From NCBI RefSeq assembly GCF_000003815.2, contig NC_049980.1, positions 3,056,545 to 3,120,544 of the forward strand: 64,000 bases of DNA, read 5' to 3'. The DNA is from Branchiostoma floridae. Lineage: Eukaryota; Chordata; Leptocardii; Amphioxiformes; Branchiostomatidae. Positions within the stretch are counted from its first letter, which is position 1. Every line of letters begins with the position of its first letter. Below, in pieces: positions 1-64,000 of the stretch. Made by a program: the position numbers and the translations under genes. The notes beneath the pieces were generated by a model. That model was not told the DNA's origin. It did no database searches and worked only from the letters and a program-made list of their open reading frames with translations.

Positions 1-635
1 GTGGCAGACGTGGCAGACAAGCGAACGCCCAAAATATGTGTTACTTTAAAAATGATTCATACGGTCTATAAAAATGAAACTTCACAGGGTGATGTCGAAT
101 ATGTTTCCCAATACGTACACAGAGTTTTTTTGTGATTTTGGCATTGTCGTTTTTCGTAATGATTTTGTTACTCGGGCCGCCGCATTCAGTACAATTCGCC
201 CATTTCCCATGAAAACACGACCTGGATTGTGTATGATTTAGCCCTCCTCGCGGGAGACAAGAAGCACACACAATCACAATTCTACTGTCAAAAGAAAGCT
301 ATTATATCATAGAATTAGAATTTTATTTATGTTTGTCTAAATTGGTCACCAGCTTCCGAAGAGAGCAAATTCCAAAAGCGGGGCAAGTTAGGGCGCACTG
401 TTTAACGCGGCTCAAAAACGGAAATTATATTCATGATCGGTGTTTTCCAGTTGTAACGCGGAGGGTGAAGAGTTCATGAACAGTATGGATACCTTCCTTA
501 TTCAAGCATGGCTTCTAGATGAATGTGTTAAAAATTCATTGATCAAAACTTGACCACTCATTGGCAACTAGTGATGGAGCGCCGTGAGTTCGAGCGCGTA
601 ATAAAGGGGTAGCATCTTAGGGCGGCCCCGTTATG
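1..635. repeat. 1.05-kb TIR element, copy A (cut by the window edge)
   Basis: This stretch closely matches 19,800-20,435, and the 5' part of the same family recurs at 61,124. The right end at 613-635 reads catcttagggcggccccg followed by ttatg, the inverted complement of the left end of copy B. It is therefore a DNA-transposon-like element with GC-rich terminal inverted repeats of about 23 bp. No credible transposase is encoded; the short open frames are not shared intact between copies. The left half lies outside the window. The superfamily is unknown. Confidence 0.75.
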
Positions 636-653
636 TGTCTGTATACTTGTGTG

Positions 654-2150
654 TGTGTTTTCGCAACAGCCAGTTCGCAACAGGGCAAGTCTTTTCGCAA
701 CAAGGTATAGGTCTTTTCGCAACAAAGTACAAGTCGTTTCGCAACATTTGGATGTTATCAATCTTGATAGCCTAATAGTATTAGAAATCGTACTCCTAAC
801 ATAATTATACACCTACGGCGTAAAAATCTTACCGAAAGACAACCCCGGCGGCAGAGGCCGCATCGACCATGGGGCCGCATGGACCTGTGACAGCTCGATG
901 ATTTTCATACACCGGGCGGTACAGTTTTATATGCGGCGTGCACAGGGACCGTAGGGCCTGGGATTAAAAAAATATATATATTTATTTCAATGCGCGGATC
1001 TGCTAAGCGTATGGATTGTGGTACTCGACCATTTACCCGATGAGAGCCCGATGATATTTTCATACACCGGGCGGCGCCCGAGTTTCGGCGGCGCGCGGGT
1101 ATTAGTCCGCCGCCGGCCTGAATCAACTTCGTCTGGCGGGGAATTTCGCTGCGAATTTTAGTTCGCAAGTTCGCCTGAAACCGTAGGGGAAGAGGATTAA
1201 AAATATATTTATTTCAATGCGCGGATCTGCTAAGCGTATGGATTGTGGTTCTCGACCGGTTTTACCCGATGAGAGCCCGATGATATTTTCATACGCCGGG
1301 CGGCGCCCGAGTTTCGGCGGCGCGCGGGTGTTAGTCCGCCGCCGGCCTGAGTCAACTTCGTCTGGCGTGGAATTTCGCTGCGAATTTTAGTTGAAATTTT
1401 AGTTGAAAATATACTACTAGTACTAGGATTATCAAAATGCCCAGCCGATATAAAGTTGACCCAGTGCGGCGAACCAAACCCCGCGCGCCGCCGAAACTCG
1501 GGCGCGTAATGGCCCGCCAAGACCGTAGCGACCTTCGGCCTTCCACTACCCTGGGAGCCAGACACGATCGGGTAGCTAGCGCGAGTCAGCGCGCCGACCT
1601 CTTATTAGCGCTCCGGGTAGTTTAAGATATCGCTACCCTTTTCCCGATAGCGATAACTCCTTCCGAGCGCTAATAATTCCCCGCCAGACGAAGTTGACTC
1701 AGGCCGGCGGCGGACTAACACCCGCGCGCCGCCGAAACTTGGGCGCCGCCCGGTGTATGAAAATATCATCGGGCTCTCATCGGGTAAATGGTCGAGTACC
1801 ACAATCCATACGCTTAGCAGATCCGCGCATTGAAATATATATATTCTTAATCCCAGGCCCTACGGTCCCTGTGCACGCCGCGTATAAAACTGTACCGCCC
1901 GGCGTATGAAAATCGTCGGGCTGTCAGGCCCATGCGGTCCCATGGTCCATGCGGCACCATGTTCCCATGCCGCCGGGGTAATCTTTCGCACCCAGTAAGA
2001 TTTTTACGCCGTAGGTGTATAATTATGTTAGGAGTACGATTTCTAATACTATTAGGCTATCAAGATTGATAACATTCAAATGTATCACTTGTACTTTGTT
2101 GCGAAAAGACTTGCCTTGTTGCGAACAGGCTGTTGCGAACTGGCATTGTT
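654..2150. mobile_element. Foldback element with long imperfect inverted arms
   Basis: The block at about 655-1,140 reappears inverted at about 1,690-2,150. It includes the runs around acctacggcgtaaaaatctt and a cluster of ttgcgaa/ttcgcaa repeats near both outer ends. Inside, about 980-1,170 is also repeated directly at about 1,208-1,400, so the middle is a rearranged duplicate of an arm. No coding sequence is visible. The structure resembles foldback or MITE-type elements with arms of nearly 500 bp. It abuts copy A of the TIR element on the left and a minisatellite on the right. Confidence 0.75.
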
Positions 2151-2165
2151 GCGAAACAACCTGTA

Positions 2166-2400
2166 ACCTGTGTGATGTATGTGTTTGTATATTTGTGTGT
2201 GTGTGTGATGTATGTGTTTGTATATTTGTGTGTGTGTGTGATCACTGTGATGTATGTGTTTGTATATTTGTGTGTGTGTGTGATGTATGTGTTTGTATAT
2301 TTGTGTGTGTGTGTGATGTATGTGTTTGTATATTTGTGTGTGTATGTGTGTGTGTGTGTGATGTGTGTGTGTGATGTACTAGTATGTGTTTGTATATTTG
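2166..2400. repeat. TG-rich minisatellite, unit about 31-35 bp
   Basis: About six imperfect tandem copies of a unit combining gatgtatgtgtttgtatatt with a (TG)n run. The long open frames across it, in both directions, are products of the repeat and are not genes. Confidence 0.9.
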
Positions 2401-2995
2401 CCTTTCATATAAGCTACAAAAGCTACACAACCGGGCTGCTAGAATTATACTTGGTCTTTCATATGCGTCTCACATCGGTAGTAATCAACTCTCTAGTCTA
2501 CACTGGGAAACACTGGAAACTAGAAGAAATGAACATCTGTTGTATACAGTTTAGAAGTCTGTTAACCAACTACTGCCAGAATATCTTAATGTGTGTATTC
2601 CATATGGTATCAGAGACTCCCAGTTACCCTACTCGTCATAGTTTAAGCCAATCAATGCAGCTGCCACAAATTCACTGGGAAAGTGGAAGGCGTAAGTGTA
2701 GCCACAGTGGCGTTTGTCAGTGGAATCACCTTCCAATGACATTAAAAACGGCTCCAAACATTCCAACATTTCAGCGTATGATGAAACTGAGAGCTGACTT
2801 CTGACCTCACGACCAGACTGCATTATGAACATGGATAATGGTCTTTTTTGTATATATCAGTATGTAATGTAATGTAATGTAATGTGTTGATGTAACATGT
2901 ATGTGTTATCCAGGGCCCGACTGTAAAGCAGTGTGGTTACACTGATTTGGACTACCCCGGCTAAAGAACACAGAATAAATAATAGAAAATAAATA
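2400..2995 (+). pseudogene. LINE reverse-transcriptase 3' fragment (CR1/RTE-like)
   Basis: A decayed C-terminal part of a non-LTR retrotransposon polyprotein. In one frame it reads LHNRAARIILGLSYASH and then SLHWETLETRRNEH, the region that follows the reverse transcriptase domain in CR1-like elements. Further on, another frame gives WNHLPMTLKTAPNIPTFQ before a stop. Frameshifts and stops show it is dead. It ends in short AATGT repeats near 2,861-2,885 and an AT-rich tail, as expected for a LINE 3' end. It is 5' truncated. Confidence 0.75.
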
Positions 2996-3087
2996 AATTA
3001 ATATATGTATGTATATATGAATTTAGATATAGATATAAGGTATGTTTTGTTTAATTAGGTGTACAAAGTTGGTAGTATTAGTTTATT

Positions 3088-4440
3088 ACCTTCACCAAGA
3101 AGGTTATATTTTCGGTTATGGCAAGAAGTTGTGTCTCTATATGTATGTCTGTATCTGTATCTATATAGCCGGTATAACCGCCATTCGGCGTAACACACCA
3201 GCTTCGCAGGCACGCGGTGCGACAGCAGCTGGTTATATTACACTGAACGATCCGTCACATCTAACTTTTGCACTTCTATCTGCAAGCGTTCTTTAAAGCT
3301 ATCCAGAGAAGATGCCCCTACTGTGCTTGGTGATAACAAATTCCACTCTACGATAGTTCTGGGAAAGTACGAATTTTTGAACACATCAACCCTAGCTTGG
3401 TAACTCTGGTACTTGAAGTCATGGCTCAATTTCTTGTTCTTTTTTGAGCTGGTATTAGATACTTATCAGTCCACCAGCTTATTGGTCATTTTGTACATCA
3501 TGCAAAGTCTGGACATTTTCCTTCTGTCTTCAAGTGATGTTCACTGCAGATCTGTTTTCATTTTGGTAACACTAGCATCCCTGTTGTAGTTGTTTGTACA
3601 GAATCTGGCAGCTTGGTTCTGTACCCTTTCAAGTTTATCTTTGTCTTTCTTTAATAGTATACGGATCCCATACTGTTGCAGCATATTCAAGGTTAGGTCT
3701 TACCAGTGACGTGTATGCAAGTGATTTCACCCTGGCTGGGCATGCCCACAAGTTGCGTTTGATCACTACCAATGTCTGTTTCAGCCTTGGTTGTTATTTT
3801 GTTAACATGGACACCCCACTTCAGCCCAGTTGTTAATGTAACACCCAGGTATGGGTGGGTTTTAGTGGTTGCTAATGTCTGACCACAAAACTGGTAGGGG
3901 GACACATTTGGTGTGCGTTTGTTTGTTATGTGCATGATATAGCACTTATCAGGATTGAACTGCATAAGCCATTTCCTTTGCCCTTTCCCGTGTATGGATT
4001 TTCATGATATTTGGTATTTGAGTAGCGATTGCGGAAAGGAAGGTTGAGTTCGAAAATCTTAGGTGTAGTGATGGTTTTGCATAATATTTGGTGTTAGGTA
4101 GGGGTTGGGAAAAGGAAGGTCGAGTTCGACAATGGGCCTCCTAGTTATGATACTGCAGTGGAGGTTCAAAGTTGGAGGTAACATTTTCCTCAAGTGTCAG
4201 GTTCATGATTTTTGAGTAGTGGATACGTCTTTGGGCAGGGAGTAAGTCGTTCAAGTTTGCGCCCCTTGGCGGCTTGTTTTGAACCGCAGTGGGCGGTGTT
4301 GCTGTTATCTTTGGAAGAGAATAAGTCAAGCAGGGATTTATTTATTTGCATTATCTTTAGTGTGTACATACTTAACGATATGATTAAAATCCTGAAATGT
4401 ATTGTATGAAAATCCGGGCTTCATTTACACGATTATTGAG
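3088..4440. repeat. Interspersed repeat family R1, copy 1, split by a LINE fragment
   Basis: The left part (3,088-3,237) starts with accttcaccaagaaggttat. The right part (3,970-4,440) contains ttttcatgatatttggtatt, gtggatacgtctttgggcag and ataagtcaagcaggg in that order. The same order of landmarks occurs in 6,030-6,655, where no LINE intervenes. The LINE at 3,238-3,968 therefore inserted into an existing copy. No protein is encoded. Confidence 0.75.
3238..3968 (-). pseudogene. LINE reverse-transcriptase fragment, minus strand
   Basis: Reading leftwards from 3,965, the frame gives MQFNPDKCYIMHITNKRT and then HPYLGVTLTTGLKWGVHV, the end of a reverse transcriptase domain. After frameshifts it continues with a typical LINE C-terminal region ending in SYFPRTIVEWNLLSPSTVGA and a stop near 3,238. 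Several stops and shifts interrupt it. It is 5' truncated and nested in repeat R1. Confidence 0.8.
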
Positions 4441-4450
4441 GAAAATTGTA

Positions 4451-5269
4451 CAGTCAACCCTGTCCAAGACGACCACCCGGGGACCTGAAAAAAGCGGTCG
4501 ATTTGGACAGGTAGTCGCTGAGAAGAGTATCGACTCAAAACATGCCCGAAGTATAAATGGTTTCCGTTGTGTTTAATGGCAAATAGCTAGCACACTGCTC
4601 GCACGCAAAGAAGTGAGGTCTTTAATGTCAACTACAACACGCACACTGTAAATTGTAAATTTGACCCCAAGCTTTTATGGAGCTTTTATACGATACAGTG
4701 TTTTAAAACTCAATATTTGTACACTAACGTTTTAGACAGTAAGGGAACCTTGATGCTGTCAGTTACCATACAAGCCTTTATGCGTCGTTGTGTTCTTGAT
4801 CGCCGTATTATCTGAAATAACTACGGTGTACCTTTCGATCCCCGGTACGTCCCGATAGCGTACTTACCCACGGGTGAATGTACAGTTCAGTTGGACAAAA
4901 GCACTCACACAGATCTTTCTTAAAAAGGTATGAGGCTATATACGTTTCAGCATTCGTTCATTTTATAATGATATAGATTTTTTTTTAAATTCTGTAACAG
5001 CTAAATTCGGAAATCCGACGCAAACTGGCCGATTTCGGCACAAAGTCGCGCTAGTTATCATCAGAAATCGATGAAAACGTCAATTTTGAAAATGATGCGG
5101 TCGTTATGGGTCCCAATTTGGGCCGGTCGCGGTCGCGTTGGCCAGGTGGTCGTTGAGAAAAGGTCGCTTAATGCTTACGTCAATGGGGGAAAAATCGGGA
5201 CCGAGAAAAAGCGGTCGAAATGGCCAGGTGGTCGCTGAGAAGGGGTGGTCGCTCGGGCAGGTTTGACTG
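4451..5269. mobile_element. Tc1/mariner-type MITE, family M1, copy 1
   Basis: Bounded by TA dinucleotides at 4,449-4,450 and 5,270-5,271, with ends cagtcaaccctgtcc and its complement gggcaggtttgactg. Similar elements lie at 42,736-43,594 and 50,918-51,811. The inner sequences are shared, including the subterminal gcgaccacc motifs, but no transposase is present. TA flanks and the short inverted ends suggest mobilisation by a Tc1/mariner-like transposase; that assignment is inferred from the target site only. Confidence 0.85.
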
Positions 5270-5399
5270 TAATTCCAGAAATCTCGCTCTTTTCACGGAC
5301 ACTCATGACTTCTGCAAATCGCCACCTGTGCACCAGCTATGTATAGTTGATGACAGGTTTGTGCTTGATAAAACATCATTGGTTTGTGACAGCAAAACA

Positions 5400-5880
5400 T
5401 AGATGTTATTTTTGATGACACATCATACATGCGCAGCGGCGTGAAGCAAGGCTCTACGTCGTTCGGGATCTTCTTCGCCCTGCTCCTAAAGTATGCCTTT
5501 GGTACCGCAACAGAGGGAATTTACTTCCGCACAAGATCAGATGGAAAGCCGCCTTAGGGTCAAAACAAAGGTACGCGAAGCTCTGATCAGAGACCTACTG
5601 TTCGCTGATGACGCCGGACTTGCAGCGCATACAGAGCAGGGTCCCTGATAGACCGCTTCTCCAGGCATGCCAGGACTTTGGTCTGATCATCAGCCTCAAG
5701 AAGACAGAAGTGTTGGGCCAGGGTGTGGAGGCACCACCACCACCACCGGTGACTTCGAACTGAAGGTTGTGAATCATTTCACATACATGTTGTGAATCAT
5801 TACTCGGAGCTCTCACGGGTAGAGCCACATGGGCCAGCAACCAACTAGGCTCTGTCAAACCCAGAACTGAACGCTACAAA
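5400..5880 (+). pseudogene. LINE reverse-transcriptase fragment
   Basis: Scattered frames spell a degraded reverse transcriptase core: RSGVKQGSTSFGIFFALLLK, then EGIYFRTRSDGK, then LLFADDAGLAAHTEQG with the FADD form of the catalytic box, then LIISLKKTEVLGQGVEAP. At least three frameshifts separate them. Both ends of the parent element are missing. Confidence 0.8.
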
Positions 5881-6029
5881 ATACAAAAACCAAACCATGA
5901 CATCCCTACTGAACAATAAGAATGCAAGTTAACGGTAGCATATTGATTGTATGTGTAACGTTGTATGGTGATTTTATATTTTAGCGCAGTGGTGCTGTAC
6001 AAGCCGTAATTCAGCCTCTGGTTGCAAGT

Positions 6030-6655
6030 GTTTGTTACCTTCGCCAAGAAGGTCATGTTATGGTTAGAAAATTTTTTTGTGTCCCAGTATATAGGTCAAT
6101 CTCAAATAACTTTGGCAGCTGTGGATGGAATGTCGCGATATTTGGTATTTGAGTTGCGGTTGCGTATAGCAAGGTTTTGTACGAAAATGGTACTGTTGGC
6201 GCTTTCTGTCGTGAGTGCAGCGGGGTGAGTGTGTGTGTGTGTGTATCTGCGTACAAGATAACTTTTGACGCTGTGGATCGTTTTGCATTATATTCGGTAG
6301 TTATTTAGGGGTTTGGAAAACGAAGGTCAAGTTCGATAATGGGCATCCTGGCGAGAAGTTGCGGTACTGCAGCGGAGCGTCGAAGTTGGCGTTAAAGTTA
6401 TCCTCAAGTGGCAGGTTCAGGATTTTTGGCTAGTGGATACGTCTTTGGGCAGGGAGTAAGTCATGTAAGTTTGGGCCCCCTGGTGGCTTGTTTTGAACTG
6501 CAGTGGGTGATTTTGTGGTAATCTTTGGAAGAGAATAAGTCAAGCAGGGTTTGGTGGATTTGTATTATTGTTAGTATGAACATACCTTAGGTTGTAATTA
6601 AAATCCTGAACTGTATTGTTTTTAAATCTGGGCTTCATTTATGCAATTAATGTAG
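6030..6655. repeat. Interspersed repeat family R1, copy 2
   Basis: Starts with accttcgccaagaaggtcat and carries the same ordered landmarks as 3,088-4,440, including gtggatacgtctttgggcag and a shared end near cttcattta. It contains a short TG run near 6,226-6,243. No coding content. Confidence 0.75.
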
Positions 6656-7073
6656 AATAGGAATATAACAATTTAACCTCAGATGTTGACCTATTTTTTG
6701 GATGACTCTATTAGTTTGGCTAGCAGCTGTTTGGCAGATGGCTGCACTCGATGACAGCTTTGCCCCAGGTTTATTGTTTTGCCTGCCACAATGTTGTTTA
6801 TTTTCTTGTGGGTAAGAAGGGCTACAAATCTTTCTCCCAGTCTCATTATCAATCATTATGACAGTGACAGCGTTCGGACGTGCTAATTCGCCGCTCCCGA
6901 CAATGTTGTAATCTGTCTTTAATTGAGGTCACACTGGGTCGGATTTTGCTTCCAACGTACTCCTAACGTATCCTGGAACATTTTGGTATATAGTTTTTGA
7001 CATTTGAGCCATTTGTTGGCTACTTTTCGTTGAATCTTCCGTCTATCAACTTGACGGACCCCAAGCGTCCAAG
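6656..7073 (+). other. Probable 5' leader of the CR1-like LINE
   Basis: This non-repetitive stretch runs directly into the first ATG of LINE ORF1. The true 5' end of the element cannot be fixed without a second copy to compare. I see no other feature in it. Confidence 0.4.
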
Positions 7074-9755
7074 ATGGCGTCGGCTTCCCCCCCTCCAGAC
7101 AACGGACCTGGACAGCCGATCTTCGCCCTGCTTCAACTTCCTGGGACATCCACCTACGAAGAAGTGTATGGGGCATACTCTGACTTTGTGCAAGAGTACG
7201 TCAAAGAACACGAGTATGTGAAGACGCTGAAGGTGGCCGAGAGGAAATTGTACAACTTCCAGATAAGCGGAAAACAGTTCTCGGAGGTAAGCGTCGCCTT
7301 CCTGTCATACACGGAGAAGCACGAAGCTGAGCAATCTAACCGCCCCTTCGTCACGGACAGCCACAGTGTAAAACACAACTCGTGTTCCCTAACAGTCTAC
7401 ATACCGCAGGACACTGTAGCTTCATGGAGGACTGTTTGCGAATCATACTATGGTGTCAAAGGGAAAGACCACAAAACTAACGGTGTTCAGTATAGTGCAA
7501 TGTTCAAGTGTGCAGACCCACAGTTCAGCGGGGAGTTTGGGTCAATACACATCACCGTATATGACTCTAAGTCTAGCAAGTTACTTATCCAGGGCAGTAG
7601 TTACGTGTTGTGGTTATGCTCCCACTATGACATCCTACGCGCCATGGTTATGTCAAACGCGGTCGATCAGCCCCCCTCAAGAAGAGAGGAGTATCTACAA
7701 CGTGACATCCCCGGCCCACATGCCGCAGACGGCGATACCTTCACCAAATGTGCTGTATGCAACAAAATTGAAAGTGACGGCGAGGAGTGCGAGGTGTTCG
7801 TCAAGTGTGATGACTGCCTAAGCTGGACCCATTTTGATTGCACAGGCCTTGATGAAGAGACCAAGTCCCTCCTCAGGAACACCGATGAAGAATATTACTG
7901 TATAAACTGTCAGATTCCTACAGAACAACGCAAGAGTATGCAGACCAAAATCGCACCTCCACCACTTATCGCCCCTAGAGTGGAAGACAATGGCGCAAAC
8001 AAACATGCAAATCACAGAAAATGTATGACAATCGAGAGTCAGTCCTCAGACGGTGAGAAAGTGGGAAAACTACAGACAGCATTGTTAGAACTGGAGACAA
8101 GTCTCGCTTCTTTGAAAGTACAGTCCAATGCTTTTGAAACAAACGTGTCAAATCAGCTGGATACCATCTTTAAAGCGCTGCCGACAGGCCAAAACACCAC
8201 ATCAAAGAAGTACGACTCTGAGATCACCAAACTACGGGAAGAGAACACAAAACTCCGTAACCGGGTTCAAACCCTGGAGGACCTGGTCAAGACTCTCCAG
8301 TCCAAGTCATCAGACATACAAAAGGACATGAGTGACGTGAAAACTTCCCAGGGAAGCCTGAAAGTCAAGGTGGCCAATATCAAAGACGCCATCCTGGACA
8401 AGGTCACGACTACAATCGATCGCCAGCCCCCGTGCAACCAACACACAGTGCTACAGGAATACGCAATCGCCACCTCCAACAGGTTTGAGGTTCTACTAGA
8501 CTCCCCAACCACAGACCTAAACACGGATCCCAAAGCCTTGATACAGTCCATCACTAACAACAAGGCCCACCCCAACCCGCGTCCCCAGCACTCCACGTAC
8601 AAGTCAAAACGCGTGGTGATAATCGGGGACTCGAACGCACAGAAGCTCAAACCAGGACTGCTTAGCCCGACAGCTGACGTGCCGAAGCCATACTGGGCTC
8701 CCACCCTCCCAGATACCCTGTCTACCCTGGAGACAATTTCTAAAGAGAAGTCCCCACCAAGCACAGTCGTACTTCACGTAGGAACTAACGACGCTGTAAC
8801 TAAGTCAACAGCAGAGATAATCGACGACTTCGACACGACCATCAGCTCCACCCAATCCCTGTTCCCTAACGCTGAGGTGGTGATTTCTGCGGTCCCCCCC
8901 AGGAGAGCCACCGGTCAGAACCCAGCAATCAATAAAGACATCACAGCTATCAACAAACATCTACTGGACAGGTGCCAGGCAAACCCCGCCTTCACTTTCG
9001 TCAACCATACAAAACTATGGAACAATGACGACCACAATAAAGTAATGTTCGAGCGGGATGGATACCACCTGAACGCCGATGGCGTCCGAGTGCTCGCCTA
9101 CAATATCAAGAAACAAGCCACGGGTCCCCTCGGACTGCAACCAAGAAACCCAGTTGCGAATGAGCGACGCCAGGAGAACCTGAACAGTTCGCCGTCCATC
9201 CCGCGGCAACAGAACAGACGGTACGATCACCCTAAAGGGAGGAGAACCGAAAAGCCTAACGTGACGAGTCAAGGTCACAAGGGACACACCCCACGTAAAG
9301 ACACCAGGGGTGAGGCTGCCCTGCACGACTCCCGTAAACACGGTAGACAGGCACCGCCCGTTCAAGGGTACAACCAGGCCTACCAGTCGCAGTACATGCC
9401 GGGCCCCTTTGATGAACACTCCGGTCCCTACCACCCCTCCCCCATGTATACCGAATGGAACAGGGAGTGGCCATCCATAACGGAAGCCTATGGTGGTAAC
9501 CTTACCTACCCTATGTGGGTCCGTCCCCCACCACCACCACGTTACAACAACGGACCACCACACTACAACGGACCATATGGAGCCCCACCGCGCTACAACA
9601 GCGGACCCTACGGAACACCACCGCCCCTCAACAGCGGACCCTACGGAACAACACCGCCCTACAACAGCGGACCCTACGGAACACCACCGCCCTACAACAG
9701 CGGACCACACGGAACATTCTCCAGACCCAGTGGAAGACCTCAAGGTTCTAACTGA
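7074..9755 (+). CDS. LINE ORF1 protein: PHD finger, coiled coil, SGNH esterase, Pro/Tyr-rich tail
   Basis: An intact 893-residue first ORF of a CR1/L2-type non-LTR retrotransposon, expected to bind element RNA and assist retrotransposition. A PHD-type zinc finger lies at about residues 226-278, starting CAVCNK, passing CDDCLSWTHFDCTG and ending CINC. A heptad-like helical stretch at about 330-440 suggests a coiled coil. An SGNH hydrolase/esterase domain at about 510-690 shows the nucleophile block VVIIGDSNAQ, the oxyanion block HVGTND and the terminal Asp-His block RDGYHLNADG. The last 85 residues are a proline/glycine/tyrosine-rich array of near-repeats such as PPPYNSGPYGT. Esterase plus PHD ORF1 proteins are known in CR1 elements. 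ATG 7074 is preceded by ccaag and begins MASASPPP. Its stop overlaps the ORF2 start. Confidence 0.9.
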   Translation: MASASPPPDNGPGQPIFALLQLPGTSTYEEVYGAYSDFVQEYVKEHEYVKTLKVAERKLYNFQISGKQFSEVSVAFLSYTEKHEAEQSNRPFVTDSHSVKHNSCSLTVYIPQDTVASWRTVCESYYGVKGKDHKTNGVQYSAMFKCADPQFSGEFGSIHITVYDSKSSKLLIQGSSYVLWLCSHYDILRAMVMSNAVDQPPSRREEYLQRDIPGPHAADGDTFTKCAVCNKIESDGEECEVFVKCDDCLSWTHFDCTGLDEETKSLLRNTDEEYYCINCQIPTEQRKSMQTKIAPPPLIAPRVEDNGANKHANHRKCMTIESQSSDGEKVGKLQTALLELETSLASLKVQSNAFETNVSNQLDTIFKALPTGQNTTSKKYDSEITKLREENTKLRNRVQTLEDLVKTLQSKSSDIQKDMSDVKTSQGSLKVKVANIKDAILDKVTTTIDRQPPCNQHTVLQEYAIATSNRFEVLLDSPTTDLNTDPKALIQSITNNKAHPNPRPQHSTYKSKRVVIIGDSNAQKLKPGLLSPTADVPKPYWAPTLPDTLSTLETISKEKSPPSTVVLHVGTNDAVTKSTAEIIDDFDTTISSTQSLFPNAEVVISAVPPRRATGQNPAINKDITAINKHLLDRCQANPAFTFVNHTKLWNNDDHNKVMFERDGYHLNADGVRVLAYNIKKQATGPLGLQPRNPVANERRQENLNSSPSIPRQQNRRYDHPKGRRTEKPNVTSQGHKGHTPRKDTRGEAALHDSRKHGRQAPPVQGYNQAYQSQYMPGPFDEHSGPYHPSPMYTEWNREWPSITEAYGGNLTYPMWVRPPPPPRYNNGPPHYNGPYGAPPRYNSGPYGTPPPLNSGPYGTTPPYNSGPYGTPPPYNSGPHGTFSRPSGRPQGSN

Positions 9756-12700
9756 TGTGTCATACACACAGCGAGAGAAACAAGATCTGTAGAACTCTTT
9801 CCAAAAGCCACGGAATATCCTTTGGCTTTTGGAATGTACATGGACTAGGTAGAAAAGTAGAAGACAGTGATTTTATAAGCCAAATAGAAGGGTTTGATTT
9901 CTTTTCCCTACTCGAGACCTGGCACGCAGGTGAGAAACATTTTCCCAACTTTTTATGTTTTAGTAGCTCTAGAACCAAAACTAAGAAAGCCAAACGTAGC
10001 TCCGGCGGTATTATTTTCTTATTTAAAAAGCAATACAAAAACTACGTTACAAAATTAGATAGCAAGTCCGAGGACATTCTTTGGGTAAAAGTAAGCAAAG
10101 AACTGTTAAACATGGACGATGATATTTACCTAGCATCCGTTTATATCAGCCCAAACAGATCCACAATTCATTCCAATAGAACATACGATATATTTGACGT
10201 TCTCGAAAACGAAATAGCTTACTACCAAAACTACGGCGAGGTAATAGTAGGGGGGGACCTAAACGCACGTGTGGGTGATCTGAAAGATTACATTCCAGAC
10301 GATGGCCTTATTGACAGTCATACTCTGCCAGATGATTATAACCAAGATCATCCGTTCCCACGCAATAATATGGACACAGGCAATCCTACTCCTTTTGGCA
10401 AAAATTTAATCGACCTCTGCATAAATAGTAAACTTAGAATTTTAAATGGCAGAACGCCTGGCGACCTACTAGGAAAACCCACCTGTTACCAGCCAAACGG
10501 CTCCAGTGTTGTAGATTATATCCTAGCAAGCGAAACTATCTTACTCCAGAAAACCACATTCTTCCACGTCCATCCATTAAACATACTTTCTGACCATTGC
10601 AAACTCTCACTTATACTGCAGGGTAGTTCAAAGACATTGCCCGAGAAAACTTCCAGTACCCTCCCCACCCGCCCCCACTGCAAATTCGTGTGGAGCACTG
10701 GCTCGAAAGATAAATTCCTAGACGTAATTAATAACAATGCCTTTTATAATAGCATTAACAAGTTTATTGATAAGAATTACGATCTCACATCGGCCTCGGT
10801 CGATTCAGCTTTAAACGACTTCCTTGCACCCCTACAACAAGCTGGGAAAAACTCTCTTTGTTTACGCTTCACTAAACAAGGACGTCCTTCTTCTAAAAAT
10901 AATTCCAAAACTAAGAAAAAATGGTTCTCAGAGAATTGCCACGCTGCAAGACGAAGCCTCAGTAATCTCGCTAAGCTACTTTCAAAACACCCACGAGATC
11001 CCTTTATTAGAGGGCAGTATTTTAAATCAAAGAAAGAATACACAAGACTGATTAGAAGAACAAAGGCAGATTACAAAAACAACATCCTACATCAACTCAA
11101 CTCCTTTTCCGAAGAGAATCCTTCAGCGTTCTGGCAGCTCTTTAAACAATTCAAAACTAATAACACGACAAAATCTGAAGAACCAATTAATAAGGAGGAC
11201 CTTCATAAACACTTTGAAAAGTTATATGGCAAAAATGCAAACAACCCCATACATACAGGTAATTCTGACCTTCACACTCAAATCGAAAATAGTTTAACTG
11301 AACTAGAAAATGACCTAGCTAATAACAATCCACTAGATAATGCAATACAGGAACAAGAAATTAGGCACGCAATCTCCCAATTAAAAAACAGTAAAGCCTC
11401 TGGTAGCGACCTGATACTTAACGAAATGTTAAAATGTGCCTCGCATGCCCTTACTAAACCATTAACTAAGCTTTTCAATCTATTTATCTCTTCCGGCTAT
11501 TTCCCCAAACAATGGTGCACGAGTCACATTGTACCGATACACAAAGGCGGTGCCAAAGACGATGCGAACAATTACAGAGGTATTTCTGTCACTAGTTGTC
11601 TGGCTAAATTGTTCACGGCAATCTTAAACACCCGCCTCACAAACTTTTTAGACGAACACGCTCTCATCTCCCCAAACCAGGCGGGCTTCAGGAAAAACTT
11701 CGGGACAAATGACAATATCTTTGTCATCGATTCATTAGTATCCAAGTACAGCAACGATAACAAACGCCTTTATGCTTGTTTCGTTGACTTTAAAAAGGCT
11801 TTTGATTGTGTGTGGCGAGAAGGCCTAAGATATAAACTACTTATTTCGGGAATAGGGGGTAAATTCTACAGTCTTGTAAAGTCCATGTATTCTAAACCAC
11901 AATCATGCATTAAAACCTCCTCTGGTCTAACACCACCCTTCATTACGGACAAGGGGGTAAGACAGGGCTGTAACCTCAGCCCCACACTTTTCAACCTATT
12001 TATAAACGACTTAGTTAAAATGTTAGATAGCCCAGAATGTGCCCCGCCCTCCCTACATCATTTATTTGTTTCCTGCCTACTCTATGCAGATGATGTTGTC
12101 ATCTTCTCGGAAACTGAGAAAGGTCTACAATGCGCACTAGACAAACTCAACACATTTTGTATGCAATGGAAACTGCAAGTTAATGTAAAGAAAACGAAGG
12201 TATTGATCTTCAACAAAACAGGACGCACACTTAAAAAGTTTAAATTTCTACTCGGTTCTGAAACCATAGAAATCGCCAATTCGTACTCCTATTTAGGTCT
12301 GCAATTATCCCCATCTGGCAGCTTCTCCCTAGCGAAGAAACAACTCGCACTGAAAGCGCGCAAAGCAGCTTTTAGTATCAAATCCCTTATCCGCTCACAG
12401 ATATCCACAAAAGCTTTATTACGCATCTTCGATGTTTGTATTAAATCAATCATGCTCTATGGATGCGAAATCTGGAGGAAAGATTATCATAATGCCAACT
12501 GCCCGATAGAAAATGTCCACAATCGCTTCTGTAAAAACANNNNNNNNNNNNNNNNNNNNNNNNNNNNNNNNNNNNNNNNNNNNNNNNNNNNNNNNNNNNN
12601 NNNNNNNNNNNNNNNNNNNNNNNNNNNNNNNNNNNNNNNCATAGACGATCGGGGAAGGGGGCGTGTATACTGGTTAAGGCTTAGACAACTAGATACCAAT

Positions 12701-13342
12701 ACACATCCACTGCAAGCTGACGCATTATCATATCAAAAACATATGCTTAATATATATAGCAACAAGAAAAATCTGTTATCTCATGTGAAAGAAATACTTA
12801 ACAATAGTGGCTTGTCCTTTATTTGGAATAACGACAACACTGACCTCGACAGGCAACATATTTGTACTTTACTTAGAAGAAGGCTATCTGACATGTACAT
12901 TCAAAGTTTTCTCCACAATTTATCTGTTGATACTGGTAAACTAAGATTGTATAAGCATCTCAAATCTGTGTACACTATGGAAAATTATCTACACACCAAA
13001 GACTTTGATGTAAGATCAGCTATATGTAAGCTCAGAGTAAGCGCACATACGTTAGAGGTCGAAAGAGGTAGATACAAACAATTACCTGTTAACGAGAGAA
13101 TATGTAAATATTGTACAGGAAAAGCAGTGGAAGATGAAATGCACTTTATTTGTCATTGTCCTCACTACAGTACCGAAAGAGACAAACTATTTAAACTAAT
13201 TAACAAATTTTTTCCCAGCTTTGCACATCGTAACGAACTACAAAAAACTGCCTTCCTGTTAGCACCACCCAATGCATATGTCTCCCAAAATGTCGGGAAT
13301 TTCATCCTCCACTGTATACAGAAAAGAAATCAAACCCAATAG
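9755..13342 (+). CDS. LINE ORF2 polyprotein: AP endonuclease and reverse transcriptase
   Basis: The second ORF, about 1,195 codons, would nick target DNA and prime reverse transcription there. The apurinic-like endonuclease covers about residues 20-290, with FGFWNVHGLG, VIVGGDLNARVGD, SVVDYILAS and LSDHCKLSL. The reverse transcriptase covers about 560-830, with PIHKGGAKDDANNYRGIS, QAGFRKNFGTNDNIF, FVDFKKAFDCVW, GVRQGCNLSPTLFNLFIND and catalytic LLYADDVVIFS. A C-terminal Cys-His motif reads CKYC then HFICHC near residue 1,116. The only interruption is a 100-base N run at about residues 928-961; the frame stays open on both sides, so the copy may be intact. ATG 9755 uses the last base of ORF1's TGA stop. 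The family is CR1-like; RTE/L2 relatives cannot be excluded. Confidence 0.92.
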   Translation: MCHTHSERNKICRTLSKSHGISFGFWNVHGLGRKVEDSDFISQIEGFDFFSLLETWHAGEKHFPNFLCFSSSRTKTKKAKRSSGGIIFLFKKQYKNYVTKLDSKSEDILWVKVSKELLNMDDDIYLASVYISPNRSTIHSNRTYDIFDVLENEIAYYQNYGEVIVGGDLNARVGDLKDYIPDDGLIDSHTLPDDYNQDHPFPRNNMDTGNPTPFGKNLIDLCINSKLRILNGRTPGDLLGKPTCYQPNGSSVVDYILASETILLQKTTFFHVHPLNILSDHCKLSLILQGSSKTLPEKTSSTLPTRPHCKFVWSTGSKDKFLDVINNNAFYNSINKFIDKNYDLTSASVDSALNDFLAPLQQAGKNSLCLRFTKQGRPSSKNNSKTKKKWFSENCHAARRSLSNLAKLLSKHPRDPFIRGQYFKSKKEYTRLIRRTKADYKNNILHQLNSFSEENPSAFWQLFKQFKTNNTTKSEEPINKEDLHKHFEKLYGKNANNPIHTGNSDLHTQIENSLTELENDLANNNPLDNAIQEQEIRHAISQLKNSKASGSDLILNEMLKCASHALTKPLTKLFNLFISSGYFPKQWCTSHIVPIHKGGAKDDANNYRGISVTSCLAKLFTAILNTRLTNFLDEHALISPNQAGFRKNFGTNDNIFVIDSLVSKYSNDNKRLYACFVDFKKAFDCVWREGLRYKLLISGIGGKFYSLVKSMYSKPQSCIKTSSGLTPPFITDKGVRQGCNLSPTLFNLFINDLVKMLDSPECAPPSLHHLFVSCLLYADDVVIFSETEKGLQCALDKLNTFCMQWKLQVNVKKTKVLIFNKTGRTLKKFKFLLGSETIEIANSYSYLGLQLSPSGSFSLAKKQLALKARKAAFSIKSLIRSQISTKALLRIFDVCIKSIMLYGCEIWRKDYHNANCPIENVHNRFCKNXXXXXXXXXXXXXXXXXXXXXXXXXXXXXXXXXXIDDRGRGRVYWLRLRQLDTNTHPLQADALSYQKHMLNIYSNKKNLLSHVKEILNNSGLSFIWNNDNTDLDRQHICTLLRRRLSDMYIQSFLHNLSVDTGKLRLYKHLKSVYTMENYLHTKDFDVRSAICKLRVSAHTLEVERGRYKQLPVNERICKYCTGKAVEDEMHFICHCPHYSTERDKLFKLINKFFPSFAHRNELQKTAFLLAPPNAYVSQNVGNFILHCIQKRNQTQ
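12540..12639. other. Assembly gap (100 N)
   Basis: Exactly 100 unknown bases inside LINE ORF2. A round 100 suggests a placeholder, so the true length is unknown. Confidence 0.97.
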
Positions 13343-13490
13343 CATTCATTTTAGATTAGAAGTATCACTAGTTGTTGACCCCTATGTCCACTTTGTTATT
13401 GTATCATTATCATCAATGTACTTTCATACATGTATTTTTGCAATTAGCCTTCGGGCATGAGTTTGCAATAAAGATTATTATTATCATCAG
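13343..13490 (+). other. 3' end of the CR1-like LINE
   Basis: Short 3' untranslated region following the ORF2 stop, with ttcgggcatgagtttgcaat and an aataaag signal, ending in attattattatcatc. The same 3' end occurs inverted at about 18,490-18,850, which supports the boundary. The short simple-repeat tail in place of poly(A) is typical of CR1-like elements. Confidence 0.75.
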
Positions 13491-13846
13491 GAAGTGCACA
13501 TTTGCAAAGTTGTTTCTGCTTGAGGTCTTATTCATGTAAAGTACCTACCAGAAATAAACGGTTGCATGAAACTGCGCATATTCACGGTTGAAAATTCCCT
13601 TTTAATAGTTTTATACATCCCAACTGACCAGATTAAAGCTTATTCATAAACAAGGCCAAACCACCACGCTTTCACTTTTCCGTGCCAAGTAAGAATCAAC
13701 AAAATAAGGAGGAAAACACCCATTCGCGGTAGGTACCATGAATAAGACCTTAGTCTTTGATAAGGGCATTCTCCATAATAAGCATTGATTGTTTGGCGAA
13801 GGTATTGCGTTTCGTGGAACTCTAGTTTTTATTATGAAAATAAAAA

Positions 13847-13895
<49 letters not shown>

Positions 13896-14062
13896 CGATT
13901 GATTGATTGATTGATTGGCTGATGGGAAAACGAGCGCTGGTTAGACCCTGAATTATGCTAATTACAGCCTTATTTGCATCATCAAAAGACATGATAAAAG
14001 AATAAATCCACAAAGACCCTAAATATTTCATGGAGGTATGAAGTCTCCGCCTTTTTGTTACA
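13491..14062. other. Repeat-like spacer with a (GATT)n microsatellite
   Basis: No gene is visible. 13,793-13,830 carries the repeat-end signature gtggaactctagttttta that also occurs near 17,050 and 57,930. A tandem gatt array occupies about 13,852-13,917 with one interruption. 14,028-14,040 carries ttcatggaggtatg, another family end. Confidence 0.7.
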
Positions 14063-14957
14063 GGTCAGGCCATGTTGATTTGATTATATGGATGACATCC
14101 TCTGGGAACTCCAAAACTGATGCAAGCGAGCGAATAAAAAAAAAGTTTGGCCAAAAAAAAAGTTGCCTTCAGTATGAAATCAAAGTGGCCAGGAAGGTTG
14201 CACATAGGATTAAACACACATAGTATGGTATACCAACAGTTAGGTGTAGGGACCAGTGCATCATACGGGTGCAAAACATTTTTTTTCTTCTTGGACCAAT
14301 CCGAAAAAAAACAGACCTGAAAAAAACAACAGAGGAACAGGTTTCGCCAATTACAAAATGGCCACACTATGTCGGCAGCGATTTGGGGTCTAGCCGGGGG
14401 CCAAGAAGACAACAAGAGCGAAGTCAAGTAGAGTTTATAGTCAATTGCACCAAGTTTCTACAGTCAAAGGTACAGAGACAGTTAGCCTTTATTACATGGA
14501 GATAGGATTTTAAATGCAGTGGGAGTCCAATAATACACCAAACAGATCCCTTTGTAGCAAAATTGACCAATTACCATTGTTTTGAGTATTGCCAGTTCTC
14601 AAGTTTCCACAGAAAATCAGGTCCAGGTTCATGTCCGGACCTGGAAATGATCCTCTGGACCTGAATTTTCTGTGCTGGTGCCTCCCCCAACCAACAATAG
14701 ATTTTTTGTCTTTCTGTCCTTTCACATCTTATTCTTTGACTTTAGATTCATTTTGGCATTCTATGGCATTAGTTATCTGTTTTCTGATACTTTTTTTTTC
14801 AATCTACGGAATATTTGTGCTCATTTTACAGCTGCTTTGCTCAATTTATTGTGTGGTCGAAAACTTTTTTTTTTGGAAATGGCCGAAAATTGGTGCGAGC
14901 GCGGATGTCATCCATATAATCAAATCAACGTGGCTTCATTGATAAACTAAAACCTGT
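14063..14957. mobile_element. TIR element, family M2, copy 1
   Basis: The left end near 14,068-14,100 (ggccatgttgatttgattat, then atggatgacatcc) is matched inverted by ggatgtcatccatataatca and caaatcaacgtggc at 14,903-14,934. Subterminal A- and T-rich runs also mirror each other. It is about 0.9 kb with no transposase. Related ends occur at 22,500-23,090 and 35,499-36,925. Confidence 0.75.
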
Positions 14958-14996
14958 TGTACACATGGTCGATTTGACGATCTTGGGATCCCGATA

Positions 14997-15186
14997 CAGT
15001 AGAGGCCGTTTAATTGCACAGCCTATTTGCCAGTGTATTTCATACATCGTACAGTGTATTTCGTTATCCGGCTTGTGCAATAATGCGACGTTATCCAGCT
15101 GGACCGCACCGGTTTGAGATTTTGGGGTTCCGTGCAGTCAACAGAATTGTCCGTTAATCCGTTGTGCAATTAACTGGTTTCTACTG
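14997..15186. mobile_element. Small MITE, pogo/Tigger-like ends
   Basis: A 190-bp element whose ends cagtagaggccgtttaattg and the complement of caattaactggtttctactg form imperfect inverted repeats. A TA precedes the left end; the right flank is aa, so the target duplication is only partly preserved. CAGTAGA-type ends resemble pogo-like MITEs, but this is a weak assignment. Confidence 0.6.
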
Positions 15187-15810
15187 AATTCCGGGGGGAG
15201 CCCGGCCACCACCATTCCCTGATCCAACCCCTGTGTTGAGGGAGCGGTAATAAATCCCAGACACTACTATCCCTAGACCCAACCTCTGCTTGAAGAATAG
15301 GACTCAGACACCTTCACTTTGCCCACTCGCTTCCTTCCAACATATAGGACCATAAAGGACAGACAGGCTGCAGTCCTACCCTGGATTACTAGTCTGCGCT
15401 TCAGTACCACCACGTTCTAGAAATCCAATGAAAACATGATCCCCTGATATAAATAGTACTCAAAAGCAACATACAATGTTAACTCCTACAAACCATTTTT
15501 TCTGACATAAATTACATTTACGCCAAGACTCTTTCGTTACGACATGCAGTTCTGGTAGCTTCCGGCGTTATCTGAGTCTGAGTCGCATACGGATACTTAG
15601 CCGACATCCTTGTTAAGGTCGTGTTAGTCTTGGGGCTGTTCTTTTCAGACCCAGGTACCATTCCGGGGCTCCCATGCTCACTAGTCACGCCAGTCGACAC
15701 AATGAAATAAATAACTGGCGTTTCAAAATATTCTTCTCCGGTGATTACTTCACTACAAACCACTCATAAAACGTCTGTGCCTAGTCTGTCCTATACTAGT
15801 ACCTGTTACT
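15187..15810. other. Spacer, nothing recognised
   Basis: No exon, RNA gene or clear repeat boundary was found. The open frame at 15,518-15,763 (-) has no recognisable motif or splice context. Confidence 0.5.
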
Positions 15811-17078
15811 TTCCAAGAAGTTTATATAGGTTAACAGTATATACCTCGAAAAGCTGTGTATGGATTTTTATGATATTTGGTATTTGAGTAGCGGTTGCGG
15901 AAAAGAAGGTTGAGTTCAAAAATGGTTGGCGTAGCATTTTCCCATCAGGACGCGTCGACGGTAGCGGGCCGAGTGTGTGCGTCCGCGTTTTTGTGTACAG
16001 CATAACTCGAGAAGCCTTGAATGGATCCTGATAATATTTGGTAGGTGGGTAGGGGTTAGGATAACGAAGGTCAAGATCAAGACAATGGGCCCCCTAGCAA
16101 CTCCCTAAGGTACTGCAGCAAAACTTCAATTTTTGACATCTCGTGTTCTGGACATGCTGTGGTCAAGATTTTTGAGTGGCAAATAGCCTAAGTTATGACC
16201 TACATAATGTAATGCTAATTATGCAAATCAACAGGTATTTTGCTAATTAATGAGGAAGCTTGTCACATATGTAGCAGCGGAAGAGAATTGTCCAATACAT
16301 ATTGATTATGCAAATGACAACCCCATTTACATAATTAATGAGAAAACCTGAATATGTTGACGGATCATCATGATTTTCGGTTTGTAGATAGCCTAAGTGA
16401 AGACTTCCATAGTGGGATACTTATTATGCAAATTAAAGAAAATTTGTATAATGAGGAAAGTTTACAAATCCACTGCATTCCATAATAGGACTTTCAAACT
16501 TGTCACATATGTAACTGAGAAAGAGAGAATTGTCAATACATGTTAATTATGCAAATGACCACCCCATTCGCATAATTAATGAGAAAATATTAACGTGTTG
16601 ACGGGTCGTCATGATCTTGGATATGTAGATAGCCTAAGTGATGTCATTTATATGCAAATCATCAGTTAATTTACATAGTTAATGAGGAATGTTTATAAAT
16701 CCACTGCAATGCATGATAGGACTTTCAAACGTGTCACATGTGTAACTGAGAAAGAGAAAAATATCAATAGACACTTGACCAAAGCCCACTAACATCATTT
16801 ACTATTCGGCCAGGCCGGAGTCTGGTAGAGACTTCCTGATTTTGACAAAGCACTATGAAAGTTTCGCTGAAAAATGTATCACAACAGTGTACATAATTTC
16901 ATTGTCACCAGTTCGCCAAGAAGTTTATCTTTTTGGTAGCGTTTGTGAGGAACACACGTTCATGCAGTTGGGGTAAGTACTCTTTAGTAATACATGAATA
17001 AGACCTGAAAGTCTTGAATAAAGGCATGATTATTTGGTGAAGGGATGTGTTCGTGGAACTCTAGTTTTTAATACAGTA
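15811..17078. repeat. R1-related long repeat with internal AT-rich duplications
   Basis: Starts with ccaagaagtttatataggtt and carries tatggatttttatgatattt and gtaggtgggtaggggttag, as in repeat R1. It ends with cgtggaactctagttttta. Between 16,190 and 16,770 an AT-rich block of about 230 bp, with ttatgcaaatgac and cataattaatgag, recurs roughly three times. A second copy of the left end at 16,913 suggests nesting. No protein is encoded. Confidence 0.65.
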
Positions 17079-18485
17079 CATAAAACACTAGTCGATTGTC
17101 CCTTCTGGCACGTTGTTTCCATGTGCCTGTGGGGCATTATCACTGATGGGTACCTGCGTTAACCTTTAACCCTGCATACCTCCGTAAATCCACCATTCAC
17201 CGTCCATTCCTGTCGGTCGGTCTTATTTTGCCCAACAAATTCCCACTGCATAAACAGAGACAGGTTTACACAGGGCTTCAACAAGAACGTTCACAGACCC
17301 TGGGCGCTGCACGACAGCAACACAAGTGCGCCAATTCTCCTGGCGAAGCCGACGAGACACCATAGAGCGCGTTAGTGCCCCAGGCCAGGCTCTGGAGGGA
17401 GGGGCGCGCCATTGTAGCAGGGCTGTCACCTGTGAAGCTCCAATGCACACGCTTTTGTTGGCGGGTAATAACTGACATTTTGGCGCGTAACAAGGTCGGG
17501 CGGGATTACAGTATGACCGCTCTAACCTTTGACAACATGAAAACTCAACACCTCAACTTAGCGAACTTTATTTAATACTGTCGACCGAAAACTTAAGCTG
17601 GAATCAAGGCCAAAGTTAGCCTATTGTGTTATCATTCATACTTACCAACGACTTTAGGCAACTTCCTGATGGAAAGATCAGATGCTAAAATAAAGGGAAG
17701 CTTGAAGTTAGTTAGCAAAGTTTCGAGTCGTATCAGCATCAAACCAAGGGCGTTATATTATTACGTCTGACCAAACGTAGCACACTGTACACAGATAAAC
17801 AGCTTTATTGTTTTGACACGACAAAAAGTACAGTTACTTCTGTATGGTCAACTAGAAACTACATAAAAGGATAGCATCCAGAATAGATCTTAAAATTCCA
17901 CTAATTAAACAATATAGGATAATGAAATTCTACTAATTATCAAACAATATAGGATAATGACAAGACCTGCATACAATCAGGTGGGGCTAAACCTGGGGAT
18001 AGATAGTCATTGGTCCACTTCTAGCCAGAACTGACCTTTTGATATGATAATGACTCTGTAGTAATGCTTTCAATTCTTATTCTGATCTAAGTTTCCGCCC
18101 CTTTTCGTTTGGAACAAATTCCTTCGTCTTCTTTTTCAGTCGTGTACAGCGACATTGATTGACATGAGCGAGGAAGTGTTTTCATCACCTCTTGATCCGT
18201 GAAAGAATAGGCGTCCTAAAATAAGAGGGGTTATGTTTGAATTTCAACAAATAACAACTACCTCAATCCAACAAAATAAATGAAAGTGACATTCACAACT
18301 TGAACTCTTACTGGCAGGCTCCAATCGACCCGACAAACGGCCGGAAGTGCAAGCTCCCTCCCACCCTTGGAATACTCACCACCTGCTGTCTGCTGTGACC
18401 TTACTTTTTAGTGTCTTAATCTATGTGTCGTCTGGAGATAGGACAGGGCAACCTCCCCAGCCACACTCCTTCCAACAAAGATACC
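17079..18485. other. Intergenic spacer, no gene recognised
   Basis: Both strands contain only short open frames without conserved motifs. A GC-rich patch at 17,220-17,500 gives overlapping minus-strand frames rich in Arg and Trp that I could not assign. A short direct duplication of aaacaatataggataatga occurs near 17,910-17,960. Confidence 0.5.
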
Positions 18486-18489
18486 CTCT

Positions 18490-18850
18490 CTTCGTATTTA
18501 AATTATATCTTTATCTTTATTACAAATTCATGCCCGAAGGCTAATTGCACGTATACATGGTAATACATTTGTACAAAGCTTTGAAAAATTTTGTTGACTA
18601 GTTTAAATAGTTTGGCACTGTAATGTGGACGATGACAAATATGTAATGTATTTCATCTTCCAGTGCCTTTCCTATGCGATATTTACATATTCTCTCGTTA
18701 ACAGGTAATTGTTTGTATCTACCTCTTTCTAATCATAATGTATGTGCACTTACTCTGAGTTTACATATACGAGAGTGCTTCAGAAGGTAATGCCATTGGT
18801 TTTATAACAGACCCATTTTTACATCGAATAAGTTTAAATTAGGTAAGGCA
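18490..18850 (-). pseudogene. 5'-truncated copy of the CR1-like LINE, minus strand
   Basis: The inverted complement matches the end of ORF2 and the 3' untranslated region of the LINE at 7,074-13,490. It has the codons for the NERICKYC block and the tail with ttcgggcatgaatttgtaat. Only about 360 bp of the 3' end is retained. It is a dead-on-arrival insertion and indicates that this LINE family has been active here. Confidence 0.8.
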
Positions 18851-19372
18851 AAGGTAAAGGCATTTATCCTCTTGATCTTGAAATATCTCAAATTATGTTT
18901 CCAGATAATTATGAATAACTGAGTTGATTTCAAGATGACCGCACCCCAGGAAGCTTGTCAGAAGATCAGGTCCTCTAGAGCTGACCCACGTATAACTACT
19001 GTACTGAAATTCCACCTGTATAATTGTATGTGTCTCTAAAGTTTACATACCAATTTTCATTTCTGATCTCCTGATGGTTCCTCTTTTACAGCTGAGAATG
19101 GAGTGAGTTGCTATGTTACAGGCAGTTTGAATAATAGCCAAATACGTGATTTGATGATTGAAGGTTTTTGTACACTGCTGTGAGCGAAGCGAACGAGGTG
19201 GTTTTATCAGGTGGTTATAGCAAAGGACCAGGCGTTATGACATCATGTACACCGAGGAACAGGCGGGTCATTAACGTTATTATCATATAGCCTACCCAAA
19301 CTTGCAATATCCTGTATGACGCATAGATCTCTTGGTACTATACGTGTGAATTCCGTGAATTGTTCTTTGGTA
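18851..19372. other. Spacer, nothing recognised
   Basis: AT-rich sequence without motifs, reading frames or obvious repeats. Confidence 0.5.
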
Positions 19373-20440
19373 CATAACGGGGGCCGCCCTAAGATGCCCA
19401 GATTTTTTTGCTGATCTTATTATGCATAAGTACGCCGTGTTTGTTGCCACTGACTATGATGATTAGAAAGGTAAATAGACCAAGTCCAAACAAACAGCTT
19501 TTTTTTCTATTAAAATTTTTTAAAACATGTTCACTTCCCCTTTTTTTTGAAGACATAATTTTCACAATAATGTTGGTACTGCCGAATCCCTGTGGTCACC
19601 TGTTACTAGGTATTGGTGGCTCGTGGCCATAAATAAACAACCAATAAAAAACAGCCACACAACTGTCATACACATAAGAAATAAAGCTTCACAAAACACT
19701 ACAAATATTGGTCTTCAAATGTTTGTTTAGTAGAAGACCGTCCATAGAAAAAAAACATAAGCATCACCGCCGTTGTTTTCCCCAGGGAGCGTGGCCCCGC
19801 AGGTGGCAGACGAGCGAACGCCCAAAAGATTTGTTACTTTAAAAATGATTCGTACCGTCTATAAAATGAAACTTCACAGAGTGATGTCGAATATGTTTCC
19901 CAATACGTACACAGAGTTTTTTGTGATTTTGGCATTGTCGTTTTTCGTAATGATTTTGTTAGTCGGGCCGCCGCATTCAGTGCATTTCGCCCATTTCCCA
20001 TGGAAACACGACCTGGATTGTGAATGATTTAGCCCTCCTCGCGGGAGACATGAAGCACACACAATCACAATTCTACTGTCAAAAGAAAGCTAATATATCA
20101 TGAAATTAGAATTTTTATTTATGTTTGTCTAAATTGGTCACCAGCTTCCGAAGAGAGCAAATTTCAAAAGCGGGGCAAGTTAGGGCGCACTGTTTAACGC
20201 GGCTCAAAAACGGAATTTATATTCACGATAACGTCCTCGGTGTTTTCCAGTTGTAACGCGGAGGGTGAAGGGTTCATGAACAGCATGGATGCCTTCCTTA
20301 TTCAAGTATGGTCTCTAGATGAATGTGCAAAAAATTCATTGATCAAAACTTGACCACTCTTTGGCAACTAGTGATGGAGCGCCGTGACTTCGAGCGCGTA
20401 AAAGGGGGGGGGGGGGATCTTAGGGCGGCCCCCCTTACAT
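19373..20440. mobile_element. 1.05-kb TIR element, copy B (most complete copy)
   Basis: The left end cataacgggggccgcccta begins at 19,373. The right end gatcttagggcggccccc lies near 20,417-20,434. The body matches copy A (1-635) from about 19,800 and copy C (61,124-61,660) over its first half. Homopolymer changes, such as a long G run at 20,404-20,416, separate the copies. The open frames differ between copies, so it is probably non-autonomous. Confidence 0.75.
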
Positions 20441-20669
20441 TTGTAAGACGATTACAGATTGCATTTTTAAACCAAAATTTCCACAGAAAATATTCGAAAC
20501 ACTACAGTCTTTGGCTTGTTAGAACAACAAAACTCATTACCAATGTTAACAGAATGAGCCATCCCCCTCTTGCAGTCTGTACTTATTCCCTCTGCTCTGG
20601 CATTTGTTTCGCTCCTTTTGATTGGCCAATGCCTGCATACTCCATATTTTCTTGTTTGTATTGCTTTAT

Positions 20670-20755
20670 CTGATTGGCCAGAATGAATCGACACCGGCAC
20701 CGTTGTCTATTTGCATCGACACTGGTGCCGGTGTCGATTCATTCTGAGCAATCAG
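20670..20755. repeat. Strong short hairpin
   Basis: Arms at 20,670-20,701 and 20,724-20,755 are inverted complements with one or two mismatches: atgaatcgacaccggcacc against its complement. The loop is about 22 bp. It may be a tiny MITE; no flanking duplication is clear. Confidence 0.75.
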
Positions 20756-22368
20756 AAGGAGCAAACACACCGGCCTGGCCGGAATCTACATGTTACTGCG
20801 TCATAACCAACGTAAAACGGGGCCCTCTGATTGGTCCACGGCGCCTGGCTATATGATAATAAGCGGCGACATCTAAAGCGGTTGTCCACCTTTAGAATAT
20901 ATATATGTATGACACTCCTGGGTCAATTTGAATACGGACTATTTCCACCTTTTTTTGGCACGGATAAAAGCCGGTGGAATGTTGGTGGGATAGAATTGTG
21001 CTCTCCAGTGCCAGATCGGTGTAAAAGGCAGATAATCAGATTTATGCTGAATATCGCCACTTGTGGCCCTCAAAAAGTCAAATATGTAGAGTTTCACCTG
21101 GGTGAATTTGGGAACGGCCCTTCCGGTTCGATCTAAATTTAGTATTGTTCCCCCGAAAATATTTTTTACTGGGTTTAGTAAGAAGAGAAAAGAAATGTTA
21201 CCAAGGTGAGACCCAATACAGTACTGTACTTCAGTAATCTGAGTCAGGTGGATACCATACCGGGAAATTTGGAACTGGTGAGGAGGTCGCCCGGGGCTAT
21301 AGACGCAGGCTGATTTCTAAACAAGAAAACATGCAGGTATTCTATCATGAGTACACGTCGTGTTGCCAACACGAAACACACTTCCGTGTCAACATCAGAA
21401 ACAGGAAAGTTGGACAGAGGAATCTCCATCAACAGTGTCCATCACTGTCCATCTCTATTACTCTCGCTGTTCGGAATGAGATTAAACAGAATTGTGCAAG
21501 CTTTCATCTATTGAAGCTAGACCTACGCACTGTTTTGCTTTTTATGCGAAACACGAGATACGCAAACTACCTGTTATCCGCCTAAGCACTCGCGACGCTG
21601 GGTGGTACCGTCCCATGTGATCCTATGTCGGTCTGTTTTTCTTTAGATAGCATCAGGAAGAGCTCTCAGCACCTGTTCGGTCATGGCTTCCACTACTTTG
21701 TAAAGCTAAATAAACAGATAAGCAAAGCCGCAAAGATGACCATAATGACACATGATTATCCCACGGGGACAGAGCGGCAACAGCCCCCGTGTATCACCGG
21801 GCCTGGGGCGCACCATGGAGATAATGATGATAGCTCTGGTCCGCGGAGTCACTAACCAGGACTGTTTAGTAGAATCAGACATAGAAGATTCGTTTCCTTC
21901 TTGAAACATTGAACCAAATTGAATGAACATTCACGCTTTCCCATCAGATATACGTGTATAGCCGCCCATACATGTTTTTTCGGTCAAGATCTATATTTTT
22001 TAAGTACTGATTCATACTGTGTCTGACATCTGAATGTACTGTAAGATCCTGTAAGTTTGACTTTAAGCACAGCTATGTATGACAAAAAGCTCATAGGAAA
22101 GAAAACCACTAAGGCACGTCTTGTATTCACTTGAAGTGAGTTTTTTTTCTAGATCTGGGTTGGGTCGGACCCGACATGCTTATATGCTTATCAGCCTGCA
22201 AGGATGACTCTAATGATAGATAATTGTCCAGAGGGTGGCATTCCCGATGTGTCACCTCACGTCACAATAGAGAAGATAATTGTAGCCTCGGTCTGTGGAG
22301 TCGCCCCAAGCATCCAGAGATGATTCAGATTTTCTTGATATGGCATGGTCCTCATAAATCATTGGAAC
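20756..22368. other. Intergenic spacer
   Basis: No exon with matching splice phases, RNA gene or well-bounded repeat was found on either strand. The short open frames here have no recognisable motif. Confidence 0.5.
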
Positions 22369-23160
22369 CTCGCGGCATTTACACATTTTGAAGCCGCTTT
22401 GTACGATTTGCAGTATGATCGAAAACTCGCGGCATTTACACATTTTGAAGCCGCTTTGTACGATTTGCAGTATGATCGAAAACTTTTTTTGAAACGGATG
22501 AAAATTGATGCGCGCGAGGATGTTATCTAAATTCATATAATCGAATCAACATGACCCAGCTAAGTCCTTCGTCCTCCTACAAGAAATAACCGTTACTGTA
22601 ATCATTCAGTTGCACGTTTGTACGCCGCGAGTCGATGATGCCAAGGCTATTCTGTAACTCACCAGCCTGTGACCATCATGTTGGATACACTTCTGCCTGA
22701 AGTTGTTAGTGGGACACTTCCCAAAAGATAACGAGCTATTCTTTCAATAATATCATGGTACCTCCCGACAAATCTACTGTACGTTTTACAACATGCAGGG
22801 TGGGTGGGGGAGTCTGGTGGGGGCGGGCGGTGGAATAATGTTTGGAGGAAAAGACGTGTTATCTCCGAGCAAGTGTCGTAATTAAGATTATCGTAATATT
22901 GCTAAATAGCAGATCCAGTCTGTTGGAGACATCTTAGTCTTTATTACTTTAAGCGAAAAAAACTGTGCAACTGAATTATTACAGTAACGGTTATTTCTCG
23001 TAGGGGGGCGAAGGACTTAGCTGGGTCATGTTGATTCTATTATATAAATTTAGTTGACATCCTCGCGCGCATCAATTTTCATCCGTTTCAAAAAAAGTTT
23101 TCGATCATACTGCAAAACGTACAAAGCGGCTTCAAAATGAGTAAATAAATGCCGCGAGTT
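22369..23160. mobile_element. Inverted pair of M2-related arms with a 57-bp tandem duplication
   Basis: The arm at about 22,369-22,617 is repeated inverted at about 22,968-23,160, around a 350-bp centre. Shared landmarks are gatgcgcgcgaggatgtta, atcgaatcaacatgaccc and aaataaccgttactgtaat with their complements. The left arm holds two identical adjacent 57-bp units (22,369-22,425 and 22,426-22,482); the right arm holds one. The centre contains a G-rich run near 22,799-22,835. Confidence 0.75.
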
Positions 23161-25749
23161 TATTTTCTTTTTCCAAAACCAGAAACAATCTGCGTACCGT
23201 CATTTGTTTACGGTACGTCTTATTTTAATTTTTTTTCAAATGTTGGAACTAAAGTGATCTAAGATTAGTAGTTTCCTAGCACATGTGCGTTAAGCATACT
23301 GCGAACAAGAAGATAATGTAACTGTCTGAAGTAACCCCAGCTGACATGTGTGCCAGAGTAACTCACCGCAAACTTGCATGCTTACGTATGTTATTAAACG
23401 CTTTAATTGTTCCCTCTGTCGTTTGCGCCAGTGCATTCTCGACACACAGGTAAAGGTCACATTTACAGAGTAAGGTCATCCCTTATTCACTTTGATGTAT
23501 GATGTTAGAGAATAAGTAACTGTTGTTCCTGTGTGTTATCTTCGGATAAATCTTCGGATAAATCTACCCAACAACGTATCTACATACTACATATTTATGT
23601 TTTTATATGTGTTAGATATCTCTGGAACTACATACCGCGGTGTTCTTCACTGTACATATTTTACAAATCCGAGTTTTCAAACTTGTATGGTACTCCTACA
23701 CAACCTTCGTTTGGTATCCCGTGTGTACACAACGGTAAAACCCTGCCGAGTTAGCACCGCACCTGTGACATATACTAGTACTGATGCCCTCACAGGGAGT
23801 TCCAAAGGCATGAATGCCGCTCACTATAGCATACCTTTGTGTGTTTACAGGGCCATTTCCAAGGGATAACAGGTGTTACCGTTGCTTGTTTGTGTAGGCT
23901 TGCTGCTCGAACAGTCCGCCTACGACTGCAAACACGCCCAGGCAAGAATTTTAATCGCTTGGTGGCGGCACAGATATTGCTATCTATACTTGATGGTTCC
24001 GCTCTGAACACTTAGTCACAACTTCTCCAAGACCGAACATCGTTGCTTGTATGTCGTCAAACAAGGAAGGCGAGATTTAGCAATGTAAAATTGCTTAATT
24101 TCTGTTTCTGGAAGCTGCTGTACATGAAAAATATATTTCTGGGTTGGGTAAATTGCTGTTAAGTATTCTGTTAGCTATCTGTACTCAGCTTGAATTTTTG
24201 CCTAACATTCCTTATTAGGCAATTCCTTTATTGAAGACGTTTCTAAACAGATGTCCATGGCTAACTGTAAGATTTCCATAAGACTTCGTTAGGTAATGCT
24301 AGTACATGTACAAAAATGTATTCAGTTTGCGCATAAAGCTAACTAAAAGAAAACACGACTTGGTGACCCTTGGTAGGAAAATAAACAACGCCCATGTGTG
24401 TATGTCAGGCACCAGACAGATCTCATTGCCGTGGTAGCCATGCGATACGAGGTTGGTACAAATAAGACAATAGCAAAGCGCTACATTCCTATCAATTAGA
24501 AAACAATTTCATATTGTAGGTTATATCTAAAGATTATAATCTGACAAGATTTTAAAGGTTCGACGGCACAAAACATAAAATGTAAGGTGACCAATGAAAC
24601 TTGGGATAAAAAAGTAAAGCTTCAGTAGATGTAATTCTATATGAATATGTCAACTTATCATCATACAACAGTTGTCAGAATACTGATGTTAAGTTTAGAA
24701 TGAATTACTAGTACATGTAATAGATTAAATTGATTGATTGAAGTATTTTGAGTATCTTGACATCTTTTGAATTTCGTGATAACCATTTTCACAGGACATT
24801 GCATTAGAACATTTATTGCTGATCTCAAAGCTGGGAAAGGTGCATTGTCAGCCAAAGGGAGTCAGTCCCTATACTCCTTGCCCAGCTTTGACAAATTTTA
24901 TGCTACTGACAAATCTGCCAGGAGATTATATATGGACAGGTATATGTATATAAGTTTTGACTTGTTGTGACCTGTACTTAGCTCGGGTGGGCAAAAATGT
25001 ACAATAAATGTCTTCATTCAAATTTATCTTTGCCCAATGAGCTTTTCTTCTCTAGTACATTCGACTTCCTCTCGCTCCTTGGTAATTGTATAAGATCCAG
25101 AATGTGAGCACTTCGTTTCCAGACAATCAAGTCAAGGTGGACGTTTCTCTCCACAATTCACACAATTCTTATGATCATGAGGAAAGGAGTTAAATTGTCT
25201 TGCTCAGAGCTGCTAACAGGTGCATCTATTCATATATTCTCATGTAAATTTCCCTCGAGTCAGACGCAAATTTGGACCAACCCAACCGCCATCTTTGTTT
25301 TCATGGGCCTTTCATCTCCCAGGTGAGATAATGCGTTAATTCGCACCTTTCTTGGCTGGACAATGCCGTGGTTGCACTGATAATACCCCCGGGCTACAAC
25401 CATTATTCAAGAATCCAATGGAAGCCATCTTTTAGATATACTTTTCAGGTAAACAAGTTTTACAAGTCAAACTTGTCGTTCCTTAAGATAATATTTACAG
25501 TGGCCCCCAACTAGAAGGACTTGTTCGAGTGATAGGTCAAGTGCATGAGGCAGAAAAGCGCGGGAATTCAGGTGTTTTGAATGCATAATGTCCTTCATGG
25601 TACAGACAACTAAATCAGTGCGTCGTGCCCGGAGAAAATGAACAGACATGTGTTTTCATATGCTAATTCATGATACCTCATTGACATGTCAATCAGTGAA
25701 GCCATCTTGGAAACCCATAAGCCCTGACAGCGCCAGAGGGGGCATTCAC
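23161..25749. other. Intergenic region upstream of grhl
   Basis: No coding exon was recognised. A short imperfect hairpin at 24,826-24,890 has caaagctgggaaagg against its complement. The open frames at 23,531-23,869 and 24,767-24,970 show no conserved motif. Because it lies directly upstream of grhl it may hold enhancers, but nothing in the sequence proves this. Confidence 0.5.
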
Positions 25750-26062
25750 AAACGGGTGAACGCCCCGGATAATTGGTCGGAGTCACGGAGCGACAACTTG
25801 TTGCTTCCCTGGCGGTGAATCTCGGCTGTTGGCACCATCTCGCCGCATACCGACGCACCACTCAGGGACGTCCTGCTCACCTTCGGCAGCTCATCGCTGG
25901 TCTCCTGCTGCTTCTACCGACCTCCATCCACTCCACGCCGACTGAAATCCCTGCCCGATCCACAGTGCCGGTGTGTCTGGCTGCATCCTCGGCGCCAGTG
26001 TTTGAACCAGCTGCTCAGGTCTGACGGGTTGGGGTGGCATTCCGTGGCGGGCTATGGCTACC
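25750..26062 (+). promoter_or_regulatory. grhl: Probable 5' leader and promoter-proximal region of grhl
   Basis: Base composition rises clearly in GC compared with the flanking DNA, and the segment leads without interruption into the first coding ATG of grhl at 26,063. No TATA box was identified at a convincing distance. The transcription start is unknown, so this covers leader and promoter together. Confidence 0.4.
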
Positions 26063-26082
26063 ATGACGCAAGAAGTGGACAA
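26063..26082 (+). other. grhl: grhl first coding exon (20 nt)
   Basis: Six codons and two bases (MTQEVD plus aa) precede a perfect gtaagt donor. The next exon supplies c to complete Asn, giving MTQEVDNSKR, as in vertebrate GRHL1. The ATG context taccATGA is favourable. The exon is too short for frame-based gene finders, which would probably miss it and start the protein wrongly in intron 1. Confidence 0.88.
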
Positions 26083-29000
26083 GTAAGTCTTTCGGCGAGT
26101 TCTGTTTGGAGTCCGAAACCACTCGAAGAACCAGTCGAGCACCCCTGCTTAACTCACAGTAGCGGTCCATCTGGCCTTTTAATACTTAGTCTGGTCAACA
26201 GGTGTTCCGGTAGTAGGTTGGGTTAGAGGGGAAGCTTGTATACTTGATGGTACAGTGATAGGATTGTCTGCCCGAGCGTGTAGTTGAGATTTACCGGCAT
26301 GGCGTGAGAGCCCCGAAGTTTTCGGAAGACGCTCCCCGGCCGGGGCATGAGAGGGGAACCGCACACCTGCGGAACGACATCGATCGCCAGGAAAGATTAA
26401 GTCGTGTGTTTACGTTTTCAGTGTCGTTACCTCGTGTTAACATTGAAATTAACTTGTTATAATTATAGCGAAAATTCTCGGGACGTCTGGCGTTTCATCA
26501 GGTAAACAAGAACAACAGTTGTACCTTTGTACCTGGCCGTCTCTATATATAATTGACACGTATATGTTGTAGCCAATTACAGAGTAATGTCATTCTGTCT
26601 TCACTAAAAGCTGTCCATTCGGAAATATGTTGGAATTGAAACTTGAAACACTTTGCCCGTGCCCAGTTCGGCGGACAGAACTATCCCACTTGTCGGGGTT
26701 ATTACCTGCCACCATGCCAATGTTAACTCGGTCTCTGTCGAAGCGCTTTCAGCTATAACCCCAATAACTGATCATAGAAAGAATCGCCAACCTTCAAATA
26801 CAACGTTAACACTCAAGTAATAGAAATAATGCCCAGAAAATTGCAACTTACAGTCGGGTCAGTAGAATATTACCGATGCACTGTGTATCGAAGAAAATTT
26901 CCCAAAAATAGTCGGGCGTCTTGGCTTATTTGCGACCTCCTATGTAGTTTGAGTGGCATTTATTCTACAGGTCATTGGCAGCAAGTCTTGTTAAAAAAAA
27001 ACATTATGAATATCGTCTCAAAAGAATTGCTGGGTTTTAAACGCGAGTCCGACCGGAGTACACTCTGGTGCAGTCGACTTGCACTCCATTCGTTGGAGTT
27101 GACTTGGAAAGGGCTCATTGAATCCGGAGTAACCTCGGGACTGTGTAAACAGCACTTAAGGGTACTCAAGTACCCCTTTCCAAGAGTTGACTTGAGTTCG
27201 CGAGCAGACCAAGGAGGTTAAAATAGGACCTCCTCGAGCAGACTATCGCCGCTCGGGGTCGATTCTGTGAATTTATGCACATATTTTTTTTAGTGTATAA
27301 ATCCACTGAATCGACTTGGAGTTACCTCGCGCCATTTTCTGTAAACATCTTGAACACATTGGTCAGTTTACTACTGTAGAATCCACGGTAGCGGGGCACC
27401 ATCCAGGACTACTGTAGAGACCCAGTGCCTGATTAGCACTTTGAAGACGACAAAATTAAAAAGCATCTTGAGTCTACGCGAAACAAGAAAGGGATAATGT
27501 ATGTTTCACCTTATGTAAACGACTTTAAAGTTGTGTAACTGTTATATCAAGCAGTTAAGAAGTCATAGTAAGTTAATACATGCAAACTGCACATGGAGGT
27601 ATATGTATACACAGCGTATTTCTAACCAAAGTGAGGCAACCCAAAAGTTTCATATACAGCATAGTTCAGTCGTCACGCAGCTGGGCATTCTTTAGTCACT
27701 TCGTGGCCCTGTCTGTATGCAGGGCGCTACTGACTTCAAATCGACTCCAAAGCCCAGCCCACGTTGAATCAAATGTAACATACTCGTAGTACTACACCAC
27801 CTGTACAGAAGCTGATATTACATCTGCTCCAAATGAGGTTGCTAACGCTAGCCTTTCCCTGACTCTTCATTGGACAGCCAATGTTTCCAATGTAAGTTTG
27901 GGTCTGGAGCTAAAACAAAGCTGCTTTCTTCACAACAGACAACTCATCTTTTGAAACAAGATGGCGTCCCCATGACAAATGAGGTCACTGTTTGGGACAT
28001 AATGGCAGAGTGTAATCATGAAGAGAATTCAGTTTCAATTCATAACTTATTTGCAAGAAACGAATTCTGTTGTTTATTACCCCTTCCTCTAACGACCTTT
28101 ATATGCTCGGAAGTATCCATACTGCGATGAACGCACAGGAATCAAAAGACAGAGAATGTCTTTGTTTTTTTAATGCCCTGGGCCGTTTGCCCGAGTCATT
28201 TGAACGATTTCTCCAGACCAGTAAAACTGCACATGTGCTACTTCTTAACTAGAGTCCCGGGTTATGATTTTTGATTACCGGTGCTATTGGAGTAACCGAC
28301 CAACAACTGGCAAAGCGTTAACTGTTGAAAAATATATAGGGTTCTGCACATTTCTTCCAAAAAGTTTCAAGGCTTCCATGTTGTCCAGGGTCACGTAGAT
28401 TATAGGTGCCCTTTGACACCATATAAATCATTCCTGACAGCTTTCTTGTGCAGTTCTTTATCAAAAATAGGTCATTGGCCTTCATGTAAAAATGAAAACA
28501 AATAACAAACAAGTTAGACAAAGTCTCGTAAACATGTGCGCATCGAAGTGATACAAGTATCAAAACGTACGAATAAGAGGTATGAGACTTGGTAATTCCA
28601 CCGTAATTTGTGATGAAAAGAGACTATTATCCTGTAAGACAGAATTGCCCGAAGCAGTAGCATGCCCTATCTGCTGGAAACTGAAGGCGATGTTTACTGC
28701 CTGTTTCAACAAAAAAGAAGAAAGAAAGGAGAAATATCACAACCACTGCTTATCAAAACATAAGTAGAGACAAGCCTCATGGTAGTTCAAAGGTCCCTGC
28801 TCATATAAAAATGTTCATCTACTGTAAAACAGGAAAATCGCAAGGATTTGATTTCGCATTTTTGATAAATGAAGCAATCGTGGTGGTCTTAAATTCGCGG
28901 TTGAAACAATAGAAGGTACAGTTGCTTTAGTTCGCTGTAAAAAGGTCACAGTGAAAACCGCGAACAGTCCCCGGACACACTGTCCAGCCGACGGCAGATT

Positions 29001-32000
29001 CTGTCGACACTAATAAGTTACAAGGTGTACCAAAGTCCACCTTTCATTACACTATAATATTACAATTCGTACCAAGCATTTCCCGAAGATCCCAGCCGTT
29101 TGTGACAAATGTTAAGGATTTCGGATTCCCAACAAGTTAGCAATCTTCTACCTGTTTTCCTTACCTTTGTAAACTGATGGTGATTAAAGGGTATTTGATA
29201 GAAATTTGTCAGTTTTGAGGTATAAAGCCGAAGAAAGGGTGCTGTTAATAGCAAATCATATGAAAATCAGGTAAGGGACATGTTACAACAAAACCCCTCG
29301 GGATAAAGTAGAAACTGCCTTCGTCTGTAGGAAAACAGAATCATTATGTAGGTTGACCAATTATCGTTTTAGATTTCTTGCATTGAAAACAGATGTTGAT
29401 TCCGACCTTTGATACGTTTGCGGTAAAAGGGACGGTTGTTGCATGTTTAAAAGCGAACATCTGAAAAAACAACAACATGTAGCTGCAAACAGAGTAGTAG
29501 GGCATTCGACACGGTAACTGTATAAGGTATATCTGTAATTGCTGTTTTTTTTGGGGGGGGGGGGGCTTGGTGTGGTTCATGGCATCAGAGCGTGGCGTCA
29601 TACGTTGACCAAAAGGAAGCCTTGAAGGTCAGGCACACGTCTTAGAACAGGACATCTTTATTGGTCAAGCAGACTGCATAACGAAATTCTGAGACTTACA
29701 GGTGAAACATCAGCGAAAATTCACCTTGCGCTCTCGCCTTCAACGTGACTTGGCGAGAGTTCACATACAAAAACAACAAGTATTAATTCTTCTCGGTATC
29801 CATTGCGACTGAAATTAGATTACACGGTGTATGCTTTGTTATGTTGAGTATACAAAGTATAACGATTGCTGTGATTTGTCTTCACGCAGCTCTAAGCGGT
29901 CGGTAGTGGTACTGCAGAACGAAGCCCTGTACAGAAACACGTATAGCAGTAGAGATGAAGACGAGGCATGGCGATCCTACTTGGAAAACCCTCTCACAGC
30001 CGCCACCACCGCCATGCTCAACATCAATGGTGACGAAGACAGCGCAGCCGCACTGGGACTGCTCTATGATTACTACAAAGTGAGTGTCCCTACTATCGCA
30101 TCATCCTTCATGGTAACGGATAAACGCTACCCGATGCCATCATTTGGTGTTATTTGACCTTGCTCGTTAAATATTATAGTAAAAAAAGGTTAAGTCACAA
30201 TTGGAAAAGGCACAAATGAACTCTTTCAAAATGGTATACACATGAAGTTATCTGCACCCAAACATAATTCAAAATATTCTAAACCTCTTCTGCCTAAATC
30301 AATGTGACAAGAAACAAAGCAGGGGGGATATCAAATAGGTCACTAGGTAGAGAGAATTGTCAATGGTCAAATAGACATACTTTGGATTGCACTTTTCAGT
30401 CCTCATGAACCATAGGATAATGCATCCAGTCAGGTGGAAATAATGATTACATTTCACCCATACCACGGGTATGGGAGAAATGTATTGTATTCGTAATCTT
30501 GAAATGTTTCTCGTGTTTTGGCTACGAAAACACGGTACCTTGTACCTAGTCCCAACTGGAGGCAAAAACTAGTCTGTATCGGGAAATGTTTTCCTTTACC
30601 ATAGTCAGAAAAATATCACCTAATCGCGAAACATGAACATAATTCTGTTGTCTTTTTAGGATTGTAACCCGTCCTCCATCGCCGCGCCGCTGGGGGTATG
30701 TTTATTTTACATTTTCGGTACAGAGTAGAACCAAAAGCAAAACGCAGAGACTAAACATTGCATTACACCCACCATAAAGCGAGCCATTGCATGTTTACGG
30801 AGCGGCGCGTTGTGCTGATGGGGCCCGAAGGTGCTTGCTACCCTGGTTGGGATGCAGAAAGCTTGTCTTACTGTTAAAGCGGCGGAGGTGGTGGAGGGCG
30901 TGTCCTCGGTACATGATTACCAAATACAGTAACGTTTATAACAGCTTGAGATGAAGATAAATAGTATGATGAGAATGTAAAAAACAACGACCGCTTGATA
31001 ATTGACCTGTTTGCTTCCAGGTGCCAAAGGAGAAGAGAATGAATGCCAACTATGTTACTAGAACACCCATGGGTCCACCGGAAACAGATCAACCAAGGTA
31101 GTGGCCTTTTTTTCGAAATTTGCTTTCTTTCTTTGTAATGTAAGTGTATCACATATTGGTACAAATTAAAATACAACTATCTCATTAACTTGCATGTACA
31201 CGAGTCAAAACGTAAGTTCAACACTCATTTACAAACCATCCTCAGGCATTGGTTAAAGTTTATTTCAGTTCTATCGACAATAAAGTAGAAATGTCCTGTG
31301 TCAAACCGAGAAGCTCCGTCAAGAAAATTTTCTGGCAGCCTCGTTCATCATTGAACTGGGTATGGTAACAGTAAACATGTAGTTCGTAAATCCCTCACAA
31401 CCGTTTTATTCCCCGTCCTCCTAGCAGGGACCTGACGATGTTGCGTAACGTGCCCCTGGCCGACTCCATCACGTCCTCGGGGTTTGACGGTCACCATGCC
31501 CACAGCTCCCCGGTCACCACCCAGCCCCCTGCCGCCTCCCCCCTCACGGTACGGGCTGACCATCACATCCACATCCACAAGCCTGACCACTCGCCCATGA
31601 TTGTAGCCAAACCAGACGAGATGGACAGAACTCCGGACAGTGCCTTCAGCGAGGCTACATTCAAGGACCACCAACAAGAGGTCAGTTATCATAGGATCAA
31701 CTTTCAAGTATGACAGATTAAATATTGGATGTGAGATCACAATCATAAATGTGTACTTCTTGTTCTACTGAAAAGAAAGGGATCAGAAATGGACTTGGAA
31801 TGAAGTTACCAGATGACCAGCTGAAACTATGTTGACATCTTACGTTATATTAGAGTGATTTGATTTTACATTGTACCTGTACACATACTCACAACAAAGC
31901 CCTGCATCTAACTAGGGCAGGCCACTTGGCGGAATCATACATCTGTGATTCTGTGGTAAAAAGGGCTTACAAGGAAGGTGGAACTCTTTCTTTCATTCAC

Positions 32001-35000
32001 TCTGCACATGACCCATTCCCCTCACCTTTACACTTCATCCTACACTTCCGGTAGCATGACGTGCTCGGTGACGACATGTCCGCCTTCCAGGTCTTCAATT
32101 ACAACATCAGCCAGGTCAGCTTGGCTGCTGCGCATGTGCAGAGGCGACAACAACCCGAGTTGTTGCAGCAGGTCATCACAGAGACACAAATCATGCCTCC
32201 TCCGGAGCCTATCAATGGGTAAGTGCCCGGATGTACTCTGTCGGCAACGCGATTGTTAATGGGGCACTCAACAGCGGAAGTAAATGTTCTGGTTCTAGAT
32301 TAGCAATTTGACGTTGGATTTGCACTATGTAGCAAAATACCCTCCAGATAAACCACTGCCAGGTTCTCCAGATAAACCACTGCCAGGTTCAACATATTGC
32401 ATCGCAATCAATCATTGGACAAACACTGTTGATCCTAAGTTTATTTTTGCAACTTATGGTCTTAAAAATGGGGCTTTTTCCATTCTTTGTGTCTAAAATT
32501 GACAGTTTGATGACAGTTTCTCTCTGGCAATCAATATTGAAACTCATACTTAAGATTTGAAAACCGTGGCCTCGGACTATTTGGCAACTTAACACACCGA
32601 TCTGGTTCGGTCTTCTCTCTTCTTGGTTTCAGCTTAAAGTTGATTTAGATCAATAGACTACAAAGAATTTAGAAGCCTTGATACAAGATCTCTTCAAATA
32701 CCCGCTAAGCCTTTGCTGCTTATGATTGCTTCTTTAGACAACATGTCAAACAAACTTACAAAATCATGCTTTTCTCTATTTCCCGACACAGCGTCGCATT
32801 TGAATACATCTTGGAGGCACCAAAGTCTCTCCGCCAGAAACCCGGAGAAGCAAGCATGAGCTACGTGAACAAAGGTAAGCTGTGTTTTTCATCATTTCAA
32901 TTTTGTTTATATAAGTACTAAAGCCATACATGTCAATGTGGAGTGAGCACGAATCAGTAACTTCCGTACATTGAGTTCTGACTTAGCTGCAGTGAGTTAC
33001 TTACGGCCACTTATTTCTGAAGTAGAAAGGTAAAAAAAAACTTGGCGTGCTGCAACGGAACAACCGAGACTTCCACTGGTTCAAGACAAACATTGCTATG
33101 CCAATCCGCAAATGATTAAAACGTTTCGTCCTTGTGATTCCAGGCCAATTCTATGCAGTGACGTTAACAGAAGCAGGGAGTAGTCCATGGCGGCACCACA
33201 GCACTAAAGTCAGAGTGAGTCCATCTTAACAAGTTGCTATGCATTTCCTCTAGAAGCCCAGATACAAACTCTTCGATAATATGTACATGTCAACATGTAT
33301 CAAAGTTAAATTCGAAAAAGTAGCTTAGTTCGAGAAGTTACGGGAACCTGAGGAATAAACCAACGACACTCCCTTTTTATGCAGTCCGTGATTCAAGTAG
33401 TGTTTGGAGACGGTCGCAGTGAGGAAGAACAACTGAAACACTGGCGATACTGGCACGCACGGCAGCACACCGCAAGACAGAGGATCATCGACATGGGTAG
33501 GTGTTCGTCAGTCAGGCTAAACGGAACGCGTTGTCCGTGGCTTTGGCAAATACTCAAAACAGCAGATATCTGTAAATCGCAAAATCAAGTTCATTGGGTA
33601 CGTCAATATCTCTTAGACCGCAAAAGTCTGTGGGAATAAATCACTGTAATCGTCAGTATGATAGAATGATGATCACATCATACTCATTCCCATGCTACGT
33701 TTCCAGCTGACTACAAGGAGAGCACCAACGTGATCGAGAACATTGATGAGATTGCGCACAACGCCATCGCCTTCTCCTGGGACGTGCGGGAGACCGGCAA
33801 GGTCTTCATCAGCGTCAACTGCCTCAGCACAGACTTCTCTTCACAGAAGGGCATTAAGGTAAGCTTCAGCGGCCGACCACAGTTCTGTATATCACTTGTT
33901 CTTCATGCAAATAATCGAGTAATAATTTGTTTGGCTTGCAATTAAGGGCGATGCTTGTCTGTACGGAGAGTATTTCGTTCCACTGATGAGATTTATTTGT
34001 GTCGTCAGGGTCTTCCACTTAATCTGCAGATTGACACCTACACAGACTACTTCAAGGGGGCTACACCTGTTCACAGAGCTTACGTACAGATTAAAGTATT
34101 CTGTGATAAGGTAAGGTGGATTATTGTCGTCGACAGTTGACTTGTAGGAAGACTATCACCCATTGCTTGTAAAACTGCAATGTCATTTCATGAGTTTTCT
34201 TAGTATCACAACTACAGGAATGGTTACTTGTCAAGTCACATGGTAAAATAAGACAAACAAACTAAGGGAGACGTTTTTCTAAGCTGTCAAACCCTCACCG
34301 ATAGCTTTCTATTGCATCTTATTGTAAAGAAAGGATGCAATTTGTCCGTGCAATCAGTTGCAAGAATCATAAGTAATATGTTATCAACCCCCTGATTGCT
34401 GTAACTGTTCAGGGCGCAGAAAGGAAGATCCGCGACGAGGTCCGTAAGATCAGTAAAAAGAAGCAGTCAGAGGAGATCAAGAGCCAGATCCCCAGCCACA
34501 AGCGGAACGAGTTGGCCTACTTCAAACCCATGGCTGACCTGAAGACTCCCCCTGTCCTGTTCGTACCAGACTTCATCCCGGCAGCCAGAGCACCGCCACA
34601 GATAACCCAGGTTAGTAGCATGTGACGAACAGGTTTATCAGCAATATGCGTAAACGGTTTTCAATATCGAACTCCTATCTGTGAACCTCTTCTCCGCGTT
34701 AAGGAAATTTCCTATTTATTCATTTTTCTTCTTTGAATATGTTGTCTGTACTGACAGGTGACGATGTTACTGGCTGCACCTATGAATTTGTCCGTTCTAC
34801 AATGTAACCATGCTATGGACTTCGCCGTGACAGACAGGTCATGACTACCCGTAGTCGAACAAAAAGACATGAACTATCATTCATACCGAGAGCTATGAAG
34901 CTGCTAAATGATACTTAGTATGCTGGAAATTATTCCTATATCTTAACTGCCTGTTGTTCGCTGTTGTCTTTTTAACGATCCATTTTATCTGTAAGTTTTA

Positions 35001-38000
35001 ACTGAATTTTAGTATTATTGTAAATTAGAGGCACTTGTATATTGTTATATGCTTTTACATTAGTGTGTGAAACTTTGTGAACCTCGCAATTCAGCCGATT
35101 GGCTGCGATGAGTTTCGGTTAAATAAACCATTACCATTACCATTACCAACCAATGTGACGTGTATCATCCATTCCTAAAGAAAACCTTGACCGAATATTT
35201 CCGCAAGATTTTCTTTGTACTCATCTGCTAAATATCTTATTTTCTAGCCCGTGACATTTGGCTTGACGCCGCCGTTTGACAGGGGAATGAAGAGGTCGTT
35301 CTCGGAAGACAGTGCCTACTCACCTGAAAGCTCCCCTACACCAGCTGCCAAAGTCGCCAACAAGAGCGGTAAGGAAATGTTCAGAAATAAAATTGGAATG
35401 CTGACATACCTACTAAAAGAGATATAAAGCGTTGTTTGCATCTCGTGTAAGCCAATCTCGCACTTGTTGCTCACATTAGACTTCTTGTTTCAAATTAGGC
35501 CATGTTGATTTGACTATATGGATGATATCCGCGCGCACATTAATCTTTCAACCATACTCAATATCCTACAAAGCAGCTACAAAACGAGCAAATATAGGCA
35601 GTAGATTGGGAAAAATGGACAATGTATACTTATGTCATATAAAGCTAACATCAATTCAAAAAGTCAACGAAGAACACGTGAAAGAACAAAAATAAGTCTG
35701 GCAATAAAACGAGTTTTATTGTTTGAGAATCGATGATTGTTGTTGTAGGTATATTGTATTTGTGTTCTATCCTTTCGCCTGGCTGTATGTAACGTGTTAT
35801 GAAGATTGTTTTTAGGGCAAGAAAGGCGATCTCTTGTGATGAGTGACCTATTATAAATGTTTCTCATTGATTATACAAATGAGGTCTTCATTTGCATAAA
35901 AGATATCAGTTAATCATCTCCTCGACCTACATAACAATGTGTTCGAAGTACGAAACTCTTAGCAAAGAAAGCTAAATTTGCATGACTTACATCTGCATGT
36001 TCAACTTAATGTACATGTTGCAGCCAAATGTCGCAAGAATTGAATTTTCTTATTTAACACTATGATAACAATTTCTCATTATGTAAATTATGTAACAATT
36101 TGCATAATTGATGTCTTTCGATATTTCTCTCTTTTCTAGTTACATATCATGTTTAAGTGTCCTAGTATTATGAAATACTGTAGCTTAATAGACTGTGCTC
36201 ATTAATCATTCAAATTTGCCCCTGGTTTGCACTAATAGCCGTTATTTATGGAAGGCATCTCCGAAGTTATCTACATATCAAAAATTACGATGATCCGCCA
36301 CCCCTTTCCCGAGTTATTCCCTTTCAAAAGTATAGTGTAATTGCGCACGCATAGACGAACTGCTGTGGAATTTCGTGAATTCTTGCCAATCAGATATATA
36401 CTTAACAGTACGTCGAATATTTCTCTCCTTTTGAGTTACATATTTTTTGGTTATCTAACAGAACAGAACATGCAGTGTATTTATAAACTGTCCTGATTAG
36501 CATCTCTGAAGCATCTGTATGGTAATACCCCCAAATGGCCCCGTGTGGGGCATCGTAAGGGGGGGAGGGGAGCTGATCGTAAGGGGGGGAGGGGAGCTGA
36601 GGCTGAAGCTATCTACATTCCAAATATCATGAAGATCCATCAACCTATTCCCGAGTTATTACCCTCCAAAGGGATGATGCAACCACGCAGGCATGGAAAA
36701 AATCCAGACATGCCTGCTATACTACTAAGGTATCGCCAAAAAAATCTATTGTTTGGTATACCATGTGTGGTATACTAAAAAGGACAACCTTCCTCGCCAC
36801 TTAATTTTCATAATGAAGGCAACTTTTTTTTGCCAAAGCTTTTTAATCACACGCATGCATTAATTTGGGGGTTCCCAGAGTATGTCATCCATATCATCAC
36901 ATCAATATGATGACCTTACTAGTAATCAATTTTGTATTAATTTGTCTTCATATTCAATAGATAGAAAGCATCCTTATGTTGGTCAAATTTGCTGTCTGTT
37001 CGCTCGTTTCAGTTAAACAATTTATACATCCAAGGTCTTGGAAAAATAGTTCATAATTTTGATGCCTTCCACAAGTTGTTAACTCTTCCTTCCTGCTGTT
37101 TGCTGCAGTTCTCCTGTACGTACGGAAGGAAGAGGATGATGTGTACGACGCCCTGATGCTCCGCGAGCCCAGCGTCCAGGGGCTCCTCTCTGCCGTGGAG
37201 GAGAAATACAAGGTTCCCAATGACAAAGTCAGCAAGGTCTTCAAGAAGTCCAAGAAAGGGTAAGTGCCTGTCTGCTATAGTTACTTATTTTCTCTCCACG
37301 TTATTCATGCCTGATGCAACTTTCAAACTTAAGTTAACTGCACATCTTATTGTTCACTATGCATCGAAAAACTCTGTTAATGCTGCCGTAAGGGGTGAAT
37401 TAGGAGTATTGTTCGTTGACCATCAAACGCATTTTATTAAGTACTGGCTAAGATTGCATAATTTATCAAATGACAGGTTTGTTAAAAAGGCATATGACAC
37501 TTCAGTCGCAAAAGAACATGACTGGGAACTCACATTCAGGACATATTATGTAGACATGGGTTCCAAATGTTTGGCTGAACCTGCCATAAATGCTAATCAT
37601 TTGGAAACATTTAAAAGAGTGTCTATGAAAGACAATTTCTGTCTGACTGGAGGGAACAACACCAGCAAACTTATCCAAAAATGAAAAGCACTTTGTTGTG
37701 TAAGAATATCTCACATCAGTTCATAATAGGCTACATACATACAGCGTTACAAAGCTGAGAATCAGTGCACATTGCTGAGAAATTGAAAACGGTCGTCACC
37801 GTAACAAACCAGCATCGAAGAGACTGTGTCCCACATGTTATGGAAATATAGAAAATGAATTCCATTTTGTTATGATCTGTCCTAGATACGGTAAAGGGAG
37901 AGAAGCATTATTTGAGAAAAAAAACTAAAACACACATCCTTACTGGTACACAGAACAATAATTTTTCATATACTGCTATCATGTTCAACTTTAATATATA

Positions 38001-38313
38001 TCCGCCTACGTAAATCTATTTACTTTATTCCAAATGCGAGAACAAATCATTCATACGTGACTGTACTGTGTAGCCTCATAGTAACATTGTCTATATAGCT
38101 AGTAGTTGCTATTGGTTGCCATACATTGTACCCTGAGAGATTGTTGAGCAATAAAATTCATTCCTTCATTCATTTTGCTTCAGAATTTTAGTCAACATTG
38201 ACGACAATATAATCGAGCACTACTGCAATGAGGACACATTCATAATCGAGCTGCAGGAGGAGACGGACGGCAACATCAGGGTCATCCTTACAGAGGTGCA
38301 GGACACCCCCTGA
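26063..38313 (+). CDS. grhl: Grainyhead-like transcription factor, complete, 14 coding exons
   Basis: Exons: 26063-26082, 29890-30079, 31021-31097, 31428-31680, 32055-32218, 32792-32874, 33144-33214, 33385-33496, 33707-33858, 34009-34110, 34413-34610, 35248-35368, 37109-37259, 38184-38313. All junctions are GT-AG and phase-consistent, giving 607 residues with a TGA stop. The N-terminus MTQEVDN and then [10 protein letters not shown] matches vertebrate GRHL1. The activation region has [19 protein letters not shown] and [10 protein letters not shown]. The CP2/grainyhead DNA-binding domain spans about residues 210-440, with [50 protein letters not shown] and [19 protein letters not shown]. The C-terminal dimerisation domain at about 515-607 starts [15 protein letters not shown]. 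The family are nuclear regulators of epithelial differentiation and barrier genes. A single lancelet gene would be pro-orthologous to GRHL1-3; that is inference. Confidence 0.95.
26083..29889 (+). other. grhl: grhl intron 1 (3.8 kb)
   Basis: No further exon, RNA gene or bounded transposon was found. Short direct and inverted segments near 27,060-27,200 look like degraded repeats. The acceptor at the end reads gtcttcacgcag. Confidence 0.7.
30660..30695 (+). other. grhl: Putative grhl cassette microexon (36 nt)
   Basis: A 12-codon open segment ([12 protein letters not shown]) lies between a strong acceptor, tgttgtctttttag, and a good gtatgt donor. It sits in the intron between exons 2 and 3, whose junction is phase 0, so it could be included or skipped without changing the frame. 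Skipping gives the vertebrate-like YYK|VPKEKR junction. Transcript evidence is needed before calling it real. Confidence 0.5.
35499..36925. mobile_element. M2-family TIR element in grhl intron 12
   Basis: The left end ggccatgttgatttgactat with atggatgatatcc is mirrored at the right by tatgtcatccatatcatcac with atcaatatgatga. The ends match the element at 14,063. The interior is longer, about 1.4 kb, and includes AT-rich R1-like sequence and a duplicated G-rich patch at 36,556-36,601 (taaggggggagggg twice), so it is probably composite. No transposase. Confidence 0.6.
37270..38165 (+). pseudogene. CR1-like LINE 3' fragment in grhl intron 13
   Basis: Same orientation as grhl. An open stretch at 37,304-37,684 encodes the post-RT region with [40 protein letters not shown] and [15 protein letters not shown]. 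After a frameshift, a Cys-His block ([20 protein letters not shown]) precedes a tail of attcattccttcattcatt. It is 5' truncated and dead. It lies immediately before the last-exon acceptor, so its tail supplies part of that polypyrimidine tract. Confidence 0.75.
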
Positions 38314-39115
38314 CTGTCACATCAGGCAACCAGACAGACTTCTACCAACCAATAACAAGCATGTTTCAAGTTAGGGAATGTGTAATTTGGATGGATGGCA
38401 AAATTTCAAAATCTTTTACTTCAAACTGTCACCTCATCTACTGATATATGTAAGAGACAGTCTGTGAGAGGGGATGTGGGTGGTGAGGGGTTATAGCAGC
38501 AATATCTTAGTTTTATGCGCATTGCTGCAAACAATGTAAGAAGGGAAAGTCATAAGAGTCTATTTTTGTACAGACAATCATGGTGGGAAGAGTCGGGGTA
38601 GGGTTGGCACGGCTGCAAACATTTACAACAGTTTTGCAATGTTAACAGTTACTATTTCTTGAGAGGTTTTCAACTCCTTGATCTTCAAAAGAAATGTCAT
38701 TCCTTTGATCTTGATGACATGTAATCTTTGAATCTAATTGTTACAATTTTCAGTTTGATCGAAAATATAGAAGTGAACATGAGTATGAAATAAATGGAAT
38801 GAAAGTTTTGGGGTTTAGGTACAGGGACACTTCTTGCAACAATGACAGTGTGATAACAATAATGATTGCTTTAATAATGATTGCTTTATTGGAAAACAAT
38901 AAAGCAGTATTTGTCTTCCAAACTGATCTCTTGTCAGCCGGACACCATTGTACGTTTTAATGAAAAGCAGGGCTTTGTGTTATGTGGGATTTTAATGACT
39001 ATGCAATTTTAATGTATATTTTGGGTGACAAGCTTTTGGGTGACAAGCTGGATTCTTAGATTTATTTTGTACATAATGTAACGGTTATCTGTCGGTGAGA
39101 CTTGCATGGAATAAA
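38314..39115 (+). other. grhl: grhl 3' untranslated region with candidate poly(A) signals
   Basis: Follows the TGA at 38,311-38,313. aataaa hexamers occur at 38,789-38,794, 38,898-38,903 and 39,110-39,115. Which is used cannot be told from sequence. The opposing gene's own candidate signal lies about 300 bp beyond, so the two genes are tail to tail. Confidence 0.6.
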
Positions 39116-39408
39116 TCAGATGTCAATAATACATTTGTGTTTCCATTATTCAATACCCTGTCATGGACTAAAAATGAGGACTCTTGTTAGATCTTGTGAA
39201 TTTAATGTGATTAACTTTAATCCATGCATAGTGCTAAAGTTGGCAAATGGATATAAAATACTGACCCATCAGCCTGCCCAGGCAGCTGTTTGGCACCAAA
39301 TTTTATCCATTGGTCATGGTGCTAGGCAGCAGCCATTTATCCAGTTGAAATGAAAATTGCTTACATCAAAATACATCCAAATAAAAAGCTGTTGAAGTGG
39401 CCAGAGAC

Positions 39409-40452
39409 TTTATTCCATACACAAGGTTTACACACTTGCAAATATATTGCTTTATTAGATGGATGAAATAACAGATCGATGAAATTCCATGAAAATAACA
39501 CCTTTATTAACTGACAGAGAGTATGCATCTTTAAAGTATTACAAACATCTCATCAATACATTGAAACTTACTTCTAACTTTATATCACTAGAAAACTATC
39601 TAAGCACTTGGTTCCTTTTCTGGGAATATCTATGGTCTTTTGATTAAACAGCAAAAATACAAAGTAAAGTAGTACTAAAACTTTTGAAACATCAAGACCT
39701 GGTTACATGTAATTATTTGCTTTCTAGCTTGAAATATATGACATACAGTAAACCAAGTTTAAGTGGCCTTGGTGTAACGTACCTAAATTGTAAGATACTA
39801 TTGCAGGAAAAGATTTTGTACATACAAGTCAATGAGAATCTAGACTTAGTCAAGGACAAAATTGTCAGATTCAACACTGTTTATTATACAACAGCAGTCA
39901 ATTTTTGACTTTTTTTTAGACTTTAGTCTTGGCTAGAACGCAAGGGAAATTGTTTTGCTGCATTACTGGCACAAACCTAAAAAAAATTAAAATTCAACCC
40001 TAGACTAACAAGGAATATCAGTGATGCATTCAAAACCCGGGTTTAGCACATATATAAATATTACTATGACTAAAATAAATTGATTTTTCTATCCATTGCA
40101 AAAGTCTACAGCTTGATAATACTGTTCGTAAAGTACCTGGCCTACCTTTGAAGACAGACTTGTAAGTCATGGGAAGACCACACTGACTTCATTTAATGGA
40201 TGGCATCCTCTGAACACCCCAAAATTGGGCCCAAAAAATGAAAATCCGGCAAAAATCTAAACCACAGGACTACACATCCAGACCATTCTTCCGCAGGCTT
40301 GGTTTGTTCTTATGTTCACCTCCAGTAAGACTGTAAGAGACAATCGTTGCCATTTCAACCATGTTTGTATTGCCATTCTTGTTTAAAGAGGGAACAACTT
40401 CAACAAGGGTGCTGTGGCCCCTGCCCTGGACAGCAGGTCCTTGAGTAAGCAT
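39409..40452 (-). other. Candidate 3' untranslated region and last exon of the LIM-pseudocyclase gene
   Basis: On the minus strand a frame from about 40,452 ends with KPSLRKNGLDV and TAG at 40,272-40,270. It is followed by about 860 AT-rich bases to an aataaa at 39,414-39,409. A possible acceptor (gtctcttacag) lies inside the frame. The link to the LIM exons upstream is unproven because the exon completing LIM2 was not found between 40,452 and 41,780. Confidence 0.3.
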
Positions 40453-41779
40453 GACATTCTGATTGATATGAGGTAATATGTGGCCAAAGTATTTTTTTGG
40501 ACCAGGCGAAAATCAATATGTACGTGAATTTCATCCATAGAATTAAGCAAGTGTGGCCGAAGCACATCAAAGTCTCTCTTCATGCATGTGAGGCTATCAT
40601 ATTCAACATCAACTTTTATTTGTAACAACTTTTAGTGCAGACAATAATCTGTCATACTCTAAAATCACATTTAGCACAGTTCCCAATGTCGACAGAAATT
40701 GGGATGTAGCCAATGCATGTAGCCCTCCATCAGCATGCCTGTACCATTGTCCTGCAGTATTGCAACAGACTGCTAGATGGCATTGCCAGCATATGTTGCT
40801 GTTGTTGACAGTCCATCATCTCAGCAATTGATATAAGCTACATATTATGCACGAATACACTGTAGGTCTGGCTATGCAACCCTTTAAGAGGGTCAATCCT
40901 TTTCCTTATAATCCGCTTCCCCCACAAGGGGAAATGTCTTATTATTAGTGTGCATGACATGTGAAGTCGCCTTTATCTCTGGGGTAACCTATATTCTGCT
41001 GTTTTTTAAAAAACAGGATGTTGGTTCATTTGAAGTCAACAAATGTTGGTTTTAAATTGCAATATTTTCAAAATGCACCATCCATTTACTTAATTGAATG
41101 AATATAGGTTACCCCGTGGATAAAGAGCTATATGAAGCCAAATAGGAAAGGTCAAACTCTTAAGACTGAAATTCCTTTTGACATCACCAGTGCAGACCTC
41201 CCATGAGCATTAGAGCATCAACCAATCAGCCTTTGAGTCATGTTGGAATGTACCACATAAAAAAGAGATTCAGGGGGTTGTTCACAGGAAGTTGTGAAAA
41301 TGGCAGAACTGTAACGTTAGTTGTGTTTACAATACTGGAAGGTTCACAGCTCAACAATGATGGAAAACTACATGTACTAGAGTTGCTGCTAGACTATGAC
41401 CTGCAACACTTTGTTACGTTGTCCCGTTGGTTACTGTGTTGTAACACTTGGTGCAGTATGGCAGAGCATTGAATTCAAAGATGTTGTCATCTTTTGTTGG
41501 GGCTTTGTGACATCTCTGAAAAAAGGCGTAAATGACATGTCAATAATAGCTCCAAGAAAAAGATCTACTATTTTTGAAAAATATTCTACAAGCATTAATG
41601 GGCTCTCTAAGTATAGAAATAGACAGCAATAATTTCATGTTTTCCAATATTAGTGACCCACTAGCCTGTGTTTACACAATCTGTCGCTAGCTGGGGTTAA
41701 TGACCCCTCCCTAGGTGGTGGCACCTGTAGGGCCAACCGCCAGGCTAGGTGTCTCACATACAGTAGTGGACAGTCTTAC
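40453..41779. other. Unassigned interval with a 155-bp hairpin element
   Basis: Inverted arms at 40,971-40,995 and 41,101-41,125 (ggggtaacctatatt and its complement) bound a small MITE-like element. Open minus-strand stretches at 40,630-40,830 and 40,383-40,628 read like protein but contain no motif I recognise and lack clear splice sites. The missing exon or exons of the LIM gene should fall here. Confidence 0.45.
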
Positions 41780-44700
41780 CTGACACACAAAGCAGTCTGG
41801 GTGCCAGGTACTCTCTATGGCCTCTATGAAACCCCCTGTGATGGGGTTGCTGCATGATCGACAGCGAGGCGCATTGTACTGGAAGAAATCCTCCTCACAA
41901 TAAGGCTGTAGTAAGTAAAAAAATTGGACATAGGTGATTAGAAATGTGGACCACACTCACTCATTTCTGCCTGCAACAACTCATGGTCAGTTGTTCTGAA
42001 TTGTGAGGTACAATTCCAGTTACCATGAAGAATACAATAGAAAGAATGGCTATATTCCCCTCATGATACATCTCCATGAGGGAGAAATAATAAGCAATGC
42101 AAGCCAACAAGAAAGGTAACATTTGCAAGAAAATACAGAATGTTACCTTCACATGGTTTAGCCTAGCATTTCTACCTGGAAGGGTAAACTGATTTAGTTG
42201 CAGATGTTGACACAGGATAAGTCAAGGAGGTACAAATGAATTTTGATCTGTAACGTTATGCATCTTGAATAATGAACTCAACGGCCCATATTGTTCCAAA
42301 CAGGGTTTCTCATCATCATCTCATCTCAGTCCCATAGCTACAAGCCACATGCAGGGATAGTCTGTCCACAAGGTTCTCCACTTCTGACGGTCATCATGAT
42401 GATGAGAAACCCTGTTTGGAACTTCCCGTTGAAACCAGAGGGCTGGGAGCTTCAGCCACAAGCCCGTCTGATGTGACTGCCTTTAAATGAAAACTATCTT
42501 CATTATGCAAAATCGTTACAACAAAACTTCAGGCCAGAGCAGGCTTGCACGTGGTCTTAAGCATGCGGCTGCGCCACATGCCTTGCTACAAGGCCACGCT
42601 AATTTGCCCTATATTATGACTATATTTATTTCATAGATTTGGACTTAATAATGTATGTGTGTTGTTGAGGTGATTTAAGCTTTACGTTGATTATGATATT
42701 TGTTCTTGTATTTATGTGTATTATCAATTGATATACAGTCAAACCTGCCCGAGCGACCACCTCTTCTCAGCGACCACCTGGCCATTTCGACCGCTTTTTC
42801 TCGGTCCCGATTTTTTTCCCATTGACTTAAGCATTAAGCGACCTTTTCTCAACGACCACCTGGCCAACGCGACTGCGACCGGCCCAAATTGGGACCCATA
42901 ACGACCGCATCATTTTCAAAATTGAGGTTTTCATCGATTTTTGATGATAACTAGCGCGATTTTGTGCCGAAATCGTTGTAAGAAAATCCGAATTTATAAT
43001 TAGTTGTTAAAGAATTTTTTTAAAAATCTATATCATAATAAAGTGAACGAATGCTGAAACGTATATAGCCTCATACTTTTTTAAGAAAAATCTGTGTAGC
43101 TCATACCTTTTTAAGGAAGATCTGTACGTGTGAGTGCTTTTGTCCAACTGTACTGTATACATTCACCCGTGGGTAAGTACGCTATCGGGACGTACTGGGC
43201 ATCGAATTCGAAAGGTGCACCGTAGTTATTTCAGATCAAGAACATAGCGACGCATAAAGGCTTTTTTGGTAGTTAACTGACAGCATCAAAGTTCCCTTAC
43301 TGTCTAAAACGGTAGTGTACAAATACTTGAGCTTTAAAACACTGCATCGTATAAAAACTCGATAAAAGCTTGGGGTTAAATTTACAATTTACAGTGTGCG
43401 TGTTGTATTTGACATTAAAGACCTCGCTTCTTTGCGTGCGTGCAGTGTGCTTGCTTTTGCTATTAAACACAACGGAAACCATTTATACTTTGCATCAGGC
43501 ATGTTTTCAGTCGATACTCTTCTCAGCGACCACCTGTCCAAATCGACCGCTTTTGTCCGGTCCCCCGGGTGGTCGACTTGGGCAGGTTTGACTGTATCAT
43601 TGTTATGATTTCGGCATGGCGGCTTTGAAAAGGTGTCCTTTGACATCTGTTCCGCCATCCCCTCCATTGTCATTGTATTGTGGATAATCCAAATAAATAA
43701 ATAATTGAAATAAATGGGTCGTCAACAGGGTTTACTCGGCGGCATTTAGCATGCAGAAGGCAGTCGTCTGGGGGAGGTAAGGTAAAAAATTAGCTTGATC
43801 TACCAGCAAAATTTGTCCCTTAAAATCCAAGAAATGGCATTTCAGAGGGTCAAGATTTCAAAATTTTTCTAGACCTCCGCAACGGATCAACCAATGTCAG
43901 AAAATGTGAAAATGCATAAGGGGAGGGGGCAGAGCTTATATGCATCGCCCTTGAAAACCTTTTTCAAAGACAGAAATGTTATTAAACTCTAGATTAGTCT
44001 GCCAGCAAAATTTACCGCTAGGGCCCTCAAAATGTAAGAAATATGGCGTTTCAAGCTCGATGGTAAAGATTGATTTACAGTCAGTTATTACCGCCACAGA
44101 ACCAAGAAAAAGTCCAAAATATACAAATTGAAAATAGTTTCCATCAAGCCGCTCGGGCCAACGAGCTTGCAATGCGTAGCGGGCGGGGCGGGCGCTGCTT
44201 CATAGCGCAAATCTACTAGAAATCCAGCTACAAATGTTTTTTTAGCAAATTTTGACCTGGGTGGAGGATATCTATTCGCAAAAAAAATTGACCCGACCCT
44301 CTGACAGCCGGCCCTCCCCCCTCACTAAATGCCATACGGTCCCTAACTGCCAAATGCAAATTTGTCGTGTTCTCACCTTTTGATCCTTGACTATGTATGT
44401 TCCATTCAGCACCTTTTTACACTGCCAGCACCTGAAGTGGTCTGTGTGCCAGTTACTGCCCAGTGCCTACAATATTCACAACAAGCGAGGATCGATCATA
44501 CACACAGTTGTTGCAGCTAGCCAAAGACTCATGATTGGCCATTCAAAAGTTTTCTCTGTTCTAATTATAATATCGAAAATAATTACCAATCTTACTGCAT
44601 ATATCAGGTACATGTATATTCACAACCAGAGTAGAAGAAAAGGTTATGGTATGCTTGTAGATAACAAAGACTCAACATATGCCTAGCTGTGCCAAAAGTG

Positions 44701-46931
44701 TGCAATATAGAAACAAGTACTGAAATGATTTCAAATGTGACTTGTGTGCTAACCTTGACATAGCCTTCCTTAGGTTTGATGAGTTTGTTACACTCGGCGC
44801 AGATAATGCCAAACCACCTCGCTCGCTCCTCTAAGGTACGAGGTAACACCTGTGGAAGACACTAACTATTATCTTTGTGAGACCAAAGAAGAAGAAAGGG
44901 ATAAAACACGTGAGAGGAAAGGCAAGAAATAAAGGTCTAAGCTGTGGGGTCATCTACATTAGGATTGGATTTTCAGCAGTTCTTCTCCAGTTTCTATGTT
45001 AAAGGATGATTCTAAGCTTTAAAAAGTCTAACCTCTGTGAGTGAAGTCAAGTTGTCAAAACCCTCTAGTTTGAAGCTGCCGACTTCCCTGTGGACATAGG
45101 GGGCTATCTGGTCCTTAGGTAGATCCTGCCATAATGACTCATTGATCAGAATCTAGAAAAAATGTGACAAAGGTCAGAAATCAATCAAAATACAAAGCCC
45201 AATGCTTAAGCTACATGTACTGTAAATGGAGAAATCTTCGCAGCAGTTTTATTATTGTGGTTTTTGTAGTGACTGTTTTATCTCATACTCAAAACCACTG
45301 AGAAAATTTTCATTCTGTCTTCTCCCTACCTTCCCCCTAGTCTCAGCGCTACATGTACATACTATACACCTTTCTCACGCGGCGGCCAAGATAGATCGAA
45401 GAAGAGGTCAATGAGGCAAACAGACAAAACTTATTTCTAAAATCAGGTCCCATTTAGTTTTCCCCCAAACCACACAAATTTTCATGATACAAGATAGAAT
45501 AATAAATATTACAAGAAGTGTTATGCACCGAAAGATGTAGCAATTTAGAGTAGTGTAGACTGACCCCATAGTACTTTAAGAGATGCAAAATAACAACATA
45601 ATAATGCAAATTTTTAACGAATTTGCAGCCATTCACTTATTGGTCGATTTCCTAATTGGCAGGCTACCATTGGTCGAACTGCTAATTATGATGGACAGCC
45701 TTTTGTTTGCCACATTGAACTCGTTTTAGATCTATCATGGCCGCCGCGTGAGAAAGGTGTATACAATATCATGATGTGTTGGTGGTGCCTGTTACAGTGA
45801 TGAAGAGGCACAAATACTTACAAGCACAAATTGAACACAGACCTGATCTTTGAACATTGAAAACACATCTATTTAGAAGTGCTTAGTATCCAGAGAGAGT
45901 GACAGTTGATTACGTATACGCCAGCACTACCTGACTGTTACCTGTACGTCCCTCTGTAGCACCTATGCCCAGTTGCTAGTAGATGGTTTCAGACTGGCTG
46001 GCTGTTAAGCGCCTGTGTTTCCATTACAGTGTAGTATGTGACACTCTACTTTCTCCCACATGCAAAAAAAATCAAACCCCTGCAAACTTAATCATGTATC
46101 TTAATTCCAATTTGTTTGAAGGAATTTCCTGTAAATCAATTATCCCAAAGGCCAATCAGCAGCTATTGCTTGATCTCCAACAAATTCAATTGCTTGTGCA
46201 GTAGAAGATACCTGTCCTCCCTGAGCCAGCCGGCAGATTCCCTGAGTCCTGTACACCTCTGTCCCTCGGTAGCCCATGTGTCCGCTGGCATAGTGGTACA
46301 CACTGTCTACTCTGCCCCTGGATACAACAAAAACAATAAATGTTTGATAAAAGCATGGAAAAACAAATCTTCTTCTTTTATAAGAAATATCCCAACAGAG
46401 AATAGGAACTAACTTACTTGCTAACTCCCATCTGTAATCGTGGCCCACAGAAGATGAGCCGTGGGATGTCGTAGCCGTTCTCACGTGACTTGAAGACTCG
46501 AATACAGTCATCACAGGTTAACAACTCCTCCTCCCACTTAGTGTCTGTCATGGCTAGCTGTACAGTCAAGCACCTGCATTTAACATTATTTGTAGTGATC
46601 AATATTCTCCAGCATACATTCATTTGAAAAAGGAATAAGCAGTGGAATATTGGCCCTTTCAAAGGCCCTGAAAGAAAATGACACAGATGATTGGGAAATG
46701 CATGTTTTTAGGGGCTTTGTAGCAGTTCTAGTCACAGTACTTCTCACACTCACAGTGCTCTGGCAGCCATTAATGCCAAGTGCAGAGTTACAACTACAGA
46801 CTACTAACCAGTTGACAGCATCCAGAGGCTGTTGAAAAGCAATCAAAAAAGACTCTTCCTCAGCCTCTACCTCATAACCACGGAAGTCTCGTGTTGCCCG
46901 CCGTACAATATCACTGTACCTGTTCATAGCC
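41780..46931 (-). CDS. Class III cyclase homology domain (catalytically degenerate) fused to LIM domains; partial
   Basis: Seven exons in transcript order: 46931-46809, 46573-46418, 46317-46212, 45152-45033, 44849-44754, 44466-44377, 41905-41780. All junctions are GT-AG and in phase. The first four encode a cyclase homology domain of the fungal CYR1/trypanosome type: FRGYEVEAEEESFLIAF, LDAVNWCLTVQLAM, LQMGVSKGRVDSVYHY, GICRLAQGGQILINESLW and GSFKLEGFDNL. Positions that carry catalytic Lys, Gly-Asp, Asp, Asn and Arg in active enzymes read Glu, Glu-Glu, Gly, Tyr and Gly, so activity is unlikely. A LIM domain follows (CAEC...WHTDHFRCWQC...PYCEEDF), then the first finger of a second (CRSC...WHPDCFVC). 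Upstream exons, including the first metal-binding Asp, and the end of LIM2 were not found. It is probably a cytosolic scaffold or sensor; function is unknown. Confidence 0.85.
42293..42422. repeat. Hairpin MITE in LIM-gene intron
   Basis: Perfect 27-bp inverted arms at 42,293-42,319 and 42,396-42,422 (gttccaaacagggtttctca and its complement) around a 76-bp centre. Confidence 0.8.
42736..43594. mobile_element. Tc1/mariner-type MITE, family M1, copy 2
   Basis: TA dinucleotides at 42,734-42,735 and 43,595-43,596 flank ends cagtcaaacctgcccg and cgggcaggtttgactg-like complement. The body matches copies at 4,451 and 50,918. It lies in the intron between the last two recognised exons of the LIM-pseudocyclase gene. 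Confidence 0.88.
43700..44340. repeat. Duplicated interspersed repeat, family R2
   Basis: Two partial copies (about 43,790-43,960 and 43,985-44,190) share ccagcaaaatttgtccct-like and atggcatttcagagggtcaa-like segments. The same family recurs at 60,740-61,020. A GC-rich patch, gcgggcggggcgggcgctg, lies at about 44,177. Confidence 0.6.
45363..45763. mobile_element. MITE with 35-bp inverted ends in LIM-gene intron
   Basis: Ends at 45,363-45,397 and 45,729-45,763 are complementary except for one base: cacctttctcacgcggcgg against its complement. About 400 bp, non-coding. Confidence 0.85.
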
Positions 46932-47050
46932 CTACAGAAAAAATGCAGGATAAAAGATTGGTATGAAAGTGATGTTACTGATATGTGCTCACAGCATAAC
47001 AAGACTAGTGTTTATTCTGGTATTCATCCCTTGCAATTGCAAAGTCCTAA

Positions 47051-47240
47051 AGCCCCCTTTACAAATCAAGAATTTAGCTCAGCCGAGTTGTCAGCGAGCT
47101 CTAAATTACGAGGAGGCATGACCCTGATGACGTCGAGGAAACTCTGCCATTTGTTCGTCGGCATCAGGTTCATGCCTCCTCGTAATTTAGAGCTCGCTGA
47201 CAACTCGGCCGAGCTAAATTCCTGATTTGTAAAGGGGGCT
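47051..47240. mobile_element. PIF/Harbinger-like MITE with TAA target duplication
   Basis: Near-perfect inverted arms of about 68 bp start with agccccctttacaaatc and end with gatttgtaaagggggct. TAA occurs on both sides (47,048-47,050 and 47,241-47,243). Three-base TAA/TTA duplications are typical of PIF/Harbinger elements. It lies just upstream of the 5'-most recognised exon of the LIM gene. Confidence 0.85.
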
Positions 47241-47241
47241 T

Positions 47242-47857
47242 AAAGACAGAAGGCTGATAGAGCAGGCTGAAGCTAAAAAAAGATGGACAGCAGGCTACAA
47301 CTGCCCTCTTCATGTACTTCAGGGCCTTTCCCAGCTTTGGCCCCTGGATGACTACCCATCCAAGGATGGTGGCAAGTTTGGAGTCTGACATGTTTTAGGG
47401 CACCCCTACTGCATTTTTTTCACAACAATTCTGTCATACTCACAACATTTCCCAACCAGCACTTACTCACTTACGCATCCTAGTCCCCCAGCCATGCCAA
47501 CTTCTAGCCACAGACTAAAATCTCCCTCCTGACTGATTCTCAACCGATTGCAAACTCTCTCTAGTGCACTTAAATGGGCGAAAACCAGTGATTTCAAAAG
47601 TAGGGGTCCATTTGGTTTTTAAGGAAAAGGATCTAGGCACTGTTGTAGCCAGCATCTGTCATTCTGTCATTGCACATACTTTTACTGCTCGTCAACATTG
47701 ACCAAAGGAAGCGAGATGAATGAATCATAGGTGTCGATGCAACTTGATTGGAAGAGGCATTTAATCCATGTGAGAAAAATTTCAACTTGTAATTTTTATT
47801 AATTGATCACAAACTGTATTTGTTTCTGTGCGGCCCGCTTGCACTTTAACCCTGATC
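47242..47857. other. Spacer upstream of the recognised LIM-gene exons
   Basis: The missing cyclase N-terminal exon would be expected from here on, but no phase-2 exon with an FTD-type metal site was found. A minus-strand frame from 47,391 (MSDSKLATILGWVV) has no donor of the required phase. Confidence 0.45.
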
Positions 47858-48555
47858 ACGTGAGCATGACGTCATTTGAGATTTAGTTGGGAAGCTGGCC
47901 GCACGGTTTTCTTTGCTCTCGTCTTTTCTTAGTTTGTGTTTTCTCGGATGTGCTGATATGGAGTCAGATTTTGCGAGACGTCGAGACGTCGCTGTAATGT
48001 GTGTCGACTCCCGGTGAGAGGCCATACGGCCGCGGGAAGTGCAAGTTTGAGCGACGAGAAGGTTCATCGGATGAAGAATACTTCAAGCAGCAGCGGGACA
48101 GCTCTCACGTTGAGGAGATGTTACGAAGTCTCCGGCAGGACAGCAAAGTTTCCGACCTGGTGCGAGTGGTCTGGTCGGACAGCATCTCTGAAGACACGGA
48201 CGAGACACAGGTGAGACAGTCGAGATCACTCAACTTGAAGAAATCGTCGGGTTACAGCAGGGAGAACGTCAGCACACGGGCTAGAAGTAAACCCCCTGTC
48301 CAGTTTTCCCGCCATCGTGTCCGTAGTAGCAGCAGCGAGGCTGGGGCGAGACCAGACAAGCCTGACATCCGCGATCTCAGAAAGTCTCTGGACAAAGCGC
48401 TGGACGAGTTGTTGAATCCAGATACCAGCCATGGGAAAAAAACAGAAGCAAGCGTTACGAGGATGGCAGCTCCGTTGCAAATTCGTCGCAGTCAGACAGC
48501 ACGGAGTCAGATTACGTGAGAAAACCCAAGAGGCGCCAGCGATGCAGGGGATTTG

Positions 48556-49044
48556 TTTTTTTTTTTTTTTTCTTAGTCAATGGTCACCACGTAACAAGGC
48601 CTGAAGGCCACTCAAGGTTACGGGTTACATGATTGGAACTGTAACAGCAACTCTTCGCCCTAGGTCAGAAACATCATGATTGAGACCAGCCCAATTGCTC
48701 ACTATGAGTGAGGACTAACTGACCCAGTAGGCGAAGCAGGGGTTACGAGGGCTGCTCGGGAGGTTCCCTACCCCTATTTTGGCCGGAATGGTTTGATCCG
48801 CTCGGGTGGATGTTCGCACATGTGGCGGGTTCTTTAACGTGCATAGGGTATGGCTCTCCCCATACACGGGACCTCCATTTAACGTCCTATCCGAGGGACG
48901 ACTCATTTTTCACTTGAGTAAAGTGAGAAAAGTCGTGTAAAGTGCCTTTCCCAAGGGCACAAGACCGGCAACACGGCAGGCGGATTCGAACCGGCGACCT
49001 CTCGGTCACGGGCCGAATACACTACCACTGTGCTACGCGGCCCC
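48556..49044 (-). mobile_element. tRNA-derived SINE inserted in the gag remnant
   Basis: On the minus strand it begins gggccgcgtagcacagtgg and contains a polymerase III box A (tagcacagtgg, 49,035-49,025) and a perfect box B (ggttcgaatcc, 48,992-48,982). A conserved-looking core follows (gacgttaaatggaggtcccg and cacgttaaagaacccgccac), resembling the Deu-type core of vertebrate and amphioxus SINEs. It ends in a 16-base A tract. About 490 bp. No clean target duplication was seen. Confidence 0.88.
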
Positions 49045-49556
49045 ACGCGGATCTCGCAGGAAAAGTGGCAAGATGAAAGGGAAACATGTCTCTTCAAAGT
49101 GTTCTGTGTCACGCCGGCGCCGTGATAGCTATGATTCATACACTTCATCTGGCAGGTCTGATGGCTCCCGCTCACGTTCTACCAAGCGACGTCGACGCCA
49201 GGCAGCTAAGAGCGGTCGGAATCGTACTATCAATGATTCGGGTACTCGTCGTGTCAAAGTTGATTGGCCACAACATAGGGTGTATTTCCCAGGATATGGG
49301 AAGGAAGGGGGCGTGGCTTATGATCAGTTGCCCATGTTTGTACACGGCTTTCTGAAGAATGTTATTTATTCGGAGCGGGTTTCGGTTGACGCAGAGCGTA
49401 AGTTGGTTCATCTGGGAGATCTTATGTTCGATGCCGTAAATTATGACTGGGAGTTGGTTCGGGAGGTCCACGCATCTTTACTGTACGGGATAGAATATGG
49501 ATCGCTCACGTGGGGTAGCCATGGTACCTTTGATGCCATCAGAGAGAGACACTAAA

Positions 49557-50480
49557 CACTCGTTCTCATTGAAATGTCGAAAATGGCATTTTTTTGGTCG
49601 AAAAATAAATCGGCTTTATTTTCAGTGAAAACTACCAGGTTGTTTAGAAAAATTCCTCTTTTAACCGTTGCCAAAAAATGGCAACTTATTATTTTCGGTC
49701 CCATTGGTAATACATTACAGGGCAGGTAACAAACGTTACCGGTAACGTTTGTTACAACAGTAAACTTTACCCTGTTTTCTTCTAAAGGACTTACCTTATT
49801 GACTACATCATTTAGGTATAAATGTCCCAATGGACATTTGAAAAGTGGGCAGCTTTTTTACACCAGGTCAGATAGAAAACTTAGACAGCATCGAACAATG
49901 GTACCGTTTGTTACAGTCATTTCTGTACAACATTTTGTTAAGCAAGGTGGGATACAAATGACAGTCAACAACCCTTTCTTGTTTCTTTAGGAAGCGAGAA
50001 AAAATGTACAGCGTCACAAAAACTGGCATTTCTAGTCTTATACATGGATAATAAAACCGTGGCAACCATTGTACTCGTGGTGGTAACGTTTTTTTACAGA
50101 ATCTGGCGACAGGCATAAACCACCTCACACAGCCTCCAAGATCAGTGATAGGAGCGATCTGACGTGATCAGTCAGAGGGCCTGGTCAGCTGGTTTTACCT
50201 ACCGAACAATCATTCTGGGAACTGAATTGTTACATTTTTGGCTACTATTTGAATTCTTCGTTTCTTCTCAGGCGACAGCCATTTTTTAGGGTGTGAAATC
50301 CGACCCGTGGCTATAATAACCGTCTAAGCCATCAACCAATACGAATGTTGTTGTGCATCTTTTGTAAAACATTACAGGGGTTATGGAAAATTGAAGGAAC
50401 CAGTGATGTTGTCTATAGTTTTCTCCATATCAAGCCGTAAAGTCAGGCGACAGCATTTCGACATTTAAATGAGAACGAGC
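49557..50480. mobile_element. TIR DNA transposon, non-autonomous, inserted in the gag remnant
   Basis: The ends ctcgttctcattgaaatgtc and the complement of gacatttaaatgagaacgag form 25-bp inverted repeats. The flanking bases ctaaa occur on both sides (49,552-49,556 and 50,481-50,485), consistent with a 4- to 5-bp target duplication. The interior has a perfect 30-bp palindrome at 49,726-49,755 around ccgg. No transposase is encoded. The host gag frame resumes in register after it. Confidence 0.85.
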
Positions 50481-50917
50481 CTAAAGCTGGTGTCGCACGT
50501 GGCAACGCGTCGTCATCGAGGGCGGCGCCTCTCAGGGGAGCTCGTGTGGCGGGAAGCAGGCCGCAGTATTGTGGCAAGTTTCAGTCCGGTGCCTGTTCCC
50601 CACAATCCGGCCACTGGAGTACACGGTGGGACGCCCCAATTCTACATATCTGCAGTGCGTGCTTGATAGTGCGGGGCAACCAGGAACCACATCCGAGTCA
50701 AGATTATCAGTGCAAACCCCGACCATTTCGCGGCTCGACGGACAGAGCAAACCGCAACTCTGGAGACCCCGCCCACCTCTCCCAGGGAATCGGTCCCGGA
50801 GTCAAGATTTACTTGGGAAGCGGGCGGCACGGTTTCTTTGCTCTCGTCTTTTCCCCAACCACCACCCCCTTTCTCCGCAAAATAGTTTTGGAAGTTAAGT
50901 TAAGGAAGTTGATTATA

Positions 50918-51811
50918 CAGTCAAACCTGCCCGTGCGACCACCTCTTCTCAGCGACCACCTGGCCATTTCAACCGCTTTTTCTCGGTCCCGATTTTTTTT
51001 CCCATTGATGTAAGCATTAAGCAACCTTTTATCAACGACCATCTGGCCAACGCGACCGCGACCGGCCCAAATTGGGACCCATAACGACCGTATCATTTTC
51101 AAAATTGAGGTTTTCATCGATTTTTGATGATAACTAGCGCGACTTTGTGCCGAAATCGGCCAGTTTGCGTCGGATTTTGACTGCCATTACAATGTTATGT
51201 TTAGAATAAAGATGGCGGCGGTCAATGGGTGGGTCAATTGGGCAATCTACTGTAATATAAATCTATATCATTATAAAGTGAACGAATACTAAAACGTATA
51301 TAGCCTCTTTTTCAAGAAAGATCTGTGTAGCTCATACCTTTTTAGGAAAGATCTGTGTGAGTGCTTTTGTCCAACTGTACTGTACATTCACCCGTGGGTA
51401 AGTACGCTATGGGGACGTACCGGGCATCGAGTTTGAAAGGTACACTGTAGTTATTTCAGATACGGCGATCAAGAACACAGCGACGCATAAAGGCTTGTAT
51501 GGTAACTGACAGCATCAAAGTTCCCTTACTGTCTAAAACGTTAGTGTACAAATATTGAGCTTTAAAACACTGTATCGAATAAAAGCTTGGGGTTATATTT
51601 ACAGTATACAGTGTGCGTGTTGTATTTGACATTAAAGACCTCGCTTCTTTGCGTGCGTGCAGTGTGCTTGCTATTTTCCATTAAACACGACGGAAACCAT
51701 TTATACTTTGCATCGGGCATTTTTGAGTCGATACTCTTCTCAGCGAGCACCTGTCCAAATCGACCGCTTTTTCCCGGTCCCCCGGGTGGTCGTCTTGGGC
51801 AGGTTTGACTG
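50918..51811. mobile_element. Tc1/mariner-type MITE, family M1, copy 3
   Basis: Flanked by TA at 50,916-50,917 and 51,812-51,813, with ends cagtcaaacctgcccg and its complement. It carries an extra segment near 51,178-51,250 absent from the other copies, including aagatggcggcggtcaatgg. Non-coding. Confidence 0.88.
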
Positions 51812-52255
51812 TAGTTGTTTATTATGTGCTGTGTTTCCTTGGAAAAGTTTTTGCATGATTAAACCTTTTCCTTTTTTTTTGCCAAAACGTGTCTTTGTTT
51901 GAGTTTGTTTGATAATTATGTTTACTTGACTACAGCTATGATGGAAGAGAGCAAAGAGGATCATGGGATCCCTAACACAGTCAAGGCAGTGACATCACTA
52001 ACTCATTACATAACCCAGTGGCGGCTCATGACAGCCACATATTTAGCCCTTACTGTTATCTATTCCTTGGTTACTGTACAACTGTTACTGTACAACAGTT
52101 ACTGCTGCTCACCTTATGACTGTGTCAGCAGAGTTATTTTCCCATATTGTTGCCACATTTTTCACTTGCACTGCAACAAAGGTCACCACACCATGAGGGG
52201 GAGAAATCTGTCGGGAGACAAAATATACATATATTGCATGTTACATGTACTTTTG

Positions 52256-52845
52256 GGACCTCAAAAAGGGGTCTGCCTAAACACCACAAACGACCACAAA
52301 CAACCAAAAACGACTCTAATATGCAGTGTGTATGGGACAACGACATTGTGTACGCTCTGGAGACATCGTTTATACATCTATGAATTTAAAAAAATGCAGT
52401 AAGTCCTACGGATTCACCAGTCATTTTGAGTTAGTCCGGTTAAAGCAATTCTTGGCCACCATGTTGAATCCTGCTTGCATGCATTTGAGGCTGAAAAACA
52501 CTTGACAATGATAGAATTGCGGTATGCTATAATCTGTGAACCAACAGCTTTCAAAGTTTTATTGCCTTGTCGTCTATGGAGCCGAGGAAGGTATCGAGAA
52601 CTTCCCCATGCAGACTCCAAGCACAGGTGATCATGGCGACCAAGAATTGCTTCGATCTTGAAACCAGCGGACTAATTCGAAATAACTCGTGAATATGTAG
52701 GTTTTTTTTTTATATTCATAAATGTACAAACATTGTCTCCAGTGCGTAACACAAGGTTGTTGCCCCATATTCACTGCTTATTAGAGTCGTTGGTGGTTGT
52801 TTGTGGTCGTTTGTGGTGGTTAGGCAGACCCCTCAAAAAGATCCG
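52256..52845. mobile_element. Inverted-repeat element with arms of about 130 bp
   Basis: 52,256-52,392 is mirrored by 52,708-52,845. Shared landmarks are ggggtctgcctaaacaccac, aaacgaccacaaacaacc and acgcactggagac-like, with their complements. The centre (about 52,400-52,700) is unique and contains a short protein-like stretch near 52,560-52,650 that I could not assign. Confidence 0.8.
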
Positions 52846-55639
52846 TTTTGTAACTTAAAGTTACCTTCCAATAATGTTTATATTTGACAACAATCACCAT
52901 GACACAGAATGCAGTAGAATTCCTTTTTATCATGTTAAGGCCTTGTGACAGTAATACATTATCATCAACTAGGAATAGCCCTACTTGGATTAGGTTGTGA
53001 CCTAATAGCAAGATAATCTGGACTGGATTTGCTATCAGACATTATTGTGATCCGGATAAACAAAAGGGATGGGCAGACAGCAGGATAAACTGTTGGTTTA
53101 CCCTGACAGTAACAGTAGCATTCACAGTAACAGACAGGGCATTAGCAGATTCTGGCTGCAGATTGTGCCAGCCCACTGTACACTGTACATGTTCCCTCTG
53201 TTAGTATGCAGGAGTCTGGACTACAATAGCTGCTGTGTGTGTGACAGGCAGAGAAAGGCCCAACAAGCTGGGCATGGCTACTGGCCAAGGTCATGTCAGT
53301 ACTGGTATACCATAGGGAGCTAAGACAGGTCAGATCTTCACCTTCAAGCTCTTGATAAGGAATTCCTTCTTATGCTTCTTGATGGTACCTACATGACTGT
53401 CCAGCTACATGTCTTTAAGGCCACATTTGACCCAAACAGTATACCTAACACATAGGGGTGACTGAATGTCAGACATTGAAAGGGCATGGAAACATGTGCC
53501 CTATTTAATCAAAGTTAACATAGGATATAGGAATGCCCCCCTAGATTAGCCAGGAGTTCCCAGTTTGAAGGTAATCTAACCAAGAAAAAAAGTGAACAAG
53601 ATGCATGAAAATATGTCTTTCAGAGGTAATGTTACATGTCCGATGTTTGTCTCCGAAAGCTGAATGTCGAAGAACAAAAACAGCAAGTGTTCAGTATTAA
53701 GTCTATTATTTCAATGGCACAGCAAGAAAACAAGTAATGCAGCAGCCTGTCCTAATGTCAGCAGTTTTAGTACTGATGGCCTTAAGGTCTCATTGATGTA
53801 TTACTCCGAGTGGGTACCCTAAAAGAGATCCGAGCCAAAATGGCTGCATGGACGCATGTTTTTGCCGGTGAGAAATTCCCTTTTAGCCAGCGGAACTGAT
53901 CTCAAAAGTTAGATTGGTAAAAGCTTGTTTGTAACTGAAGAAATTAGCAGGTTAAGTTTAGCAGACGCGTGCTAGGAATGGTGCGTCCTGGAATGGTGCG
54001 GTTGTACACTAGAAGCGAAAAAGTGCCTTTTGTGGGGATTGACTAATCGTAGTTTGTAATCGCTATTACAGAACTGGTGTCTATTTGACGTTGGCAATTT
54101 TTTTCCACGATATAGGGTAAATGTGCTCAACATAGAATGAAAAATCTGCTAAAATTTCACGTAGCTTCATTATGAACACGCCCGTGTAAACCACAAATTA
54201 TAACATAGAAGTGTATGTGAAGGAGAAACTCATCAAGAGACCTTAAAGTCAGGTCCTGATTGAATACTTCCCTTGTTGTCCTGAGATTGTCAAAGCTGGA
54301 TTGTCAGGACTGGTAGGTAATATAAGAGGCTACTGTGTTACTCACATTATCACTGACTCAGACAAGGAATCATTCCTTTTCAGAATTTTGAAACAAAACA
54401 GCCCTACTTTAAAACTAAACCGGGACTTTCTGCTGCAGCACCACAATAATTAGCATTTCATTTTGTACAACATTGTCTAAGGTACCTACATGTACATACC
54501 AAAAATTATGAAAATGCCCCTGCTATCCCAAAACAAGTCGCTAGGGGGCCCAAACTTATGTCACTTAAGCCACTTCAGCAATTTGACGCAGGGCTCAATT
54601 GATGGAAATTTGCTGCGTGTTACAGAAAATTTTTAAAAACAATCCGTCCAAAAATACTTGGTGGAAACTACAGGCGGCTTGGGGACGCCGTCCACGGCCA
54701 TTAAAGCCACACACTGTTTGTTTTGCTATTGTTATTATTGTGGACAAAGTGTGTCGGTGCCCTTTCGTATATGGTTATCTCATTAAAAACCCGTTTTTCA
54801 AGGTCTCGGTTCAGTGAGTCTTTCTAACTCCTGGAATAGTGTTTTTGCGACAATGGAAATTGTCTGACGGTAAAAAAATTTTGACCTGGCCAGGGCCCTG
54901 GTTTGACGTAACAATATTTCGGGTCAAAGCATCAAAGATAAAAACTCAAAAACAACCAACTTTACTCAGCTCAACAGCTTTGTCGGTTTGCCATCGAAGT
55001 TGAAGCGCTTATCTATAAAACAGTCTAATAAATATTTTGTAGAAGCACCACTTTGGAAAAGTCCAAGGAATGTAATAGTCACGTAGCATATAGTTCGATG
55101 TCAACTGGCACACGGCTTATAAATGTTTGAAACTCTAACCAACAGCCGCGATTGATTGATAGCCGGCGGCCTTTTGATGAAGTCGGCGAAACGTGCTAAA
55201 AGAAAGCCGTGGCAGATTGTGGGCGGGGCAACATTGCAAGGCTTGTCCTCTATAACTGTACAGTAAACGCCTGGGATTTGCATACAAACTTACAATGGTT
55301 TGTATTTTACGTTGCTGAACCAAAAAGCTTCAAATTTAGAACAGGAACTTTGGGAATGTGACCCGCTCATGCTCTAGAAATATGTCAGAAAAAATTTTCT
55401 GCGCGCTGAAAAAGAAATGACGCAACTATTAGTAACAGCCTGTGTTGGTCAACCCCGCTCCCCAAATAAGGGGATTCCACCCTGCCGATCACATGCGGCA
55501 AGGCCTACTCGCTACTCTGTTTACATTTTGGTGCGAATGCAGGCAGCACACGCAAAGGGCCGTCCTGAGTGTGAGGGGCTGTGAGACAGCGGTACGGAGG
55601 CGTGCTATAAAACACCTCCCTTCTTCGTACTGATAACTT
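52846..55639. other. Spacer with one inverted repeat fragment
   Basis: No gene was recognised. 54,480-54,570 is an inverted piece of the repeat at 57,170-57,290, sharing aaaatgcccctgctatccc. A short ATG frame at 53,840 followed by gtgaga is too small to judge. The rest is unique AT-rich sequence. Confidence 0.5.
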
Positions 55640-55930
55640 CCTGAAACCGCGGAGGCGCTACCCTGGGAGCCAGACAGGACCGGGTAGCTAGCGAGTTTTG
55701 TTCAGGGAGCCAAGGCAGCCAGCCTGCTGACCTCACATTAGCGTGCTGGGGGAGTTTAAGCCCGAAGGAGTTACCGCTACCCTTTTGGGGAAAGGGCAGG
55801 TGGACCTAATCGGGCTTAAACTCCCCGGGGCGCTAATAGAAGCTCGGCGGGCCTGACTGTCTTGGGCTACCGAATAAACTGTCCAAGCTGCCCGATCCCG
55901 GATGGCCCCCAGGGTACGGAGGCGCGTGCT
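55640..55930. repeat. Palindromic element related to the foldback element at 0.6-2.1 kb
   Basis: Inner inverted arms gggggagtttaagcccg and cgggcttaaactcccc surround a centre near 55,775. Outer segments ccctgggagccagacaggac and tggcccccagggtacgg also pair. ccctgggagccagacacgat with gggtagctagcg at 1,548-1,580 is the same family. Confidence 0.7.
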
Positions 55931-56845
55931 TGCTGCGTGCTTCTGTATTTTTACTATGGTATTTTTTATAGATATCAAAACATATGGTATAAACAATTCT
56001 TTTAAAATATTAACATGGCCCTCCCCCATCAAAAAAAAAATTGACATGGCCCTCCCCCCTAACGCAACAGACCTCACCCCCCGATAAATATTGTATAGTC
56101 CCTAATACACTCACACTCACTCACTATCCGGTTTAGCGTCCATTAATGTTCCTTGTCTTGCAGAGAAAAAAAAAAACATACGGCAAAAAGCGCCCCATGG
56201 CAAAAAAGATAAAGAAAGACTGAATGCAGCTACTGGACTCTTTAAAGACTGTTAGTCGTAGATGCAGAATACAGTGACTGATGATGATGACTGTAACAAG
56301 CAGCCAGGGGGGCCCCAAATCTAATCCTCTCCAACTTCCAAGTCACTTAATATATATATCAATGCAATCCATCTAGGCCTTCTTGAGTTATGCTGTTCAT
56401 CCATGTCATCCACACATTAAATGCTACAGGGGAGACGATGCCATTAGAATTTCACCCACTAATACATGCGTTCCAATGGGAGAGTTGAGGAAACAAATAT
56501 GCAATTATCTCAAGAATAAAAAGTTCAAGCCATACAAACTTATCTTCAAATGATAGCCTACTATGTCCAGTCTCGGCAAATTCCTTGGCAAGAATTTCTA
56601 TACAGCTAATCTTTTGATACACCCCCCTGATTAGAGCCCTTGGATTGGCCCATTTGGCTGAAAACAGCATTCTGGCGACGATACCACTATTTCAGGGGGG
56701 TGCGGAAACCCCCTCGATGGAGAAAGGTCATTTTTTACAACTAATTCTACCAGTGTAGGGTCTTTCCTACTGCAGCCACTCCCAAAATGCCCAGATTTCA
56801 CATAAAATCCCACCAAGAAAGGCTTTTCAATGGTTTAAAGCCTTG

Positions 56846-57945
56846 TTACCTCCATGAAAAAATGGAGGTATAGTTTTGAGTGTGTCTGTGTGTGTGTTTG
56901 TGTGTGTGTTTGTGTGTGTGTCTGTGTGTCCGCATATTTGTGGTCATCATAACTTGAGAACCTCTTGATGGACTACGATGACATTTGGTATGTAGGTAGG
57001 GGTTGGGAAGACGAAGGTCAAGGTCAATTTTGGGCCCCCTGGTGTGTGACCTTGGTACTGCAGCGCAACTTCCGGTTTTGCTATCTCGGTGTTCTGAACA
57101 TGCTATGGTCAAGATTTTTAAGTATTAGATAGCTCTTGTGCTCAGGAAAAAATGACGTAACTTTGGGCCCCCTAGCGTCTAGTTTGGGGATAGCAGGGGC
57201 ATTTTTGTCAAAAACTTCTGACGAGGATAACTCAAGAAGTGAACAACAGATTTTCATGATTTTTGGTATGTAGGTACCTTAGACAATGTTGTACAAGATT
57301 AAATACTAATCATGCGAAATAGGAGTACATTTGCATAATTAATGAGGATATTATATCATGGCAGTTTTTTCAATGTATCTCTTGTCCTGGATGTGATATG
57401 GTCTTGACATTTGGCTGGTAGATAGCTTGCAGTGTCATGACAAAGTGGGGCAGGTTTCAGCCCCCTAACATTTAATTTCGGAACTGCAGGGGCGTTTTTG
57501 TCAAGACATTCTAAAGAGGATAACTGCAGAATGGATTGATGGATTGGCAAAATATTAGGCATGCGGGTACCTTAGGCAAAGATGTTTATAATGATATACA
57601 TGTTATGCAAATGAGGACTTAATTTGCATAATTAATTAGGAAATTGTATAATTCCATTGTTTTCAATAACTGGACTTCAATAAATGTAACACATATTAAT
57701 TATGATAGGTAGAATATATGCAGATACCAAATATGGTAATGAGGAACTTATTTGCATAATTTATGTAAAAATTGCAAAACTGCTTTATGATTAATAATGG
57801 GAATTTTATAATTGTGACATGTGTACGTTAGTCAATGATGAACAATACCATGCATAAATTATGTTAATGTGTTAGTCAATTGCATGAAATTTACGAAAGC
57901 TCTAAATTTTCATGGAGGTATGAGGTCGCCGAACTCTAGTTTTTA
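56846..57945. mobile_element. R1-superfamily element with short inverted ends
   Basis: The left end tacctccatgaaaa (56,847) is inverted at 57,907 as ttttcatggaggta, followed by the family signature gaactctagttttta. The interior holds a TG-rich tract (56,880-56,930), a block with gtaggtaggggttgggaaga, and two or three AT-rich subrepeats with gcataattaatgagg-like sequence. Non-coding. Confidence 0.7.
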
Positions 57946-60700
57946 TTTGAGATCTCTCACCGTGGGCTCTAGGCGCCTGCGCTAATGCTTACTTCACCCC
58001 TACATGTACCTAAAAACACTATAGGCAAAGGTAACAAGTCTATCTGCCTGTCTCTGTAAGCAAGTTTTTTTTTTTAATTTCAGGGATAGCTATAGGGTGT
58101 TGGAAGGAGTTGACCCAACATGCACAAACACAATGCTGATGTGATGGCCTAAGTGAAACCCCAGCTGACCACCCAGTCCCAGCACCAAACATTGTGGAAA
58201 CAGATCCTCACAACTATGTCTGTTGTATGCCTCTGCACTAATGGTTCTAACAAATGTCTGAATTGGAGCATGGCAAGGCAGCTAAGGTTACCACAGGGCT
58301 GGACAGATCTGGGGATCCCAGCTCCAAGGGGAAAAGTTTTACAAAATAGAAAGGCAGGTATTTGCCTATGAGCGAATTCAGCAATTTTCACTTCACCTTC
58401 CTCCTTGTGCAAAATGGACCGTTCCAAAACTGAAGGTCTTGACCCAAAACTACTGTATGTGTATAATACTAGTACTGTACTGTAATTACATTTTTATTTC
58501 TTGATTACAAGACACACACAGGAATTCTGGACTGGTCATGTACCTAGGTCTTTTACACAGGGAGGAAGGTAAATTGTGAAAATGGCAACTATTTTGTGTT
58601 TTAATATTTTGTATGTCCCTGTAACCACTGGAGCTTCCTTTGAAAAAAACAAAAACAAAATGTCTTTGTCCTTTGGATCCTGACAGATTAATACTACATT
58701 AGCAGATACCTCATACAGACCAACCTGGCAATACAAACATCAGTTTAGAATAATTGCTGGCAACTGATATGGTTCATTGGAATTGTTTAAATGATACATA
58801 TTTCCTCAAGCATAAAACAGGGAAATGACAAATCACAGTGGATTACATACATGCAATATATACATGTATGTCAGGGTAGTACATATAGCCACACACTGTG
58901 AAAACCATTCCCTGGCAAGAATTGCTTGAAAAATGATTCGAAATGTAAAATCTAAAAACTTGTTTGACAATTGCTTCTGTTCTAGTAGAGCTTAACTGAT
59001 TGACAGTAAATATCACCTTAACAGCCATTACCAATACTGGCATGGTGCCAATAATTTTTTTTAAAAACCTTGTGAGACATCTTGCACAAGTGTTGGAGAT
59101 TCAATTTCATCTTAAGGGCTTGGCAAAGATCCTTTCCAAACAGGAATGAAATCTTCAAACCTTGTGATGACAACTAAGGCCTTATTGGTACATAACAGGG
59201 ATGCTATCGGCCCACTTGTTTAACCCTTAATACATACAAAGTAGCTGATATCAAAGGGAACATGAGGATAGATATACTCAAAATGCCTACATGTATAGTA
59301 CATGTACGTAATAGAGACAGGCATTATGTATCAGTATACATTTGTAGGTCACATATTGTAAGTATACAACACCAGTAATTCAAATTAGTATAAAGATCAT
59401 ACCAAAACTGAGGAATATCGAATTCTACTTCTTGGCTGTTGTGCTCACAGTCTAACAAATGTCACAGTTTCAATAAGATGCCCTACCACACAATTCAATC
59501 TTTCGTCCTCCAGGAAAACAGAGTCCGGTCCCTCTTCTATCCCATTCACACTGCTAGCGGTGGCCATGTTGTAAGTAACTCCCTGGCCACAAAGAGGCCC
59601 AGTGTTTGTTGTTGGTTTGGGTTCAGCCTCAGCAGCTTCACAGTTTGAGGTGATGTAATTTCAACTGATCCTAGCTGCAGCTGATCAGTCCATACCAGCA
59701 GGGCTTTCTCCTGGCAGGAGGGATGCAGCCTTTTAAATTAAACAGCAGAAAGTTTTGTGTGGCATCAAGACAAGCCTTCCTCTCCACGACTGAGCACCAC
59801 ATGTGACTTGGAATCACAAGTAAATGAAGTTTAGAGTTTGACCAATACTGTAAGATATGTCTTCAAGTGGAGCCAATCTGCAAATCTTATCAAGTAGTAA
59901 ATGCCCAGCAGTGCCTCTGGTGCATTCTGGTTTGACCAACAGATTTCTTGTGGTTGCATGGTTAGGGCTCCAATGGGGGTTTTGGCATGCTTGATTGAAC
60001 AATATATTTGAAACCCAACTACCCGATATCTATAACCACAGACTTTTTTCCAAACGGAGCAAAGCACCACTTTTGCAAAGAAAAAGGCCAACACTAAATC
60101 ATTAAGATATATTTTTCAAAACATAACAAATTCCATAAATTCTCCTTTTATGCCATTAAAAGACATGATGCAGACTGGAACATTGTGGTAGATGTTCTCC
60201 TAATTTGCATCCTGATAATTAGTACTCCATGTGCACTCTCCACAGTAACTGAAGCGTGATGTTGGCTTTCAGGTGAATCTGCCCAAATCTGGATTTGCCA
60301 GACTGACTGAGAAGAGTGGGTCACAGAAAAGCAAACGTTGGGGTGACGGCTTTCTCGCATCTTTGGAAGGTATTGGCATTCCAGCCTGTCTTCTCAGGCA
60401 CGATTACTTAGGGACAAGAACATCGAGTTGAAGACATTCAATTTCTGCCAATTCCCTTTTTCTTTGAAACCTTGCTGGTCTTATATTTATCTAATCCTAT
60501 TGTCCTCTAAATTGATCCAATTATCCAATATTAAATGTTAATATGCTTGTTTTAAGTTTGTGAGGGTTAGACCGGCATGTGGAGTCCTCAAAGAGGGGAA
60601 AAAACACACACACGCTGGAATGTCCGCTTTTTCACGCTGGAAGGTTCGCTTTTTCATGTCCAAAATTTAAATTTCAAAAGGCATGACTGTTTTGTGTTTG
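57946..60700. other. Spacer with one candidate exon
   Basis: Mostly unique AT-rich sequence without recognised genes. The only coding-like segment is the candidate exon at 59,487-59,567. A minus-strand frame at 58,740-58,540 has an acceptor-like start but no motif. Confidence 0.45.
59487..59567 (-). CDS. Candidate first coding exon, unknown gene
   Basis: The minus strand reads MATASSVNGIEEGPDSVFLE and then seven more codons to a gtaggg donor, 27 codons in phase 0. The ATG context, acaacATGG, is strong. It could be the missing start of the LIM-pseudocyclase gene on the same strand, or belong to another gene. The plus strand of the same bases also has a good acceptor (ttcgtcctccag) and a perfect gtaagt donor around 59,514-59,570, so the strand is not settled. 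Confidence 0.3.
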
Positions 60701-60739
60701 TCACTGATAGGCCTTTTATTTCAATCTAAGCGAGTCTAT

Positions 60740-61020
60740 CAGTAAAATTTGCCCCAGAAAATGCAGGAAATGGTGTTTCAGTGGGTCCAGATTTCAAAAT
60801 TTCCCCGGACCTCCATTGCGACGCCTCACATCTTTCTGTCAGACATGATGAAAATATGTTGGGGGGAGTCGCCCTCAAAGACTTATGCCGAAAGCCTTGT
60901 GTATTTTCATAGAGATTCCATTAAACTTGGCCAGCAAATTTTGCCGGTCAAAATGCAGGAAATAGCATTTCAGAGGGTCAAAATTTTCCGGGGGAGCATG
61001 CCCCCCCCCCTCCCCGCCAC
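60740..61020. repeat. Interspersed repeat, family R2, second locus
   Basis: Two tandem-like copies with aaaatgcaggaaatggtgttt and aaaatgcaggaaatagcattt, matching 43,790-44,190. It ends with a C-rich run near 61,000-61,015. Confidence 0.65.
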
Positions 61021-61123
61021 AGGCAAGTTAAGATAGGATAGAAGCGCATCCTGGATACAAAATGCCCCCAGACCTTTCCTTTCCCTTTGGCAGTGGACAC
61101 AGCTTCACTCCATCAAATACTGT

Positions 61124-61660
61124 ATGTAACGGGGGCCGCCCTAAGATGCGCCCTGCCCTAAGATGGCACGGATTTTTTGCTGATCTTATTATGCATAAGT
61201 ACGCCGTGTTTGTTGCAAATGACTATGATGATTAGGAAGGTAATAAACCAAGTCCAAACAAACAGCTGTTTTTTTCCATGAAAAAATACTTTAACATATA
61301 TTCACTTCTCTTTTTTTTTTTTTGAAGACAGAATTTTCACAATAATGTTGGTAGCGCCGAATCACTGTGGTCACCTGTTACTAGGTATTGGTGGCTCGTG
61401 TCCCTAAATATACAACCTGTACAAAACTGCCACACAACTGTCATACACATAAGAAATGAAGCTTCACAAAACACTACAAATATTGGTCTTCAAATGTTTG
61501 TTGAGTAGAAGACCGGCCATAGAAAAAACAACATAAGCATCACCGCCGTTGTTTTCCCCAGGGACTGTAGCCCCGAAGGTGGCTGACGAGCGAACTGCCC
61601 AAAGATTTGTAACTCTAACAAATGATTCGTACCGTCTATAAAAATGAAACTTCAAATGAA
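61124..61660. repeat. 1.05-kb TIR element, copy C (5' half only)
   Basis: From gtaacgggggccgccctaag the sequence follows copy B (19,373 onward) through gcataagtacgccgtgtttg to about 61,655, then diverges at aaatgaaatagcttctata. The right end is missing. A duplicated ccctaagatg near the left end is specific to this copy. Confidence 0.75.
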
Positions 61661-62479
61661 ATAGCTTCTATAAAGCAAATATTTATGCCTCTATGAAGCA
61701 GAGATTTATCCCTCCATTAAGCAGATATCTTAAGCTATTCAGTGTCCCTTCTTACTAGGGGTGAGAGATCTGTTTCGCGATGAAAATCATAAGTATGACG
61801 CAAAGCACATTTCCAAACGGCAGCGCAGTGATTTATTGGCATCTTGAATATGCTTCAAAGTCGATAAGAGGGGGGAGGGCCTAGCAAAAAATTTTGACTT
61901 GGGGGAAAACAAGTGCTTTTAAAAAAAGCTGGCGTTTCGTCTACGTTTATGAGTGTGAACTGTCTTTTTCTTGAAGTAAAATCTGTTAGAAAAAGTCACT
62001 CAAGGGCTGTTGCGTCTATAAGAAAAATTATTATTTTGGAAAGGAGTACTGTTTAATAGCTGGTCTTGGCTTACAACTTTATTTTAAATGTACAATAAGT
62101 TCATTATAAAATCTATCAATATACTCAGGTACTTATGTACACTTGAAAAAGCACCATCAGCACTGTGACAAGATTCTATCTAAATTGACTACCAAATGTC
62201 AAACAAATATCCAAACCAATTAACAGCTACCTCATCTCTATTATACTGGTTTCCGCATTTACAACATTTCTTCCTTGTTTTCCTGGATAATTTTGCTAAT
62301 ATTCATGAAAATTTCCATACTTTTGTGTCGAGCGGTGTGACTTTCCACATCCGTGTTGTCTGAAAACTTCTGAATGAAGTCGATACTGAACAATGAAGCA
62401 TTTGCTACTGTAAGAAAGGATCGCTGTTTTTACCTGCATGTATGCAGGTATGGTTTTGATGCTGGTGGGAACTTTTCGG
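61661..62479. other. Spacer, nothing recognised
   Basis: Starts with three short related segments (gcttctataaagcaaatatt, gcctctatgaagcagagatt, cctccattaagcagatatct), then unique sequence without coding signal. Confidence 0.5.
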
Positions 62480-63095
62480 TAGCCGGGGATGTAGGGCGCT
62501 GTATCTCGTGAACGGATGGTGCGAGCACGACGATTTTTGGTACGTGGGTTGGGGATGGTAGCCTGACACTCAGGTGTGATTTTGGGCCTCCTGGCGCTTG
62601 ACCTTGACATTGAAGGTGGCATTTTTTGTGTTTTGGGGGCACTTTTGGCGCTGTGTGTCCGGAACGATACGCGCGATTGCGACGATTTTTGGTGCATGGG
62701 TGGGGGGTTGTTGCCTGTTGCCTAGGATTGACTTTGGGCCTTGTCGCGTTTGAACTTGACCCGGCAGGTCGAATTTTGTGTCCGGGAGGGGTGTTTCCGG
62801 AGTTATATCTTCTGAACGGCTGGTGCTGGCGCGATGATATTTGGCACATGTGTCGGCGGTGGCTGAATAATGCTCAATTTTGATTTTGGCGCCCTTGGTG
62901 CTTGAACTTGACATTTTAGGTTACCTTTTGTGCGGGCACGGGGCGTGCGCTGTATCTCCGGAACGCAAGGTGCCATTGTGTTGCCATTTGGTACGTGAGT
63001 TGTTTGTGGTGTCCTGGTGGTCAGGTTTGATTTTGGGCCTCCTAGTGCTTGAACTTGATACTGTATAGGTTGACCCTGTTTTAGTGTGGTTGGGG
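62480..63095. repeat. Degenerate tandem repeat, four units of about 150 bp
   Basis: Four successive diverged units begin near 62,490, 62,640, 62,795 and 62,945. Each runs from a gctgtatctccggaacg-like start through a tttggtacgtgggt-like segment, then gattttgggcctcctggcgc, to gcttgaacttgaca. Minus-strand frames across it repeat the same peptide pattern and are artefacts of the repeat. Confidence 0.8.
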
Positions 63096-63350
63096 CATCC
63101 TCCCAATATCTGCTTGGTTTTAAAAACAGATTATGGTTGGGTGTAGAACCATCATCTGGCCTGGGCCACCTTCAATGTATCAGGTTACTTAGTGGCACTG
63201 ACAGTTTGCCAGATGACGGGAGTGTACAAGAATATATATCTGTTGGTCAGGTATAATTGAAGTTTGCTTATTACTCTTTGTGGTGTTTCTAGAGCTGTAT
63301 AGTACTGAGTTTAAAGTTCCGGTACAAGTTCCTTTACCCTGTTGGCAATC

Positions 63351-63434
63351 ATGGTTGAACTTGAACTTAAACAGAAGAAGATGCAATTTTCTAATGTGGA
63401 GGAGAACTGTATAGAGTGTGGGCATAAGAGAAAG
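63351..63434 (+). CDS. Candidate first coding exon, unknown gene, continuing beyond the window
   Basis: ATG at 63,351 opens 28 codons (MVELELKQKKMQFS, then CIECGHKRK) ending exactly at a gtatgt donor, phase 0. The CxxC near the end could start a zinc-binding motif. No following exon was identified before 64,000. A short open stretch with a good donor can arise by chance, so confidence is low. Confidence 0.3.
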
Positions 63435-64000
63435 GTATGTGTATGATTTGTCCTGTGTTTCTTTTTGTTTCTTTGGTAATGCCATTTCCATACTGTATAC
63501 ATGTAATTTGTTGTTTTGGGCTAGTCATATTCGCTTGGTTTTTGGGCCTGCTTAATCTACGGTACAGGCAGGGTTAAGTGGCAGAGGCTTAGCTTTGTTC
63601 TGTTTTAAATTCAGTATCGTTTGTTGCATTTTGTCGCGGCAAATATATGATGAAATTCCCCTTCTAAGCAACTGCTCATTGGTTTGCGGGGATGTTTGCT
63701 GGGTGTTTGCTTTGACTACAACAGCTTCTGAACTTTTCAAAGCTTCCATTGCCAGCAGCTTGCCATCTATAAATGGGATTGACAAGGACATTTTTCATAG
63801 TAAATTATGCTGTTAAATTTGGCTTAGATACTACAGGAGATTTAGGTTTGGGTTGGATGGATTGAATGAAAATATCATACAACCCTGGGGACTAACTGTT
63901 GCTGCTGCATGGGGGCTACCACTATTCATGTTGTCTAATGTCTATGGAACTACTGTACAGATAAAAGTATCATTGGTCAAATTATGCGAGTAACATTCCG
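63435..64000. other. Window end, nothing else recognised
   Basis: AT-rich sequence, possibly the first intron of the candidate gene starting at 63,351. No acceptor with a convincing coding continuation was found. Confidence 0.4.

Follow-up and report, generated by a model that had tools for sequence, protein, structure and literature searches.

A predicted lancelet protein joins a cyclase domain with replaced catalytic residues to two LIM domains and may act as a scaffold

The cyclases known from animals are of the transmembrane, soluble and receptor types. According to a 2025 study, Cyr1 was lost in animals and kept in unicellular holozoans; the same study describes CYR1 as a cyclase that is active and also carries RA and LRR-PP2C parts, and PHLPP2, from the related LRR-PP2C family, as an animal pseudophosphatase for which a scaffolding role was proposed (PMC12002173). 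The trypanosome GRESAG proteins are active transmembrane receptors with an extra delta subdomain of 36 residues, and trypanosome cyclase domains form homodimers (PMC6027212).

The predicted product of a locus in the lancelet Branchiostoma floridae resembles yeast CYR1 in its catalytic domain, which is of the same branch and shares GYEV, WCL.VQL and the insert before RMG, but it has LIM fingers after this domain and all six catalytic residues are replaced. The CAP-binding region of CYR1 is C-terminal, whereas in the lancelet protein this place is taken by the LIM domains and the stop codon. The best solved relatives are GRESAG 4.1 and 4.3 (E 1.7e-5 and 8e-7), which differ in being transmembrane, active and provided with the delta subdomain. 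Top BLASTP scores were obtained with class III cyclases of myxobacterial type (L002-L010 and L012, the last labelled Comamonas), which share an EVLP..L..R tail; these proteins are bacterial, have their catalytic residues and continue differently after the tail. L002 has Glu in place of the first Asp. PHLPP2 keeps a phosphatase part without a cyclase, whereas the lancelet protein keeps a cyclase part, and no phosphatase was seen.

Exons, reading frame and the 5′ part of the cyclase domain

All positions refer to the window, i.e., the 64,000 nt of Branchiostoma floridae NC_049980.1 that were analysed. The gene comprises nine minus-strand exons that form a single open frame of 337 codons, with no stop inside and consistent phases:

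Exon A, 52207-52113, minus strand: opens the cyclase domain (ISPPHGVVTFVAVQVKNVATIWENNSADTVI), with Gln in place of the first metal Asp; acceptor cccgacag, donor AAG/gtgagc, phase 0 in and 2 out
Exon B, 46931-46809, minus strand: AMNRYSDIVRRATRDFRGYEVEAEEESFLIAFQQPLDAVNW; purine-selecting Lys replaced by Glu, second metal Asp by Glu
Exon C, 46573-46418, minus strand: CLTVQLAMTDTKWEEELL...PRLQMGVSK, with the insert common to CYR1, GRESAG and myxobacterial cyclases
Exon D, 46317-46212, minus strand: part in which the Asp, Asn and Arg have been lost (GHMGYRGTEVYRTQGICRLAQGGQ)
Exon E, 45152-45033, minus strand: final strands of the cyclase domain (ILINESLWQDLP...GSFKLEGFDNLTSLTE)
Exon F, 44849-44754, minus strand: junction of the cyclase tail VLPRTLEER with zinc ligands 1-2 of LIM1
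Exon G, 44466-44377, minus strand: middle of LIM1 with four ligands (Pfam LIM and ligand pattern)
Exon H, 41905-41780, minus strand: remainder of LIM1 and initial portion of LIM2 (Pfam LIM and ligand pattern)
Exon I, 41515-41414, minus strand: end of LIM2 and stop codon, ending NTVTNGTT*; acceptor ttttttcag, in phase

The first-pass annotation had joined seven minus-strand exons in phase, and their GT-AG borders and one shared frame agree with this. These seven stand as real exons, but the gene is longer at both ends, by exons A and I. An alternative exon with AFERAN (acceptor 46667) starts in phase and then runs into a stop, and 46573 was preferred. A codon-bias exon scan placed three of the nine exons within the top six of 86 and the 5′ exon 25th; as the other five were not listed, it says little about missing exons.

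To score the cyclase exons we used a profile HMM built without lancelet sequence, although its relatives had been collected through patterns from an alignment that contained it. Six frames of 144 kb (the window and the next 80 kb) were scanned, with 7,443 open stretches of at least 12 amino acids. The four cyclase exons already annotated (B-E) took ranks 1-4, collinear and on one strand. Taken singly, two were within the HMMER inclusion threshold (exon B at 31.7 bits with E 3.8e-8 to 4.4e-8, the other at E 0.0045), and two were outside (0.46 and 2.5).

Exon A matches HMM positions 6-30, collinear with the other cyclase exons, and its donor is in phase 2, as is the acceptor of exon B at 46931, so that the two fit. 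Alone it reaches 5.2 bits (E 5.3), about as much as a chance match at 90.5 kb (5.3 bits), and we accepted it because it is collinear, has suitable splice sites and phase, and improves the score of the domain as a whole. With exon A, Pfam Guanylate_cyc (PF00211) is found at E 1e-7 and 32.1 bits against a cut-off of 21.9 (residues 4-191 on model positions 5-172 of 183), while without it there was no match at E ≤ 1 with the tail or E ≤ 10 without the tail. The PDB match to GRESAG4.3 improved from 2.8e-4 to 8e-7, the latter with a query that also includes the tail, before which the match stops. There is some circularity in this gain, as exon A had been picked by a cyclase profile; splice sites and phase lie outside that pick. 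A search for a 5′ exon by motif (FTDI, DIxxST and similar) gave no suitable candidate, since the lancelet domain no longer has this motif.

Branch placement and catalytic residues

BLASTP of the cyclase domain gave 90-102 bits with the ten myxobacterial-type rows, 86 bits with yeast CYR1 (31% identity over 178 residues, for the presumed CYR1 sequence used here and in the alignment) and 45 bits with a GRESAG4.3 fragment. The best score with open frames of six cyclase loci from the same genome was 20 bits (E 0.8). A branch profile gave 116.5 bits for the joined protein versus 37 and 20 for two of the lancelet's own adenylyl-cyclase domains. In a tree drawn up without animal guanylyl and soluble cyclases, the lancelet domain fell into a clade of 15 rows with 97/97 support, and with CYR1 and GRESAG only at 78/79; placing it together with two adenylyl-cyclase domains from this genome was rejected by the AU test (p 0.018). 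Animal guanylyl or soluble cyclases were not among the seven PDB matches at E ≤ 10. The lancelet branch is 2.7 changes per column long, so its exact position is unsure.

Yeast CYR1 against the 513-Mb lancelet genome gave only exon B better than E 0.7 (E 0.0011). At least 101 Pfam matches to cyclase exons were counted in this genome. A myxobacterial protein found no match in it, this locus included, and is hence uninformative. None of 66 pattern matches in viral contigs was a relative, and two NCBIfam matches to the protein were far below their cut-offs.

Six residues are needed for an active cyclase, and their roles are treated in a published account (PMC4215837). In the lancelet protein all six positions are replaced, i.e., both metal Asp, the purine-selecting Lys and Asp, and the Asn-Arg pair (Gln14, Glu58, Glu54, Gly140, Tyr147 and Gly151, numbered along the 337 residues). 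The conserved S and T that follow the first Asp are replaced as well. The family has 43 near-invariant columns, and the lancelet domain keeps 23 of them, mostly framework, with the motifs GYEV, F..AF, Q, G...G and GGQ. The 20 lost columns include all six catalytic ones (hypergeometric p 0.006) and 14 of the 37 non-catalytic ones, one of these being an alignment gap, so the fold may have drifted too. The initial reading of the domain as a catalytically dead class III cyclase of the CYR1/trypanosome branch is thus borne out by the Pfam match with exon A, by BLASTP, tree and AU test together, and by the six replaced positions.

The cyclase-LIM junction and the upstream region

A single exon, F, encodes the conserved tail of the cyclase, VLPRTLEER, together with the first zinc ligands of LIM1, so the fusion rests on more than phase. 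The tail aligns with EVLPASLSDRRF of Myxococcota and ranks first when the 31,276 stop-free nonamers that follow an AG on both strands of the 144 kb are compared in three phases. This exon carries the earlier claim that the cyclase part is joined directly to LIM fingers. A cyclase-like gene misjoined with a separate LIM gene would be very improbable: apart from exon F, the intron between E and F is short (183 nt) and in phase. From the exons, the order cyclase domain, two LIM domains and protein end is very probably that of one gene. No such animal protein had been known to the first-pass annotation, and we found no protein with this order among the papers listed, at the level of titles and abstract starts. 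New domain pairs are common in lancelets, where they arise at more than 10 per Myr (PMC4284660); the branch of the cyclase is therefore a greater surprise than its pairing with LIM as such.

Pfam LIM (PF00412) matches in two stretches (E 4.9e-30), and both LIMs (residues 217-268 and 277-328) have the eight-ligand zinc pattern. Paxillin is closest among solved structures (E 2.7e-22), and outside this locus the genome's top LIM match (C11, 41%) reads like what we take to be a paxillin. Proteins of the paxillin class have four LIMs with N-terminal LD motifs, whereas the lancelet protein has a cyclase domain in front, two LIMs and then a stop.

One candidate first exon lies beyond the window:

Candidate first exon, 92145-91906 in window-extended numbering (contig 3148450-3148689), minus strand: ACCACCATG, 40 kb upstream; donor AAG/gtaagt, phase 0 as needed

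It is the top minus-strand ATG-to-donor stretch of the 144 kb (23.9; the runner-up, at 22.6, lies inside exon C), and four plus-strand candidates outscore it. In one chain including it, Pfam Guanylate_cyc and LIM are both above cut-off, but its join is unproved because of the 40-kb intron and the absence of known homology. Over about 39.5 kb in three minus-strand frames (52.2-62 kb and 64-94 kb minus the last 100 bases per 10 kb, with 62-64 kb left out), Pfam gave no match at all, hence none to RA, LRR or PP2C. On the known gene the same scan detected LIM and missed the cyclase exons, so divergent upstream domains could escape too. When the upstream minus strand was searched for motifs of LRR, PP2C and kinase, four LRR-like and two PP2C-like stretches came up; they were rejected, as all have stops within or nearby.

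Possible function and evolutionary meaning

As the best full explanation we favour, with some confidence, a cyclase pseudoenzyme that acts as a scaffold and is probably dimeric. The cyclase part would make no cyclic nucleotide and would still fold and pair, with itself or with a partner, and the LIM pair would dock onto adhesion or cytoskeletal partners; for this mechanism in particular we see about an even chance. Dimerisation is predicted by analogy with the relatives, and the choice of a scaffold over a nucleotide sensor is something we infer. The joining of such a cyclase domain to LIM fingers suggests an old enzyme reused as a scaffold.

It is unlikely that the dead domain instead pairs with a working cyclase and regulates it as an activator or dominant-negative subunit, with the LIM pair positioning the complex. 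In trypanosomes, a cyclase in which the Arg and one metal Asp have been exchanged is dominant-negative (PMC6027212), and the many cyclase exons of the genome could supply partners; yet CYR1 found no second branch member in its exon-wise, weak search, and the genome's own cyclase loci have no BLAST similarity to the domain, so a natural same-branch partner is not in sight. A decaying remnant carried along by working LIM exons, rather improbable in our view, would fit the very long branch and the 14 non-catalytic columns lost, but the 209 cyclase codons are without stop or frameshift, splice sites and phases are intact, and the losses are biased toward the active site. Nonsense changes are expected at 6.6% of missense in this coding part, and the lack of any stop along so long a branch speaks for a protein that has been maintained. 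Pseudoenzymes often retain ligand binding, which would favour a sensor that binds nucleotides or cyclic nucleotides, does not turn them over and alters LIM contacts; this is quite improbable, since metal, purine-selecting and transition-state residues and the conserved S and T are all replaced, and with all six sites lost, sensing of ATP or GTP in the ordinary way becomes less likely.

Given the reported loss of Cyr1 in animals, it would be notable if a relic had survived or if the domain had been gained separately. We consider it possible, though somewhat short of even, that a CYR1-type cyclase persisted in a chordate, or reached it afresh from a bacterium, as a dead domain rebuilt into a LIM scaffold; by analogy, this scaffold would be the cyclase counterpart of the loss of phosphatase activity in PHLPP. 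If true, a dead CYR1-branch domain in a chordate would bear on the timing and manner of Cyr1 loss in animals, and it would offer a clean example of how a fold that once served an enzyme became a protein-contact module.

Gene model and the cyclase-LIM junction

The gene comprises 337 codons and a stop in one open frame, spread over nine minus-strand exons (A to I, 5' to 3') with every intron GT-AG. The seven exons of the first-pass annotation stand as the middle seven, in frame and with GT-AG introns, while the first and the last exon had been missed. In the genome searched (513 Mb, 431 contigs) the window is C2:3056545-3120544.

Exons of the cyclase-LIM gene
52207-52113, minus strand: exon A, new, 5' exon of the cyclase part
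46931-46809, minus strand: exon B, previously proposed, needs phase 2 from exon A
46573-46418, minus strand: exon C, previously proposed
46317-46212, minus strand: exon D, previously proposed
45152-45033, minus strand: exon E, previously proposed, last before the junction intron
44849-44754, minus strand: exon F, previously proposed, cyclase end and first two LIM1 zinc ligands
44466-44377, minus strand: exon G, previously proposed
41905-41780, minus strand: exon H, previously proposed
41515-41414, minus strand: exon I, new, last exon

A branch profile was built from 23 bacterial relatives (all those confirmed among 93 pattern matches, the patterns being derived from an alignment that also included the lancelet) and a segment taken to be that of yeast adenylyl cyclase CYR1. 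It was run on 7,443 six-frame open stretches of the extended region (144 kb, the window plus the next 80 kb, numbered on from the window start). Exons B to E were the top four matches, collinear with the profile, two of them strong taken singly (E 3.8e-8 and 0.0045) and two weak (E 0.46 and 2.5). Exon A was the sixth match and singly weak (5.2 bits, E 5.3, versus 5.3 bits for a chance match at 90.5 kb). It spans profile positions 6-30, immediately ahead of exons B to E, and has a clean acceptor, a GTGAGC donor and the outgoing phase 2 required by exon B; these splice sites and this phase are support independent of the profile choice. Pfam Guanylate_cyc gave no match without exon A and 1e-7 with it, above the curated cut-off, and the PDB match to the trypanosome receptor adenylate cyclase GRESAG4.3 went from 2.8e-4 to 8e-7, a gain that is partly circular, since the exon was picked by a cyclase profile.

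Past the last strand, the myxobacterial relatives share a conserved tail with the pattern LGxFRLKGIDDxVxLVEVLPxxLxxR. Its lancelet counterpart reads VGSFKLEGFDNLTSLTE followed, across intron 45033/44849, by VLPRTLEER, so that exon F encodes zinc ligands one and two of LIM1 as well as the cyclase end, in keeping with the direct fusion proposed before. Among 31,276 stop-free nonamers after AG (144 kb, both strands, three phases), VLPRTLEER scored highest (17.3; runner-up 12.9) on columns defined on an alignment containing the lancelet. A chance origin of the junction is thus unlikely; that two genes were misjoined is nearly excluded. The expected LIM zinc fingers after the cyclase part are two, each with the full eight-ligand pattern. 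Their nearest solved relatives are the paxillin LIM domains, and outside this locus the genome's top LIM match lies in a gene on contig C11 that we presume to be paxillin-like.

Branch and catalytic residues of the cyclase domain

In BLASTP with the 209-residue domain, ten myxobacterial-type rows scored 90-102 bits, CYR1 86, bacterial row L011 79, a GRESAG4.3 fragment 45, and L022 and L023 lowest at 24; the myxobacterial scores include the tail, so that their order relative to CYR1 is uninformative. Six cyclase loci of the same genome (two with the whole domain in a single frame, the rest exons only) were compared through their open frames, and the best score was 20 bits (E 0.8). The branch profile gave 116.5 bits for the joined lancelet protein versus at most 37 for the own-genome cyclases, weaker matches being expected within one superfamily. 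A maximum likelihood tree of 29 rows placed the lancelet domain, on a very long branch (2.7), in a 97/97 clade with CYR1, GRESAG, L001, L011 and the ten myxobacterial-type rows; within it the domain adjoins CYR1 and GRESAG with weak support (78/79). An AU test rejected grouping with two own adenylyl-cyclase domains (p 0.018), but not with CYR1 alone (p 0.39). This agrees with the earlier assignment to the CYR1/trypanosome branch, apart from animal transmembrane cyclases.

Pfam detects at least 101 cyclase exon matches in the genome, yet yeast CYR1 matched only the present locus (E 0.0011) and one other place (E 0.75). The gene's own 305-residue protein (exon A absent) gave 17 matches, eight to its own exons and nine in the LIM part; thus the search revealed no further copy of the cyclase part. 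CYR1-branch cyclases are also encoded by L001 (a MAG contig labelled Klebsiella pneumoniae) and L012 (labelled Comamonas); as L012 lies beside Myxococcus rows in the tree, these labels may be wrong.

Conservation was assessed on 23 relatives (21 bacterial rows, CYR1 and GRESAG; outliers L022 and L023 excluded). Of the 43 columns conserved to at least 85%, 23 are retained in the lancelet and 20 are lost, counting one alignment gap. The lost columns include all six catalytic positions (hypergeometric p 0.006): Gln14 and Glu58 (lancelet numbering) replace the metal Asp pair, Glu54 the catalytic Lys, Gly140 an Asp, Tyr147 the Asn and Gly151 the Arg. The Asp to Glu change at 58 is insufficient singly as proof of loss; judged from the residues, all six together do prove it, and the domain can be called catalytically dead, as originally stated. 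What is kept is mostly framework (GYEV, F..AF, the Q of WCL.VQ, G...G, Y.G and GGQ.L).

Upstream region and neighbouring features

No Pfam domains were seen on the minus strand of the extended region at 52.2-62 kb and across almost all of 64-94 kb. As a control, the same read-through scan on the present gene itself detected its LIM exons and missed its divergent cyclase exons, so upstream RA, LRR or PP2C parts may still exist. The best minus-strand ATG-to-donor candidate in the 144 kb for a first exon is 92145-91906 (C2:3148450-3148689; 80 codons), outscored by four plus-strand candidates. It reads ACCACCATG, then AAG before the donor gtaagt, in phase 0 as exon A requires; joining it would give a protein of 417 residues in which both domains remain above cut-off.

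The next recognised minus-strand gene upstream (about 129.7-133.6 kb) encodes a pfkB-family sugar kinase (E 5e-14), presumably ketohexokinase-like. At about 143.5-144.0 kb, same strand, a 183-aa open frame matches the Pif1 helicase 2B domain (E 2e-8) and may belong to a transposon. A sequence of roughly 1.5 kb seemingly exists in two copies some 25 kb apart (62300-63900 and about 87.2-88.6 kb), whose open frames are almost the same.

Within the gene, the 5.2-kb intron past exon A holds plus-strand open frames of 173 and 204 aa (47998-48516 and 48941-49552), without Pfam match at E<=0.1; they may represent a mobile element or a gene nested in the intron. An inverted repeat (47044-47247; 98-nt arms, 91% complementary, 8-nt loop) lies about 110 bases ahead of the exon B acceptor, and one interspersed repeat of about 0.9 kb is found in two introns (42732-43596 and 50914-51813; blocks 88-98% alike). 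Elsewhere on the plus strand, frames of 915 and 1196 aa at 7008-13339, with an N run within, resemble the two proteins of a non-LTR retrotransposon. Of the frames at 29819-32256, we take the first to resemble a grainyhead-like transcription factor; the two run against Pfam gave no match at E<=0.01.

Novelty and proposed role

Among the papers listed in our searches, no title or abstract opening points to a protein that combines LIM domains with a cyclase homology domain. Words starting with "cyclase" are absent from the main text of a survey of animal LIM proteins that mentions 59 unclassified ones (PMC3305314), and Cyr1 is described as lost in metazoa (PMC12002173). An annotation of the lancelet gene may already exist, and other animals may have the gene too.

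Our data demonstrate the gene model, the fusion, the branch and the lost residues. The dead domain might regulate working cyclases, the protein might be a nucleotide sensor, or the cyclase part might be a decaying domain. Since catalysis is gone and much of the framework is kept, a pairing surface is the likeliest role of the cyclase part. The cyclase part would fold and pair, by analogy with trypanosome cyclase domains, which are described as forming homodimers upon activation (PMC6027212), and the LIM fingers would dock onto partners. With a pairing surface and LIM docking sites, the protein is most likely a scaffold.
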